Position numbers and translations under genes: made by a program
IMG/VR virus record: IMGVR_UViG_3300030098_002835
Location: 1 to 49,645 of that record
From: a virus
Length of the DNA: 49,645 nucleotides
Reading direction: 5' to 3' (one strand)
Notes under the pieces: model-generated
What the model saw: the letters and a program-made list of their open reading frames with translations, nothing else
What the model was told of the DNA's origin: nothing
Database searches by the model: none
Part shown: positions 1 through 49,645 of the stretch, in pieces
Numbering within the stretch: position 1 is the stretch's first letter
Layout: every line of letters starts with the position of its first letter

Positions 1-336
1 TAACATGCTAACTTCGTATACTATTTTACGTAGGAGGTCGTCGTGTATAGCAAAAGACACGAAACCATTATGTTTAGTACATATATAAAAAGCTAAAGAA
101 TAAAACTTATCTTGGTCTAATTGTGGGTTTAAATACCACAATACTAATAAATGCCATTTCAGTGATTTATATGTAGTTATCTGTGCTTTACTTCTAAATA
201 ATTCATAACATTCATGTGTACCATCTTTATAATACATATACATCCAATTTTCTTCTGTTGGTATATCTGTTATTGGTAACCTACGGTATACGATGCGGTT
301 ATTATTAAGGTATGTAAGGTTTCTTTCGTATGACAT
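1..336 (-). CDS. Hypothetical protein, 3' end beyond the window
   Basis: An open frame of 112 codons with ATG at 336-334 runs off the left edge without a stop, so the C-terminus is missing. The protein begins MSYERNLTYLNNN and is rich in Tyr, Trp and Leu, with no motif I recognise. It is the most distal leftward gene visible; its start lies 20 bases beyond the stop of the gene to its right, which suggests co-transcription. It contains one of the embedded TGCTATACAC sites (43-52), followed by unusually C-ending codons. The function is unknown. That it is a gene rests on the uninterrupted frame and the operon position. Confidence 0.7.
   Translation of the reverse strand, partial: MSYERNLTYLNNNRIVYRRLPITDIPTEENWMYMYYKDGTHECYELFRSKAQITTYKSLKWHLLVLWYLNPQLDQDKFYSLAFYICTKHNGFVSFAIHDDLLRKIVYEVSML
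43..52 (-). repeat. Coding-embedded TGCTATACAC site 1
   Basis: An exact copy, on the minus strand, of the 10-mer that forms part of the intergenic array at 5477-5523. It reads Ala-Ile-His in the host frame and is followed by a short stretch that is GC-richer than its surroundings. The role is not known. Confidence 0.4.
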
Positions 337-356
337 TAGCCTATTACTCTATATTA

Positions 357-845
357 TTAATGGGCTGTTGTCACAGTCCCAGGTATTTCATTATAAATTT
401 TCTCTGTTTTAGGATTAGCTACAACATGTTTTTCACCGATGTAATAATTCCAATATGCTTTAATACTACATTTATCTTTATACTCATCAGGCATGCACTG
501 TGGAGGTTGTGTAAACTCTGTATGTGGTATATTATCTGGTAAAGCCCATAAATGTTTACATTTATCTATTGACATATGTGTTTTACCGTATCTTTTTGTA
601 TATTCATCACCTAAAGCTCTCATGTGTTCATATAACCAAGAATAATTAGCCGCACACTCACGTGTCCATATTGTAGACGGATGGTTATAATGAGCCTTTT
701 TATAAGGAATATTAATTAAGCTATTGTAATGATGATGAGCAGTACATAACATTTGAGCTGACTCAAGTATCATCTTAACTACATGTTTATTATACTGTAC
801 TTTAGCCGCTACTATAGGGCTTTTATCTAAATAAAATATATTCAT
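357..845 (-). CDS. Conserved phage protein of unknown function
   Basis: This 162-residue protein begins MNIFYLDKSPIVAAKVQYNK and has the blocks KHVVKMILESAQMLCTAHHH, NHPSTIWTRECAANYSWLYE and a late MPDEYKD. I recognise this layout from many marine and T4-like phage genomes, where it is annotated as hypothetical; I know of no proven function. Conserved His, Trp, Arg and Glu in these blocks would suit an enzyme or nucleic-acid-binding site, but that is inference. No signal peptide or membrane segment is seen. Its ATG overlaps the TGA of the preceding 57-residue gene (ATGA), so the two are probably translationally coupled. Confidence 0.85.
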   Translation of the reverse strand: MNIFYLDKSPIVAAKVQYNKHVVKMILESAQMLCTAHHHYNSLINIPYKKAHYNHPSTIWTRECAANYSWLYEHMRALGDEYTKRYGKTHMSIDKCKHLWALPDNIPHTEFTQPPQCMPDEYKDKCSIKAYWNYYIGEKHVVANPKTEKIYNEIPGTVTTAH

Positions 846-1015
846 AATTCTAATATTCTTAAATATCTATTCCATTTTTTATATAAATTAGCTTTGTGTA
901 ATTTAACTTCACCATTTAAAGCCATATTAAATATATCATTATGAAGTTCACAAACGTAACCTCTAACGTACATTATATGTTTTCTTTTTCTATAATATCT
1001 AGCTATTCTATTCAT
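842..1015 (-). CDS. Small basic hypothetical protein (57 aa)
   Basis: Reading the minus strand between two accepted genes gives an ATG frame of 57 codons ending in TGA: MNRIARYYRKRKHIMYVRGY followed by a mixed helical tail ending in LRILEL. The N-terminus is strongly basic. It overlaps the upstream gene's end by 8 bases and the downstream gene's start by 4 (ATGA). Such tight nesting on both sides is typical of a real cistron and fills what would otherwise be a 160-base gap. No family is recognised; nucleic-acid binding is possible from the charge but unproven. Confidence 0.65.
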   Translation of the reverse strand: MNRIARYYRKRKHIMYVRGYVCELHNDIFNMALNGEVKLHKANLYKKWNRYLRILEL

Positions 1016-1295
1016 CTAATTTTTTTCTTAGTTCATCAATTTTTTTCTTTAATTCAGCACATTTTTCATATTCTTCTTTTTCTTGATGAATATTTAATTG
1101 TGTCATTAGACTAGCTAACTCACCTAATAATTCTTCTTCAGTATTATTTGTTTTTGGTTTCCTACTTTGACTCATAAATGCTTCAAATGTATCAGTGGTA
1201 TACCATTTTGCTTGTTCTCTAATATAAGTTGTTAACAATTTATCAACAATTATATCTGCTAATTTGTTCATTTCTTTATCTGTCATTGTATTCAT
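1008..1295 (-). CDS. Small helical protein with a UVR-like motif
   Basis: This 95-residue protein is predicted to be helical. Its last ~30 residues (EKEEYEKCAELKKKIDELRK) match the pattern of the UVR domain, the short helical hairpin by which UvrB and UvrC contact each other and which also occurs in unrelated proteins. The resemblance is visual and short, so a role in repair is not claimed. The first ~50 residues have no recognised motif. Several Met residues near the N-terminus (1, 4, 9) leave the start open; the outermost overlaps the upstream gene by 20 bases, while Met9 would start just after that gene's stop. Confidence 0.75.
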   Translation of the reverse strand: MNTMTDKEMNKLADIIVDKLLTTYIREQAKWYTTDTFEAFMSQSRKPKTNNTEEELLGELASLMTQLNIHQEKEEYEKCAELKKKIDELRKKLDE

Positions 1296-1707
1296 ATTTT
1301 TCTATTAAACTTTCACAATCTCCTACATATATACACACGTCATCATAATTAAATATACTTATCATTATTCTTGAGTTTTCTTTTATCCATATATAATATA
1401 CATAGTCTTCCCAATCTCTATCTTGTGGTGGTTGTAAGTATATATTACCTGGCTCATCTTTAATATAAGATACTAATTGAGCCGCTAAGCAACCTATACC
1501 ATTAGCTATCGGACCTTGATGATTATTAGGTATACCATTAAGTATTTCATAACCTTGTAGATAATTAGCTAATGTCACACCTAATCCTTCTGGGTAACCG
1601 TCGTAGTGCTTGTAGATCTGCGTGTGTATAGCACTTGGCTCTAACAATTTACTGAACGATCTACCCTCTTGTCTTTCGACTATATTAATTAACGCTCTCG
1701 TAGCCAT
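1276..1707 (-). CDS. Conserved phage protein, MATRA...HYDGYPEGLG family
   Basis: The 143-residue product starts MATRALINIVERQEG and contains IYKHYDGYPEGLGVTLANYL, a signature I recognise from a widespread group of small phage proteins without assigned function. The second half (residues ~75-140) alternates hydrophobic and charged stretches as in a small alpha/beta domain. It overlaps both neighbours by about 20 bases, as expected in a compact leftward operon. One TGCTATACAC site falls inside it just before the HYDGYPEG block, and the codons there are markedly C-ending. The function is unknown. Confidence 0.85.
   Translation of the reverse strand: MATRALINIVERQEGRSFSKLLEPSAIHTQIYKHYDGYPEGLGVTLANYLQGYEILNGIPNNHQGPIANGIGCLAAQLVSYIKDEPGNIYLQPPQDRDWEDYVYYIWIKENSRIMISIFNYDDVCIYVGDCESLIEKYEYNDR
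1624..1633 (-). repeat. Coding-embedded TGCTATACAC site 2
   Basis: An exact minus-strand copy of the left-arm 10-mer, reading Ala-Ile-His in frame. It lies about 1.6 kb from sites 1 and 3. Confidence 0.4.
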
Positions 1708-1945
1708 AATATTTATCTTTTATATTGTTAATAATTTCTCTTCCATTCGCTGTGTGAAAACCATAACTGTGTGTCATTAGGCTATTAATAGGTCTGTTCT
1801 CTAATAACAACCACATTAATTCATACTCATCATGAACTAATTGTTGAGACATTTCTGTTATAGCATTTGCTAACGCTTCGCAATCGTGTTTTGGTTCACA
1901 CCCTAAATCTTCTCTTATGTATTGTTCTACTTGTTCTGCTGTCAT
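1685..1945 (-). CDS. Small hypothetical protein (86 aa)
   Basis: An acidic 86-residue protein starting MTAEQVEQYIREDLGCEP. The first 60 residues look helical (EALANAITEMSQQLVHDEYE), and the rest contains His and Tyr. No family is recognised. It overlaps the next gene by 23 bases and starts 1 base after the stop of the preceding gene, so it is most likely translated by coupling within the leftward operon. No membrane segment or signal peptide is seen. Confidence 0.75.
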   Translation of the reverse strand: MTAEQVEQYIREDLGCEPKHDCEALANAITEMSQQLVHDEYELMWLLLENRPINSLMTHSYGFHTANGREIINNIKDKYYGYESVN

Positions 1946-1946
1946 T

Positions 1947-2219
1947 TTAATTTAAGTTTTTTAATTTATATTCACCTGATTTAATTTTTTCTCTAGCCTC
2001 ATCTATACCCCAATTACCAAGAAACATATTTCTATATTTACCTGTAGTTGTAGAGTAGTCCCAATAGTATTCATCTAAAAATGTTTTACCATTGTTATCT
2101 ATAAATGCTATTATAGAATTATAACTTTGGAAATATCTACCTTTACTAGTGTATATTTCAAACTGATTAGCTACTTTGTTGCCGTTAGGACTTGTCATAT
2201 TATATACTTTTATTTTCAT
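1947..2219 (-). CDS. Conserved small phage protein (MKIKVYN...WDYSTTTGKYRN)
   Basis: The product contains VANQFEIYTSKGRYFQSYNS and LDEYYWDYSTTTGKYRNMFL, a combination I recognise from small uncharacterised proteins in many phages. I chose the start at MKIKVYN (2219) because family members usually begin with that strand. An upstream Met at 2231 (MIQK) and a downstream one at 2198 are alternatives; the latter forms a TAATATG junction with the upstream gene's stop. It is probably a small alpha/beta cytoplasmic protein. The function is unknown. Confidence 0.8.
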   Translation of the reverse strand: MKIKVYNMTSPNGNKVANQFEIYTSKGRYFQSYNSIIAFIDNNGKTFLDEYYWDYSTTTGKYRNMFLGNWGIDEAREKIKSGEYKLKNLN

Positions 2220-2556
2220 CTTTTGTATCATTTATAATGTTAAACTTATTTTCTATTAATTTAAGTATAGGCTCAGCTATATAATCCGCATTAAGGAAAT
2301 CTATATTACATACATTTATTCTACCATCATAATCTAATTCGTATTCAAAGTCATAATTTTTATTATCATTAAAGTCAAACTCACCTATACCATCATTTAT
2401 ACAGTCATATATAACATCCATTGTAGACTGATTTAACATTGGTTTGTTAATATTATCTAGCTCTATAGTTTTATAATTTAACTCTGTTTGTAATTGTTCT
2501 AATTTGTCTTGTAAGCCTTTTACTGTAGCTTCTAACAGTTCTTTGTTTGTTTCCAT
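2200..2556 (-). CDS. Small acidic coiled-coil protein (118 aa)
   Basis: Residues 1-40 (METNKELLEATVKGLQDKLE onward) have heptad-like Leu spacing and should form a coiled coil. The rest is rich in Asp and Asn (IGEFDFNDNKNYDFEYELDY). The start is supported by its leader: a tandem TAAAATTAAA repeat stands immediately before the ATG, the A-rich kind of initiation region used by Bacteroidetes in place of a Shine-Dalgarno site. It overlaps the next gene. No family is recognised. Confidence 0.75.
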   Translation of the reverse strand: METNKELLEATVKGLQDKLEQLQTELNYKTIELDNINKPMLNQSTMDVIYDCINDGIGEFDFNDNKNYDFEYELDYDGRINVCNIDFLNADYIAEPILKLIENKFNIINDTKDENKSI

Positions 2557-2567
2557 TTTATTTAATT

Positions 2568-2726
2568 TTATTTAATTTTATTTAATTCGTTTTCATACCA
2601 CACTCCATACACTTTACACCCATGGTGAGTTGTACAGAATAATTTTCTTTTAATTTCTTTCTTTTCAGTTAACTTGCTTTTGTCCCAGTATTTAGGATTC
2701 TTACTGTTTAGTTTTCTCTTTTTCAT
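2568..2726 (-). CDS. Small basic protein with Cys/His cluster (52 aa)
   Basis: Reading the minus strand gives a 52-codon ATG frame: MKKRKLNSKNPKYWDKSKLT, then a basic linker, FCTTHHGCKVYGVWYENELN and a TAA stop. The C-x-x-H-H-x-C cluster could bind a metal, though with two Cys and two adjacent His it is at most a single small site. It overlaps the start of its upstream partner's reading frame by 26 bases. No family is recognised. Coding status is inferred from composition, the Cys/His pattern and the operon setting. Confidence 0.6.
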   Translation of the reverse strand: MKKRKLNSKNPKYWDKSKLTEKKEIKRKLFCTTHHGCKVYGVWYENELNKIK

Positions 2727-2841
2727 CGTATTTCTTTATATTATTATTAAATATATTTCTTCTTATACTACATTTTATTTGTGAGGTAACATACATTCCT
2801 ATTACAATACCTACACCTAATACTATTATTAATTCTACCAT
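2701..2841 (-). CDS. Small single-pass membrane protein (46 aa)
   Basis: The 46-codon frame starts MVELIIVLGVGIVIGMYVTS, one clear hydrophobic membrane segment with a GxxxG-like spacing, followed by a basic tail ending in KYDEKEKTKQ. The ATG follows an A/T-rich leader (TAAAATAAAATAAT), like other starts in this arm. The positive tail should stay in the cytoplasm. Small membrane peptides in early phage operons often act on the host membrane or on competing phages, but nothing here identifies the target. Confidence 0.6.
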   Translation of the reverse strand: MVELIIVLGVGIVIGMYVTSQIKCSIRRNIFNNNIKKYDEKEKTKQ

Positions 2842-2857
2842 ATTATTTTATTTTATT

Positions 2858-3376
2858 TTATTTAAACCATTCGCTTACATTATACTTATGTCCGTTAACA
2901 ATTACTTTTACTTCTGGTGTTTTTGCATTTTTTGCTTGTTCATATACATCTTGATAAACCCATTTAGGTACATACTCATCACTTGATCTAGCTATTTTGT
3001 TAGCGTGACCTATGTAATAATTTTTAAGACAATAGGTTATTAAATACTTTAGTCTATCTACCTCATCTGGTATTAGTTCACACGTTCTTGTAGTAAATTG
3101 AGTATACAAAGGTCTACCCATACTATCTTTTTTATCTGATTGAAAATACTCTGGATCACCATCAATACGTTTGTTTAACTGATAACAACTAGTATGGCCT
3201 TTAAGGTTTACTCGTCTGACGTACCCAGACTTGAAAGAACCGACGTGTATAGCACTACCGTCTCGACAGTACAAGTCCTTAATTGGTAGTTTAAATATAC
3301 GTGTACCATTTTTCTTTTGTTTAGTTGTCGTAACTTCTTGTATATCAAGTAGTTGTAATGTTTTTTCTATATTCAT
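2858..3376 (-). CDS. Hypothetical protein (172 aa)
   Basis: A soluble basic protein without a recognised domain. I place the start at MNIEKTLQLL (3376) because it forms a TAATATG junction with the stop of the gene upstream, a pattern repeated at other junctions in this genome; an in-frame Met at 3409 would add 11 residues. The middle holds LYCRDGSAIHVGSFKSGYVR and the C-terminus a short strand-rich VKVIVNGHKYNVSEWF. The central codons are unusually C-ending around an embedded TGCTATACAC site. The function is unknown. Confidence 0.75.
   Translation of the reverse strand: MNIEKTLQLLDIQEVTTTKQKKNGTRIFKLPIKDLYCRDGSAIHVGSFKSGYVRRVNLKGHTSCYQLNKRIDGDPEYFQSDKKDSMGRPLYTQFTTRTCELIPDEVDRLKYLITYCLKNYYIGHANKIARSSDEYVPKWVYQDVYEQAKNAKTPEVKVIVNGHKYNVSEWFK
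3245..3254 (-). repeat. Coding-embedded TGCTATACAC site 3
   Basis: An exact minus-strand copy of the left-arm 10-mer, reading Ala-Ile-His in frame and followed by a locally GC-richer stretch with C-ending codons. Confidence 0.4.
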
Positions 3377-3377
3377 A

Positions 3378-3566
3378 TTACCAATTTTTACATTCATTAT
3401 ATACTTCATCGAATTGTTCTATCATTCCAGGTTTTAGATCTTCTTTCCAATCACCTTGCATAAAACCCTTAGTTGTCTTGTACATTTCACCCATTAGTCT
3501 CATGAGTATTTTATTATCTAATACAAAGTAAATTGCATTATCACTTTTATAAATTCCGTTTTTCAT
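3378..3566 (-). CDS. Small hypothetical protein (62 aa)
   Basis: The 62-residue product begins MKNGIYKSDNAIYFVLDNKI and ends in an acidic, probably helical segment (MIEQFDEVYNECKNW). It lies 1 base from both neighbours, so it is the second cistron behind the promoter at 3837-3870. No motif, membrane segment or family is recognised. Confidence 0.7.
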   Translation of the reverse strand: MKNGIYKSDNAIYFVLDNKILMRLMGEMYKTTKGFMQGDWKEDLKPGMIEQFDEVYNECKNW

Positions 3567-3567
3567 A

Positions 3568-3813
3568 TTATTTATTTTTTTCTTCTATTAAAAATCTATC
3601 ACCAAACATATCTTCCCAATCCATATCTGTTAAACACATGTCAGTCCACGAGAATAAATCTCTTACTGTTTCTACAGTTAACTCACCCCAGAAGTATTTC
3701 TTTTGTAGTTGTTTTCTAATACCTTGTGGTCCGTGTGTGTATAAACCTGAATCTATATACTCTTGTATTATCATTTTATACTCTGGTTTGAGTCTGTTCC
3801 ATAAGTTATTCAT
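3568..3813 (-). CDS. Small acidic protein, first gene behind promoter 1
   Basis: An 81-residue protein starting MNNLWNRLKPEYKMIIQEYI, with a probable helix-turn-helix-sized pair of helices (GPQGIRKQLQKKYFWGELTV, then VETVRDLF) and an acidic tail. The resemblance to a DNA-binding helical pair is weak and not enough for a call. Its ATG is about 24 bases from the GATAAT box of the promoter-like element at 3837-3870, so it should have a very short leader. A degenerate copy of the ATACACACACGG motif lies inside it at 3732-3746. Confidence 0.75.
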   Translation of the reverse strand: MNNLWNRLKPEYKMIIQEYIDSGLYTHGPQGIRKQLQKKYFWGELTVETVRDLFSWTDMCLTDMDWEDMFGDRFLIEEKNK

Positions 3814-3836
3814 ATTATTATATTTTATTTGTTTAT

Positions 3837-3870
3837 ATTATCGTTTATAGTTCGTATTTAGTTCGTAAAA
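3837..3870 (-). promoter_or_regulatory. Leftward promoter-like element P1
   Basis: On the minus strand a T-run and CGAACT box (3865-3860) is followed after exactly 17 bases by GATAAT (3842-3837). The same layout occurs five more times in this arm. It lies in the 57-base gap upstream of the gene starting at 3813 and should drive the whole run of genes to the left edge. Confidence 0.75.
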
Positions 3871-4083
3871 CTATTCCCAAGTCACGTAATCTTGTACTTC
3901 TTGATATTTTTCTCCACCATCGAACACATCGTACCAACATTCTTCACATACAGAATACTCTATATCTTGAATTATATCATAACACCCGTCTTTTTTATCA
4001 GTGTTTATCATCATCATAGTTAAAACTCCGATAGTAAAACCTAAAAAACCACTAATTATTACTATTTCTTTTTCCATTTTCAT
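3871..4083 (-). CDS. Small membrane-anchored protein with CxxC (70 aa)
   Basis: Residues 5-27 (KEIVIISGFLGFTIGVLTMM) form one membrane helix. The rest is acidic and contains C-E-E-C (in YSVCEECWYD) plus one earlier Cys, which could be a redox or metal pair. Topology is uncertain. It overlaps the upstream lipoprotein gene by 32 bases, and its stop lies directly against promoter P1. No family is recognised; an envelope-directed early function is an inference from the anchor and its lipoprotein neighbour. Confidence 0.75.
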   Translation of the reverse strand: MKMEKEIVIISGFLGFTIGVLTMMMINTDKKDGCYDIIQDIEYSVCEECWYDVFDGGEKYQEVQDYVTWE

Positions 4084-4267
4084 AAAATTTATTTATTAGA
4101 GAATCAGATTTATACTTGTAATCTATCCACAGTTGATCTAATTCATGGTTAATTTTTATTTGTTTTTGTGTTAGTTGACTAGTTCCACAACTAGTCATTG
4201 ATAATAGTAATGTTATAAACACTACATATACTACTATAAATATACTTTTACTTTTTCTTTCACTCAT
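4052..4267 (-). CDS. Small putative lipoprotein (71 aa)
   Basis: A basic N-terminus (MSERKSKS) is followed by a hydrophobic segment (residues 9-25) ending in LLLSMTSCGTS, which fits a lipoprotein signal with Cys27 as the lipidated residue. The mature part is about 45 residues, charged and probably helical. Known phage lipoproteins of this size (for example T5 Llp) block receptors against superinfection; that role here is only an analogy. It overlaps the next membrane-anchored gene and shares promoter P2. Confidence 0.75.
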   Translation of the reverse strand: MSERKSKSIFIVVYVVFITLLLSMTSCGTSQLTQKQIKINHELDQLWIDYKYKSDSLINKFYENGKRNSNN

Positions 4268-4288
4268 AATTTTATTAGTTTTAGTTAA

Positions 4289-4549
4289 TTAATCTAGTCC
4301 ATCTCTATTACCTCTTAGTACACCACGTGTCATGTCGTGTTGATGGAGGGTGTGTATAGTAAACGAAAGTGGATCGACTTCACGTTTAACTTCGTTTGAC
4401 CATATTTCTTTAGATAATTTGTCTACATCTTCCATAGTTAAGTTTATACCTAAATAACCTAAGTGATGTTCTTGACCGAAACTATCTATTACGTGAACAC
4501 TGTAATGTGTATTACCTTGATATTTATCTATTATTATTTTTCTACTCAT
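4289..4549 (-). CDS. Small hypothetical protein (86 aa)
   Basis: The product starts MSRKIIIDKYQGNTHYSVHV, probably a beta hairpin, then has a helical EDVDKLSKEIWSNEVKREVD and a His-rich end (FTIHTLHQHDMTRGVLRG). No family is recognised. It overlaps the preceding 54-residue gene by 8 bases. An embedded variant (TACTATACAC) of the left-arm 10-mer lies in its 3' third at 4352-4361, where codons again become C-ending. Confidence 0.75.
   Translation of the reverse strand: MSRKIIIDKYQGNTHYSVHVIDSFGQEHHLGYLGINLTMEDVDKLSKEIWSNEVKREVDPLSFTIHTLHQHDMTRGVLRGNRDGLD
4352..4361 (-). repeat. Coding-embedded TACTATACAC site 4 (one mismatch)
   Basis: A minus-strand copy of the left-arm 10-mer with one substitution, reading Thr-Ile-His in the same codon phase as sites 1-3. 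Confidence 0.35.
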
Positions 4550-4706
4550 AGTCTTCGTTCATTAGTGTATCACTTAGTAAGTCACATATATCATCTTGTA
4601 CTGTTTCCATCCACTTATCGTAACAGTCAGTTTCTGGATTATATGGTTCTAAGTATTTTATTAATAATTTTTTTAGTTCGTTAATTTCTTGTTCTTTAAT
4701 CATCAT
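4542..4706 (-). CDS. Small acidic protein (54 aa), first gene behind P2
   Basis: A 54-codon frame starting ATG ATG: MMIKEQEINELKKLLIKYLE, continuing through CYDKWMETVQDDICDLLSD to a TAG stop. It is acidic and helical with two Cys. It starts 15 bases from the GATAAT box of promoter P2 and overlaps the next gene by 8 bases, which is strong context for a true first cistron. No family is recognised. Small acidic early proteins can mimic nucleic acid, but that is speculation. Confidence 0.65.
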   Translation of the reverse strand: MMIKEQEINELKKLLIKYLEPYNPETDCYDKWMETVQDDICDLLSDTLMNEDYE

Positions 4707-4720
4707 AATTTTTTATTTAT

Positions 4721-4755
4721 ATTATCTGTTAGTGTTCCTGTTTAGTTCGTAAAAA
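4721..4755 (-). promoter_or_regulatory. Leftward promoter-like element P2
   Basis: On the minus strand TTTTTTACGAACT (-35-like CGAACT, 4749-4744) is followed after 17 bases by GATAAT (4726-4721). Its T-run is also the tail of the terminator hairpin next to it. It should drive the genes from 4706 to 3871. Confidence 0.75.
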
Positions 4756-4804
4756 AGTGTGACAAAAGGGTGTTACTCTATTTCTTTAACACCCTAATGT
4801 CATA
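4750..4804 (-). terminator. Intrinsic terminator, leftward
   Basis: A long hairpin lies just downstream of the minus-strand gene ending at 4815. The inner stem AGGGTGTTA/TAACACCCT is 9 bp and perfect, and an outer stem (GTATGACA/TGTCACAC, 7 of 8) lies two bases outside it. Read leftward it runs directly into TTTTTT (4755-4750), so it fits a rho-independent terminator. Confidence 0.75.
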
Positions 4805-4814
4805 CTCAAACTAA

Positions 4815-5054
4815 CTAAACTAGTTCTTTACCTCGTAGTATCATTGGTATGTTAGTAGACGAAGTATAAGACTTATACTTTTCCCAACATGGTAGAGTAG
4901 TTAAAGTATCTTTCATAATTTCAAACACTTTGTCGTGGTTATATACTATTTCTTTACCTTTTTTAGTCATAAAACTTATTACTTGATTTTTACCGATTAA
5001 TGACTTTCTTACTACAAATCTCTTAGATTTTAATACATTTACTTCTTTTTTCAT
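4815..5054 (-). CDS. Small basic protein, paralogue of the gene at 5552
   Basis: This 79-residue protein is a clear paralogue of the one at 5552-5776. Both share MKKE, KRFVxRKSLIG, TKKGKE, YNHD and KYKSYT at the same spacing over ~70 residues, and they differ mainly at the C-terminus. It is basic, without membrane segments, and looks like a small beta-rich fold. It stands alone between promoter P3 and a terminator, so it is a single-gene unit. No outside family is recognised. Duplication with separate promoters suggests dosage or two related targets. Confidence 0.8.
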   Translation of the reverse strand: MKKEVNVLKSKRFVVRKSLIGKNQVISFMTKKGKEIVYNHDKVFEIMKDTLTTLPCWEKYKSYTSSTNIPMILRGKELV

Positions 5055-5100
5055 AATTTTTTTAGTTTAATTAGTTTATATTTATTTTATTTTCATTTAT

Positions 5101-5134
5101 ATTATCGAATACTGTTCGTTTTTAGTCCGTAAAA
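5101..5134 (-). promoter_or_regulatory. Leftward promoter-like element P3
   Basis: On the minus strand TTTTTACGGACT (CGGACT, 5129-5124) is followed after 17 bases by GATAAT (5106-5101), upstream of the gene starting at 5054. Confidence 0.75.
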
Positions 5135-5181
5135 AGTATACGTTTTGTTTAGTTGTTATTTTTAGTTAGTAGGTATTAGTC

Positions 5182-5427
5182 TCACCTTGACTGTGTTTGA
5201 CTAAAACTTTTATGGAATACTAGTCTGTCTTTGAAGTTATTAAAATTAAAGTATTTATTATTTTCGTAGTGTTCGTCAAGACTTATATAACAATAACCTT
5301 TTATATTTAAGTGTTCAGTATTATACTTATTAAACCATTTTGGTAATTGGTGTAATTGGTATGGTAAATAAATTTTATTATTTAATTTAATAATTTTAAG
5401 AGAGGAGAATTTAATTTTATTGTTCAT
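5182..5427 (-). CDS. Small basic hypothetical protein (81 aa)
   Basis: The protein starts MNNKIKFSSLKIIKLNNKIY and is rich in Asn, Lys, Tyr and Phe, with LPYQLHQLPKWFNKY and NNFKDRLVFHKSF. No motif is recognised. It is a single-gene unit between P4 and P3, flanked on each side by one member of the paralogous pair at 4815 and 5552, so these three may form a small functional set. It is probably a cytoplasmic early protein; the function is unknown. Confidence 0.75.
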   Translation of the reverse strand: MNNKIKFSSLKIIKLNNKIYLPYQLHQLPKWFNKYNTEHLNIKGYCYISLDEHYENNKYFNFNNFKDRLVFHKSFSQTQSR

Positions 5428-5440
5428 ATTTTTTATTATT

Positions 5441-5475
5441 ATTATCGATTACTACCCGTATTTGGTCCGTAAAAA
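5441..5475 (-). promoter_or_regulatory. Leftward promoter-like element P4
   Basis: On the minus strand TTTTTACGGACC (CGGACC, 5469-5464) is followed after 17 bases by GATAAT (5446-5441). The TGCTRTACAY array begins 8 bases upstream of the -35-like box, as at P6. Confidence 0.75.
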
Positions 5476-5476
5476 T

Positions 5477-5523
5477 TGCTGTACACATTGCTATACACCA
5501 ATGCTGTACATGGTGCTATACAC
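5477..5523 (+). repeat. Four-unit TGCTRTACAY array upstream of P4
   Basis: Four direct repeats lie at 5477, 5489, 5502 and 5514 (TGCTGTACAC, TGCTATACAC, TGCTGTACAT, TGCTATACAC), spaced 12, 13 and 12 bases. A short hairpin, CACCAC-TTC-GTGGTG, follows at once. The TGTACA core is palindromic. Position and spacing suggest binding sites for a phage or host regulator of P4. Confidence 0.7.
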
Positions 5524-5551
5524 CACTTCGTGGTGGTGGAGACACTCTGTA

Positions 5552-5776
5552 TTATCTACAGAATGTCGGTATGTTGTTTGTATTTGTGTATGACTTATAC
5601 TTTTGGAAACAGTTCATACTCTCAAATCTTTCTTTGTTTCTTTCATACACTTCATCGTGATTGTAAGTAACTTCTTTACCTTTCTTAGTAGTGAATGTGA
5701 TGATTGTGTTTGTTCCGATTAGAGATTTTCTGATTACAAATCTTTTAGTAGTTAGTTTGTTCATTTCTTTTTTCAT
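5552..5776 (-). CDS. Small basic protein, paralogue of the gene at 4815
   Basis: This 74-residue protein begins MKKEMNKLTTKRFVIRKSLI and aligns without large gaps with the product of 4815-5054 (shared RKSLIG, TKKGKE, YNHDEV-like and KYKSYT). It ends sooner, in a Cys-containing tail (IPTFCR). It is expressed from its own promoter P5, and the TGCTRTACAY array lies just downstream of its stop. The codons here are more often C- or G-ending than in its paralogue. The function is unknown. Confidence 0.8.
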   Translation of the reverse strand: MKKEMNKLTTKRFVIRKSLIGTNTIITFTTKKGKEVTYNHDEVYERNKERFESMNCFQKYKSYTNTNNIPTFCR

Positions 5777-5810
5777 GTTAGTTAGTTTTAATTAGTTATT
5801 GTTTATTATT

Positions 5811-5839
5811 ATTATCTGTTTGTGTTAGTATTTGGTCCG
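5811..5839 (-). promoter_or_regulatory. Leftward promoter-like element P5
   Basis: On the minus strand CGGACC (5839-5834) is followed after 17 bases by GATAAT (5816-5811). A T-run stands upstream as in the other copies, but with TTCGGAC in place of TACGGAC. It lies upstream of the gene starting at 5776 and immediately beyond the stop of the 51-residue gene. Confidence 0.75.
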
Positions 5840-5844
5840 AATTT

Positions 5845-6000
5845 TTATAATAATTCTATTGACATATTTAGTTCATCAAATAATTTTCCATATTCAGAGT
5901 CATATACATTGTCAAGTGTGTAGACTACATTGTTGACTGTCATTTCATAGATATCATTATCCTCATCTATTCTAATTGTTATTGTGTTTAAGTTATTCAT
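5845..6000 (-). CDS. Small acidic hypothetical protein (51 aa)
   Basis: A 51-codon ATG frame (MNNLNTITIRIDEDNDIYEM, then TVNNVVYTLDNVYDSEYGKL and an acidic tail) ends in TAA just before promoter P5. It is highly acidic with alternating strands, like a small beta-rich protein. The ATG follows an A/T-rich leader. It has no promoter element of its own, so it is probably co-transcribed from P6 with the frame to its right. No family is recognised. Confidence 0.6.
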   Translation of the reverse strand: MNNLNTITIRIDEDNDIYEMTVNNVVYTLDNVYDSEYGKLFDELNMSIELL

Positions 6001-6018
6001 ATTATTATTATTTATTTG

Positions 6019-6195
6019 TTAGTAGTTAATTTCAATTATATAAGTTTGATTTAAATTTGTATTTGTTATTGTTGTATTATAATTTGATTGTAAATATTCA
6101 ATTTGATTTGAAGTATTTGGAATAATTATAAATTTATTATTTTGATTTAAATAAGTTATATTGTTATTGTTAAGGTATTTGATTAATGTTTTAAT
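6019..6195 (-). other. Start-less open frame behind P6
   Basis: A stop-free frame runs from 6207 to a TAA at 6021-6019 and encodes about 60 residues (for example LIKYLNNNNITYLNQNNKFI), but it holds no ATG, GTG or TTG. The only plausible initiators are ATT (6195) or ATC codons near the start. It occupies exactly the place, 40 bases from promoter P6, where a first cistron is expected. It may be a gene with a non-canonical start, a decayed gene, or chance in very AT-rich DNA. Confidence 0.35.
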
Positions 6196-6236
6196 GATTG
6201 ATAAAGTTTAAGTTATTATTTATTTGTTACATATAT

Positions 6237-6271
6237 ATTATCTATAACATCTCGCATCTGGTCCGAAAAAA
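6237..6271 (-). promoter_or_regulatory. Leftward promoter-like element P6
   Basis: On the minus strand a T-run and CGGACC box (6265-6260) is followed after 17 bases by GATAAT (6242-6237). It is the rightmost leftward promoter and borders the divergent region. A TGCTGTACAT pair begins 8 bases upstream of the -35-like box. Confidence 0.75.
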
Positions 6272-6272
6272 A

Positions 6273-6294
6273 TGCTGTACATGGTGCTGTACAT
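6273..6294 (+). repeat. Two-unit TGCTGTACAT array upstream of P6
   Basis: Two identical TGCTGTACAT units at 6273 and 6285 are spaced 12 bases and placed relative to P6 exactly as the first unit of the larger array is placed relative to P4. Confidence 0.65.
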
Positions 6295-6545
6295 CTTGGG
6301 GGGGCGGGGGCATTTGCTGAAAATTCTATAGAAAATGATTCTAGTTAGTAACACATAATGTAAAAGTAAAATACAAAACCTAAAAAAATATTATGGAAAA
6401 TATATAAACAGGGCCGGGGGTGGGCTAAATAAATTGGTTTTGTTTTTTGTAAAAATTCTAAAAAATAGGGCGCAGCACCCTACCCCTATATTCGTAATAA
6501 CTTTTTTTACTTAAATTACCCACTTAATATGTAATTATTAGAATT
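6295..6545. other. Divergent non-coding region with G-rich tracts
   Basis: No gene is seen between the leftward and rightward operons. The region holds a run of seven G, one C and five G (6298-6310), a GGGCCGGGGGTGGG tract (6411-6424), a TTCTATAGAA palindrome (~6323-6332), and a small GGGCGCAGCACCC hairpin candidate near 6469. These stand out in a strongly AT-rich genome. The rightward promoter must lie here or just upstream, but I could not identify it. An origin of replication is a possible but unproven use. Confidence 0.5.
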
Positions 6546-6824
6546 ATGAAAACTTCACCAATAAGACTAAAACAAAAATTATCACCTAAGGCTGCTGCAG
6601 CCAAGAAGAAAAGAGACCTTAAATCTGCGTTAACCAAAAAGAGATCAGCGTATAAAGCTTCGTCTCAAAGAGCTAGAAGAGAAGCTATAAAAAATGGCGT
6701 CGATGTTAACGGTAAAGATTATGACCATAAGACAGGTACTTTTAAATCCGTTAAGGCTAACCGTGGTAACGACGGTAAAGGAACAAAGAGTGAAGGAAGT
6801 AAAAACTATAAAATAAAAAACTAA
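6546..6824 (+). CDS. Small very basic protein, first rightward gene
   Basis: A 92-residue Lys/Arg-rich protein (MKTSPIRLKQKLSPKAAAAK, then SAYKASSQRARREAIKNGVD and a Gly/Lys tail). The composition suits a nucleic-acid-binding or internal virion protein. The opening MKTSPIRLKQ resembles the MKxxPFKLR-type starts of other small proteins in this operon. It is the first gene after the divergent region and is separated by only 3 bases from the next. The start is the only Met near the 5' end and follows an A/T-rich leader. The function is inferred only from composition and position. Confidence 0.75.
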   Translation: MKTSPIRLKQKLSPKAAAAKKKRDLKSALTKKRSAYKASSQRARREAIKNGVDVNGKDYDHKTGTFKSVKANRGNDGKGTKSEGSKNYKIKN

Positions 6825-6827
6825 GAT

Positions 6828-7157
6828 ATGAAACAAGCACCGTTCAAATTAAGATCAGGTAATAAACCCTCTATAGCTAAACTTTCTGGAATATCACCAA
6901 TGAAAGACAACAGGCCTAAGTGGTTGCAAAAACTAGATAGTGATTTAACAGCTGCTAAAACAAAAGCAGAAGAAAAATTTAAAGCTGGATTTAAGAATCC
7001 AAACACAGGCCAACTAAGAATTAAAGAGTCCTTAGATACATTTAAAAAACAAGTAGAAACTAAAACGCAAAAAGGTATCGGTGGGTTTTTACAGGCTTTA
7101 AAAAAGAAAAGTGAAGAAATAAAAAAAGATTTACAAACAAAATTTAAAAGAAAATAA
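6828..7157 (+). CDS. Small basic helical protein with NKPSIAKLSG motif
   Basis: The 109-residue product starts MKQAPFKLRSGNKPSIAKLS and continues SPMKDNRPKW, then turns into a long amphipathic, Lys-rich helix (residues ~40-109). The first ~30 residues are nearly the same as those of the next gene, so the two are paralogous at the N-terminus only. A shared disordered N-terminal tag on different bodies would suit a virion-packaging or docking signal; this is inference. No enzyme motif is present. Confidence 0.75.
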   Translation: MKQAPFKLRSGNKPSIAKLSGISPMKDNRPKWLQKLDSDLTAAKTKAEEKFKAGFKNPNTGQLRIKESLDTFKKQVETKTQKGIGGFLQALKKKSEEIKKDLQTKFKRK

Positions 7158-7159
7158 TT

Positions 7160-7447
7160 ATGCCAAATTTTAAGAAAAACACAGCCTCATTTATGTTAAA
7201 ATCGAGTAACAAGCCTTCTATAGCTAAATTATCTGGTGCTTATTCACCAATGAAAGACAAAAATCCTAAAATACTAAACTTTAGAACTTGGAAAAATGAA
7301 ATATGGAATAAATATAACTCATATGGACAAGGATTAGAAATTCCTGATTCGCATGCTAAGCAAGATTACAGAGAATATGTAGCTGAACAAAACGAAAAAG
7401 CTGGATTTAAAACTGATTATAAAGGAAACGTAAAAAGTAAAGACTAA
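7160..7447 (+). CDS. Small protein sharing the NKPSIAKLSG motif
   Basis: A 95-residue protein (MPNFKKNTASFMLKSSNKPS, then IAKLSGAYSPMKDKNPK) has the same N-terminal motif as its neighbour followed by an unrelated, aromatic-rich body (WKNEIWNKYNSYGQGLEIPD). It is 2 bases downstream of the first paralogue. No catalytic motif is seen. It is probably a small virion-associated or assembly protein, judged from its place at the head of the structural operon. Confidence 0.75.
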   Translation: MPNFKKNTASFMLKSSNKPSIAKLSGAYSPMKDKNPKILNFRTWKNEIWNKYNSYGQGLEIPDSHAKQDYREYVAEQNEKAGFKTDYKGNVKSKD

Positions 7448-7480
7448 CAATATTAACCAATACATAAAACCAAAAAAACT

Positions 7481-7768
7481 ATGACTTATTTGTATTACAA
7501 AAGTTCGTATACCACGAACACAAAACCGAATGAAAGAACTATTAACCAATGGAAACACCTAGCTGAGAAGAGTAATTGGAGAATTACACAATTGGCAAAT
7601 GGCTATTACCAAACAGAGTGCTCTAATCCAGATAATGAAGAGTGGCACGCTGTAACAAGAAGAGAAACAGTCGAAGGCGCCGAAACAGCAATTAACGGTA
7701 GCATCGACCACTTCTCTAAAAAACTAGAAGCAACAAAAGGACCTAAAGTTATAAAAACATTCAAATAG
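7481..7768 (+). CDS. Conserved hypothetical protein (95 aa)
   Basis: The product starts MTYLYYKSSYTTNTKPNERT. It holds WRITQLANGYYQTECSNPDN, then WHAVTRRETVEGAETAINGS, and ends KGPKVIKTFK. I recognise the TRRET.EGAE.AI.GS...KL...GPKV.KTF pattern from marine uncultured phages, where it is also hypothetical. It is a soluble alpha/beta-sized protein. Its ATG lies in an A-rich leader 33 bases after the previous gene, and it directly precedes groEL. Confidence 0.8.
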   Translation: MTYLYYKSSYTTNTKPNERTINQWKHLAEKSNWRITQLANGYYQTECSNPDNEEWHAVTRRETVEGAETAINGSIDHFSKKLEATKGPKVIKTFK

Positions 7769-7790
7769 AAACACAATTAAATTAAATTAA

Positions 7791-9359
7791 ATGGAATATA
7801 ATCTACCTAGCGAGATTGTCAAAGATCTAAATTTTGGCAATGACGCTAAAACAAGAATTATAGCTGGTGTAAGTAAGCTAGCTCAAGCCGTAAAATCCAC
7901 ACTAGGCGCCTCTGGTAAGTGCGTTATATATGAAGATGGACGCGGTAAACCGGTAATCACAAAAGACGGTGTAACAGTAGCCGAATCTGTTGTCTTATTT
8001 GATCCGGTTGAAAATATGGGAGCTACTTTAATTAAAGAAGCAGCTAGAAATACAGTGAAAGAGGCAGGGGACGGAACCACAACGGCGACCGTCCTTGCTG
8101 AATCACTAATAAAAGAAATTAATAATAGTAATTGGAAAGACAATACTATTAGAGAAATAAAAGAAGGTATAAACTCTGGCCTTAAAAAGGTAAACGATTA
8201 TCTTGATAGTGTAAAAATTGAGGTAAAAGACGACATGTTAGACAATGTTGCTACTATAAGTTGCAATAACGATAAAGAGTTAGGTACTATTATTGCTGAT
8301 GCTTATAAAAAAGTAGGTGACGATGGCGTTGTTTTAATGGAAAGTTCTGAAACTGATGAAACTTATATTGAACTAGTTGACGGCGTACAGCTTGAGTGTG
8401 GTATGACATCACCTCATTTTGTTACAGACACTGAAAAACAACGTACTGTACTAGAAAACCCACTAGTTTTAATTGTTGCATCGGAAATACCTAACGTTAG
8501 AAAGATACAAAACATATTAGAGTTTGTTATAAAGAACAATAGATCGCTTTTAATCGTAGCTTCTGTATCACAACAAGTGAAAAGTGCGCTACTTATGAAC
8601 AAGGTTAAGGGAAATATTAAAGTAAATATTATAGATTTACCAGGATTTGGCCCTACAAAGCAAGATACTATAAAAGATTTAGCTATTTTAACAAAAGCTA
8701 CTGTAATTAATGAAGAATTAGGTGATGATTTAGACGGAATATCGCTAGATATACTGGGAGAAACTGAAAAAGCAGTTACAGATGACAAAAATACAGTAAT
8801 TACGCTTGAAAATATTGATGAAAGTGTAAAAGACCGTATAAAAGAAGTTAAAAAGCTGTATAAAGCAGAAAAAAGTGGCTTTATTAAGAAAAAAATACAA
8901 CAAAGGATAGCAATGTTATCCGGTAGCGTTGGAATCGTGCGTGTTGGCGCTAATTCTAAAGTTGAGTTAAAAGAAAAACGTGATAGAGTAGAAGATGCGA
9001 TATATGCTACTAAAGCCGCGTTAAAAGAAGGTATAGTGCCAGGTGGTGGTATAGCTCTATTAAATGCTTCACAAGAAATAAAACCTGAAAACGCTGGTGA
9101 GACTATACTATTAAACGCTATTAAGTCTCCGTTTGAAACAATACTTGCTAATGCGGGTATAGAACAAGTAGGACCTAGGCCAAATAAAGGCGTCGGTATT
9201 GATGTCGTAACAAGCGAGGAAGTAAACATGATAGACGCTGGGGTTATAGATCCTGTACTTGTTACTAAAACAGCACTTAAAAATGCGATTTCTGTTGTAA
9301 CTACTATTATATCCGCTGATTGTGTAATTTCAAATATTAGGATCAATGAAGGCAGTTAA
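7791..9359 (+). CDS. groEL: Phage chaperonin GroEL (Hsp60)
   Basis: A full-length group I chaperonin of 522 residues. The equatorial ATP site is intact: TLGASGK near residue 40, KDG with Asp59, AGDGTTTAT with Asp94, VEDA with catalytic Asp402, PGGG near 416-420, and the C-terminal NMIDAGVIDP block. The apical domain (about 195-375) keeps PGFG, but its substrate and GroES-binding face has changed: the YLSPYF stretch of E. coli reads MTSPHF. The loop after the last GGG segment is shortened and the Gly-Gly-Met tail is absent. It should form a folding ring for phage or host proteins. It overlaps groES by 14 bases. The leader AATTAAATTAAATTAAATGG is Bacteroidetes-like. Confidence 0.97.
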   Translation: MEYNLPSEIVKDLNFGNDAKTRIIAGVSKLAQAVKSTLGASGKCVIYEDGRGKPVITKDGVTVAESVVLFDPVENMGATLIKEAARNTVKEAGDGTTTATVLAESLIKEINNSNWKDNTIREIKEGINSGLKKVNDYLDSVKIEVKDDMLDNVATISCNNDKELGTIIADAYKKVGDDGVVLMESSETDETYIELVDGVQLECGMTSPHFVTDTEKQRTVLENPLVLIVASEIPNVRKIQNILEFVIKNNRSLLIVASVSQQVKSALLMNKVKGNIKVNIIDLPGFGPTKQDTIKDLAILTKATVINEELGDDLDGISLDILGETEKAVTDDKNTVITLENIDESVKDRIKEVKKLYKAEKSGFIKKKIQQRIAMLSGSVGIVRVGANSKVELKEKRDRVEDAIYATKAALKEGIVPGGGIALLNASQEIKPENAGETILLNAIKSPFETILANAGIEQVGPRPNKGVGIDVVTSEEVNMIDAGVIDPVLVTKTALKNAISVVTTIISADCVISNIRINEGS

Positions 9360-9603
9360 TAATTACATAATCATAGATCTTATAAAGAACGAACCTAAGA
9401 AAGTCGCGGGATTGATTTTAACAGATGAAATTAACGAAGACAATAGGTATTTAAAAGCAAAGGTTGTATCTGTTGGTAACCTTGTGGAAGGGATAAACAA
9501 AGGAGATGTTGTTTATTACGATAGACATGCAGGCCACGGTATACAACATAAAGATAAATTTTACGGCGTTATAAAACAAATGGACGTTGTACTTATAGAT
9601 TAA
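9346..9603 (+). CDS. groES: Phage co-chaperonin GroES (Hsp10)
   Basis: This 85-residue protein fits a single GroES barrel: strand MKAVNNYIIIDLI, a mobile loop with EPKKVAGLILTDE (LIL standing for the usual hydrophobic IVL tripeptide that docks on GroEL), the core strand LKAKVVSVGN, KGDVVYYDRHAG, and a final strand MDVVLID. It is about 10 residues shorter than E. coli GroES. Its ATG lies inside the end of groEL, so the two are translationally coupled, with the gene order reversed relative to the usual bacterial groES-groEL. It is most likely the cap for the phage GroEL. Confidence 0.93.
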   Translation: MKAVNNYIIIDLIKNEPKKVAGLILTDEINEDNRYLKAKVVSVGNLVEGINKGDVVYYDRHAGHGIQHKDKFYGVIKQMDVVLID

Positions 9604-9673
9604 GCCCAAACCATAAACTAAAAACCTTAAACTTAAAAAACAAAAACGAATTATTAATTAAAAAAACAAAATT

Positions 9674-9997
9674 ATGGCAACAATGGTAAAGTTTGTTAAG
9701 TCAGCAACAGCTGCTTTAGCAATAAATCCAGCTAATTTTAACGGGGCAGTTATTTCTGCTGCTGGTAGAATGGAGTTGGATTTTACAAAAACAAATGGTG
9801 CTGCAACTGGTACTTCATTAGTAGACTTAAATATTACTGATGGAGCGGCTGGTATAGAGCAAAAAAGAGTTTTCCAAGCTATAGCTAACGCTCTAGGTGG
9901 ACATCCAAGACACGGTGCTGTGGTAGAAGTAGCAGACGTTCTATCAAGCAAATTTATTCACCCAGACATAACAGGCGTTCAGGCTGTTACTGTATAA
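9674..9997 (+). CDS. Small virion-like protein (107 aa)
   Basis: An Ala/Gly-rich, neutral protein (MATMVKFVKSATAALAINPA, later DFTKTNGAATGTSLVDLNIT) ending in a Val-rich strand. There is no catalytic motif. It begins a run of four such small, Thr/Ala/Gly-rich products (9674-11037 and 12647) that look like beta-rich decoration or head proteins. I do not recognise a named family. A 70-base A-rich gap separates it from groES, so a secondary promoter here is possible but none is recognisable. Confidence 0.7.
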   Translation: MATMVKFVKSATAALAINPANFNGAVISAAGRMELDFTKTNGAATGTSLVDLNITDGAAGIEQKRVFQAIANALGGHPRHGAVVEVADVLSSKFIHPDITGVQAVTV

Positions 9998-10010
9998 AAA
10001 ATAAAAAACA

Positions 10011-10367
10011 ATGGCAGAAAATTATTTATTCTTCGCTGATGGCGGAGACAACGACCAAGACAAAGACGCAATAATGTTTCCTAGGTCTAGATTCATAGGG
10101 GCAGTTTCAACAAATGTAACTACATTAGAATTTTTCTTTAAAGATAGAGCTAATGCAGCTGGAAATGATGATGTATCATGTACTATAACAAGTGGTACTC
10201 ATAAAACAGTTTGTGATAAATTTGCTGAACTTGCGAATGGAAATAGAAACAATACTAACAATTTTACAGTTATAGCTGACATGAATGATGGCTTACCTTC
10301 TAACGAAGGAGCAATAAGTTCAGCAGGAATATCAGAAATATCTGCATTAACAATAACAACTTCATAA
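10011..10367 (+). CDS. Small virion-like protein, YLFF type (118 aa)
   Basis: The product begins MAENYLFFADGGDNDQDKDA and contains MFPRSRFIGAVSTNVTTLEF. I recognise this opening (aromatic strand, acidic Asp-rich loop, then PxSRFxG) from small proteins in many marine phages, probably virion components. Two Cys are present (VSCTI and VCDKF). It is followed 1 base later by a gene with the related METYLYFRKF opening. The exact role is unknown. Confidence 0.72.
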   Translation: MAENYLFFADGGDNDQDKDAIMFPRSRFIGAVSTNVTTLEFFFKDRANAAGNDDVSCTITSGTHKTVCDKFAELANGNRNNTNNFTVIADMNDGLPSNEGAISSAGISEISALTITTS

Positions 10368-10368
10368 T

Positions 10369-11037
10369 ATGGAAACTTATTTATACTTTAGAAAGTTTAG
10401 ACCTGCAACTTTCACTTCTACACAAGGAAGCGCAACGCAGGCATTAAGTGCTCCTTCAGTAGCTTCTATTGGTGGAGCTGTAGATGCTGCAGGTGTTAAG
10501 ATAGCATCATCAACAGAGATAGCTAGTATGACAGTTACGCCAGCTGATGGCGCTAATTCAAATATTGGATCCAACTACTCTCATCCTGGCGCAGGTGTAG
10601 CTTTAACAATAGCTACTTCCGCTATCAATAGTGTAGCTGATAGTGTTATCACATTTGACAATGTAACGCAAGACACAGCAAACGGTTACAACTTTGAAAC
10701 TGGAGATATTATTACAGTTACTTTACAACAAGGGCTTGAGACTTCAGTTATGTATGCTGCTAGTGCTTTAAAAGGAATAGAAGCTAGCGCAACTGGATCT
10801 ACAATACTTAGATTTAATTCTTTGAAAAATGATGGTACTGATGATATTATAACTATAGCTCATGACAACGGTAAATATGAAGATATAGTTAATGGTATTA
10901 ACGCTGTTATTAATGGTAAAAACCATAGCGGCGTAGTAACTGTTATAGATGGTTCAGGCGGTAGTTTAGTTTTATCTAAAGAGTTAGAAGGTTTAGGTAT
11001 TGATGGATTATCAATAGTGTTTGAATCTGGTTACTAG
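10369..11037 (+). CDS. Virion-like protein, YLYFR type (222 aa)
   Basis: It starts METYLYFRKFRPATFTSTQG and then becomes a long Ala/Ser/Thr/Val-rich, probably all-beta sequence with INAVINGKNHSGVVTVIDGS near the C-terminus. The YLYFR opening links it to the previous gene. The composition suits a capsid-decoration or head-fibre protein; I see no enzyme motif. The start forms a TAATATG junction with the upstream stop, and the gene ends in tandem TAG stops just before the winged-helix gene. Confidence 0.72.
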   Translation: METYLYFRKFRPATFTSTQGSATQALSAPSVASIGGAVDAAGVKIASSTEIASMTVTPADGANSNIGSNYSHPGAGVALTIATSAINSVADSVITFDNVTQDTANGYNFETGDIITVTLQQGLETSVMYAASALKGIEASATGSTILRFNSLKNDGTDDIITIAHDNGKYEDIVNGINAVINGKNHSGVVTVIDGSGGSLVLSKELEGLGIDGLSIVFESGY

Positions 11038-11040
11038 TAG

Positions 11041-11481
11041 ATGCGATTAACCGCGCAAGATCTGCGTGAAATGAATATCCTTAAGTATTACAGGCTCACG
11101 CGAAAGTGGGCTTGTAAGACTTACGGATTAACAGATGCAGATTTAGAATTATTAATTTATTTAGATTGTAAAGGAAGATTTACACGACAAGAGTTTATAG
11201 ATGGTACTTACACCATGAGTTGGGATAAGAACCGTTGGGAGAAACTACGAAGGTTAGGTTGGATAGAAACCTGGAGACACAGAAACAGAACAACAATAAA
11301 GTACTCGGTGTTTAAAACATCATTCAAATGTTCTCAGTTAATATCTAGAATATATAGAGTATTGTTAGGTAAAGAAGATTTACCAGTATCAGAGAGAAGT
11401 ACATTTTATAATAATAAAACATATACAGATAAGGTTTTTAATAAATCTATAGATGATATGATAAAAGATAAAGAAAGATGA
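11041..11481 (+). CDS. Winged-helix DNA-binding protein (MarR-like)
   Basis: A 146-residue basic protein. Residues ~10-95 have the order of a winged-helix domain: helices LREMNILKYYRLTRKWACKT and LTDADLELLIYLDCKGRFTR, a helix KNRWEKLRRLGWIETWRH as recognition element, then a beta wing (NRTTIKYSVFKTS). The C-terminal part is helical. I recognise close look-alikes in uncultured marine phages with no tested role. It could be a late regulator or a DNA-packaging accessory, since it sits among structural genes. It overlaps the next gene by 4 bases (ATGA). Confidence 0.75.
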   Translation: MRLTAQDLREMNILKYYRLTRKWACKTYGLTDADLELLIYLDCKGRFTRQEFIDGTYTMSWDKNRWEKLRRLGWIETWRHRNRTTIKYSVFKTSFKCSQLISRIYRVLLGKEDLPVSERSTFYNNKTYTDKVFNKSIDDMIKDKER

Positions 11482-11834
11482 AAGGACCATTTAAACTAAA
11501 ATACAACAAATCATCGTTTCCGTTTAAAGAAGAAGAAGGCAACGCTATAGTTGCTGCCGCTGCTTCTGCAAATGAAGAGATTGAAAGAGGTGAAGGTGGA
11601 GTAGCTAGTTTTTTATCTGGATTTGCCGGCGGTTTAAGTAGTACCGTCCAGTCTAAGAAAAAGAATAAAAAAGAAAAGGATAAAGAAAAACCAAAGAAAC
11701 GAAAGAAAAACATTGCATACGATCCAAAACAAAGTGGACCACCACCTGGTGGATACTCAGTAGAAAAACCTGGTCCAGATCCAAAAACAGAGATTGAAAT
11801 AAAAAAGAAAAAACCTGGTTATTATGGGGTTTAA
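11478..11834 (+). CDS. Small Lys/Pro-rich protein with MKGPFKLKY start
   Basis: The 118-residue product opens MKGPFKLKYNKSSFPFKEEE, has a small hydrophobic Gly/Ala patch (VASFLSGFAGGLSS, ~42-55), then a highly charged Lys-rich stretch and a Pro/Gly-rich tail. The opening repeats the PFKL motif of the gene at 6828. It is probably largely disordered. In this setting it may be a minor virion protein; there is no direct evidence. It overlaps both neighbours. Confidence 0.7.
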   Translation: MKGPFKLKYNKSSFPFKEEEGNAIVAAAASANEEIERGEGGVASFLSGFAGGLSSTVQSKKKNKKEKDKEKPKKRKKNIAYDPKQSGPPPGGYSVEKPGPDPKTEIEIKKKKPGYYGV

Positions 11835-12255
11835 ATTAGGTAGAGGTAAAATACCGTCAATGATTAGTGGTGAAATAAAAAATAAAATGAGGTTTGGACA
11901 AGAAGCAGGTGGAGACGCGTCTGTACCTGGTACGCCTGTTATAAGAAAACCATTAGAAGAAGGCGTGTTAGGCGAGGCTAATATGGATGGTACTATATTT
12001 ATTAGTGATAAAATTGTGCCTGGTAGTCACGAAGAGAGACAGGTAGTAAACCACGAAATGGTACATGCTACTGACATGAAAATTGGTAAACTTGCTTATG
12101 GAGATAACTTTGTTAAATATAATGGCAATATATATCCAAGAAAAACAATTAACGGAAAAGATATGATAATAGTTGATGGTGTTGCTAAAGAAGCTGGTGA
12201 TACTGGCTTTCCTTGGGAAGACGACGCTAACAACGGAACAGAACAAAACGTATGA
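11824..12255 (+). CDS. Small putative zinc metallopeptidase (HExxH)
   Basis: The 143-residue protein contains HEERQVVNHEMVHATDMKIG with an H-E-M-V-H core (about residues 79-83), the zinc-binding and catalytic signature of metallopeptidases. It is followed by YPRKTINGKDMIIVDG and an acidic end. The N-terminus (MGFKLGRGKIPSM) resembles the other FKL starts of this operon. No signal peptide is seen. Small HExxH proteins in phage structural operons are thought to process virion proteins or the cell wall, but neither role is shown here. The third zinc ligand is not obvious. It overlaps the upstream gene by 11 bases. Confidence 0.75.
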   Translation: MGFKLGRGKIPSMISGEIKNKMRFGQEAGGDASVPGTPVIRKPLEEGVLGEANMDGTIFISDKIVPGSHEERQVVNHEMVHATDMKIGKLAYGDNFVKYNGNIYPRKTINGKDMIIVDGVAKEAGDTGFPWEDDANNGTEQNV

Positions 12256-12644
12256 ATATATTAGGAAAAATATTTTCAGGTGGGGCTGCTGATTTAGTAA
12301 AAGATGTAGGTGGTGTAATAGACAATCTACATACTTCCAAAGAAGAAAAGCTTGAGGCTGAAAAGAAAATTAAAGACATGATAATGGGTTATGAAGCAGA
12401 AATGCAAAAGCAAGTAACTGAAAGATGGGGTATGGATATGAAATCCGATTCTTGGTTATCAAAAAACATAAGACCATTAACCTTAATGTTCTTAGTGATA
12501 TCAACAGTGTTAATGATATTTATTGACGCTGGTGTTATTGCTTTTGAAGTAAAAGATACTTGGGTGGACTTATTACAATTAGTATTAATAACGGTGATTG
12601 GTGCTTACTTCGGTGGTAGATCACTAGAAAAAGTAAAAAAATAA
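12252..12644 (+). CDS. Holin-like membrane protein (3TM-type family)
   Basis: A charged helical N-terminal half (NLHTSKEEKLEAEKKIKDMI) is followed by SWLSKNIRPLTLMFLVISTV, a second hydrophobic segment (WVDLLQLVLITVIGAYFGGR) and a basic end. This layout matches the holin-like family of gene-transfer agents and many marine phages (GTA holin 3TM type). Two clear membrane helices are visible. It would permeabilise the inner membrane at lysis, though proteins of this family lack direct proof in most phages. It overlaps the previous gene by 4 bases (ATGA). Confidence 0.8.
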   Translation: MNILGKIFSGGAADLVKDVGGVIDNLHTSKEEKLEAEKKIKDMIMGYEAEMQKQVTERWGMDMKSDSWLSKNIRPLTLMFLVISTVLMIFIDAGVIAFEVKDTWVDLLQLVLITVIGAYFGGRSLEKVKK

Positions 12645-12646
12645 AT

Positions 12647-13387
12647 ATGCAAGGAAAATTTTATACAACAACAATAAAACCTACAACATTTGTTGTTGGC
12701 GATATGGACGGCGGTGCTTATAATGCTAATGACGTGTTGTTTGATTGGCATGAATTTAAAATACCAACAGGTACAGCTAACTTAAAGGGTATGACTATGA
12801 TATGTAGAGGTAACGATGGGTCAGCGCAAACAGTAGCTGGTAACGTATACTTTGCTACATGTGGAGATTTTTCATTAGGTACTTCAGATGGTGCTGTTAC
12901 AGCAAAGCAAACGTATAACTATTTAATAGGTCATGTGCCTGTTGTATCAGGTGACTATTCGCCAGCTTTAGGTAATTCAAAAATAGCAAATGTAGTTACA
13001 GAACCACCAGTAATGATGTTTACTCCTAGAGCTGATTTAGTTGGTGCGGCACAACCTACGATAGCTAACGATGGTTATACGTCTTATTTCATAGGTATGA
13101 TGAGTACAGGTACACCTAACTTTGCCAGTACAGTTACGCTAGATGGCAATCATACAGCCGGAACAACAGCGGCTACTATTACTGTTGATAGCACAAAAGA
13201 TCCGCGAGACACAATGTCACCTGGTGATGTTTTGATCGCTAATGACGGAGCTTCTGTAGGAACAATAAAATCTATTGACAGCGATACTGTTATAACGCTA
13301 GCTTCTAATGTTGCTGCTAATTTAGCGAGTGGAGATGAACTATATGTTCAGTCACCAATAACATTCTTATTGCACCTGGAATACTAA
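12647..13387 (+). CDS. Virion-like beta-rich protein (246 aa)
   Basis: The protein starts MQGKFYTTTIKPTTFVVGDM and is rich in Gly, Ala, Thr and Val throughout, with no catalytic motif, signal peptide or membrane segment. Residues ~175-235 (ITVDSTKDPRDTMSPGDVLI, then TVITLASNVAANLASGDELY) resemble a small beta domain common in virion surface proteins. It is probably a decoration or head protein. I do not recognise a named family. Confidence 0.72.
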   Translation: MQGKFYTTTIKPTTFVVGDMDGGAYNANDVLFDWHEFKIPTGTANLKGMTMICRGNDGSAQTVAGNVYFATCGDFSLGTSDGAVTAKQTYNYLIGHVPVVSGDYSPALGNSKIANVVTEPPVMMFTPRADLVGAAQPTIANDGYTSYFIGMMSTGTPNFASTVTLDGNHTAGTTAATITVDSTKDPRDTMSPGDVLIANDGASVGTIKSIDSDTVITLASNVAANLASGDELYVQSPITFLLHLEY

Positions 13388-13416
13388 AAACAAATAATTA
13401 ACTTAAATTAAATAAA

Positions 13417-13677
13417 ATGGCAAAAACAAAAAAGAAAGCTGAAAAGGCTACAAAAATTACAAACGACGAATTAAATAAAGTACAATCAATTGTTAACAAT
13501 ATAAATAGAGCGCAGTTAGAGGTCGGTGTGCTAGAAAGTAAAAAGCATAATTTTTTACATCATGTGTCTTTACTACAAGAAGAGCTAGGTAAAATACAAG
13601 TAGAGTTTAAAAAGAATTATGGTACAGACGATATTAATATTCAAGATGGTACTATAAACTACGAGACAAATGAGTAA
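13417..13677 (+). CDS. Small coiled-coil protein (86 aa)
   Basis: A Lys-rich start (MAKTKKKAEKATKITNDELN) is followed by a long heptad-patterned helix (QLEVGVLESKKHNFLHHVSL, LQEELGKIQ). I have seen similar small coiled-coil proteins upstream of terminase genes in marine phages, without a tested role. It overlaps the next gene by 8 bases and follows an A-rich leader with repeated AATTAA-like units. Confidence 0.75.
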   Translation: MAKTKKKAEKATKITNDELNKVQSIVNNINRAQLEVGVLESKKHNFLHHVSLLQEELGKIQVEFKKNYGTDDINIQDGTINYETNE

Positions 13678-13891
13678 ATTAATTAGAAAGATCACTGTAG
13701 GTAAAGACTACAAGGAAAACGCTATGCATTACGCTGTAGGCCAAGATGTTTATGGTGGGCATACTATATGTGATATAATAGAAGAAAAAGACAAATATTC
13801 TATTTATATTAGAAAAAATAAAGACGTGTTACCTTGGAAGGACTTTAATAAAAATATGGCAGTGTCTGTAGAGTACAACTTAGAGTATTAA
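13670..13891 (+). CDS. Small hypothetical protein (73 aa)
   Basis: The product (MSKLIRKITVGKDYKENAMH, then YAVGQDVYGGHTICDI and a strand-rich end) looks like a small beta-barrel-sized domain. A conserved-looking YAVGQxV pattern is known to me from marine phage genomes, unassigned. It overlaps the upstream gene by 8 bases, and its stop shares a base with the next start (TAATG), so it is coupled on both sides. The function is unknown; a link with the tandem GroES-like product downstream is suggested only by position. Confidence 0.72.
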   Translation: MSKLIRKITVGKDYKENAMHYAVGQDVYGGHTICDIIEEKDKYSIYIRKNKDVLPWKDFNKNMAVSVEYNLEY

Positions 13892-14481
13892 TGAAAGCGC
13901 CTTTTGACTTTGTTATAGAGCCAAAAGGTAATAGATACAACAATACTAAAAAAGTTGGTGATAAAGATCTTATATTAAATACAGAAATATTTAATCATCA
14001 GTTTGTTAATAGAGAAGCTATTGTTAAATCTATACCTACAGCCTACAAAACCAAAATAAAACCTGGTGATACAATTATAGTACATCATAATGTCTTTAGA
14101 CGTTGGCATAATCAATACAGTGAAGAAAAAAACAGCAGGAGTTATTTCAACGAAAATACATATCTTGTAAAACCAGATCAAGTATTTTTATACAAAAGAA
14201 ATAACAATTGGATCGCTATGGATGGTTATTGTTTTGTACAACCAATTAAACAAAGAGATAAGCTAAAACCAGGAGAGGAAGAAGAGTGTATAGGTATAGT
14301 TAAGTATACTGACGGTGTTAATAACATTAATGACCTTGTAGGGTTTACACCTTTCTCAACTTACGAGTTTATAATCGACGGTAAAAGATTATATAGAGTT
14401 ATGAATAAATTTATTACAATTAAATATGAATACCAAGGAAACGAAGAAGAATATAATCCAAGCTGGGCAGAAAGCAGTTGA
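13891..14481 (+). CDS. Tandem GroES-like protein (putative second co-chaperonin)
   Basis: This 196-residue protein appears to contain two GroES-like barrels. Barrel 1 (about 1-102) has FDFVIEPKG, then EAIVKSIP, KIKPGDTIIVHHNVFRRW and NTYLVKPDQVFLYK. Barrel 2 (about 109-182) has MDGYCFVQPIK, ECIGIVKYT, DLVGFTPFSTYEFIIDGKRL and FITIKYEY. Each follows the Cpn10 order of edge strand, loop, core strand, GD/DLV turn, roof segment and final hydrophobic strand. The mobile loop lacks a clear IVL tripeptide. It lies beside the terminase genes, away from groEL-groES. It could be a co-chaperonin with a larger cage, or a barrel reused as a virion part. The call rests on pattern matching. Confidence 0.6.
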   Translation: MKAPFDFVIEPKGNRYNNTKKVGDKDLILNTEIFNHQFVNREAIVKSIPTAYKTKIKPGDTIIVHHNVFRRWHNQYSEEKNSRSYFNENTYLVKPDQVFLYKRNNNWIAMDGYCFVQPIKQRDKLKPGEEEECIGIVKYTDGVNNINDLVGFTPFSTYEFIIDGKRLYRVMNKFITIKYEYQGNEEEYNPSWAESS

Positions 14482-14701
14482 AGAGCTAATTAAGGTTGCA
14501 AAAGAACCTATTGTTGATAGTGATGATGATATATCAGCTGATAGATTAAAAAATGCCGCAGCTACTAAAAAACTAGCTATATTTGACGCATTTGAAATAC
14601 TTACAAGAATCCAAGAAGAAGAAAACCTGCTTGAGGGCAAAGCACCTGAAGAGGGAAAGAAAACGGTCTTTAAAGGATTCGCAGAAGGCAGATCTAAGTA
14701 A
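14426..14701 (+). CDS. Probable small terminase-like protein (91 aa)
   Basis: An acidic helical protein (MNTKETKKNIIQAGQKAVEE, then ADRLKNAAATKKLAIFDAFE and a charged C-terminus) that directly precedes and touches the large terminase gene. The ADRLKNAAATKKLAIFDAFE block is one I recognise before terminase genes in uncultured marine phages. Size and position fit the small terminase subunit, which recognises DNA for packaging, but no helix-turn-helix is obvious. The start is the only Met and overlaps the GroES-like gene by 56 bases. Confidence 0.6.
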   Translation: MNTKETKKNIIQAGQKAVEELIKVAKEPIVDSDDDISADRLKNAAATKKLAIFDAFEILTRIQEEENLLEGKAPEEGKKTVFKGFAEGRSK

Positions 14702-16914
14702 TGTACAATCAAAGTTTAGTTAAGACCGTAGAACCTATTAAAAAAACCACGATTACTAGAATGAATCGAGGTAAGAAATGGAAATATGGTTATAACAAAG
14801 AATATGATTTAATCGTATTGTCACATAATGGAGTTATAGGTGAAATTATAGAAATACAAAATTTAACTATAGCTCTACCTAAACCACCTAAAGAGGTGTA
14901 TAAACACCAAAGTAACAAGTGGGTAAAACAAGATTATCCTAAGGAGTTGCAAAAAATTAAAAATATATTCGATTGGAGAGCATATCCAGAAGAACAAAAA
15001 GAAAAGTGGTTTGATTATATAGACGAAGAGTTTAAAAGAAGAGAAGAAGGTTTTTGGTTTATAAATAATGGTAAACCAACTTGGATAACCGGTACACACT
15101 ATATGTATTTACAATGGAGCAAGATTGATGTAGGCGCGCCAGATTTTAGAGAAGCAAATCGATTATTTTATATATTCTGGGAAGCTTGCAAGGCAGATAA
15201 AAGATGTTACGGTATTTGCTATCTTAAAAATAGACGTAGTGGTTTTTCTTTTATGTCTTCAGCTGAAACAGTTAATTTAGCTACTTTAACAGGTGATGCT
15301 AGATATGGTATACTATCTAAAACAGGTGCGGATGCTAAAAAAATGTTTACCGACAAAGTAGTACCTATTAGTATAAACTATCCATTTTTCTTTAAGCCGA
15401 TTCAAGATGGTATGGATCGACCTAAAACAGAACTAGCATATAGAGTACCAGCTAGCAAGTTTACAAGAAAGAAGATTACGGCTAACGAAAAGTTAGAAGA
15501 GTTAAAAGGGTTAGACACTACTATAGATTGGAAGAATACAGGTGATAATAGTTATGATGGTGAAAAACTTAACTTACTAGTACACGACGAAAGTGGTAAA
15601 TGGGAAAGACCAGATAATATATTAAATAATTGGAGAGTTACAAAAACCTGTTTAAGATTGGGAGCTAAAATAGTAGGTAAATGCATGATGGGTAGCACTA
15701 GTAACGCTTTAGATAAAGGTGGTAATAATTTTAAAAAGTTATACTATGATTCAGACGTTACAAAAAGAAATCGTAATGGACAAACAAAGTCTGGTTTATA
15801 TTCTCTTTTTATCCCAATGGAATGGAACTACGAGGGATTTATTGACCAATACGGACAACCTGTATTTAATAACCCAAGTGATGATGTATACGGACCGGAC
15901 AGTGAATTAATAGATTATGGTATAGTTGATCATTGGAATAATGAGGCTGATGGTTTAAAAAACGATCAAGATGCTTTAAACGAGTTTTATAGACAATTTC
16001 CGCGTACCGAAGAGCATGCGTTTAGAGATGAAGCTAAGAATAGTATATTTAATTTAGTAAAAATATACGAGCAAATAGATTATAATGATGGAGTAAGAAA
16101 TTCATCTACTTATTCTACTGGTAATTTTCAATGGGTTAACGGTGTAAAAGATACGCAAGTAATATTTTATCCAGATCCAAAAGGTAGATTTAATGTAAGT
16201 TGGTTTCCAGAGCAACATTTGCAAAACAAAATAATAGTAAAAAAGGGAACAAAATACCCAGCCAACGAACACATGGGCGCCTTTGGTTGTGACAGTTATG
16301 ATATATCAGGAACAGTAGATGGAAGAGGTTCAAATGGAGCGCTGCACGGTTTAACAAAGTTTAGTATGGAAAACTGCCCTCCAAATCATATGTTTTTGGA
16401 GTATATAGCTAGACCACAAACAGCTGAAATATTTTTTGAAGATGTATTAATGGCGTTAGTATTTTACGGTATGCCAGTCCTTGCAGAAAACAACAAACCA
16501 AGATTATTATACCATTTAAAAAGAAGAGGATATAGAGGTTACTCTATGACTAGACCTGATAAGTACTGGAATAAGCTTTCTGCTTCTGAAAAAGAAATAG
16601 GTGGTATACCAAACTCTAGTGAAGATATAAAGCAAGCGCATGCAGCTGCAATTGAAATGTATATACAACAACATGTTGGTCATTTAGGTGACGGAAACTA
16701 TGGAAACATATATTTTAACAAAACTTTAAATGATTGGTCTAGATTTGATATAAACAAAAGAACAAAGTTTGACGCTACTATAAGTAGTGGTTTAGCAATA
16801 ATGGCTTGTAATAGACATTTGTACGCTCCAAACGTAAAAGTAGAAAAACCAAAACTTAATATAAATATCGCTAAGTATACTAATACTGGTAGCGTTTCAA
16901 AATTAATAAAATAA
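14701..16914 (+). CDS. terL: Terminase large subunit (packaging ATPase-nuclease)
   Basis: A 737-residue packaging motor. A degenerate Walker A-like LKNRRSGFS lies at residues 175-183, Walker B LLVHDE at 292-297 (Asp296-Glu297), a coupling motif GKCMMGSTSN about 30 residues later, and the nuclease domain starts at GAFGCDSYD with acidic Asp531. The N-terminal WFxxxGKPTWITGTHYMYLQ is typical of this family in marine phages. Walker A lacks the usual GKS/GKT, as in other members of this branch. It pumps DNA through the portal encoded by the next gene, which begins 1 base after its stop (TAATATG). Confidence 0.93.
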   Translation: MYNQSLVKTVEPIKKTTITRMNRGKKWKYGYNKEYDLIVLSHNGVIGEIIEIQNLTIALPKPPKEVYKHQSNKWVKQDYPKELQKIKNIFDWRAYPEEQKEKWFDYIDEEFKRREEGFWFINNGKPTWITGTHYMYLQWSKIDVGAPDFREANRLFYIFWEACKADKRCYGICYLKNRRSGFSFMSSAETVNLATLTGDARYGILSKTGADAKKMFTDKVVPISINYPFFFKPIQDGMDRPKTELAYRVPASKFTRKKITANEKLEELKGLDTTIDWKNTGDNSYDGEKLNLLVHDESGKWERPDNILNNWRVTKTCLRLGAKIVGKCMMGSTSNALDKGGNNFKKLYYDSDVTKRNRNGQTKSGLYSLFIPMEWNYEGFIDQYGQPVFNNPSDDVYGPDSELIDYGIVDHWNNEADGLKNDQDALNEFYRQFPRTEEHAFRDEAKNSIFNLVKIYEQIDYNDGVRNSSTYSTGNFQWVNGVKDTQVIFYPDPKGRFNVSWFPEQHLQNKIIVKKGTKYPANEHMGAFGCDSYDISGTVDGRGSNGALHGLTKFSMENCPPNHMFLEYIARPQTAEIFFEDVLMALVFYGMPVLAENNKPRLLYHLKRRGYRGYSMTRPDKYWNKLSASEKEIGGIPNSSEDIKQAHAAAIEMYIQQHVGHLGDGNYGNIYFNKTLNDWSRFDINKRTKFDATISSGLAIMACNRHLYAPNVKVEKPKLNINIAKYTNTGSVSKLIK

Positions 16915-16915
16915 T

Positions 16916-19339
16916 ATGACATATATTGCTGTAAATAGTTATTTTCCCAGTCAAGTTGTAAGTGATGCAGAAAAGTTGAGTTATGACTATGGTTTAAAAG
17001 TAGCAAAAGCTATAGAATTTGAGTGGTTTAGCAACGATACAAATCATACAAGATATGATACTAACTATAGAAACTTTCACGAGTTAAGACTTTACGCGCG
17101 TGGCGAGCAATCAATAAAAAAATATAAAGATGAGTTATCTATAAATGGAGATTTGTCTTATTTAAATTTAGACTGGAAACCAGTACCTATTATATCTAAG
17201 TTTGTAGATATAGTTGTTAATGGTATAGCTGAAAGAACTTATAATATAAAAGCATATTCTCAAGATCCTTATGGAGTTTCTAAAAGAACTGCATATATGG
17301 AGTCTATAATAGAAGATATGAGAATGAAAACTTTTGATGAGTTTACAAACGAAAATTTTGGTATAAACTTAGCTCAAAACGAACCAGATATTTTACCTGC
17401 AAACGAAGAAGAATTAGCTTTACACATGCAGTTGTCTTATAAGCAATCTGTTGAATTAGCAGAGGAGCAAGCCTTAAATGTTCTAATGGACGGTAACAAC
17501 TATGAGTTAATTAGAAAAAGATTTTATCACGATCTTACAGTTTTAGGTATAGGCGCTGTTAAAACAAACTTTACAACGTCAGAAGGTGTTACTATAGATT
17601 ACGTTGATCCAGCTAAATTAGTTTACTCATATACAGACTCTCCTTATTTTGATGATTTATACTATGTTGGAGAAATAAAAACGATACCTATCAACGAGCT
17701 AGCTAAACAATTTCCTCATTTAGAACAATCAGATTTAGAAGAAATAATACAAAGTTCTTCTTTATATAACAAAGATCACTATCAACATAGCTATAGTTAT
17801 AAAGAAAACGATAAAAACAAAGTTCAAGTTTTATATTTTAATTATAAAACTTATATGAATGAAGTTTACAAAGTTAAAGAAACTAGTTCTGGAGCTGAGA
17901 AAGCTATAGAAAAAGACGATCAGTTTAATCCACCAGAAAATATGGAAGGTGGTTTTACTAGGCTAGATAGAGTTATAGAAGTTTTATACGAAGGCGCGAT
18001 AGTAGTTGGTACCAACAAGCTTTTAAGTTGGGGCATGGCTAAAAATATGATGAGGCCAAAAAGTGATTATACTAAAGTTAAAATGAATTATAGTATAGTA
18101 GCGCCTCGTATGTACAAAGGTAAAATAGATTCGTTGGTAAAGCGTATTACGGGCTTTGCTGATATGATACAATTAACACATTTAAAGCTACAACAAGTAA
18201 TGTCACGTATGGTACCAGATGGTGTTTATTTAGACGCTGATGGTTTAGCTGAGGTTGATTTAGGTAATGGAACTAACTATAATCCACAAGAGGCATTAAA
18301 TATGTTTTTTCAAACTGGATCTGTAATTGGTAGAAGCTTTACAAGTGAAGGTGATATGAATCCTGGTAAAGTGCCTATTCAAGAAATAACTAGTGGTGCT
18401 GGTGGACAAAAAATGCAAGCGTTAATAGCTAACTACAATTATTATCTACAAATGATAAGAGATGTGACCGGTTTAAACGAGGCTAGAGATGGTAGTACAC
18501 CAGACAAAAACGCTTTAGTTGGCATACAAAAAATGGCAGCGGCTAATAGTAACACAGCAACGAGACATATACTACAGGCTGGTTTATTTTTAACAGCTGA
18601 AACAGCTGAAAAATTATCACTTAGAATATCTGATATTATAGAGTACTCACCTACAAAAGAAGCGTTTATACAATCAGTAGGCGCGCATAACGTTGCTACG
18701 TTAGAAGAATTACAACACTTACATTTATATGACTTTGGTATATTTATAGAGCTAACTCCTGACGAAGAAGAAAAAGCTTTGTTAGAAAATAATATACAAG
18801 TAGCTTTAGCACAACAAAATATAGAACTTGAAGACGCTATTGATATTAGAGAAATAAGAAGCTTAAAACTTGCCAACCAATTACTAAAAGTAAGAAGAAA
18901 AGATAAAATAGCAAGAGATCAAAAAATGCAGCAAGAAAATATACAAGCGCAAGCAATGGCTAACGCACAAGCACAACAAGTTGCGGCACAAACAGAAATG
19001 CAAAAAAATCAAGCTATTACAGAGTCAAAATCTCAATTAGCTCAAGTAGAAGCTCAGTTAGAAATGCAAAAAATGCAAGCTGAAGGAGAATTAAAAATGG
19101 CTTTAATGGAAAAAGAGTTTGAATACAACATGCAGTTAAGACAAGTAGACTCAGAGTCTTTAAATCGTAAAGATAAAGAAAAAGAAGATCGTAAAGATCA
19201 AAGAACAAGGATTCAAGCAACACAACAGTCTGAGCTTATAGATCAGAGAAAAAATGAAAAACCACCTAAAAACTTTGAGTCAGCAGGTAATGATATAATG
19301 GGAGGTGGATTTGGATTAGGTATGTTTGAACCTAAGTAA
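16916..19339 (+). CDS. Portal protein
   Basis: An 807-residue protein directly after the large terminase and before scaffold and capsid, the standard portal position. The N-terminal two-thirds has the mixed helices and strands of portals (for example FVDIVVNGIAERTYNIKAYS and RITGFADMIQLTHLKLQQVM). Residues ~640-790 form a long Gln/Glu/Lys-rich coiled coil, which would extend into the capsid, and the C-terminus is Gly-rich. It should form the dodecameric DNA gate and joining point for the tail. The large size resembles the T7-like and crAss-like type rather than siphophage portals. Confidence 0.88.
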   Translation: MTYIAVNSYFPSQVVSDAEKLSYDYGLKVAKAIEFEWFSNDTNHTRYDTNYRNFHELRLYARGEQSIKKYKDELSINGDLSYLNLDWKPVPIISKFVDIVVNGIAERTYNIKAYSQDPYGVSKRTAYMESIIEDMRMKTFDEFTNENFGINLAQNEPDILPANEEELALHMQLSYKQSVELAEEQALNVLMDGNNYELIRKRFYHDLTVLGIGAVKTNFTTSEGVTIDYVDPAKLVYSYTDSPYFDDLYYVGEIKTIPINELAKQFPHLEQSDLEEIIQSSSLYNKDHYQHSYSYKENDKNKVQVLYFNYKTYMNEVYKVKETSSGAEKAIEKDDQFNPPENMEGGFTRLDRVIEVLYEGAIVVGTNKLLSWGMAKNMMRPKSDYTKVKMNYSIVAPRMYKGKIDSLVKRITGFADMIQLTHLKLQQVMSRMVPDGVYLDADGLAEVDLGNGTNYNPQEALNMFFQTGSVIGRSFTSEGDMNPGKVPIQEITSGAGGQKMQALIANYNYYLQMIRDVTGLNEARDGSTPDKNALVGIQKMAAANSNTATRHILQAGLFLTAETAEKLSLRISDIIEYSPTKEAFIQSVGAHNVATLEELQHLHLYDFGIFIELTPDEEEKALLENNIQVALAQQNIELEDAIDIREIRSLKLANQLLKVRRKDKIARDQKMQQENIQAQAMANAQAQQVAAQTEMQKNQAITESKSQLAQVEAQLEMQKMQAEGELKMALMEKEFEYNMQLRQVDSESLNRKDKEKEDRKDQRTRIQATQQSELIDQRKNEKPPKNFESAGNDIMGGGFGLGMFEPK

Positions 19340-19369
19340 ACAATTTTATTAATTATATAATATTTTATT

Positions 19370-20569
19370 ATGGCAAAGAAAAAAGAAACTGCAACTGAAG
19401 AAGTTGTAGAGCAAAAACAAGATGACAATGTTGTTAAAGTTAATCTTGACAATGTCGAAACTAAACAAGACGACAATGTGACTAAGGTAAACCTAGATAA
19501 AAAACCAGAAGATGAAACCAAAGAAGAAGTTGTTGAAAACAATACTGACGACAAAGGAGTGGTTGAACTCGTTGATGATGCTGAGTCTGTACAAAAACAA
19601 GAAGAAGTACAGTCGGAAGCAGAAACACAAGAAACTCCAATTGTAGAAGAAATAACTGAAGAAGAAGTAAAAGAACAAGTTGAAGATTTAGCTGAGCAAG
19701 CTGAAGACGCTATAACTGAATCTATAGAAACTGGAAAAGCACTACCAGAAAACATACAAAAACTTGTTGATTTTATGGAAGATACTGGTGGTAGTTTAGA
19801 GGATTATGTAAAGCTAAATAAAGATTATTCTGAACTAGACAATTTATCGTTACTAAAAGAATATTACAAACAAACTAAACCTCATTTAAACGAAGAAGAA
19901 ATAGATTTTATGATGGACGACTATTTTTCTTACGACGAAGAAGTTGATGAGGACAAAGATGTTAGAAGAAAAAAATTAGCTTTGAAGGAGCAAGTTGCTC
20001 AAGCAAAGCAACACCTGGACGGTGCAAAGTCCAAATATTATGAAGAAATTAAAGCTGGAAGCAAATTAACTACAGAACAGCAAAAAGCTATGGATTTTTT
20101 CAATAGATACAACAAGGAATCAGAAGAGCAACAACAAGTAGTTGAAAAACAAACTCGTACTTTTTTAAACAAAACTAATCAATTGTTCAATAAAAATTTC
20201 AAAGGTTTTGAATATAATGTTGGAGAAAAAAGATTTAGATATAATGTAAAAAATACGGATAATGTTAAAGAAACTCAAAGCGACATTAATAATTTTGTCA
20301 AGAAGTTCTTGAATAAAAACAATGAAATGGAAGACGCTGCGGGTTATCATAAATCTTTATTTACAGCTATGAATCCTGATGCTATTGCAAAACATTTTTA
20401 TGAACAAGGTAAAGCTGATGCTTTAAAAGATAGTATTGCTAAGTCTAAAAATGTTAGTATGGACCCACGTCAACAACACTCTGGTGTTATTGAGGCTGGT
20501 GGTATGAAAGTAAAAGTGTTAGGCAATGATTCTAATGATTTCAAATTTAAAATTAAAAACAAAAAATAA
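19370..20569 (+). CDS. Probable scaffolding protein
   Basis: A 399-residue acidic protein placed between portal and capsid. Residues 1-135 are low-complexity Glu/Asp/Lys/Val-rich with repeated QDDNV-VKVNLD units. The middle is helical (EQQKAMDFFNRYNKESEEQQ), and the C-terminus has a basic tail (FKFKIKNKK) that may contact the capsid shell. This charge layout and location fit scaffold proteins, which guide procapsid assembly and are then removed. No protease motif is seen. An A/T-rich leader precedes the ATG. Confidence 0.75.
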   Translation: MAKKKETATEEVVEQKQDDNVVKVNLDNVETKQDDNVTKVNLDKKPEDETKEEVVENNTDDKGVVELVDDAESVQKQEEVQSEAETQETPIVEEITEEEVKEQVEDLAEQAEDAITESIETGKALPENIQKLVDFMEDTGGSLEDYVKLNKDYSELDNLSLLKEYYKQTKPHLNEEEIDFMMDDYFSYDEEVDEDKDVRRKKLALKEQVAQAKQHLDGAKSKYYEEIKAGSKLTTEQQKAMDFFNRYNKESEEQQQVVEKQTRTFLNKTNQLFNKNFKGFEYNVGEKRFRYNVKNTDNVKETQSDINNFVKKFLNKNNEMEDAAGYHKSLFTAMNPDAIAKHFYEQGKADALKDSIAKSKNVSMDPRQQHSGVIEAGGMKVKVLGNDSNDFKFKIKNKK

Positions 20570-20589
20570 CAATTTAAAATTACAAAATT

Positions 20590-22092
20590 ATGGCAATTTC
20601 AAATCCTGGTGGTTTGTTAAACAGCGTACCTTCCGCAAGGAAATATACGTTGGCTGACAACTATCTAGACTTAGCGTCAACTGCAAATCAAGGTTGGGCG
20701 CAACAATATGTACCAGATCTAATGGAGCAAGAAGCTGAAGTTTTTGGACCAAGAACTATTTCAGGTTTCTTATCTCAAGTTGGAGCTGAAGAAGCGATGA
20801 CTGCTGACCAAGTTGTTTGGTCTGAGCAAGGTCGTTTACACTTATCTTATAAGGGACACATCGAAGATAAAGATGCTACAGGTGGTGGTGACATCACTAT
20901 TGAAGCTGATATTGATGGTGTAACTACTGATATAGCTAGTCACGGTATTAGAGTTAACGATACAGTTATCGTTGCGAACTCTGAGGCTGTTACAAAATGT
21001 TTAGTTATTGAGGTGGCAAATGCTGTTATCACAGTGTCTCCTTATAACTTTATCACTTTAGAAGCTGCTGGTTTTTCTACTGAAAACGGAACTCAAGACA
21101 CTACTATATTAGTTTATGGTTCTGAGTACGCAAAAGGTAAAAACTATATAGCTGCTGACGGTTCTACTGCTACTGATACAAGAGGTGCTAACGAGCCAAG
21201 ATTTAAATCTTACTCTAACAAACCAATCATAATGAAAGATTACTACGAAGTTTCTGGATCAGATGCTTCTAGAATTGGTTGGGTAGAAATCTCTACTGAA
21301 GCTGGACAAGGTGGTTACTTATGGTATTTAAAAGCTGAAGCTGATACAAGAGCTAGATTTACTGACTACGTTGAAATGGCAATGTTAGAAGGTGAAACTA
21401 ACAACGATACTGATTCAGGTGTTGAACTTTTAGTAGATAGCTTCTTAACTGCTGACGGTGATAAATTCGGTACTGAAGGTTTATTTGCTGCTATCGAGTC
21501 AAGAGGTAACGTAACTACTGGTGTAACTGGTGTTAACGCTGCTACTGATTTAGCTGAGTTCGATGCAATTTTAGCTGAGTTTGATAAGCAAGGTGCTATT
21601 GAAGAGTACATGATGTTTGTTAACAGATCAACTAGTTTAGCTATTGACGATATGTTAGCTTCAATGAATTCTTATGGAGCTGGTGGTACTTCTTACGGAG
21701 TATTTAACAACTCTGAAGATATGGCACTAAACTTAGGTTTCTCTGGATTTAGAAGAGGTTCTTATGACTTCTACAAATCTGATTTTAGATACCTAAACGA
21801 CAAAGCTACTAGAGGTGGTATTAACACTGCTAACACTGCTAACGCAATCAGAGGGGTTATGATACCTGCTGGAACTTCTTCAGTTTACGATCAAACTGTT
21901 GGACAAAGCATAAGACGTCCTTTCTTACACGTTAGATATAGAGCTTCACAAACTGATGACCGAAGAATGAAAACTTGGGTTACTGGTTCAGTTGGAGCTG
22001 CTACGTCTGCTTTAGATGCAATGCAACTACACATGTTGACTGAAAGATGTTTAGTTACTCAAGGTGCTAACAACTTTATGTTAATGAAGTAA
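20590..22092 (+). CDS. Major capsid protein
   Basis: A 500-residue protein following the scaffold gene and followed at once by a strong terminator, as expected for the most highly expressed virion gene. It contains LMEQEAEVFGPRTISGFLSQ near the N-terminus and, later, RDYVEMAM-like, FRRGSYDFYKSDFRYLND and HVRYRASQTDDRRMKTWVTG segments, which I recognise from capsid proteins of marine podoviruses. An HK97-type fold is assumed. Residues ~95-205 form a Thr/Val-rich segment that may be an inserted surface domain. Its codons are more optimised (GCT, GGT, AAC) than those of neighbours. Confidence 0.87.
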   Translation: MAISNPGGLLNSVPSARKYTLADNYLDLASTANQGWAQQYVPDLMEQEAEVFGPRTISGFLSQVGAEEAMTADQVVWSEQGRLHLSYKGHIEDKDATGGGDITIEADIDGVTTDIASHGIRVNDTVIVANSEAVTKCLVIEVANAVITVSPYNFITLEAAGFSTENGTQDTTILVYGSEYAKGKNYIAADGSTATDTRGANEPRFKSYSNKPIIMKDYYEVSGSDASRIGWVEISTEAGQGGYLWYLKAEADTRARFTDYVEMAMLEGETNNDTDSGVELLVDSFLTADGDKFGTEGLFAAIESRGNVTTGVTGVNAATDLAEFDAILAEFDKQGAIEEYMMFVNRSTSLAIDDMLASMNSYGAGGTSYGVFNNSEDMALNLGFSGFRRGSYDFYKSDFRYLNDKATRGGINTANTANAIRGVMIPAGTSSVYDQTVGQSIRRPFLHVRYRASQTDDRRMKTWVTGSVGAATSALDAMQLHMLTERCLVTQGANNFMLMK

Positions 22093-22102
22093 CATTTATA
22101 TT

Positions 22103-22142
22103 AAAAGACCGGGGCTTCGGCCTCGGCCTTTTATTTTATTAA
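22103..22142 (+). terminator. Intrinsic terminator after the capsid gene
   Basis: A GC-rich stem with a TTCG tetraloop (GACCGGGGC-TTCG-GCCTCGGCC with one A-C mismatch and one G-T pair) lies between an A-run and a T-rich tail (TTTTATTTTATT), 11 bases after the capsid stop. It is a clear rho-independent terminator, which probably makes capsid mRNA the main product while some transcription reads on. Confidence 0.88.
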
Positions 22143-22161
22143 TTTTATTATATATTATATT

Positions 22162-22983
22162 ATGGCAAAAAAACAAGAAACAAAAAAAGAGGTAGAGGTA
22201 CCTGTAGTTGAAACACCAGTTGTTGAAACTCCAAAACCTAAAAAAGTTGAACCTAAAAAACCTGAGTGGGAAATAAAAGATAGAATTTATTATTTAAAAG
22301 GAAAAAGAAAACCTTTAACTTATATGTTAAAAACTTCTAACGTATATTGGTTTGACGAAGAAAAAGGTTATGAAAGAGAACTAAAGTATTGTCAAAATCA
22401 AAAGACGCCATTTGTTGATGAAATGCAAGGTGATCAAAGATTAGAGCATATTATTTTTGAATCAGGTAATTTATTTGTACCTAAAGAAAAAACTGTTTTA
22501 CAAAAATTACTATCACTTTATCACCCACATAGAGATAAAATTTTTTACGAGTTTAAACCAGAAGTTAATGCTGCTAATGAAATTGAAATTTTAGAACTAG
22601 AAGCAGACGCTATAGTAGCAGCTAGAGATATGGATATTGACATGGCAGAAGCTATACTACGTGTAGAGAAAGGCTCAGAGGTATCTAAGATGAGTTCTAA
22701 AGAACTTAAAAGAGATTTATTAGTATTTGCCAGAAGAAACCCTTCTTTATTCTTAGAATTAGTTGCTGATGACAATGTGCAGCTTAGAAACTTTGGTATT
22801 AAAGCAACTGAACTTGGTATTATTAAATTATCTTCTGATCAAAGAAACTTCTTATGGGGTTCTAACGATAGAAAAATAATGACAGTACCATTTGACGAGC
22901 ATCCATACACTGCTTTAGCGCATTGGTTTAAAACTGATGAAGGTATGGAAATATATGCAAATATAGAAAAAAGATTAAACTAA
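22162..22983 (+). CDS. Conserved virion-associated protein (273 aa)
   Basis: A Lys/Glu/Pro-rich leader (residues 1-35, with repeated VVETP units) precedes a folded body starting WEIKDRIYYLKGKRKPLTYM. It then has an acidic helical stretch (DIDMAEAILRVEKGSEVSKM) and ends near PYTALAHWFKTDEGMEIYAN. I recognise this arrangement from a gene that follows the capsid gene in uncultured marine podoviruses; its role is unproven. Head completion or internal virion structure is likely from context. It lies between two UNCG-loop hairpins. Confidence 0.75.
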   Translation: MAKKQETKKEVEVPVVETPVVETPKPKKVEPKKPEWEIKDRIYYLKGKRKPLTYMLKTSNVYWFDEEKGYERELKYCQNQKTPFVDEMQGDQRLEHIIFESGNLFVPKEKTVLQKLLSLYHPHRDKIFYEFKPEVNAANEIEILELEADAIVAARDMDIDMAEAILRVEKGSEVSKMSSKELKRDLLVFARRNPSLFLELVADDNVQLRNFGIKATELGIIKLSSDQRNFLWGSNDRKIMTVPFDEHPYTALAHWFKTDEGMEIYANIEKRLN

Positions 22984-22990
22984 TCAAACT

Positions 22991-23025
22991 GTAGAGCGGT
23001 CGCCCTACGGGGCGATCGTAACTAC
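22991..23025 (+). other. UNCG-loop RNA hairpin without a T-tract
   Basis: A 9-bp stem (CGGTCGCCC/GGGCGATCG, one G-T pair) closes a TACG tetraloop. An outer GTAG/CTAC pairing extends it. No T-run follows, so it is not a standard terminator. It may slow 3' decay, be a processing site, or attenuate tail-gene expression. Confidence 0.6.
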
Positions 23026-23035
23026 AAATATAATT

Positions 23036-23188
23036 ATGGAATCAAAAGGTTTAGGCGACACAATAGAAAAAATAACAACTGCTACAGGAATAAAGAAGTT
23101 TGTACATAAAATCGCAGGTGATAATTGTGGTTGTAATAAAAGAAAACAAACGTTAAATAAGGTTTTTCCTTATAAAAATAAAAAATAA
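23036..23188 (+). CDS. Small conserved protein with CxC motif (50 aa)
   Basis: A 50-codon frame, MESKGLGDTIEKITTATGIK then KFVHKIAGDNCGCNKRKQTL, ends in TAA immediately before the ATG of the tail adaptor gene. I recognise the GLGDTIEK-T-ATGIKK...AGD-CGC--RK-LN--FPY pattern from a small gene at this position in related marine phages. It is therefore very likely real despite its size. The C-G-C pair may bind metal or form a disulfide. The function is unknown. Confidence 0.8.
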   Translation: MESKGLGDTIEKITTATGIKKFVHKIAGDNCGCNKRKQTLNKVFPYKNKK

Positions 23189-23890
23189 ATGGTAAATATA
23201 GATACAGTACATCAAAGAGTTTTAGCTTTAGCTAATAAAGAACAGAGAGGCTATATAACACCGCAGGAATTTAACTTATTTGCTAATCAAGCTCAGATGG
23301 ATATATTTGAGCAATATTTTTATGATATAAATCAATTTGGTAGATTACCAGGTAATAGTACTGGTGGCTCTGATATGCTTGATTATTTAGAAGAAAAAAT
23401 AGACTATTTTAAAGAAGAAAGAAATATAAATATAAATAATACTAATGAATTTTATAATATCGGCGGTGCTATAAGTGATTTATACAAGATTGATAGTGTG
23501 ATATATAACAGTACGTATACTTGTGAGCAAGTTAATTCTAACCAAGTAAGAAATATGATAAGTTCAAGACTATACGCACCTACTTCTTACAATCCTATAT
23601 ATGAAATAAAAAGATCTAATAGATTATTTTTGTATCCTTCGGGTCTTCAAGAAGCAATAACAGTCAACTATATAAGAAAACCAAAGACAGCACAGTGGTC
23701 TGGTTTACCTGTAAGTGGTGCGAATTTATATAACTCTAACGAGAGTATAGATTTTGAATTACATCCTTCTGAAGAAACTAAATTAGTTTTTAAAATATTA
23801 CAATTAGCTGGCGTGTCTATGAAAGATAATAATTTATATCAAATAGGATCAGCTGAAGACAATAAAAATATACAACAAGAAAAACAATAA
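23189..23890 (+). CDS. Tail adaptor / tubular A-like protein
   Basis: The 233-residue protein begins with MVNIDTVHQRVLALANKEQR followed by GYITPQEFNLFANQAQMDIF, the opening I recognise from the short-tail adaptor (tail tubular A-like) proteins of crAss-like and marine podoviruses. The middle contains YEIKRSNRLFLYPSGLQEAI and VNYIRKPKTAQWSG, strand-rich as in a ring-forming adaptor. It should join the portal to the tail. Its start abuts the previous stop, and no other Met fits better. Confidence 0.82.
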   Translation: MVNIDTVHQRVLALANKEQRGYITPQEFNLFANQAQMDIFEQYFYDINQFGRLPGNSTGGSDMLDYLEEKIDYFKEERNININNTNEFYNIGGAISDLYKIDSVIYNSTYTCEQVNSNQVRNMISSRLYAPTSYNPIYEIKRSNRLFLYPSGLQEAITVNYIRKPKTAQWSGLPVSGANLYNSNESIDFELHPSEETKLVFKILQLAGVSMKDNNLYQIGSAEDNKNIQQEKQ

Positions 23891-23894
23891 ATAA

Positions 23895-25436
23895 ATGGCT
23901 TTATTCACTGAAACACAACAAGATTATTACGAAGGTAATAACTATGGTAATTATCAATTAGTTTCTATTAGAGATATTATTAATCAATTTATGATGGCTT
24001 ACGTAGGTGAAGAAAAAATCATAAGTAAAGCTAGAAGAACTGACGTAGCGTTTCACGCTAAAAGAGCTTTAGCAGAATTATCTTTTGATACTTTTAAATC
24101 TATAAAGTCACAAGAAATAGAATTACCAGCTTCACTCACGATGATACTTCCTCATGATTATGTAAACTACACAAAACTATCATGGAGCGATAGTGCTGGT
24201 ATAAAACATCCTTTATATCCTACAAAACACACTTCTAATCCTTTTAAGATAAAACAAAATAATGACGGTGAATACGATTTTGTAGCCACATCAGGAATAA
24301 TATCTAGTGATGATTTAAGCAACACAGATTTTAGCTCTGCTTTATCCGCTACGAATAACTGGGTGTTTACTCCAGCTGTAGATAATACACCTTGGGGTGG
24401 TTCAGATACAGACACGGTACAGGCAGCTTCTCCTGCGGGTATAACAGGAGGAAGCTCTACGAGATTACAAATTGATTCTAAACCTTTCACATCCTCTCAG
24501 AACAGCGTTATTACCGGTAGAGCTTATGCTGTTTGGCAAGAAATAAACGTTGCAAATATGGATTCTTTAGATATAAGAGCTTATGGTTCAGCTGCGGGTA
24601 CTGTTTCTGGCGCTGGTGATAGTACTATAAGATTTGGAATTAGCAGCACGCCTGGTGATCAATCTACTAATTTAGAAAAAAATAACCCTAGTTTAAACGA
24701 CACAGTTAGTAATCCTGGAGATTCTAATGCTCCAAATTTTTTACCTACTTCAGCTAACAACGGTACGGGTGGGCGCGCTTACGTAGAATGGGTTGGTACT
24801 GGAGCTACCGCTACGCAAAAAGAGGTTTTAGATATAGATGTATCAAATTACAACGTAGTGTATGTTTTAATAACTTGTTTTACTCCTTTCACCAGTTTAA
24901 CCACTTCAAATAGAAGATGTACTTTAACGGATGTAGAGGTTACGTATGAAGGTGCTTCTCCTGATTTAGTTAGAGATGGAGATTCTGCAACTTGGAGTAA
25001 CTATAAATCTCAACAACCTTCTGAGTTAGTACAACAAGACTATAGAGAGTCTTTTGATTTACCTTTTCATAGAGAAAGATATGGATTACAACCATCGCAC
25101 GCACAAACAAATGGATCTTTTTATATTGACGAGCTTAAAGGTTTAATACATTTTAGCTCTAATATCTCTGGAAAAACTGTAATACTAGATTATATAAGTG
25201 ATAGCTTAGGAACTTGGCAGGAAATGCAAGTACATAAACTCGCAGAAGATGCTATGTACAAATGGATCATGCACGCTGTACTTTCTACAAGAGCCAATAC
25301 TCCAGAGTATATAATAAAAAGATATCAAAAAGAAAAATTTGCAGCTGTAAGAAAGGCTAAATTAAGATTATCAAACATAAAGATAGAAGAATTAACTCAA
25401 ATACTTAGAGACAAGTCTAAGTGGATAAAACATTAA
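23895..25436 (+). CDS. Head-tail adaptor with an inserted beta domain
   Basis: The ends of this 513-residue protein look like a helical connector: residues 1-100 (VSIRDIINQFMMAYVGEEKI, then DVAFHAKRALAELSFDTFKS) and 430-513 (HKLAEDAMYKWIMHAVLSTR to the C-terminus). Between them, about residues 140-360 form a Ser/Thr/Gly-rich beta segment (for example IRAYGSAAGTVSGAGDSTIR) that resembles a carbohydrate-binding or jelly-roll insertion. I recognise the connector part from crAss-like and marine podoviruses, usually without so long an insert. It is expected at the portal-tail junction with the insert facing outward. Confidence 0.77.
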   Translation: MALFTETQQDYYEGNNYGNYQLVSIRDIINQFMMAYVGEEKIISKARRTDVAFHAKRALAELSFDTFKSIKSQEIELPASLTMILPHDYVNYTKLSWSDSAGIKHPLYPTKHTSNPFKIKQNNDGEYDFVATSGIISSDDLSNTDFSSALSATNNWVFTPAVDNTPWGGSDTDTVQAASPAGITGGSSTRLQIDSKPFTSSQNSVITGRAYAVWQEINVANMDSLDIRAYGSAAGTVSGAGDSTIRFGISSTPGDQSTNLEKNNPSLNDTVSNPGDSNAPNFLPTSANNGTGGRAYVEWVGTGATATQKEVLDIDVSNYNVVYVLITCFTPFTSLTTSNRRCTLTDVEVTYEGASPDLVRDGDSATWSNYKSQQPSELVQQDYRESFDLPFHRERYGLQPSHAQTNGSFYIDELKGLIHFSSNISGKTVILDYISDSLGTWQEMQVHKLAEDAMYKWIMHAVLSTRANTPEYIIKRYQKEKFAAVRKAKLRLSNIKIEELTQILRDKSKWIKH

Positions 25437-25439
25437 TAC

Positions 25440-28400
25440 ATGCCAGATATTAAAAATACTTTCGCTCAAGGTAAAATGAACAAAAGCCTTGATGAAAGAA
25501 TAATTCCAAAAGGACAATATAAAGACGCTATGAATATACAGGTTTCTACTTCTGATGATTCAGATGTTGGAACCGTTCAAAATATTTTAGGTAATACTAA
25601 AATAAATAGTATTAACAGTAGTCAAGGTGGAGGAAATATTGGTGGTAGTTGGGAGTGTGTAGGGTCTATAGCTGATGAAAAAAATAATAAACTTTATTGG
25701 TTTGGATGGAACGCTACTAAAGACGCTATATTTGAATACGATACAAATCCAGCAACACCAGAACTAAACTTAATTTTAGTAGATGTAAGTAAAAACGTGT
25801 TAAAATTTGAAGAAGATCAATTTATAACAGGTATAAATATAGTTGACAATCTTTTAATGTGGACAGATGGTGTTAACGAGCCTAGATGTATTAATATAGA
25901 TGACTGTAGAGATGGAAGCGCTAATTTTACAACACAAACTCAATTTACTGGAGGTGTAACAGGTGGCGATATAAAAGAAGAGCACATTACTTTAATAAAG
26001 AAAAAACCAACACAAGCTCCAACTGTAGAGCTAGTAACTGTTGGTTCTGCTTTAACAAGTGGGGTGAGTCAAAATATTAATTTTTCTACATATAGTGTTG
26101 GTGACACTATAGATATAAAAGTTGATTTAGATACTTTTGTAGCGTATACATCAGGTATAACTCTTACTGAAGAATATATAGATGCGCTTGGTACTACTTA
26201 TTCAGCTGGTACCACGTTAAGTAGCGATCTTATTGACGCTGTACGTTTAAATATAGAAGCTGATGACGTTTTATTACTATCTGATCCAGCCGCTCAAGGT
26301 GTTTTACCTAACAACGCTCAAATAAGACTAGTTGTTGATTCAGCTCCAACTTTTGCGCAACAAATAGCCTCGCCTTCAGTCACATTGATTAATCAAATTA
26401 TTTCATGTACAATTCTATCAATACAAACAGACACTCCAGCAACTACTTTATCTTATGATTTTGTTGTAGAAGATTTAGAGGATTTGTTATTTAGTAAAAC
26501 TTTTCCTAGATTTTCTTACAGATACAAGTATAAAGACGGCGAGTACTCTGCGTTTGGTCCTTTTACTGATATTATTTTTTCACCTGGGCAGTTTAGTATA
26601 CATCCAACTAGAGAGCCTTATAACTCTGCTATGGAGACTAGAATTAAAGAGATTGTTCTAAAAGATTTTGTTACACACGATATACCAGACGGCGTTATAG
26701 AAATAGACTTGCTTTATAAACCAGATAACTCAACTGTAGTTTATGCAATAGACACTGTTATATACAGCTCAACTAACAAAGCGTGGACGACTGTTGATGG
26801 AACAAATGCAACTATAGATTTACCATCTTCTTCAGCGGTAACACCTAGCAACACTGGTTTTTATAGAATAAAATCAGAAAATATATACGCCGCACTACCT
26901 TCAAATCAACTTCTAAGACCTTTTGATAACGTACCTAAAAAAGCTAAAGCACAAGACTTTACAGCTGGTAGATTAATGTACGGTAACTACACTCAGAACT
27001 TAGATTTAGGTTCTAGCTTCATACCTAATATGTATTTAAAGTACGAAGAAAGAACTTTCGCTGATCAAACAGTTAGTTTTGACGTAGGTAAAGAATCAAT
27101 AAAATCACAAAGAACATACCAAGCTGGTGTTGTTTACGGAGACGAATACGGAAGAGAAACACCTGTTTTCACTTATAAAAACGCTTCTAAAACAATACCT
27201 TATAACGCTAATACTGACGGTACTTTTTACGGTAACGCTAGCGCTTCAAATATGCTTTATTTTAGAGCTTACACTAGTGGTTTGCGAATAAAATCAAATG
27301 ATGATAGTGATACAATAAATTACGAACCTTATTACTTTAAAGTATTCATAAAAGAAACTTCTTCAGAATATTACAATCTTGTTATGGATAGGGTTTATAG
27401 AGCAGAAGAAGACGGTAACTTATGGATTTCGTTCCCATCGTCTGATAGAAATAAAGTACAAGAAGATGATTATATTATACTTAAAAAAGCTATAGACAGT
27501 GATTATCAAGTTGATATTGAAAATAAATTTAAAGTAATAGATATAAAAAATGAGGCGCCAGAATTTATACGTAAAAAATATATAAGTTTAGGACAATTTG
27601 ATGGTAATGGTACTTTAACTAATTTATACACAGAACAAGCTAACCAACCTTCTAAAAGTACTAAATCTTTAACTATTAGTAAAGATCAAATACAATTAGA
27701 ATCAGGCACGGAAATACAAAATCTTTTCGATAACGATAAAAAAATATATATAAACTTTGAAGCAACGCCTAGCGCTAATGTTAAATACGTTTCTAAAAGA
27801 TATAGAATAGTAAGTTTAAAAACAGAGGGTAGTGGACCTGAACTTTATAAAATTGTTTTAAACGAGCCAATTATTGAAAACGATAGTTGGGTAGAAAGTA
27901 GTATAACTAACAATACTCTAGAGAGCACATTAAAAACAAATTTATACCTAGAAGAACAAGATCAATGGGAGGAGTTCCAAGGGAGATTTTTTGTAAAAAT
28001 ATTGTCAAGTATTGTTACTAATCTTTATTTAGAAGGACAAATAGGTACTACTCAACAGTACTCTATTGCTACTAGTACTGATATATTTAATTTAGCTGAT
28101 GATTCAGCCACAAGCGTTGGTGGTGTTTTACAATACACAAATGCTAGTGGTAGTCAAAGTCTAGCTGGTCAAACAAGTGGTAATATTAACCACACTACAG
28201 ATAGTGGATCTGCTGGAAGTATAAGTAATACACCTGCTAAATGGAATAACACTGCTGATGGTAATTTACTATTTGATGGTGCGTCAGCAGCGAGTTCTAC
28301 AGGGTTTTTTATAGATGCTTGTTACGTAGCCGCAATGCAACCACGTATAGTTTCAGATATGTCTAATATATCTTACGTTGTTGCTGGCTCAGACAACGAC

Positions 28401-31052
28401 GGTGTGTCTTCTTCAATTGCTAATAAATATGACGTTTCTGTTAGTTGTAATTTATTTAGAGGTGGATATAGTGGAACTGGCACTGGTAGTAGTATTGATT
28501 TTGGAACGTCTAACACGAACTGGCCAAATGGTTTTGGAGGTACTGTAGACGCTATGCCCGGTATTTTCACGCCTACAGCGAGTGCTTTTGAAATAAGAAA
28601 ACAAATTGGTGGAAGTGGAACTCCTAATAGAGATCTTGATAATTTTACGTATACCCAAGGTGGGTTCTACATGCATTTATCTGTTTCTGGCGTGGGTCCA
28701 CATTTATTTCCTTCTGGCTCTAGTTTGTTAAACACTTCTCCCGGTAGTATACTTGATAATATATTTGATCCTAATTGGGACAAATACGGTGATCTAGGCA
28801 AAAGAATAAATCTACACAACATACAAAACAACAACCAGCAGCCTTTTATATATATGGGTCTTACAGGAGATGGTGTTTATTCCCAGGCTAACGGAATTGA
28901 TCCAACATTACCTAATAGTGGGGCTGGATTACAAAATTATACTTATGCTGATAGAGGTATGGAAGTTTTAAACGCGCCGCAAAATAGTACTTTTGATTTT
29001 AGCGGTGTAATAGATAGAACTTGGGATCCTCTTTATAATAAACCTGAGTTAGCTGATTTTATACAAAATTTAAAAACACCTGGTAGTAAATTTACTTTTG
29101 GTACAGACAGTGAAGTATACACTATTCTTGAGTGTGAAGAAGTTTGGATATACAACCATACCGCTTGGAATAGAATGGCTAAATGGGATGGTAGTAATGA
29201 CGATACTTTTATAGAACGAGATGATACTGTTCACTTTAAATACCATGAAGCTTTAGACTTTTTTAAGAATAACCATAATGACCACACAGCGACAGCAGCT
29301 AAATTAACTGAGCTAGAAAACAAACTAGTAGAGTTTGGTGCTCCAGACAATAGAAGAGTTTGTTATATATTAAAACTAGATAAAAACCCAACTGCTTCAG
29401 GCTCTTCTTACGATCCAACAACTCAACTTACTGATGCTAACATAGGGGTAAATATGCGTTTTATTGAAAGCTATATAGATGAAACAGCTACTATAGCTAG
29501 TGATAATCCAGCTGTATGGGAAACAGAGCCAAAAGAAAACGTAGACTTAGATATTTATTACGAAGCTTCTAACGCTATACCTTTGAAGTTAGATATTAAC
29601 TCTAGTGGAGCTGGAAGTTTAAGTCCTGACGATAGAAAAGGCCACATGATAGCGCCTATTGGTACAACTGTTAGATGCAACAAGACAGGTTCACATCTTT
29701 CTACCCCTAGTTTTGGCGACTGTGTAGTTAAAAGTTGGGATGGAAATATAGTTGAATTAGAGCCAGGATTAGACCCTGATACGTCTGGAAGTTACAGTGG
29801 TAGTAGTATAACTGATCAAACTAGCGTTTTTGGTAATAAAAAAATAAAGTTTTATAAAAATGATTTAAGTTATATTGAAATTGGTATTTTTGAAGTAAAA
29901 CAAATAACTAGTAATTTAATAACTAAAGTAGCTTTAGACAGAACTATAAGAAACATAGGATTATCTTATTTTAATTGTTATTCTTTTGGTAATGGTGTAG
30001 AATCCAATAGAATTAGAGATGACTTTAACCAACCTTTTATAAGTAACGGCGTTAAAGCTTCTTCAACGTTAAAAGAACAATACAAAGAAGATCTTAGAGC
30101 TAGTGGTTTAATATATTCAAGTATATACAACTCTACTACTAGTTTAAATGAAATAAATCAGTTTATAATGGCAGATACAGTTACTAAAGATTTACTTCCT
30201 ACTTATGGTAGCATACAAAAGCTTTTTGCTAGAAATGATGATTTAATAGCTTTGTGTCAAGATAAAATAGTGCAAATTCCAGCTGATAAAGATATAATAT
30301 TTAATGCTGATGGTAACCCGCAGTTAACAGCTTCAAATAAAGTTTTGGGACAAGCAAGGCCTTTTGTTGGCGAGTATGGTATATCTAACAATCCAGAAAG
30401 TTTTGCATCTGAAAGCTATAGAGCTTATTTTACAGATAAACAAAGAGGGGCTGTGCTTAGATTATCAATGGACGGTTTAACACCTATATCAGACGCTGGT
30501 ATGTCTACATATTTTAAAGATAAGTTAAAAGAAGATGCTTTTAAAATAGTAGGTAGTTACGATACTTATAAAAAAGAATATAACTTAACTATTGATGATG
30601 GTAATAAACAAATAAACGAATTCAATAGTAGTTCTAACTCTGTAACTATTAGTTTTAAAGAAGATGTTAGAGGTTGGGTTAGTTTCAAATCTTTTATACC
30701 TGAAAGCGGTTTAAGTATGGGTGGTAATTATTATACTTTTTATAATAGTCATTTGTATCAACACCACTTAGGTAATAGATCCGTGTTTTATGGACAATCA
30801 CCTATTTGCTCTATAACAACTATAATAAATGAATCCCCAACATCAATAAAAAACTTTAACACGTTAAATTACGATGGCGACAGCGATTGGCAAGCTACAA
30901 TACAAACAGAGAAACAAAGTGGAACCGTAAGTAGTTTTATAGAAAAAGAAGGTAAGTGGTTTAACTATATACAAGGCGAAGAAAATGTTATTGATACTAA
31001 AGCAATTAATTTTCAAGGTATAGGAATTTGTTCACAAGTAAATACATTATAA
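25440..31052 (+). CDS. Large tail protein (crAss-like stabilization/nozzle type)
   Basis: A 1,870-residue structural protein that opens MPDIKNTFAQGKMNKSLDER and continues IPKGQYKDAMNIQVSTSDDS, a signature I associate with the large tail-hub or stabilization proteins of crAss-like and marine podoviruses. WFGWNATKDAIFEYD and VDNLLMWTDGVNEPRCINID suggest a propeller-like N-terminal part. Residues ~850-1190 are Ser/Gly/Asn-rich and look like an inserted variable domain. The end returns to conserved-looking blocks (QKLFARNDDLIALCQDKIVQ). It probably forms the tail barrel. It starts 3 bases after the adaptor gene and is followed directly by a smaller tail gene. Confidence 0.8.
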   Translation: MPDIKNTFAQGKMNKSLDERIIPKGQYKDAMNIQVSTSDDSDVGTVQNILGNTKINSINSSQGGGNIGGSWECVGSIADEKNNKLYWFGWNATKDAIFEYDTNPATPELNLILVDVSKNVLKFEEDQFITGINIVDNLLMWTDGVNEPRCINIDDCRDGSANFTTQTQFTGGVTGGDIKEEHITLIKKKPTQAPTVELVTVGSALTSGVSQNINFSTYSVGDTIDIKVDLDTFVAYTSGITLTEEYIDALGTTYSAGTTLSSDLIDAVRLNIEADDVLLLSDPAAQGVLPNNAQIRLVVDSAPTFAQQIASPSVTLINQIISCTILSIQTDTPATTLSYDFVVEDLEDLLFSKTFPRFSYRYKYKDGEYSAFGPFTDIIFSPGQFSIHPTREPYNSAMETRIKEIVLKDFVTHDIPDGVIEIDLLYKPDNSTVVYAIDTVIYSSTNKAWTTVDGTNATIDLPSSSAVTPSNTGFYRIKSENIYAALPSNQLLRPFDNVPKKAKAQDFTAGRLMYGNYTQNLDLGSSFIPNMYLKYEERTFADQTVSFDVGKESIKSQRTYQAGVVYGDEYGRETPVFTYKNASKTIPYNANTDGTFYGNASASNMLYFRAYTSGLRIKSNDDSDTINYEPYYFKVFIKETSSEYYNLVMDRVYRAEEDGNLWISFPSSDRNKVQEDDYIILKKAIDSDYQVDIENKFKVIDIKNEAPEFIRKKYISLGQFDGNGTLTNLYTEQANQPSKSTKSLTISKDQIQLESGTEIQNLFDNDKKIYINFEATPSANVKYVSKRYRIVSLKTEGSGPELYKIVLNEPIIENDSWVESSITNNTLESTLKTNLYLEEQDQWEEFQGRFFVKILSSIVTNLYLEGQIGTTQQYSIATSTDIFNLADDSATSVGGVLQYTNASGSQSLAGQTSGNINHTTDSGSAGSISNTPAKWNNTADGNLLFDGASAASSTGFFIDACYVAAMQPRIVSDMSNISYVVAGSDNDGVSSSIANKYDVSVSCNLFRGGYSGTGTGSSIDFGTSNTNWPNGFGGTVDAMPGIFTPTASAFEIRKQIGGSGTPNRDLDNFTYTQGGFYMHLSVSGVGPHLFPSGSSLLNTSPGSILDNIFDPNWDKYGDLGKRINLHNIQNNNQQPFIYMGLTGDGVYSQANGIDPTLPNSGAGLQNYTYADRGMEVLNAPQNSTFDFSGVIDRTWDPLYNKPELADFIQNLKTPGSKFTFGTDSEVYTILECEEVWIYNHTAWNRMAKWDGSNDDTFIERDDTVHFKYHEALDFFKNNHNDHTATAAKLTELENKLVEFGAPDNRRVCYILKLDKNPTASGSSYDPTTQLTDANIGVNMRFIESYIDETATIASDNPAVWETEPKENVDLDIYYEASNAIPLKLDINSSGAGSLSPDDRKGHMIAPIGTTVRCNKTGSHLSTPSFGDCVVKSWDGNIVELEPGLDPDTSGSYSGSSITDQTSVFGNKKIKFYKNDLSYIEIGIFEVKQITSNLITKVALDRTIRNIGLSYFNCYSFGNGVESNRIRDDFNQPFISNGVKASSTLKEQYKEDLRASGLIYSSIYNSTTSLNEINQFIMADTVTKDLLPTYGSIQKLFARNDDLIALCQDKIVQIPADKDIIFNADGNPQLTASNKVLGQARPFVGEYGISNNPESFASESYRAYFTDKQRGAVLRLSMDGLTPISDAGMSTYFKDKLKEDAFKIVGSYDTYKKEYNLTIDDGNKQINEFNSSSNSVTISFKEDVRGWVSFKSFIPESGLSMGGNYYTFYNSHLYQHHLGNRSVFYGQSPICSITTIINESPTSIKNFNTLNYDGDSDWQATIQTEKQSGTVSSFIEKEGKWFNYIQGEENVIDTKAINFQGIGICSQVNTL

Positions 31053-32348
31053 ATGAATTATATAAATAGTTTTAGATTAGATAAAAATGTTGTTTCTTCA
31101 GCTGGAGAAACAATAACATATAATATAACTGGAGACGATGAGGCTATTTTTAGTTTAAGAGTAAAAAATAGTTCTGGACAATTTTATAATTTTAGTACAG
31201 GAGTTTTCTCTGCGACGCAAACTACCAAAAGTAGATTAGCTAATCAAGTTGTTTCAAAAGCATATTCTAACGTTGTAGTGATACCAGCAGCAGCATCTGG
31301 GGACACATATACTTTTATGTTATTTGCAGAGCCTAGTAAAAACACTTTGTTAAGCGATAGTTTATCGCTTTATAATAAAATTTATAGCTCTATTGTCGTG
31401 TCTCAAGAAAAAGGTGTTTATGTTAGAGTGAGTTTATCTTCAGATCAATCAGCTAGTAGGTTTGAAGGTTTATACGACGCTAGTGACGCTACTTCGTACG
31501 TCGCTGTAACCGGGTCTGCTAGCACAGTTACAAATAAAAATAGCAGTTTTTCTAAAACAGTATCTGACCCCGCGTCTCCTTACCTAGGGTACAAATGTGT
31601 CGGTCCTTCCGCAACACAAGAATTTCCAATAATACATGAAAATTTACAACCAAGAGACGAAGATTTTTATATAAAAGTAACTACACAAACAAACGGTAGT
31701 GGAACAAACTCTAATTCTATGATTGTTGATAGTGTAGCTGGATTAGTAGTTGGTATGAGTTTGGTTGACATAGCTGACAGTAGTGACGAAGAGCAAAGTG
31801 GTACTTTAGGTGTTTTAACATACCCAACTATTACAGCTGTCAACGCATTGACGAAAACAGTCACGCTTTCTACGACACCTACTTGGGGTGATGACAAAGC
31901 TGTTCAATTTAGAGCTTATGGAAGTAACTTAATAGGGCAATCTAGTGGGGTTTCGATTAGTTTTGATAATTGGAGCTTTACACCTGTTGATAGTAATAGC
32001 GATTGGAATCCTGATGCTAATGGGCGTGTAATAATAAACGGAACCATGACTAGTAGAACTACTTTAACTGTTGATGACCGCCGTGGTGTTTCTATTGGTA
32101 GTTATTTAGTTAGCGGCGAAATAAGTACTGCTAGTAGCGCTAATCTTATAACTGCAATAAACTCTGACGCTACTGTGGTGACGGTAACAGGAAATCAAAC
32201 TATATCTGATAACGCTAAATTAGAAGTTCACGGTAGTTGTTATTATATAAAAACAGAAGGAAATTTTACAGTTACAAAATTTGGAAGTGCTGATCAAATT
32301 GTTTATTTAGATATAGACAAAGGTTTTGTTTTAGGCACAAAAACATAA
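31053..32348 (+). CDS. Tail-associated beta-rich protein (431 aa)
   Basis: The protein starts MNYINSFRLDKNVVSSAGET and is Ser/Thr/Val-rich throughout, with strand-alternating sequence and no catalytic motif. A central GNPD-like and DVTTV-like composition and the late FTVTKFGSADQIVYLDIDKG suit a tail-fibre or tail-spike component. Its start abuts the stop of the large tail protein. No named family is recognised; receptor contact is possible but not shown. Confidence 0.72.
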   Translation: MNYINSFRLDKNVVSSAGETITYNITGDDEAIFSLRVKNSSGQFYNFSTGVFSATQTTKSRLANQVVSKAYSNVVVIPAAASGDTYTFMLFAEPSKNTLLSDSLSLYNKIYSSIVVSQEKGVYVRVSLSSDQSASRFEGLYDASDATSYVAVTGSASTVTNKNSSFSKTVSDPASPYLGYKCVGPSATQEFPIIHENLQPRDEDFYIKVTTQTNGSGTNSNSMIVDSVAGLVVGMSLVDIADSSDEEQSGTLGVLTYPTITAVNALTKTVTLSTTPTWGDDKAVQFRAYGSNLIGQSSGVSISFDNWSFTPVDSNSDWNPDANGRVIINGTMTSRTTLTVDDRRGVSIGSYLVSGEISTASSANLITAINSDATVVTVTGNQTISDNAKLEVHGSCYYIKTEGNFTVTKFGSADQIVYLDIDKGFVLGTKT

Positions 32349-32357
32349 AATAAAATT

Positions 32358-32765
32358 ATGGCAAAATATCAAATAAGGTTTCAAAACCAAATAAAAAATG
32401 ATTCTTTACAAGTAAACGATTATGTTTACGCGGTAAGTACTGGAGCAACCACTGTTAGCGCTACTGATTTAGTAGGTAGAGTATCAGAAATTAGAAACGC
32501 TAATTTTATTGTCGATACAGAGAAGCTTGTGGATGATTCAAGCGGTTTAAATCCTACAGAAGATGGTTATATAGAAACAAAACAAACTATTGGAGGCGCA
32601 ACAAAAACACCTTCAACTGGTGATTTTATAATGTTTAGAAAGGATAATAGAGTAAATAATTGTAGTTTAAAAGGTTATTACGCAGAGGTTACGCTTACAA
32701 ATACAGGTACAGATAAAAAAGAGTTGTTTAGCTTAGGCTCTGAAATAACTGAAAGTAGTAAATAA
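32358..32765 (+). CDS. Small conserved structural protein (135 aa)
   Basis: A 135-residue protein, MAKYQIRFQNQIKNDSLQVN to a C-terminal LKGYYAEVTLTNTGTDKKEL and SLGSEITESSK. I recognise the FxKD..VN..SLKGYYAxV..xN....KxELFSxGSE..xSSK ending from small structural proteins in marine phages of many types. It is likely a tail or capsid accessory protein. No enzyme motif is seen. Confidence 0.75.
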   Translation: MAKYQIRFQNQIKNDSLQVNDYVYAVSTGATTVSATDLVGRVSEIRNANFIVDTEKLVDDSSGLNPTEDGYIETKQTIGGATKTPSTGDFIMFRKDNRVNNCSLKGYYAEVTLTNTGTDKKELFSLGSEITESSK

Positions 32766-32806
32766 ATAACAAAAACTGTAACTATAGATACATAAAATGA
32801 AATAAT

Positions 32807-33676
32807 ATGGCAGAAAATAAAAAAGATAGTCCTTTACACCTTCCTCAAGCGGTAATTGGAAAAATGGCATTAGCAGGCGTCGCTGGATTTTTACTTGGTA
32901 GAGGTAGAAAAAAAAGTAATAGTTTGCAAGCGCAACTTGCTGAAGCGCAAAGAAAGTTTGAAGAAAGATTAGATGCTTATGAAAAGTCAGAATTTAAACC
33001 TTTAGACGAAGACGCTTTAAAGCAAGAAAATGTAATGGAAGAGTTAGAAGTTGATACGCAAGCTCAAGACTACGCTAGAGAGCAGTTTCAACAACAACAA
33101 GCTAATATTATGGCTGGAATGAGAGGTGTAGCTGGTGGTAGTGGTATCGCTGGTTTAGCGCAAGCGTTAAGTAATCAAGCTAAGCAACAAGCTAGAGAAA
33201 CTCAAATTTCTATATCAGAACAATTGAGAACTAATAGAGCTATGGAAAGACAAGAGGCTGCTAGATTAAAATCACAAGAAAGAGCCGTTACGTTAGCTAA
33301 CATGCAAGGCGCTAATCAATTTGAAATAGATAAAATGACAACATTAATTGGCGTTGCTGGAGAACAAGTTAAAGGTGCTAGACAGGCCATAGCTGATAAA
33401 TTAGCTTACAAAGGACAAGTTGCTGGGGCAGTTGGAAACGTTGTTGGCTCTGTAATAGGTTTATCTGATAGAAAACTTAAAAAGAATATAAACTTAATTG
33501 GTAAATCACCAAGTGGTTTAAATATATACAGCTTTGAATATATAGATGCTAAATATGGACAAGGTCTGTTCCAAGGTGTTATGTCTGATGAAATACCACA
33601 AGAGGCAGTTATTTTTAACGGAAAGCATGATATGGTAGATTATAGCAAAATAGACGTAGACTTCAAACAAATATAA
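32807..33676 (+). CDS. Helical virion protein with C-terminal peptidase S74 chaperone
   Basis: Residues 17-30 (KMALAGVAGFLLGRG) form a short hydrophobic segment, followed by a Gln/Ala-rich helical region (about 45-190). From Ser220 the sequence reads GLSDRKLKKNINLIGKSPSG, then NIYSFEYIDAKYGQGLFQGV and MSDEIPQEAV, the signature of the intramolecular chaperone (peptidase S74) that trimerises tail spikes and then cleaves itself off at the Ser of SDR with a nearby Lys. Here it sits on a helical, not a spike-like, protein. It probably assists folding of a virion or ejection protein. A neighbouring ORF follows 1 base later. Confidence 0.83.
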   Translation: MAENKKDSPLHLPQAVIGKMALAGVAGFLLGRGRKKSNSLQAQLAEAQRKFEERLDAYEKSEFKPLDEDALKQENVMEELEVDTQAQDYAREQFQQQQANIMAGMRGVAGGSGIAGLAQALSNQAKQQARETQISISEQLRTNRAMERQEAARLKSQERAVTLANMQGANQFEIDKMTTLIGVAGEQVKGARQAIADKLAYKGQVAGAVGNVVGSVIGLSDRKLKKNINLIGKSPSGLNIYSFEYIDAKYGQGLFQGVMSDEIPQEAVIFNGKHDMVDYSKIDVDFKQI

Positions 33677-33677
33677 T

Positions 33678-35000
33678 ATGGCGAATCAAACAATAATAAA
33701 CGCAGCTAGAGCGGCGTACACACCGGCTAAAAAAGATATATCTGGTTACTTAACTGGCCTTACATCTATAGCGCAAGGTTTAGTACAGCGTAAACAGTCT
33801 GGTATAGATAGAACTGGTGAGTTAAATAAAGCATACTCTGTTTTTGATACTACTGGTATGGACGATGCTTTAGTTAAAGAAATAACTAATCTTAGACAAA
33901 TGGGGTTAGAAGCATCTAAACAAATGCAAATGTCACTTCCTTTTACAAAACAGTATAAAGAAGCAAAAAATATTTATGACGCTTCTTTATCTTCTGCAGA
34001 AGTATTAAAAAAAGACGTAGAAGTTTACAATGAGTTTAAAAACAAAATATTAGATGATTTTACAGCAGAAGTTGGTGGTAAAACTGTTCTTAGTAATATA
34101 TCAGAATCTATGTCTCCTGAAATCCAAATGTACTTGTTAAATGTTATAGAAGGTAATTATACGCAAGATTTTAATAGAGATGGGGTTATATCAGAAGAAG
34201 AAAAAAATATAAAGTGGTTTAAATTTAAAAACGGTAGGTTAAATATACTATCAATGGATGGTGCTTCATATATGCCAATAACTAATTTTGAAAACACAAA
34301 GTTTACTACAGCTGACGCCGGAGAAGATTTATCTAATTTATTGTATAGCTTTACAAAGAAATCTGCATCTGACGACCCTACGACAGATGAATTAAACGCT
34401 TTAATAAATAACAACAATGTACCGCGATTAAAATCAGAACTTAAAAAAGATCAAAACGCTAGAAACTCTTTATTTTTTGATTATGAGTTTAATACTGAAA
34501 ACGGCATGATGAATTTTATAGATTATTATTTTAGCAATACTTCTTATAGAGAAAATATGACAGCTGGAAAAACAGCAACAGCTACTTCTCCTGGGGATAA
34601 AAAAAGTATAATAGAGTTACAAAAGAAATTAGAAAAACTAGGTTATGATTTAGGTGAAACAGGTGTTGATGGTGTATATGGTCCTATTACAAAACAAAAA
34701 CATCAAGAGTTTTTAAATAGTCAAAACGTGGGATCAGACGTAAAAATAGATAAAACTAGTAAAATAGCTAATTTTATAAAAAATAATCCAGAAATTGGTG
34801 AATATAATTTTGATAAAGATGGTGTAACTTTAGTAGAAATGCTTAGCGAATATGAAGAAATTAAAGAAACTTTATCTCCTGAGGTGCAAAAACAATTTAA
34901 ATTTCTTTTAGCTCAAGCTATAATAGAAAATGATAGTGATATAAATGATGACTTTATAGAATTTTCAAAAGAAGTTATGATCTTTTCTTATAAAAAATAA
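33678..35000 (+). CDS. Virion protein with EF-hand and peptidoglycan-binding domain
   Basis: The 440-residue protein begins MANQTIINAARAAYTPAKKD and is mainly helical over the first 150 residues. An EF-hand-type loop DFNRDGVISEEE stands at 164-175 (calcium ligands Asp164, Asn166, Asp168, Glu175). At ~311-346, ELQKKLEKLGYDLGETGVDG and VYGPITKQKHQEFL match the PG_binding_1 fold that holds cell-wall enzymes on peptidoglycan. No hydrolase site is seen. It probably helps the tail or injected proteins cross the wall. Its neighbours are the S74 protein and the giant virion protein, consistent with an ejection module. Confidence 0.82.
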   Translation: MANQTIINAARAAYTPAKKDISGYLTGLTSIAQGLVQRKQSGIDRTGELNKAYSVFDTTGMDDALVKEITNLRQMGLEASKQMQMSLPFTKQYKEAKNIYDASLSSAEVLKKDVEVYNEFKNKILDDFTAEVGGKTVLSNISESMSPEIQMYLLNVIEGNYTQDFNRDGVISEEEKNIKWFKFKNGRLNILSMDGASYMPITNFENTKFTTADAGEDLSNLLYSFTKKSASDDPTTDELNALINNNNVPRLKSELKKDQNARNSLFFDYEFNTENGMMNFIDYYFSNTSYRENMTAGKTATATSPGDKKSIIELQKKLEKLGYDLGETGVDGVYGPITKQKHQEFLNSQNVGSDVKIDKTSKIANFIKNNPEIGEYNFDKDGVTLVEMLSEYEEIKETLSPEVQKQFKFLLAQAIIENDSDINDDFIEFSKEVMIFSYKK

Positions 35001-35011
35001 AATAGAATAAT

Positions 35012-38000
35012 ATGATTATTACAGACGGTCCTGAAAAAGCTAATTTTGCAACGGTAGAAGAAGAAAATGAATTTAGAAGGTTTGTTATAGAAACAAACCC
35101 AAAGTTTGCTGAGTTATTAGATTTAGACTCAAAAAATACAAGTATAAAAAGAAAAGTAAAACAAGTTGATGGACAGTATATACCTGTATTAAACAATCCT
35201 ACTATTCAAAAAGCCTGGCAAGAACTTGGTGATTCTTATTTAGATTTTCAAGAACAAAGAGGAGATTTTTTAACAAAAGAAAAAGAATATAAAAGAATCA
35301 CAGATATTTCAACCAGTTGGGATCCAGATATTTTTACATTAACAAAAGACGTAAGTTTTACCGATATACCAACTAATAAGCGTGATATATACGATAAGTT
35401 TCTTGGTATTTCCTCTGATGGCGAAGCAATTGCTTTTGGAAACGTGCGTGATCAAAATAATCCTAGCGCTATTAACCCAATTACAGGTCATGCTATTTAT
35501 ATGGACACTTGGGATTTTATTGATATATATAATGAAATATGGAAAGGTGGAAAAATATCATCAGAAAACACTTCAGAGGCCGATTTAGGCCAATTATTTA
35601 CTCAAGAATATGTTAATTATTTAGGAGACGATCCAGACGCAAACTGGGATAACTATCTTGTTTTTAGGTATAACTTTAAAGAATTAATGTCAAAAGGTAG
35701 GTTTGCTCAGATTATAAAAGCGTCAGGTCAAGAATTTGATTTAAGCGATTATTTTACCATATCAGATCCTAAAGATTACAATCTTAGCGGTATGAATAAG
35801 GTTAAAATTAAAAGAAAGCTTGATGGAGCTACTTTAGAATTTTATATTAATGGCAAACAAAATAGAAAAAAGAGTGGGTTTAACAATAACTGGAAAAAAA
35901 GTGACTTTCCCACTACAGATCAAATTAATAGAGCTGTATTTTTGTTTGTTAATGGTTTTAGTGAAAACGCTATAAATAATAATCGAGGATCTAACGATAA
36001 CCACGGTGGACAGTTTACGTTTATAGATTTCACACCAGATCCTTATCACAAAACTTTTACAGATGACGCTTGGGAACAAAATCCTTATAAAAGATTATAT
36101 AACACTTATGATGACAACGGTAGAAGAATAAAAACCGAGCGACAACTAGTTAATTTTTTATATGGTGATGAAAAGTATAAAATCCAAATAGTTGATTTAG
36201 AAAAATACACTCATAGCTCTACACAAGAATCACTGGTAACTTCAAATAACACACCTATAGATGTAAATAATTGGGAAAATATAAAACAACAAAATATAAA
36301 TTTACATCAACACAACCCTCTTTTTTCAATAATACAAAAACCAAAATTAAACGAAACGTATTTCGATGAAAATAACGAGATGCAAATTAAACTACATCCT
36401 AGCAACGAAGGTTTTAAGTATCAAAGATTTATTGAAAACGCTTATTGGAGTGAAGATAAAAATGCGTGGGTATGGAGTACGGGTGTTCCGTTTTCAACTA
36501 TTAATGATGAAGGTCGTACTGTAATCATAGAGCCAAAGGAGTTTTTAATATCTAACCTTGATCTTAAAGGTGAACAGTACAACGTAGGAGGTGGGACTGG
36601 TGAAGGTTTGTCAAGAGTAAGTTACCCTGGTGTTTTAATAGAAGGTGAGTTACAGTGGGCTAGTGATTTTCCAAAGTTAAAAAAAATAAACGAGACTTTT
36701 GGGGGTGGTAGATTAGATTATTTTCTTGGTACCGGAGGTAATTACTACGACTCTTATGTGCCTATAAAAAATTTTTTTAGTTTAAGTGAAGACGAGGCTG
36801 CAAAACAACTAGCCGCAATATTACCAAATGCTTATTCTGTTAATGATTTTGTACCAGAAGGAGGTATGTATAATAAACATGGTAATCTTTTTTTTAGTAT
36901 TGATTGGAAAAAAGATCTTGAAGATAAAATTATCATAACATATCCTGTTGAAGACGAAAACGGTAATCAAGAATTTTATCAACACACTTTGTATCTTTCT
37001 ATCGCTGAAGGCGGTGGATCTACAGGAGGCTCAGACCCTGTAATGGCTGAGTTAATGAATAGATCTAGAAAAAACTTAGTTGACTTTATCGAGTGGGCAA
37101 CACCTCAATTAAAAAGAATACATGAGACTTACAATAATATACATCAAGACGATCACAATAAAAACTTAGAGTATCTTGAAAAAAATGTACAAGAAAACTA
37201 CACGTTAAGTTATAAAGAAAAAGAAAATATATATCAAAAAGTATTTGAGATATATAACGAAAATAGAAATTATGCGTTTGTAGAAGAACAAAATGTTGAT
37301 TTTGACGTGCATTTTGATGCTAATTTATTAAAAAATACAGATTACGAAGATCTTTATGACGAAGCTAAGCAGTTTGCAAATTATATAGGTTATATATCTG
37401 GTTACTCAGATCCAACTAAAAATCCAAGTTATCAAAGTATACTTAATATAAAAGCAAAAGACTTAGTAACAGCTAAGCTTAGTAGTGAAAAATTAGAACT
37501 TAAATTTAAGAAAAAGGGTAGGGATATAGCTAATTCGCAGTCGTTGTCAAATTTAACAGTAGCGGCGAGAAATTACATAACTGGAGTAGAGAAAGAGGTT
37601 TTAGGGCATCAATTAAAAGTTCAAACTAAATACGAAGAAATAGCTAATCACTCCAACATGGAGTTAATAAAAAACTTTGAAAAAGTTTATAATCAAGAGA
37701 AAGGTGGTAATATAAAATTTGCACCAAGTACAAATTACGCAAAGCACGAATACAAGGTACCTGATAATAGATTTTCTTTTATGTATACGTATGGAGGCAC
37801 ATCTTATGACACGAGAACTATAACTTATTTAGACGAAGTAGAAATTGAAATAGCAAATGGTGAAAAATTAAAAATAGATAGAAACGCATATAACAATGTT
37901 GTTTCTGCTTATGAATGGTTAGAAAAAAGCCAAAAAGAAGTACAAGATCTTCAAGAGCAAACAATGCAAGACATTTTTAAGATTTTTCAAGATTCGGATT

Positions 38001-41000
38001 ATGATCGTATGGATGATTTTTGGAATATAGCTAGCCTTAATTATAGTGCTTGGGAGAAATGGTGGACTAAAATAGGTTATGGAAGTGCTGAAGTTTTTAT
38101 GAACCTCATGTACGGAGGTCACACTATGAGTAAAGCTCTAGTGGGTATGGAAGCTGATCCTATAGTAAAAGACTTAATGTTTGATTTTAAAGAAGAACAG
38201 CAAAAAACTTATAATCGATTTTACAAATCAGATCATCTACTTGGGGTACCAATTAGTGCCAATCCTTTTGAAAAAGAATTTTGGACTTCATCGACGTTAG
38301 AATTTGTAGGTGACGTAGTTACAGAACAGGCACCACTATTCGCAATGTATATGTCTCCTTTTGGTATATTCACAGGTGGTGTACACGCTTTTGGAGCGGG
38401 GCAGTTTGAAATGGATATGATAGAAAAAAACACTGGTAAAAAGTTTGGTTTTATGGAAAGAACTCTTACTGCTGGTGGCTATGCTACTGCTGAGATTGCT
38501 TTTGGCTATCTTCCTACTAAACTTATCGCTCCTAAGTGGTTAGGAGGTTGGGGTGGATCAACATATGTCACTAATAGGCTTTTACCTAAAAGATTTCGTT
38601 TTGTACATAATAACAAAAACATAATAAAAAACAATCCTAAGCTTAGTGGAATGTTTAACATGTCTACTAAGGAGTATGTAAAAAGTAGATTAGGTATGTT
38701 TATAGCTTCACCTTTTCTTGAAGGATACGGTGAGGGTGTTACTCAAATAACTCAAAATTGGTTTTTAGGTAGAGATCCACTTGAAGGTGTAGACAAAGCA
38801 ATAGATGCTGGTTTTATTTTAGGAGGTGGTTTAGGTAGTTTAACCTTTGGTGGTGGTATTATTTTAAACAAGTTTTCAGATCGATCAAATCTTAAATTGT
38901 ATCAAGATAAAATGGTGGAAAACGATCAAATAATACAACAAATAAATAATTTAAAATTAAAAATAAAGTTAATACAAAAAAGATATGAGCTTAATAATGT
39001 AGAACCTAGTTTTAACCTAAAAAAATCAATGGATAAAGCAAATCAAGATATAATTGGTTTGAAAGAAATATCTAATGATTTAAAAAGCGACATGCGTGAT
39101 ATAATTGAAAGTGAAGAAAAAAAGGTTTTAAAGTTAGGTAATAATTTTTTAGATCAATTTAAAAATACTTTTAATGAGTTACAAAGAATAAAATTAGAAG
39201 CACAAAATATACTTGATAACAAATCAATATCAAACGAAACAAAAACTATAAAACTAGAGCAGTTAAAAGTAAAATTTGATCAAAACCAAGCTGTTTTAAA
39301 TATAATGAGAACTCCAAAGGTTTTTGGTAACAGGTGGAGGGCTTTTGAAAAGAGCCAAATAAAAGAAGACGTAGAAAGAAGAGAAGAAATAATGGGTCAG
39401 GTTACTACAGAGTTAATAGAAGGTGGTAATGCCAATCCAACAGATAAACAAATAAACGAAGCTGCTGAAGTTGAGTATTATTTTCAAGAAATAATAAAAG
39501 ACACTAAAAACAAAAAAAGAACAAAGTTAGCAAAAGACTTTAATACTTTTGAAGAAGTAGAGGACGCTATTAAAGCTTACGATAACTTATTAGCTCAAGG
39601 GCAAATTACACAAGATCAATACAACGATTTAGTACAAAATGCTTTTAATGGCACTGATTTAGGCGCTACAATTACCTTAAAAGATGGTACAACTTACGCA
39701 TATCAAATAGTTAGAAACGCTGCAAAAGCAGGTAGGACTAAAACAAAAGTACACGAAATAGGACATCAAATTGCTATAGAGGCCTTTGGTAACAATTCAC
39801 AAGTAGAGGCACAAGTAGCAGAACAGCTTTTAAATTTTGTTGATAATCAAAACCCTGCATTAGGAGTTTTGTTAAAAACTAGAATAGAAAGAAATGCTGA
39901 CGGTAGTATGAAAATAAACGAGGTTATACCTAACTTTCTTGAACTAGTTGCTGAAGGCAAAATAGATTTTGACAAAAGAGAAAATAGAGGTTTAGGTTTC
40001 TTGATAGGAGATTTATTTGGTAAAGGTGTTTCTAATGCTACTAATACTGATTTTGATTTTGATTTTGAAGGAGAGCAAGATGCTATAAATTTCTTTATTG
40101 GTCTAGGTAAAAAAATAAGTAAAGATAAATTTACCTTAAAAGATATGGCCGCTGTAAAAAGAAATATTTTATCTACATCAGCTTTAAAAGGACAAACAAG
40201 TAAATTTAAAAAGCAAATACAGCACTCTAAAGACGTTGCTAAAACAAACTTAAATAGCTATGCTTTAGATGAGGACGGTAAGTTTAACGAAGAACTATAT
40301 AAACCAAACTCACCTGTTATAGCTAATGAACTACCTGGTATGATAAGGGCTCAAATAAACAATTATTTCAACAAGAGACCAGCTTTACAAGTAACTGAAG
40401 ATGGTAAACAAGAAATGGAAGCCGATGTAATGTTTAGATTATATAACGTGTCTAAAACAGGTAAAAGTGATGTTAATAGCTTTGATGGTAGAGGTGATTT
40501 ATATGGTTATTTAAACGGTAGAATTAGATACAGAATGTTAGATCATTTTAAAAGTCCTAGCTCTGTTGTTACTAATTTTTCTCAAAAAGATATAAATGAA
40601 CTACAAGAAGGGCTTTTAGAAGACACACAGCCAGATGTACAACCTTCAGTTTCAAAACAAAAAGTTAGAACTTTAAAAGATTTAAGTGATTTAGACTTAA
40701 ATAATATAAGCGAAATAAAAGCTGAAATACAAGCTGAAGTTGAAGCTTTAATAGAAAGCAACCCTGATAATTTACAAGCAGAGCTAGACAAAATTATTAA
40801 AAAAGAATTTAGAAAGATTATAATAAAAGACATGGGTAAAATTTCCCAAAAGAAAGGTCAACTTATTATAAGCGATGAGTATTCAATGTTTTTTGCTGAA
40901 AACTATAAAGACATAGTAGATGCTTTATCTGTAGATGTAATTAAAAACAACTATAATAACTTGTTTGAAATAACAGAGGTTAGTAAAGAAGATGTTAAAA

Positions 41001-44000
41001 AGATAGATGAAGAAACTGGTAAAAAAACTTATTATAGAAAAGGTATATTTAATATAAAAGGTAACAAAGCTATATTTACTAATTACTTTATACAAGGAGG
41101 TTACACGACGTTAAAAGACAGACAAAGCGCTTTAGCTACTTTAATAGCTGAATCTATATCAAAAGAAGCTGTAGATAATTATATACTTGAAAACTCTAAT
41201 AACGAAAACGCTGTTATAGACGCTAAGATACGTAAAATATCTGAAAGTTTAGATAAAAATAAAAATGAATTTAAAACTTTTGATAACATACAGTATAGTA
41301 AGTACAATAGAGAAATAGAAGCCCAACAGTTTTTAAGCGTTTTACGTAAAGAAATACAATTAGAAGTTAATAGAAAAAAGAAAAATGGAAAACCATTTCA
41401 TCAAGATAAAGGTAGAGCTGCAGAGCAAGCTATAAACAATATACTGCAAAGATACGAAGACACTATGCCTGGCTTTATTGTTGTAGTTAAAAAAGCTACT
41501 GAAAAAGATAATATGGCTGATCTTTCTATAGGTTTTAAAATAGATGAAGATGCAGGTTTAGAAGAATTTCAATTAGTTAACATAGAGATTAAGTTAGATG
41601 CCCAAAAAATAAAATTGACTTCTAAATCAATTACTGAATATGACTTTACAAATGATTTTGTTTCTGTTAAAAATGATAATTTAGAAAGTATAAATTACAC
41701 AGATGCATTTCAAGGTTCTAAAAAAGTATTTAAACAGTTTTATGAAAAAGCAAACGAGTTAATTGAAGATATTAACAACGGGAGATTTTTAGATAAAGAT
41801 GGTAAAGTAGTAAAAGCTAAAATAACTATACCTTTAATGAGAACTTCTAAAGACTTTATGCCACAAATAGTTTATGATAAACTAAAAGAAGGTGGTTATG
41901 TTAAAGCTATACTCGAGACTAATAACAAAGTATTAAATGAAGACCATGTTATAGAACATCATGCAAATAAAAAACACCCGGCTTCATATATAGAGCTTAT
42001 AGGTAATGGTTTGTTTTCTTTAGGGCCAGATATGTTTTTTAATGGTAAAGTACCTCCGTTAGAAATGCAAGTTGAAGGCGTTTTTACGGTTAGTAAAAAT
42101 AGCGAGCAACCGTCTAGAGCTAAAGCTACAAAAGGTATTAAATTAAGAAAAAAAGAATATGGATTAGATATGGTAACTGCTAAACCTAGATTTGTTTCTA
42201 GACCAATTGAAGGTTCTGTAGGTTTTTCAAATTATTCTTTAGCGGACCAACGATCTATGACAGATCTAAGTAACATGCATACTAAACCTTTTGTTACTAT
42301 AAATAAATCTACTAAATCTAATTTAACAATATCGCAAGCTCTTTTAAAAGCAAGACCTGTTATAAATTATAGTAAAGAATCTAGAGGTATGTCTGCTTTT
42401 GATTTTGACGAAACACTTATAATAGAAGGAGAGAACTTTATCGAAGCCAAAAACCCAGAAACAGGTGAAATAGTAAAAATAAGTTCTGGAAGATGGCCTT
42501 TAGATGGTCCTTCTTATGCTAACTTAGGATATACTTTTGATTTTAAAGACTTTGTAAACGTTAGAGGTGGTATTGACGGTCCTTTATTAACTAAGTTAAG
42601 AAATAGAATAAAAAAGTACGGCGCTGAAAATAATTATATATTAACAGCTAGACCGCCAGAAAGCGCTACAGCAATACACGGGTGGTTAAAAACAAAAGAT
42701 ATTGATTTACCATTAAAAAATATAACTGGTTTAGGTAATAGTACTGGAGAAGCTAAAGCTATATGGATAGCTGGTAAGTACGCAGAAGGTTATAACGATA
42801 TTTATTTTGTTGACGATGCTCTACCTAATGTTAAGGCTGTTGCTGATATTATAGATCAATTAGACATTAAAGGTAAATCTGTTCAAGCTAAAATACAATT
42901 TAGCAAAGACATGAGTAAGGAGTTTAACAAAATAATACAACAAACAACTGGTGTTCCAGCTGCTGTAAAATTTTCTGACGTTCAGGCTAAATTAAGAGGT
43001 AAAGGTTTTAAGTTTAACGGTATAATACCTTCTTCAGCGCAAGACTTTGCTGGTTTGTTATATAACTTAATAGGTAAGGGTAAGCAAGGTGAAAAACAGT
43101 TTGACATTTTAAAAAAGGCATTAATAGATCCTTTTGCTAGAGGTATAGATGAGTTAAACACAGTTAGACAAAAAGCAGCTGAAGATTATAGTAATATACT
43201 CAAAGAACTTCCAGAAGTAAAATCAGACTTAAACAGACTGTTAAAAAAGTTTAAAGATATTGATATACCAAAAAGTATTAATGAGTTTACTGTGGATCAA
43301 GCTGTTAGAGTTTATTTGTGGAATAAAGCAGGTTTTGAAATACCTGGTCTGTCAATAAGAGACCAAAGAGCGTTGTCTAAATTTGTAAAATCACAAGATG
43401 ATTTAGTTTATTTTGCCGATGTTATAGGTAAAATTTCAAAAAGACAAGATGGTTATGCTGCTCCAAGTGAGTATTGGCTAACAGAAAATATAGCTTATGA
43501 TTTAATGAGTGATGGTGCTATTGGAGATATGAGAGCTGATTTTTTAGCTGATTGGATAGAAAATAAAAATGAAATATTTTCAAGTGATAATTTAAATAAA
43601 TTACTAGCTATATATGGAGCTAAATATGTAGAAGCATTAAAAGATATTTTATATAGAATGGAAACTGGTAGGCAAAGACCTACTGGTAATAACAGGTTAA
43701 CTAACGAGTTTATGAATTGGACTAATGGTGCTATTGGTTCAATCATGTTCTTTAATATACGTTCCGCTGTGTTACAAACTATATCAGCTGTTAACTACAT
43801 TAACTGGAGTGATAATAATCCTTTATTAGCAGCTAAAGCTTTTGCTAACCAACCTCAGTATTGGAAAGATTTTGTAATGATATTTAATTCTGATTTTCTA
43901 AAACAAAGAAGAGCTGGTAATAAAAGAGGTATTAACGAGCAAGAATTATCACAAGCTGTTGCTGGTAAGGGTGCTTACGAACAATCAAAAGCTGCTATTA

Positions 44001-45439
44001 GATTTTTATTAAAACAAGGTTTTTTACCTACGCAAATTGCAGATAGTTTTGCTATCTCAGCCGGTGGTGCTAGTTTTTATAGAAATAGAGTTAACGCTTA
44101 TATTAAAAAAGGCTTAAGTAAATCAGAAGCAGAAACTAAAGCATTTTTAGATTTTCAAGAAACTACAGAGGTATCACAGCAGTCAGGTAGACCAGATTTA
44201 ATATCACAGCAACAAGCTAGTCCACTTGGCAGGTTGGTACTAGCGTTTGGTAACTATCCTATGCAAGCTGGTAGAATAATGGATAAAGCGGCTAGAGATT
44301 TAATTAATGGTAGAGGAGATGCAAAAACAAATGTATCTAAAATAATATATTATGGTTTTGTTGCTAACGTGTTGTTCCAGTCTTTACAGTCCGCTGTGTT
44401 TGCTGTTCTTGGCGACGAGGATGAAGATAAATTAGACAAAAAGAAAACTAGAATACTCAACGGTATGATAGATACTTGGTTTCAAACTTTTGGCGTAACA
44501 GGTAAAGCTATTTCAACTACTAAAAACACTATAATGGAGTTCAATAGACAAAGAGCTAAAGATTTAGATGAAAATTTTATGACTAGATCTGACCATTCTT
44601 ATACGTTATTACAAGCTTTAAGTTTTTCACCACCAATCAGTTCTAAGCTTAGAAAAATATACCAGTCTATACAAACAGAAAGGTTTAATAGAGATATCAT
44701 GAGAGAAAGAGGTTTAACTTTAGACAATCCTGCTTGGTCAATGTTTGGTAATGTAGTAGAAGGTGTTATAAATATACCTCTTGGTAGAATATCTAATAAG
44801 TTGTTAAACTTAGATAACGCTATGGATGCTCAACATGAGACTTGGAAAAGAATAGCTTTAATAATGGGTTGGAATACTTGGGATTTAGGTATAAAAGATC
44901 CTGATTTACAAGCTTTAGGAGAGGATATAAAAGAAAGAAAGAAGCAAGAAAAAGAAATGGAAAAAGTAAAAATAAAGCAACAAAAACTTAGAGAAAAATA
45001 TCCAAACCTTGACGACGAACAAATTGAAATAAAACTTAAGTCTAAAGAAATAATGGATTTAAGAAAACATGAACAAATTGAGTTGTTAAAAATATTAAAA
45101 GTAGACGAAAAAGAAATATTAAAACTTAAAAAAGAACAACAAAGATCTGATAAAATTGCTGAACTTTACAAAGACAACGAAGAAACTATTGATAAATATT
45201 TAGAAAATAGCAAAAATAAAAGCAAAGAACAAATACAAAAAGAAATTGAAGAATTAAAAAGAAAAAAATCAAAAGGTGGTACTAGTAGAGAAAAAACTCT
45301 TTTTAAAATGAAAAAAACAGATCAAATAAATTTACTTTTACAGTTAGGTTATCCAAATAGAGATATAAAAGCTCTTAAATATGAAAAAGATAGAGTAGCA
45401 AAGATAATAGAACTAGAAAATAAAAGTAAAAAACGTTAA
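35012..45439 (+). CDS. Giant multidomain virion protein (polyvalent, ejection type)
   Basis: A 3,475-residue protein, about one-fifth of the window. The order visible is: a strand-rich N-terminal region (1-700); helical region; hydrophobic segments near 1100-1130 and 1273-1290 that may span membrane; a metallopeptidase motif HEIGH at 1581-1585; a sigma-region-2-like helix pair near 1790-1850 (FDGRGDLYGYLNGRIRYRM); a PD-(D/E)XK nuclease-like set at Glu2138, Asp2170 and Glu2192-x-Lys2194; a HAD-like domain with DFDET at 2464-2468 and VDD at 2600-2602; a C-terminal block LGRLVLAFGNYPMQ from 3072, recognised from large polyvalent phage proteins; and a charged coiled coil from ~3200. Proteins of this kind enter the host with DNA and are thought to protect it. 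Which parts are active is unknown. Confidence 0.85.
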   Translation: MIITDGPEKANFATVEEENEFRRFVIETNPKFAELLDLDSKNTSIKRKVKQVDGQYIPVLNNPTIQKAWQELGDSYLDFQEQRGDFLTKEKEYKRITDISTSWDPDIFTLTKDVSFTDIPTNKRDIYDKFLGISSDGEAIAFGNVRDQNNPSAINPITGHAIYMDTWDFIDIYNEIWKGGKISSENTSEADLGQLFTQEYVNYLGDDPDANWDNYLVFRYNFKELMSKGRFAQIIKASGQEFDLSDYFTISDPKDYNLSGMNKVKIKRKLDGATLEFYINGKQNRKKSGFNNNWKKSDFPTTDQINRAVFLFVNGFSENAINNNRGSNDNHGGQFTFIDFTPDPYHKTFTDDAWEQNPYKRLYNTYDDNGRRIKTERQLVNFLYGDEKYKIQIVDLEKYTHSSTQESLVTSNNTPIDVNNWENIKQQNINLHQHNPLFSIIQKPKLNETYFDENNEMQIKLHPSNEGFKYQRFIENAYWSEDKNAWVWSTGVPFSTINDEGRTVIIEPKEFLISNLDLKGEQYNVGGGTGEGLSRVSYPGVLIEGELQWASDFPKLKKINETFGGGRLDYFLGTGGNYYDSYVPIKNFFSLSEDEAAKQLAAILPNAYSVNDFVPEGGMYNKHGNLFFSIDWKKDLEDKIIITYPVEDENGNQEFYQHTLYLSIAEGGGSTGGSDPVMAELMNRSRKNLVDFIEWATPQLKRIHETYNNIHQDDHNKNLEYLEKNVQENYTLSYKEKENIYQKVFEIYNENRNYAFVEEQNVDFDVHFDANLLKNTDYEDLYDEAKQFANYIGYISGYSDPTKNPSYQSILNIKAKDLVTAKLSSEKLELKFKKKGRDIANSQSLSNLTVAARNYITGVEKEVLGHQLKVQTKYEEIANHSNMELIKNFEKVYNQEKGGNIKFAPSTNYAKHEYKVPDNRFSFMYTYGGTSYDTRTITYLDEVEIEIANGEKLKIDRNAYNNVVSAYEWLEKSQKEVQDLQEQTMQDIFKIFQDSDYDRMDDFWNIASLNYSAWEKWWTKIGYGSAEVFMNLMYGGHTMSKALVGMEADPIVKDLMFDFKEEQQKTYNRFYKSDHLLGVPISANPFEKEFWTSSTLEFVGDVVTEQAPLFAMYMSPFGIFTGGVHAFGAGQFEMDMIEKNTGKKFGFMERTLTAGGYATAEIAFGYLPTKLIAPKWLGGWGGSTYVTNRLLPKRFRFVHNNKNIIKNNPKLSGMFNMSTKEYVKSRLGMFIASPFLEGYGEGVTQITQNWFLGRDPLEGVDKAIDAGFILGGGLGSLTFGGGIILNKFSDRSNLKLYQDKMVENDQIIQQINNLKLKIKLIQKRYELNNVEPSFNLKKSMDKANQDIIGLKEISNDLKSDMRDIIESEEKKVLKLGNNFLDQFKNTFNELQRIKLEAQNILDNKSISNETKTIKLEQLKVKFDQNQAVLNIMRTPKVFGNRWRAFEKSQIKEDVERREEIMGQVTTELIEGGNANPTDKQINEAAEVEYYFQEIIKDTKNKKRTKLAKDFNTFEEVEDAIKAYDNLLAQGQITQDQYNDLVQNAFNGTDLGATITLKDGTTYAYQIVRNAAKAGRTKTKVHEIGHQIAIEAFGNNSQVEAQVAEQLLNFVDNQNPALGVLLKTRIERNADGSMKINEVIPNFLELVAEGKIDFDKRENRGLGFLIGDLFGKGVSNATNTDFDFDFEGEQDAINFFIGLGKKISKDKFTLKDMAAVKRNILSTSALKGQTSKFKKQIQHSKDVAKTNLNSYALDEDGKFNEELYKPNSPVIANELPGMIRAQINNYFNKRPALQVTEDGKQEMEADVMFRLYNVSKTGKSDVNSFDGRGDLYGYLNGRIRYRMLDHFKSPSSVVTNFSQKDINELQEGLLEDTQPDVQPSVSKQKVRTLKDLSDLDLNNISEIKAEIQAEVEALIESNPDNLQAELDKIIKKEFRKIIIKDMGKISQKKGQLIISDEYSMFFAENYKDIVDALSVDVIKNNYNNLFEITEVSKEDVKKIDEETGKKTYYRKGIFNIKGNKAIFTNYFIQGGYTTLKDRQSALATLIAESISKEAVDNYILENSNNENAVIDAKIRKISESLDKNKNEFKTFDNIQYSKYNREIEAQQFLSVLRKEIQLEVNRKKKNGKPFHQDKGRAAEQAINNILQRYEDTMPGFIVVVKKATEKDNMADLSIGFKIDEDAGLEEFQLVNIEIKLDAQKIKLTSKSITEYDFTNDFVSVKNDNLESINYTDAFQGSKKVFKQFYEKANELIEDINNGRFLDKDGKVVKAKITIPLMRTSKDFMPQIVYDKLKEGGYVKAILETNNKVLNEDHVIEHHANKKHPASYIELIGNGLFSLGPDMFFNGKVPPLEMQVEGVFTVSKNSEQPSRAKATKGIKLRKKEYGLDMVTAKPRFVSRPIEGSVGFSNYSLADQRSMTDLSNMHTKPFVTINKSTKSNLTISQALLKARPVINYSKESRGMSAFDFDETLIIEGENFIEAKNPETGEIVKISSGRWPLDGPSYANLGYTFDFKDFVNVRGGIDGPLLTKLRNRIKKYGAENNYILTARPPESATAIHGWLKTKDIDLPLKNITGLGNSTGEAKAIWIAGKYAEGYNDIYFVDDALPNVKAVADIIDQLDIKGKSVQAKIQFSKDMSKEFNKIIQQTTGVPAAVKFSDVQAKLRGKGFKFNGIIPSSAQDFAGLLYNLIGKGKQGEKQFDILKKALIDPFARGIDELNTVRQKAAEDYSNILKELPEVKSDLNRLLKKFKDIDIPKSINEFTVDQAVRVYLWNKAGFEIPGLSIRDQRALSKFVKSQDDLVYFADVIGKISKRQDGYAAPSEYWLTENIAYDLMSDGAIGDMRADFLADWIENKNEIFSSDNLNKLLAIYGAKYVEALKDILYRMETGRQRPTGNNRLTNEFMNWTNGAIGSIMFFNIRSAVLQTISAVNYINWSDNNPLLAAKAFANQPQYWKDFVMIFNSDFLKQRRAGNKRGINEQELSQAVAGKGAYEQSKAAIRFLLKQGFLPTQIADSFAISAGGASFYRNRVNAYIKKGLSKSEAETKAFLDFQETTEVSQQSGRPDLISQQQASPLGRLVLAFGNYPMQAGRIMDKAARDLINGRGDAKTNVSKIIYYGFVANVLFQSLQSAVFAVLGDEDEDKLDKKKTRILNGMIDTWFQTFGVTGKAISTTKNTIMEFNRQRAKDLDENFMTRSDHSYTLLQALSFSPPISSKLRKIYQSIQTERFNRDIMRERGLTLDNPAWSMFGNVVEGVINIPLGRISNKLLNLDNAMDAQHETWKRIALIMGWNTWDLGIKDPDLQALGEDIKERKKQEKEMEKVKIKQQKLREKYPNLDDEQIEIKLKSKEIMDLRKHEQIELLKILKVDEKEILKLKKEQQRSDKIAELYKDNEETIDKYLENSKNKSKEQIQKEIEELKRKKSKGGTSREKTLFKMKKTDQINLLLQLGYPNRDIKALKYEKDRVAKIIELENKSKKR

Positions 45440-45477
45440 AAAAGTGTAATACTATAATAATAAAGTAAACTATAAAA

Positions 45478-45759
45478 ATGGCAAAAGAATTAAATGAAGA
45501 TACGGGCTTCGTATTAAGTGTAAAAACAATAATAGCTTTAGGCTTTGCAGTAGCTACTTTAGCAGGTATGTGGTTTACACTACAGGCAGATATAGCTGAA
45601 GCTAAAGAGCTACCACCACCACTTGATCCAGAAGTAACCCGTATGGAGTTTGACATGAAAGATCAAATGATACGACAAACTATTATGGACACACAAGAGG
45701 ATGTTCAAGAAATAAAAGTTACTCTTGAAAAAATAGAAGACAAATTATATGACAGATAA
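45478..45759 (+). CDS. Membrane-anchored coiled-coil protein (93 aa)
   Basis: A membrane helix (residues 15-35, VKTIIALGFAVATLAGMWFT) is followed by a short Pro-rich hinge (ELPPPLDPE) and a C-terminal coiled coil (VQEIKVTLEKIEDKLYDR). I recognise this plan from marine phages, where it may be a spanin-like or holin-associated protein, but it lacks a lipobox or a second spanin gene. It starts the right-end cassette and overlaps the next gene by 11 bases. Confidence 0.78.
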   Translation: MAKELNEDTGFVLSVKTIIALGFAVATLAGMWFTLQADIAEAKELPPPLDPEVTRMEFDMKDQMIRQTIMDTQEDVQEIKVTLEKIEDKLYDR

Positions 45760-46114
45760 TGAAATTCCCTCGCCAAAAATATACACCGTTTACTTATTAA
45801 TAATACTACTTGTATTATTATCAACCGTTTCTTTTGGTCAAATAACGGTAAAACATTTTAATGCTGGGTGGAACAGTGCTAATGGTGTTGATTGGATAAT
45901 GGATTTAAAAGATTGCAATACCAAAGGTTATGTTGATATAGCTAAAGATACAGAAGCGCAGAAAAAATATAAAATAGCAGTCGTACCAACTATTATAATA
46001 TTTAAAGACGGTGAAGAGGTTGCTAGATTCCAAGCTGATTTAAGCTTTAAGTTGCTAGCGACTAGAGAAGAAGTACAAGAGGAAATAGATAACCAACTAA
46101 TGAGTGATTTTTAA
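45749..46114 (+). CDS. Secreted or anchored thioredoxin-fold protein lacking CxxC
   Basis: A hydrophobic segment (14-33, VYLLIILLVLLSTVSFGQ) ends in SFGQ, the usual Bacteroidetes signal-peptidase site. The remainder has a thioredoxin-like order, with VKHFNAGWNSANG, KYKIAVVPTIIIFKDGEEVA (the cis-proline loop V-P-T) and a final helix. The active-site pair is missing; only one Cys (in LKDC) is present. It cannot be a normal disulfide oxidoreductase and may act as a binding partner. It overlaps the previous gene and joins the next by TAATATG. Confidence 0.82.
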   Translation: MTDNEIPSPKIYTVYLLIILLVLLSTVSFGQITVKHFNAGWNSANGVDWIMDLKDCNTKGYVDIAKDTEAQKKYKIAVVPTIIIFKDGEEVARFQADLSFKLLATREEVQEEIDNQLMSDF

Positions 46115-46115
46115 T

Positions 46116-46292
46116 ATGGCATATATACAAAACAAAAATCCATTTTTATTAAAGAAAAGACAAAAAGACGCTATGGAAAGACATTCTGAACATCATAGTA
46201 AAAAACATATGGATTTAATGAAAAAACTAATGAACGAAGGTAAAACATTTACAGAGGCCCATAAATTAGCAATGGAAAAAGTAGGAAAATAA
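46116..46292 (+). CDS. Small basic His-rich helical protein (58 aa)
   Basis: I place the start at MAYIQNKNPFLLKKRQ (46116) because it sits on a TAATATG junction; an in-frame Met four codons earlier lies inside the upstream gene. The rest (ERHSEHHSKKHMDLMKKLMN) is basic with five His in a row of short spacings and then KTFTEAHKLAMEKVGK. It is probably a small helical protein. No family is recognised. It shares its last base with the ATG of the next gene. Confidence 0.7.
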   Translation: MAYIQNKNPFLLKKRQKDAMERHSEHHSKKHMDLMKKLMNEGKTFTEAHKLAMEKVGK

Positions 46293-46507
46293 TGTGGGAT
46301 CTATTTAAAGATAAAAACGAAATCAACGAAAAAAATGTAATAGGGTTTGCTTCTTTTGTTCTTATGGTTATGTTTGCTATCACAGATTTAATAACAGGTT
46401 TTTGTGGTCAGGAGCTTGTAATAAACAATACAATATATAATTCTTTTGTTTTTGTAACATTAGGATGTTTTGGGATTAGTTCCTTTGAAAAAATTAAAAA
46501 ACAATGA
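46292..46507 (+). CDS. Small two-helix membrane protein (71 aa)
   Basis: Two hydrophobic helices (NVIGFASFVLMVMFAITDLI and SFVFVTLGCFGISS) with an acidic N-terminus and a basic end suit a small inner-membrane protein of holin or antiholin type. This layout matches many small phage membrane proteins, but no named family is recognised. It overlaps the adhesin gene by 4 bases (ATGA) and the preceding gene by 1. Confidence 0.72.
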   Translation: MWDLFKDKNEINEKNVIGFASFVLMVMFAITDLITGFCGQELVINNTIYNSFVFVTLGCFGISSFEKIKKQ

Positions 46508-49248
46508 AGAAAATATTATTTATATTATTATTACCTTTAATAAGTTTTGGTCAGGCTATAAATACCTTCCCTTGGATTCATGATTTTGAAAATATTGTAG
46601 GTTTAGAACAAGATACAAACGACAATGGAGACTGGTGGTTAATGCAAGGCCCAACAGGTTCTTTTAATACTGGGCCATCAGGTGATCACACTACGGGTGG
46701 TGGGATATATTATTATACAGAAGCTTCAGGCGCAGGTTATCCAAATAAAACGTTTGTAACGTATACACCAACTTTTGATATATCTACAACTCCTGGAAAA
46801 GTATTATCGTTCTGGTATCACATGTATGGAGCTGCTATGGGTGATTTAGAGATAGGTATTTTAACAAATGGTAGTTATATACCCGTTGATACAATATCTG
46901 GCAACCAGGGTGATATGTGGAAGTTTGCATATTATCCACTTCCCGCAGACAGTGTGTTTCAAATAGCTTTTAAAGCTACTACTGGAACTAGTTTTACCAG
47001 CGACATATGTATAGATGATATAATGGTTAGTGATCCGTTTAATTTCGTTTATGGATGTACTGATTCTGTATCTTCAAATTATGATTCAACAGCTACTATT
47101 AATGATGGTAGTTGTATTTATGTTTTTGGATGTATCGATCCTAATGCTACTAATTACAATCCATGGGCAAATGTTGACGATGGAAGCTGCGTGCAAAATG
47201 TTGTTTGTAATCCTGGTCAATCTTTATTAGATGTTGCTATTAAACTAGATAATTGGCCTGGTGAAACTTCTTGGTATATAACCGTTGATGGAGTAGTAAC
47301 TTATTCTGTGGCATCTGGAACTTATAATTATACGCAAACAGGACAAACCGTACATACTCAAGTTTGTGTGCCTGTCGGGGACACTGTAATATTTACTATT
47401 GAAGATACTTATGGTGATGGTATAGGTGGAGGATCTGTTGTTGGTAGCTGTGTAGTTACTAATTTAGATTGTGAAGATACGGTGTTTGTTTTAAGCCCAC
47501 CAAACTTTGGTGTTATAGCTACATCTAATCCTTATGTATCTGATACTTGTAGTGATAACGACACTATATACGGGTGTACTAATCCTACCTATATAGAATA
47601 TGATTCATTAGCTACTCACGATGACGGTAGTTGTGTGACACTAGCTACTTATGGGTGTACAGATTCAACAGCTTTTAACTATGATCCTAATGCTGATTAT
47701 ATGTTATTAACGTCTCCTTGTATTTATGATTTAATATTGTATGACGCTGGTGGTGATTCATGGGGTAACTGTTGGCTAGGTGTTGAGCAGGGTGATTCGT
47801 TGTATCAATTTAGAATAGATCAAAACGGTGTTTATTCTGATACTTTTGAATTAGTACTAAACTCTAATGATGAAGTTTATTTTTATTATTTTGAAATACC
47901 TACAATACAGCAAAACTCTCAGCAATTAGATATACAGACAATACAAAACTCTTTTAAGGTAGAGAATAACTTCGGTGTTATAATACATGAAGGAGATAAT
48001 CCTTGGCCTGGTCCAAATGAAAATAAATTAAGAAATTATAGAAGCGCTTTAGATATTTATGAAGCGCAACCTTACTGTGGAAATGAATGTATACCAGTAG
48101 TTATGGGATGTATGGATATGACAGCTTACAACTACGACTCCACAGCAAACACTAACGATACATGTTATTATAATCCTGGTTGTACAAATCCAGGTTATTT
48201 AGAATATTACACTCAAGGGTATACAGCGGATATAGACGATGGAAGTTGTAATGATTTAGCGATATTTGGTTGTACAGATAGTACGGCTTTTAATTATGAT
48301 AGTACAGCTAATGTAGATAATGGTGGTTGTATTCCCGTTGTTTTAGGATGTATGAACTCTTTAGCTTTTAATTACAATCCACAGGCTAATACACCTGATA
48401 CTTGCATCGCTGTTGTATATGGCTGTACTTCCCCTATAGCCTTCAATTATGACAGTTTAGCAAATACTGATGATGGGAGTTGTATAGGGGTAACTTACGG
48501 TTGTACAGATAGTACTATGTGGAATTACTCTCCTAGTGCTAATGTAGACGATGGATCTTGTGTGCCTTATATATTCGGCTGTATGGATCCAACTATGTGG
48601 AACTATAATCCTGATGCTAATACAGATAATGGGTCGTGTATAGCATTTGTTTATGGATGTACTGACTCAACAATGTTTAACTTTAATCCTTTAGCTAATA
48701 CAGACAATGGAAACTGCATACCTTATATTTATGGTTGTACTGATCCTTCTATGCTTAATTACAATCCTCAAGCAAACACAGAAGATTTCAGTTGTATATC
48801 ATTTATTTATGGGTGTATGGATTCTACTGCTCTTAACTATGATTCAACTGCTAATACAGACAACGGTTCTTGTATCGAAATCGTTACAGGTTGTATGGAC
48901 CAAGGTGCTTGGAATTACGATGTCTTGGCAAACGTCCACGATACTAGCGTTTGTCTTTACGACGCTGGTTGTATTACTGGTCCTGGTAATCCTTATTGGT
49001 TAAACGATCCTTGTTATGAATGGGTTATATTAGTAGATGATTATTGTTGTGAGAATGCTTGGGATAGTATATGTCAATTAACGTATAATCACTGCGATGG
49101 AACTTGGTCAGGGCCACTTCCAAAAAGATTCGACAAAGAATTAATTATGGTTACCGATATATTAGGTAGACCAGCGAAACCGGGTAATAACAAAATATTG
49201 TTCTTTATATATAGTGATGGAACGGTAGAAAAGAGATTAATAAAATGA
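46504..49248 (+). CDS. Secreted repeat adhesin with T9SS-like C-terminal signal
   Basis: A 914-residue exported protein. The signal peptide MKKILFILLLPLISFGQ has the SFGQ cleavage site. Residues ~20-180 match a MAM-like domain (FPWIHDFENI, DTNDNGDWWLMQGPTGS, YYYTEASGAG). From 184 to 816 there are about 15 copies of a Cys-bounded repeat (G-C-T/M-D...A-NY-P-A-T-DNGSC), broken by two beta inserts. A CCENAWDSIC module follows. The last 36 residues (VTDILGRPAKPGNNKI, FFIYSDGTVEKRLIK) resemble the C-terminal sorting domain used by flavobacteria for type IX secretion. It is probably exported to the host surface. It could be a tail appendage, but the host-type signals argue against that. Confidence 0.83.
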   Translation: MKKILFILLLPLISFGQAINTFPWIHDFENIVGLEQDTNDNGDWWLMQGPTGSFNTGPSGDHTTGGGIYYYTEASGAGYPNKTFVTYTPTFDISTTPGKVLSFWYHMYGAAMGDLEIGILTNGSYIPVDTISGNQGDMWKFAYYPLPADSVFQIAFKATTGTSFTSDICIDDIMVSDPFNFVYGCTDSVSSNYDSTATINDGSCIYVFGCIDPNATNYNPWANVDDGSCVQNVVCNPGQSLLDVAIKLDNWPGETSWYITVDGVVTYSVASGTYNYTQTGQTVHTQVCVPVGDTVIFTIEDTYGDGIGGGSVVGSCVVTNLDCEDTVFVLSPPNFGVIATSNPYVSDTCSDNDTIYGCTNPTYIEYDSLATHDDGSCVTLATYGCTDSTAFNYDPNADYMLLTSPCIYDLILYDAGGDSWGNCWLGVEQGDSLYQFRIDQNGVYSDTFELVLNSNDEVYFYYFEIPTIQQNSQQLDIQTIQNSFKVENNFGVIIHEGDNPWPGPNENKLRNYRSALDIYEAQPYCGNECIPVVMGCMDMTAYNYDSTANTNDTCYYNPGCTNPGYLEYYTQGYTADIDDGSCNDLAIFGCTDSTAFNYDSTANVDNGGCIPVVLGCMNSLAFNYNPQANTPDTCIAVVYGCTSPIAFNYDSLANTDDGSCIGVTYGCTDSTMWNYSPSANVDDGSCVPYIFGCMDPTMWNYNPDANTDNGSCIAFVYGCTDSTMFNFNPLANTDNGNCIPYIYGCTDPSMLNYNPQANTEDFSCISFIYGCMDSTALNYDSTANTDNGSCIEIVTGCMDQGAWNYDVLANVHDTSVCLYDAGCITGPGNPYWLNDPCYEWVILVDDYCCENAWDSICQLTYNHCDGTWSGPLPKRFDKELIMVTDILGRPAKPGNNKILFFIYSDGTVEKRLIK
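47053..48954 (+). repeat. About 15 Cys-bounded ~21-residue coding repeats
   Basis: The nucleotide sequence repeats GGNTGTAYNGAT...AAYTAYGAY...GAYGGNAGYTGT-type units, each encoding GCTDSTAFNYDSTANVDNGSC-like sequence. Units differ widely in codon choice, so they are old duplications rather than recent ones. Two non-repeat inserts divide the array (about 229-360 and 440-535 in the protein). Paired Cys probably form one disulfide per repeat outside the cell. Confidence 0.85.
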
Positions 49249-49645
49249 AAAGACTACTAATATTATTATTGATTACTTTAATATCTTGCGCTGCTACAAA
49301 AACTTGTTGTGGACAATTTAGTTATAAAGGTTATGATTATAACATTCAAGATATTTTAAAAAATCAATTAAAGTTTTCTACTATATATGGAGCTGTAAAT
49401 GGTGGTACATCTATATCTGATATTAAACAATTTTCAGTTATAGACGGATTACAAACATCAATGATAGAAACTCCTTATGATTATTCTTTTACTTTAGGTA
49501 TAAGAAAAATCGCAAGATTTGGATATGAAAATAAAGCTAATACTTTTTATGATGGCACAGAGTCTAATTATACAGACGCTGCTACGGTTGGTAAAGTACA
49601 AGGTTTTGAATATTTATTTGAAATAGATTACGCTAGACAGCAAGG
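49245..49645 (+). CDS. Exported protein, probable lipoprotein, cut by the window edge
   Basis: The frame opens at ATGA with the adhesin stop and runs 133 codons to the edge without a stop. It begins MKRLLILLLITLISCAATKT; LISC fits a lipoprotein signal with Cys15. Beyond it are LKFSTIYGAVNGGTSISDIK and FTLGIRKIARFGYENKANTF, ending at FEYLFEIDYARQQ, with the alternating polar and hydrophobic strands of an outer-membrane or surface beta protein. I recall similar sequences in marine phages without a tested function. Its coupling to the adhesin suggests they act together at the host envelope. Confidence 0.75.
   Translation, partial: MKRLLILLLITLISCAATKTCCGQFSYKGYDYNIQDILKNQLKFSTIYGAVNGGTSISDIKQFSVIDGLQTSMIETPYDYSFTLGIRKIARFGYENKANTFYDGTESNYTDAATVGKVQGFEYLFEIDYARQQ

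Follow-up and report, generated by a model that had tools for sequence, protein, structure and literature searches.

An overlapping phage groEL–groES pair without the conserved inter-ring contacts or the lid roof: a candidate single-ring chaperonin

Introduction

Among phage co-chaperonins, T4 gp31 is, like the GroES described here, a lid without a roof hairpin; its partner is the host GroEL, its mobile loop is longer, and to our knowledge T4 encodes no GroEL. gp31 is described as having no roof loops, so that the chamber beneath it is larger, open at the top and able to serve the 56-kDa gp23 (PMC6318259). A different class comprises the chaperonins of phages EL, OBP and AR9, phage GroEL homologues that are reported to act as single rings (for the EL and AR9 kinds, PMC7185714, PMC9598537). 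These are lidless, with no GroES gene detected in AR9 or in phiRU (a relative of phage EL), and are about 25% identical to GroEL. The phage described here has a GroES, its GroEL is 35-42% identical to GroELs, and it thus falls outside their class.

Mitochondrial Hsp60 can form double-ring footballs, and Hsp10 has a roof. This cellular system resembles the present one in that it is a group I chaperonin that uses a lid and is devoid of two inter-ring salt bridges, the same two that are lacking in human mtHsp60 (PMC5575113); inter-ring contacts are therefore not required of every group I chaperonin. So far, engineered mutants and mtHsp60 have supplied the arguments over whether the GroEL–GroES machine needs two rings, and a large, natural, conserved clade that has given up the ring interface but preserved the ATPase and the lid would, if real, provide a direct test bed.

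Viral GroEL–GroES pairs, and a gene order that tracks GroEL phylogeny, are already known. According to PMC9611531 and PMC7185714 (both citing Marine et al., 2017), the virioplankton chaperonins likewise include both GroEL and GroES, diverge from those of bacteria and have a gene order that follows GroEL phylogeny. The order groEL then groES is also already present in the cultured Flavobacterium phage Elemovirus (KNV11_gp43/gp44, NC_055853) and in the Manatee Spring podovirus MW202828. The Elemovirus genes are adjacent, its GroEL lies on the same side of the tree as the present one and has no GGM tail, and its GroES is roofless; however, its GroEL is only about 36% identical to the present protein, shows ATP-site changes (G88S/A, T91C/G) and belongs to a group in which K105 is often kept, and its genes run end to start rather than overlapping by 14 nt. 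In MW202828 groES overlaps groEL and is again roofless, whereas the GroES is only 36% identical and the GroEL falls in another sub-clade. The pair described here is accordingly real, conserved and of a known kind, and what is new is the prediction of a single ring with an open lid, by which the roofless lid, until now described for T4 gp31, is linked to phages that bring their own barrel.

Results and discussion

The groEL–groES locus

The DNA analysed (the window) is the whole of the 49,645-base viral record IMGVR_UViG_3300030098_002835, the phage nature of which is clear from its genes for a terminase large subunit (TerL), a portal and several virion proteins. Among annotated phages, relatives of the TerL occur only in those of Flavobacterium, Cellulophaga, Tenacibaculum and Maribacter and in the uncultured podovirus MW202828, the closest named relative by this protein (65% identity). 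The host is therefore likely to be a Bacteroidota bacterium.

On the forward strand, a gene for a 522-aa group I chaperonin (groEL, 7791–9359; PHROG 5725, E=5e-135; Pfam Cpn60_TCP1, PF00118, E=7.8e-53) is followed by one for an 85-aa co-chaperonin (groES, 9346–9603; PHROG 3188, E=2.4e-14; Pfam Cpn10, PF00166, E=8e-10), and the two share 14 nt of coding sequence (9346–9359, +). This overlap between a full-length groEL and its own groES, which an earlier note on the sequence had pointed out, is kept in relatives: a tally of 80 clade members gives 14 nt in 71, 17 nt in 8 and 29 nt in 1, a recurrence that argues against chance. Since groES begins within the bases that end groEL, the two genes are probably translationally coupled. 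Promoter and terminator scans near the pair returned signal at the level of shuffled sequence.

The gene order is, as the earlier note also stated, the opposite of that of the bacterial operon, with groES coming first in all 44 bacterial loci fetched (29/29 Bacteroidota and 15/15 Pseudomonadota). Among the best 80 IMG/VR relatives (71–96% identity), groES lies directly downstream of groEL and overlaps it in every case; these are close relatives by selection, and the set was widened to the elemo and Manatee-like clades. In the elemo clade, groES directly follows groEL (within 600 nt) in 13 of 14 loci, the remaining locus being truncated inside groEL. In the 81 Manatee-like loci, groES is found within 600 nt downstream in 54 and further downstream in nearly all others, the exceptions being one contig that ends too soon and one with only a groES fragment at its end. 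Both genes are under strong purifying selection, as shown by median dN/dS values of 0.12 for GroEL and 0.09 for GroES in the window clade, where the pairwise distances of the two proteins also correlate (r=0.62). On the strength of these sequence comparisons, the GroEL–GroES pair is an old, conserved phage module, carried by a clade of Bacteroidota-type podoviruses.

The view that phage GroELs are rare and usually lack a partner, also put forward earlier, is not sustained. GroEL relatives are encoded by 282 records of the phage collection, a number that includes many near-copies. When 26 phage or viral records with a GroEL were sampled and searched over their whole length, a Cpn10 above the Pfam cut-off was recovered from 20, so that a missing partner is not the rule outside the jumbo and crAss-like phages. 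No Cpn10 above this cut-off was found in phiRU, AR9, Aphrodite1, LR756501, Dulem virus 41 or crAss-like cr108_1, and the partnerless records are mostly those of jumbo phages of the EL/AR9 kind. The two genes are adjacent in Bacteroidota phages and distant from one another in Vibrio phages.

Phylogeny

In an IQ-TREE analysis of 50 GroELs, the 23 that come from phages with groEL followed by groES are split at 100/100 from bacterial and other phage GroELs, in a tree whose root is not known and which contains several long branches. With a downstream groES and a position on the same side of this split, the window falls within a viral clade of the groEL-then-groES type. Placing the window clade together with Bacteroidota GroELs on one side is rejected (p-AU 0.0004), and placing all groEL-then-groES phages with them is marginally rejected (p-AU 0.032). 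Two Vibrio phages (L189, L193), on the other hand, have GroELs that nest within gammaproteobacterial ones, and the GroELs of Bacteroides phage DAC16 and LR756501 nest within those of Bacteroidota. The coexistence of nested and separate phage GroELs points to several origins, with the window lineage an old one, in agreement with the earlier proposal of an old phage lineage rather than a recent host copy. Of the two protein phylogenies that had been proposed, the support lies with that of GroEL; the GroES tree recovers the same split without support (82/19; 97 columns).

Phage-type groEL genes were also observed on contigs in metagenome-assembled genomes (MAGs; L198-L204) labelled Maricaulis, Euryarchaeota, Aliivibrio and others, with groES downstream in 6 of the 7; in most cases these resemble phage contigs that have been binned with the MAGs.

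The GroEL protein

The AF2 model of GroEL (pLDDT 84.5) finds its best PDB matches among GroEL/Hsp60 structures, and its identity to bacterial-type GroELs of solved structure reaches about 40% at best. The ATP-site residues T30, G32, K51, D52, D87-T91, D398, G414, G415 and D495 (E. coli numbering) are all present and are invariant in 81 clade members (entropy 0); they include the ATP/Mg-site residue D94 (E. coli D87; codon at 8070–8072, +) and the catalytic Asp, D402 (E. coli D398; codon at 8994–8996, +). The combination of a full-length Cpn60 fold with a conserved ATP site (D87, D398, D52, K51) identifies the protein as a group I chaperonin and confirms the earlier description of a full-length GroEL with intact ATPase residues. 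The C-terminus reads NIRINEGS (9333–9356, +) and the GGM tail is indeed missing, but its absence is common to all phage clades examined and hence does not distinguish the window GroEL.

The apical domain has been altered in a consistent manner. The segment MTSPHF (window residues 205-210; 8403–8420, +) stands in place of E. coli YLSPYF (199-204), as the earlier note had read it; the clade consensus is LTSPHF, with T200 in 79, H203 in 75 and F204 in 77 of 80 relatives. This change is real, but it is only part of the alteration, which extends to the ring–ring interface and to the binding face of apical helices H and I (8508–8597, +). Here the window protein carries L234Q (residue 240), L259K (264), V263L (268) and V264M (269), and among the 80 relatives position 234 is Gln in 80, 259 is Lys in 78 and 264 is Met in 80, while L237 (243) is kept, as is F204. 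Fixation of these changes within the clade speaks for a face that is specialised rather than decayed, and a substrate range of its own is plausible for the phage GroEL.

Other contacts have also changed. The R197–E386 contact is lost in the clade (Cys/Ser/Val with Lys), and in 61/81 members the bacterial D83–K327 pair has its charges exchanged (K/R–D/E), which points to retention of this intersubunit contact. The cavity wall carries +1.5 per subunit versus -7.9 in Bacteroidota, although this is weak evidence because the 12 positions compared were chosen for being charged in E. coli.

The ring–ring interface

The inter-ring contacts of GroEL have been described (PMC2741606), and the list of contact residues (K105, A109, E434, R452, E461, S463, V464) was fixed before variability was computed. 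In the window GroEL, the first ring–ring contact segment (E. coli 105-109; 8124–8138, +) carries K105N and A109K and is hypervariable in the clade, and at residues 431-432 (9081–9086, +) E434 and D435 are replaced by Lys and Pro, with loss of the partner side of the K105 salt bridge. In the second contact segment (E. coli 452-467; 9135–9188, +), R452 is replaced by Glu, E461 is kept and S463 and V464 are deleted in 81/81 members. The R452E and 463/464 changes recall the SR1 single-ring mutant (PMC2741606).

Every bacterial GroEL compared (29/29 Bacteroidota, 15/15 Pseudomonadota and E. coli) retains the two salt bridges K105–E434/D435 and E461–R452, whereas both are gone from all 81 window-clade GroELs, so that the contacts conserved in bacterial double rings are absent throughout. 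With interface residues read from the alignment, in which the 452-470 segment is gapped, the six listed positions that are conserved in bacteria (105, 109, 452, 461, 463 and 464) have a mean entropy of 1.97 bits in the window clade versus 0.57 bits for random sets of such conserved positions (P=0.00045); in the Manatee-like clade, the same positions reach 2.35 bits, a value as high being found in 0 of 20,000 random draws. A ranking of positions conserved in bacteria and variable in the clade is headed mostly by residues 102–111, 435–436, 445–452, 461 and 469, which correspond to the equatorial underside. Neither salt bridge is present in phiRU or AR9, while the host-derived phage GroELs (L189, DAC16 and LR756501) retain both. 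The simplest reading is that the window GroEL rings would be single or weakly paired.

The conserved inter-ring residues are also gone (0 of 6 matched) from the GroELs of immuto (L086) and Vibrio phage K471 (L191), which belong to the other side of the tree. Since the loss is thus seen in Manatee-like, immuto and K471 GroELs as well, it may be a general viral adaptation.

The GroES lid

The AF2 model of GroES (pLDDT 88) matches the Cpn10 fold, with low confidence in the mobile loop alone (residues 13-34; 9382–9447, +). This loop contains the GLIL binding tripeptide (L23-I24-L25), and a GLIL/GLIM-type tripeptide is maintained across the clade; the Cpn10 fold and the hydrophobic tripeptide together mark the protein as a genuine Cpn10. 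The roof β-hairpin, in contrast, is reduced to a turn of 10 residues (GNLVEGINKG; 9475–9504, +). The same length is found in 80/80 clade-A, 14/14 elemo and 79/80 Manatee-like GroES, in comparison with 13–19 residues in bacteria and 12 in T4 gp31. A roof hairpin is not required of every Cpn10 member, as the co-chaperonin gp31 is without one, and on the host side the change is a matter of degree, the roof being shortened also in several Bacteroidota hosts (13–14). Ordinary Cpn10 structures rank above gp31 in the Foldseek comparison with the window lid.

The unannotated GroES of Bacteroides phage DAC16 (L088; 2730-2993), encoded directly upstream of groEL, is likewise without a roof hairpin, and roof loss may therefore have occurred more than once. 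Leu at GroES I25 was considered as a single-ring signature, I25L being reported as functional with single-ring GroEL (PMC5575113), but the same residue occupies this position in about half of the Bacteroidota GroES sampled, and the idea was abandoned for that reason.

Proposed mechanism and alternatives

It is very probable that groEL and groES encode a chaperonin and lid that function together as a pair. The favoured reading, to which a probability of roughly 0.55 is assigned from the sequence evidence, is that a single-ring or weakly paired GroEL folds virion proteins under an open-roofed GroES lid, in the manner of mtHsp60/Hsp10 but with a gp31-style lid. The phage GroEL would form seven-fold rings that stay single or pair weakly, and an unfolded phage protein would be bound by the altered apical face. 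On ATP binding, the phage GroES would cap the ring through its GLIL loop, and hydrolysis would release it without a trans ring, with ATP driving both capture and release; in engineered single rings, lid affinity must be neither too tight nor too loose (PMC5575113). The open roof might make the chamber larger or leaky and so suit a bulky virion client, for which the first candidate would be one of the major virion proteins, at about 54-57 kDa (20590-22092 or 23895-25436), as gp23 is for T4 gp31. Neither the portal nor the one candidate virion protein used as a query had a relative in the PDB by sequence. The stricter proposal, in which a GroEL that is by nature obligately single-ring goes through its cycle with the phage's roofless GroES and is distinct from both the lidless EL/OBP/AR9 rings and the double-ring GroEL, is put forward only tentatively.

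Contacts of another kind could still pair the rings, and E461, a salt-bridge residue, is kept in the window GroEL; both points count against a single ring. They also lend themselves to a conventional double-ring GroEL that has diverged together with its own GroES, has had its ring–ring surface rewired with compensating contacts and works like E. coli GroEL–GroES. The full-length fold close to GroEL structures and the intact ATP site agree with such an assembly, interface change is tolerated by many group I chaperonins, and the phage EL chaperonin forms double rings in the apo state through contacts other than those of GroEL (PMC7185714). Rewiring is nevertheless rather unlikely, as the interface is hypervariable among clade members and has not settled on a new pattern, and both conserved salt bridges are missing from every member.

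A division of labour, with the phage GroES working chiefly for the host GroEL in the way of gp31 (PMC6318259) and the phage GroEL acting alone as a lidless holdase like those of EL, OBP and AR9, has precedents on both counts, since jumbo-phage GroELs do without a lid (PMC7185714, PMC9598537); host GroES tripeptides also overlap in type with the phage ones. It is improbable, however, for two genes that overlap and are inseparable in 80/80 relatives and whose products diverge in a correlated manner, and the records of the EL/AR9 type are without any GroES. A recent horizontal copy of the host groE operon with shuffled order, of the sort represented among phage GroELs by the two gammaproteobacterial and two Bacteroidota cases above, is scarcely credible here: the window clade lies outside all sampled bacterial GroELs, its grouping with Bacteroidota is rejected, and identity to solved bacterial-type GroELs peaks near 40%. 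For the sampled bacteria, the GroEL tree and the AU test thus reject recent host origin, and the single or weakly paired ring with its own open lid is retained as the working model.

A second GroES-related gene and other genes of the record

Two genes upstream of terL, the window encodes a second GroES-related protein of 196 aa (13891–14481, +; PHROG 13932, 'co-chaperonin GroES') with a C-terminal Cpn10-like domain. Its C-half matches the bacterial GroES profile (91%, E=9e-7), and its N-half, which matches weakly, is possibly a degenerate second Cpn10 copy. The protein is present in 65/67 clade members in which the position is covered, and in phi38:1, elemoF, MW202828 and phi46:3 a homologue is encoded just before terL; those of phi38:1, elemoF and phi46:3 are annotated as co-chaperonin GroES. 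A role as a second lid of the phage GroEL was considered and is unsupported: phi46:3 has a homologue, and no GroEL was found in that phage. The 196-aa protein is therefore probably not part of the pair, but a terminase-locus protein or a partner of the host GroEL. The homologues in Bacteroidota podoviruses are of about 180-200 aa (L263:2348-2932; L264:2783-3346, reverse strand; L265:1700-2242; L266:1305-1907).

Among the remaining genes, a single ORF (35012-45439, +; 3475 aa) takes up a fifth of the record, and its product matches nothing in Pfam or PHROG. A 1870-aa virion protein (25440-31052, +) contains the N- and C-terminal Pfam domains of the crAss-like phage muzzle protein (PF25731, PF25729), which links this phage group to a crAss-type tail architecture. 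A 914-aa protein (46504-49248, +) carries at its N-terminus a MAM domain (PF00629), a domain known mostly from animal adhesion proteins, and is possibly a receptor-binding protein.
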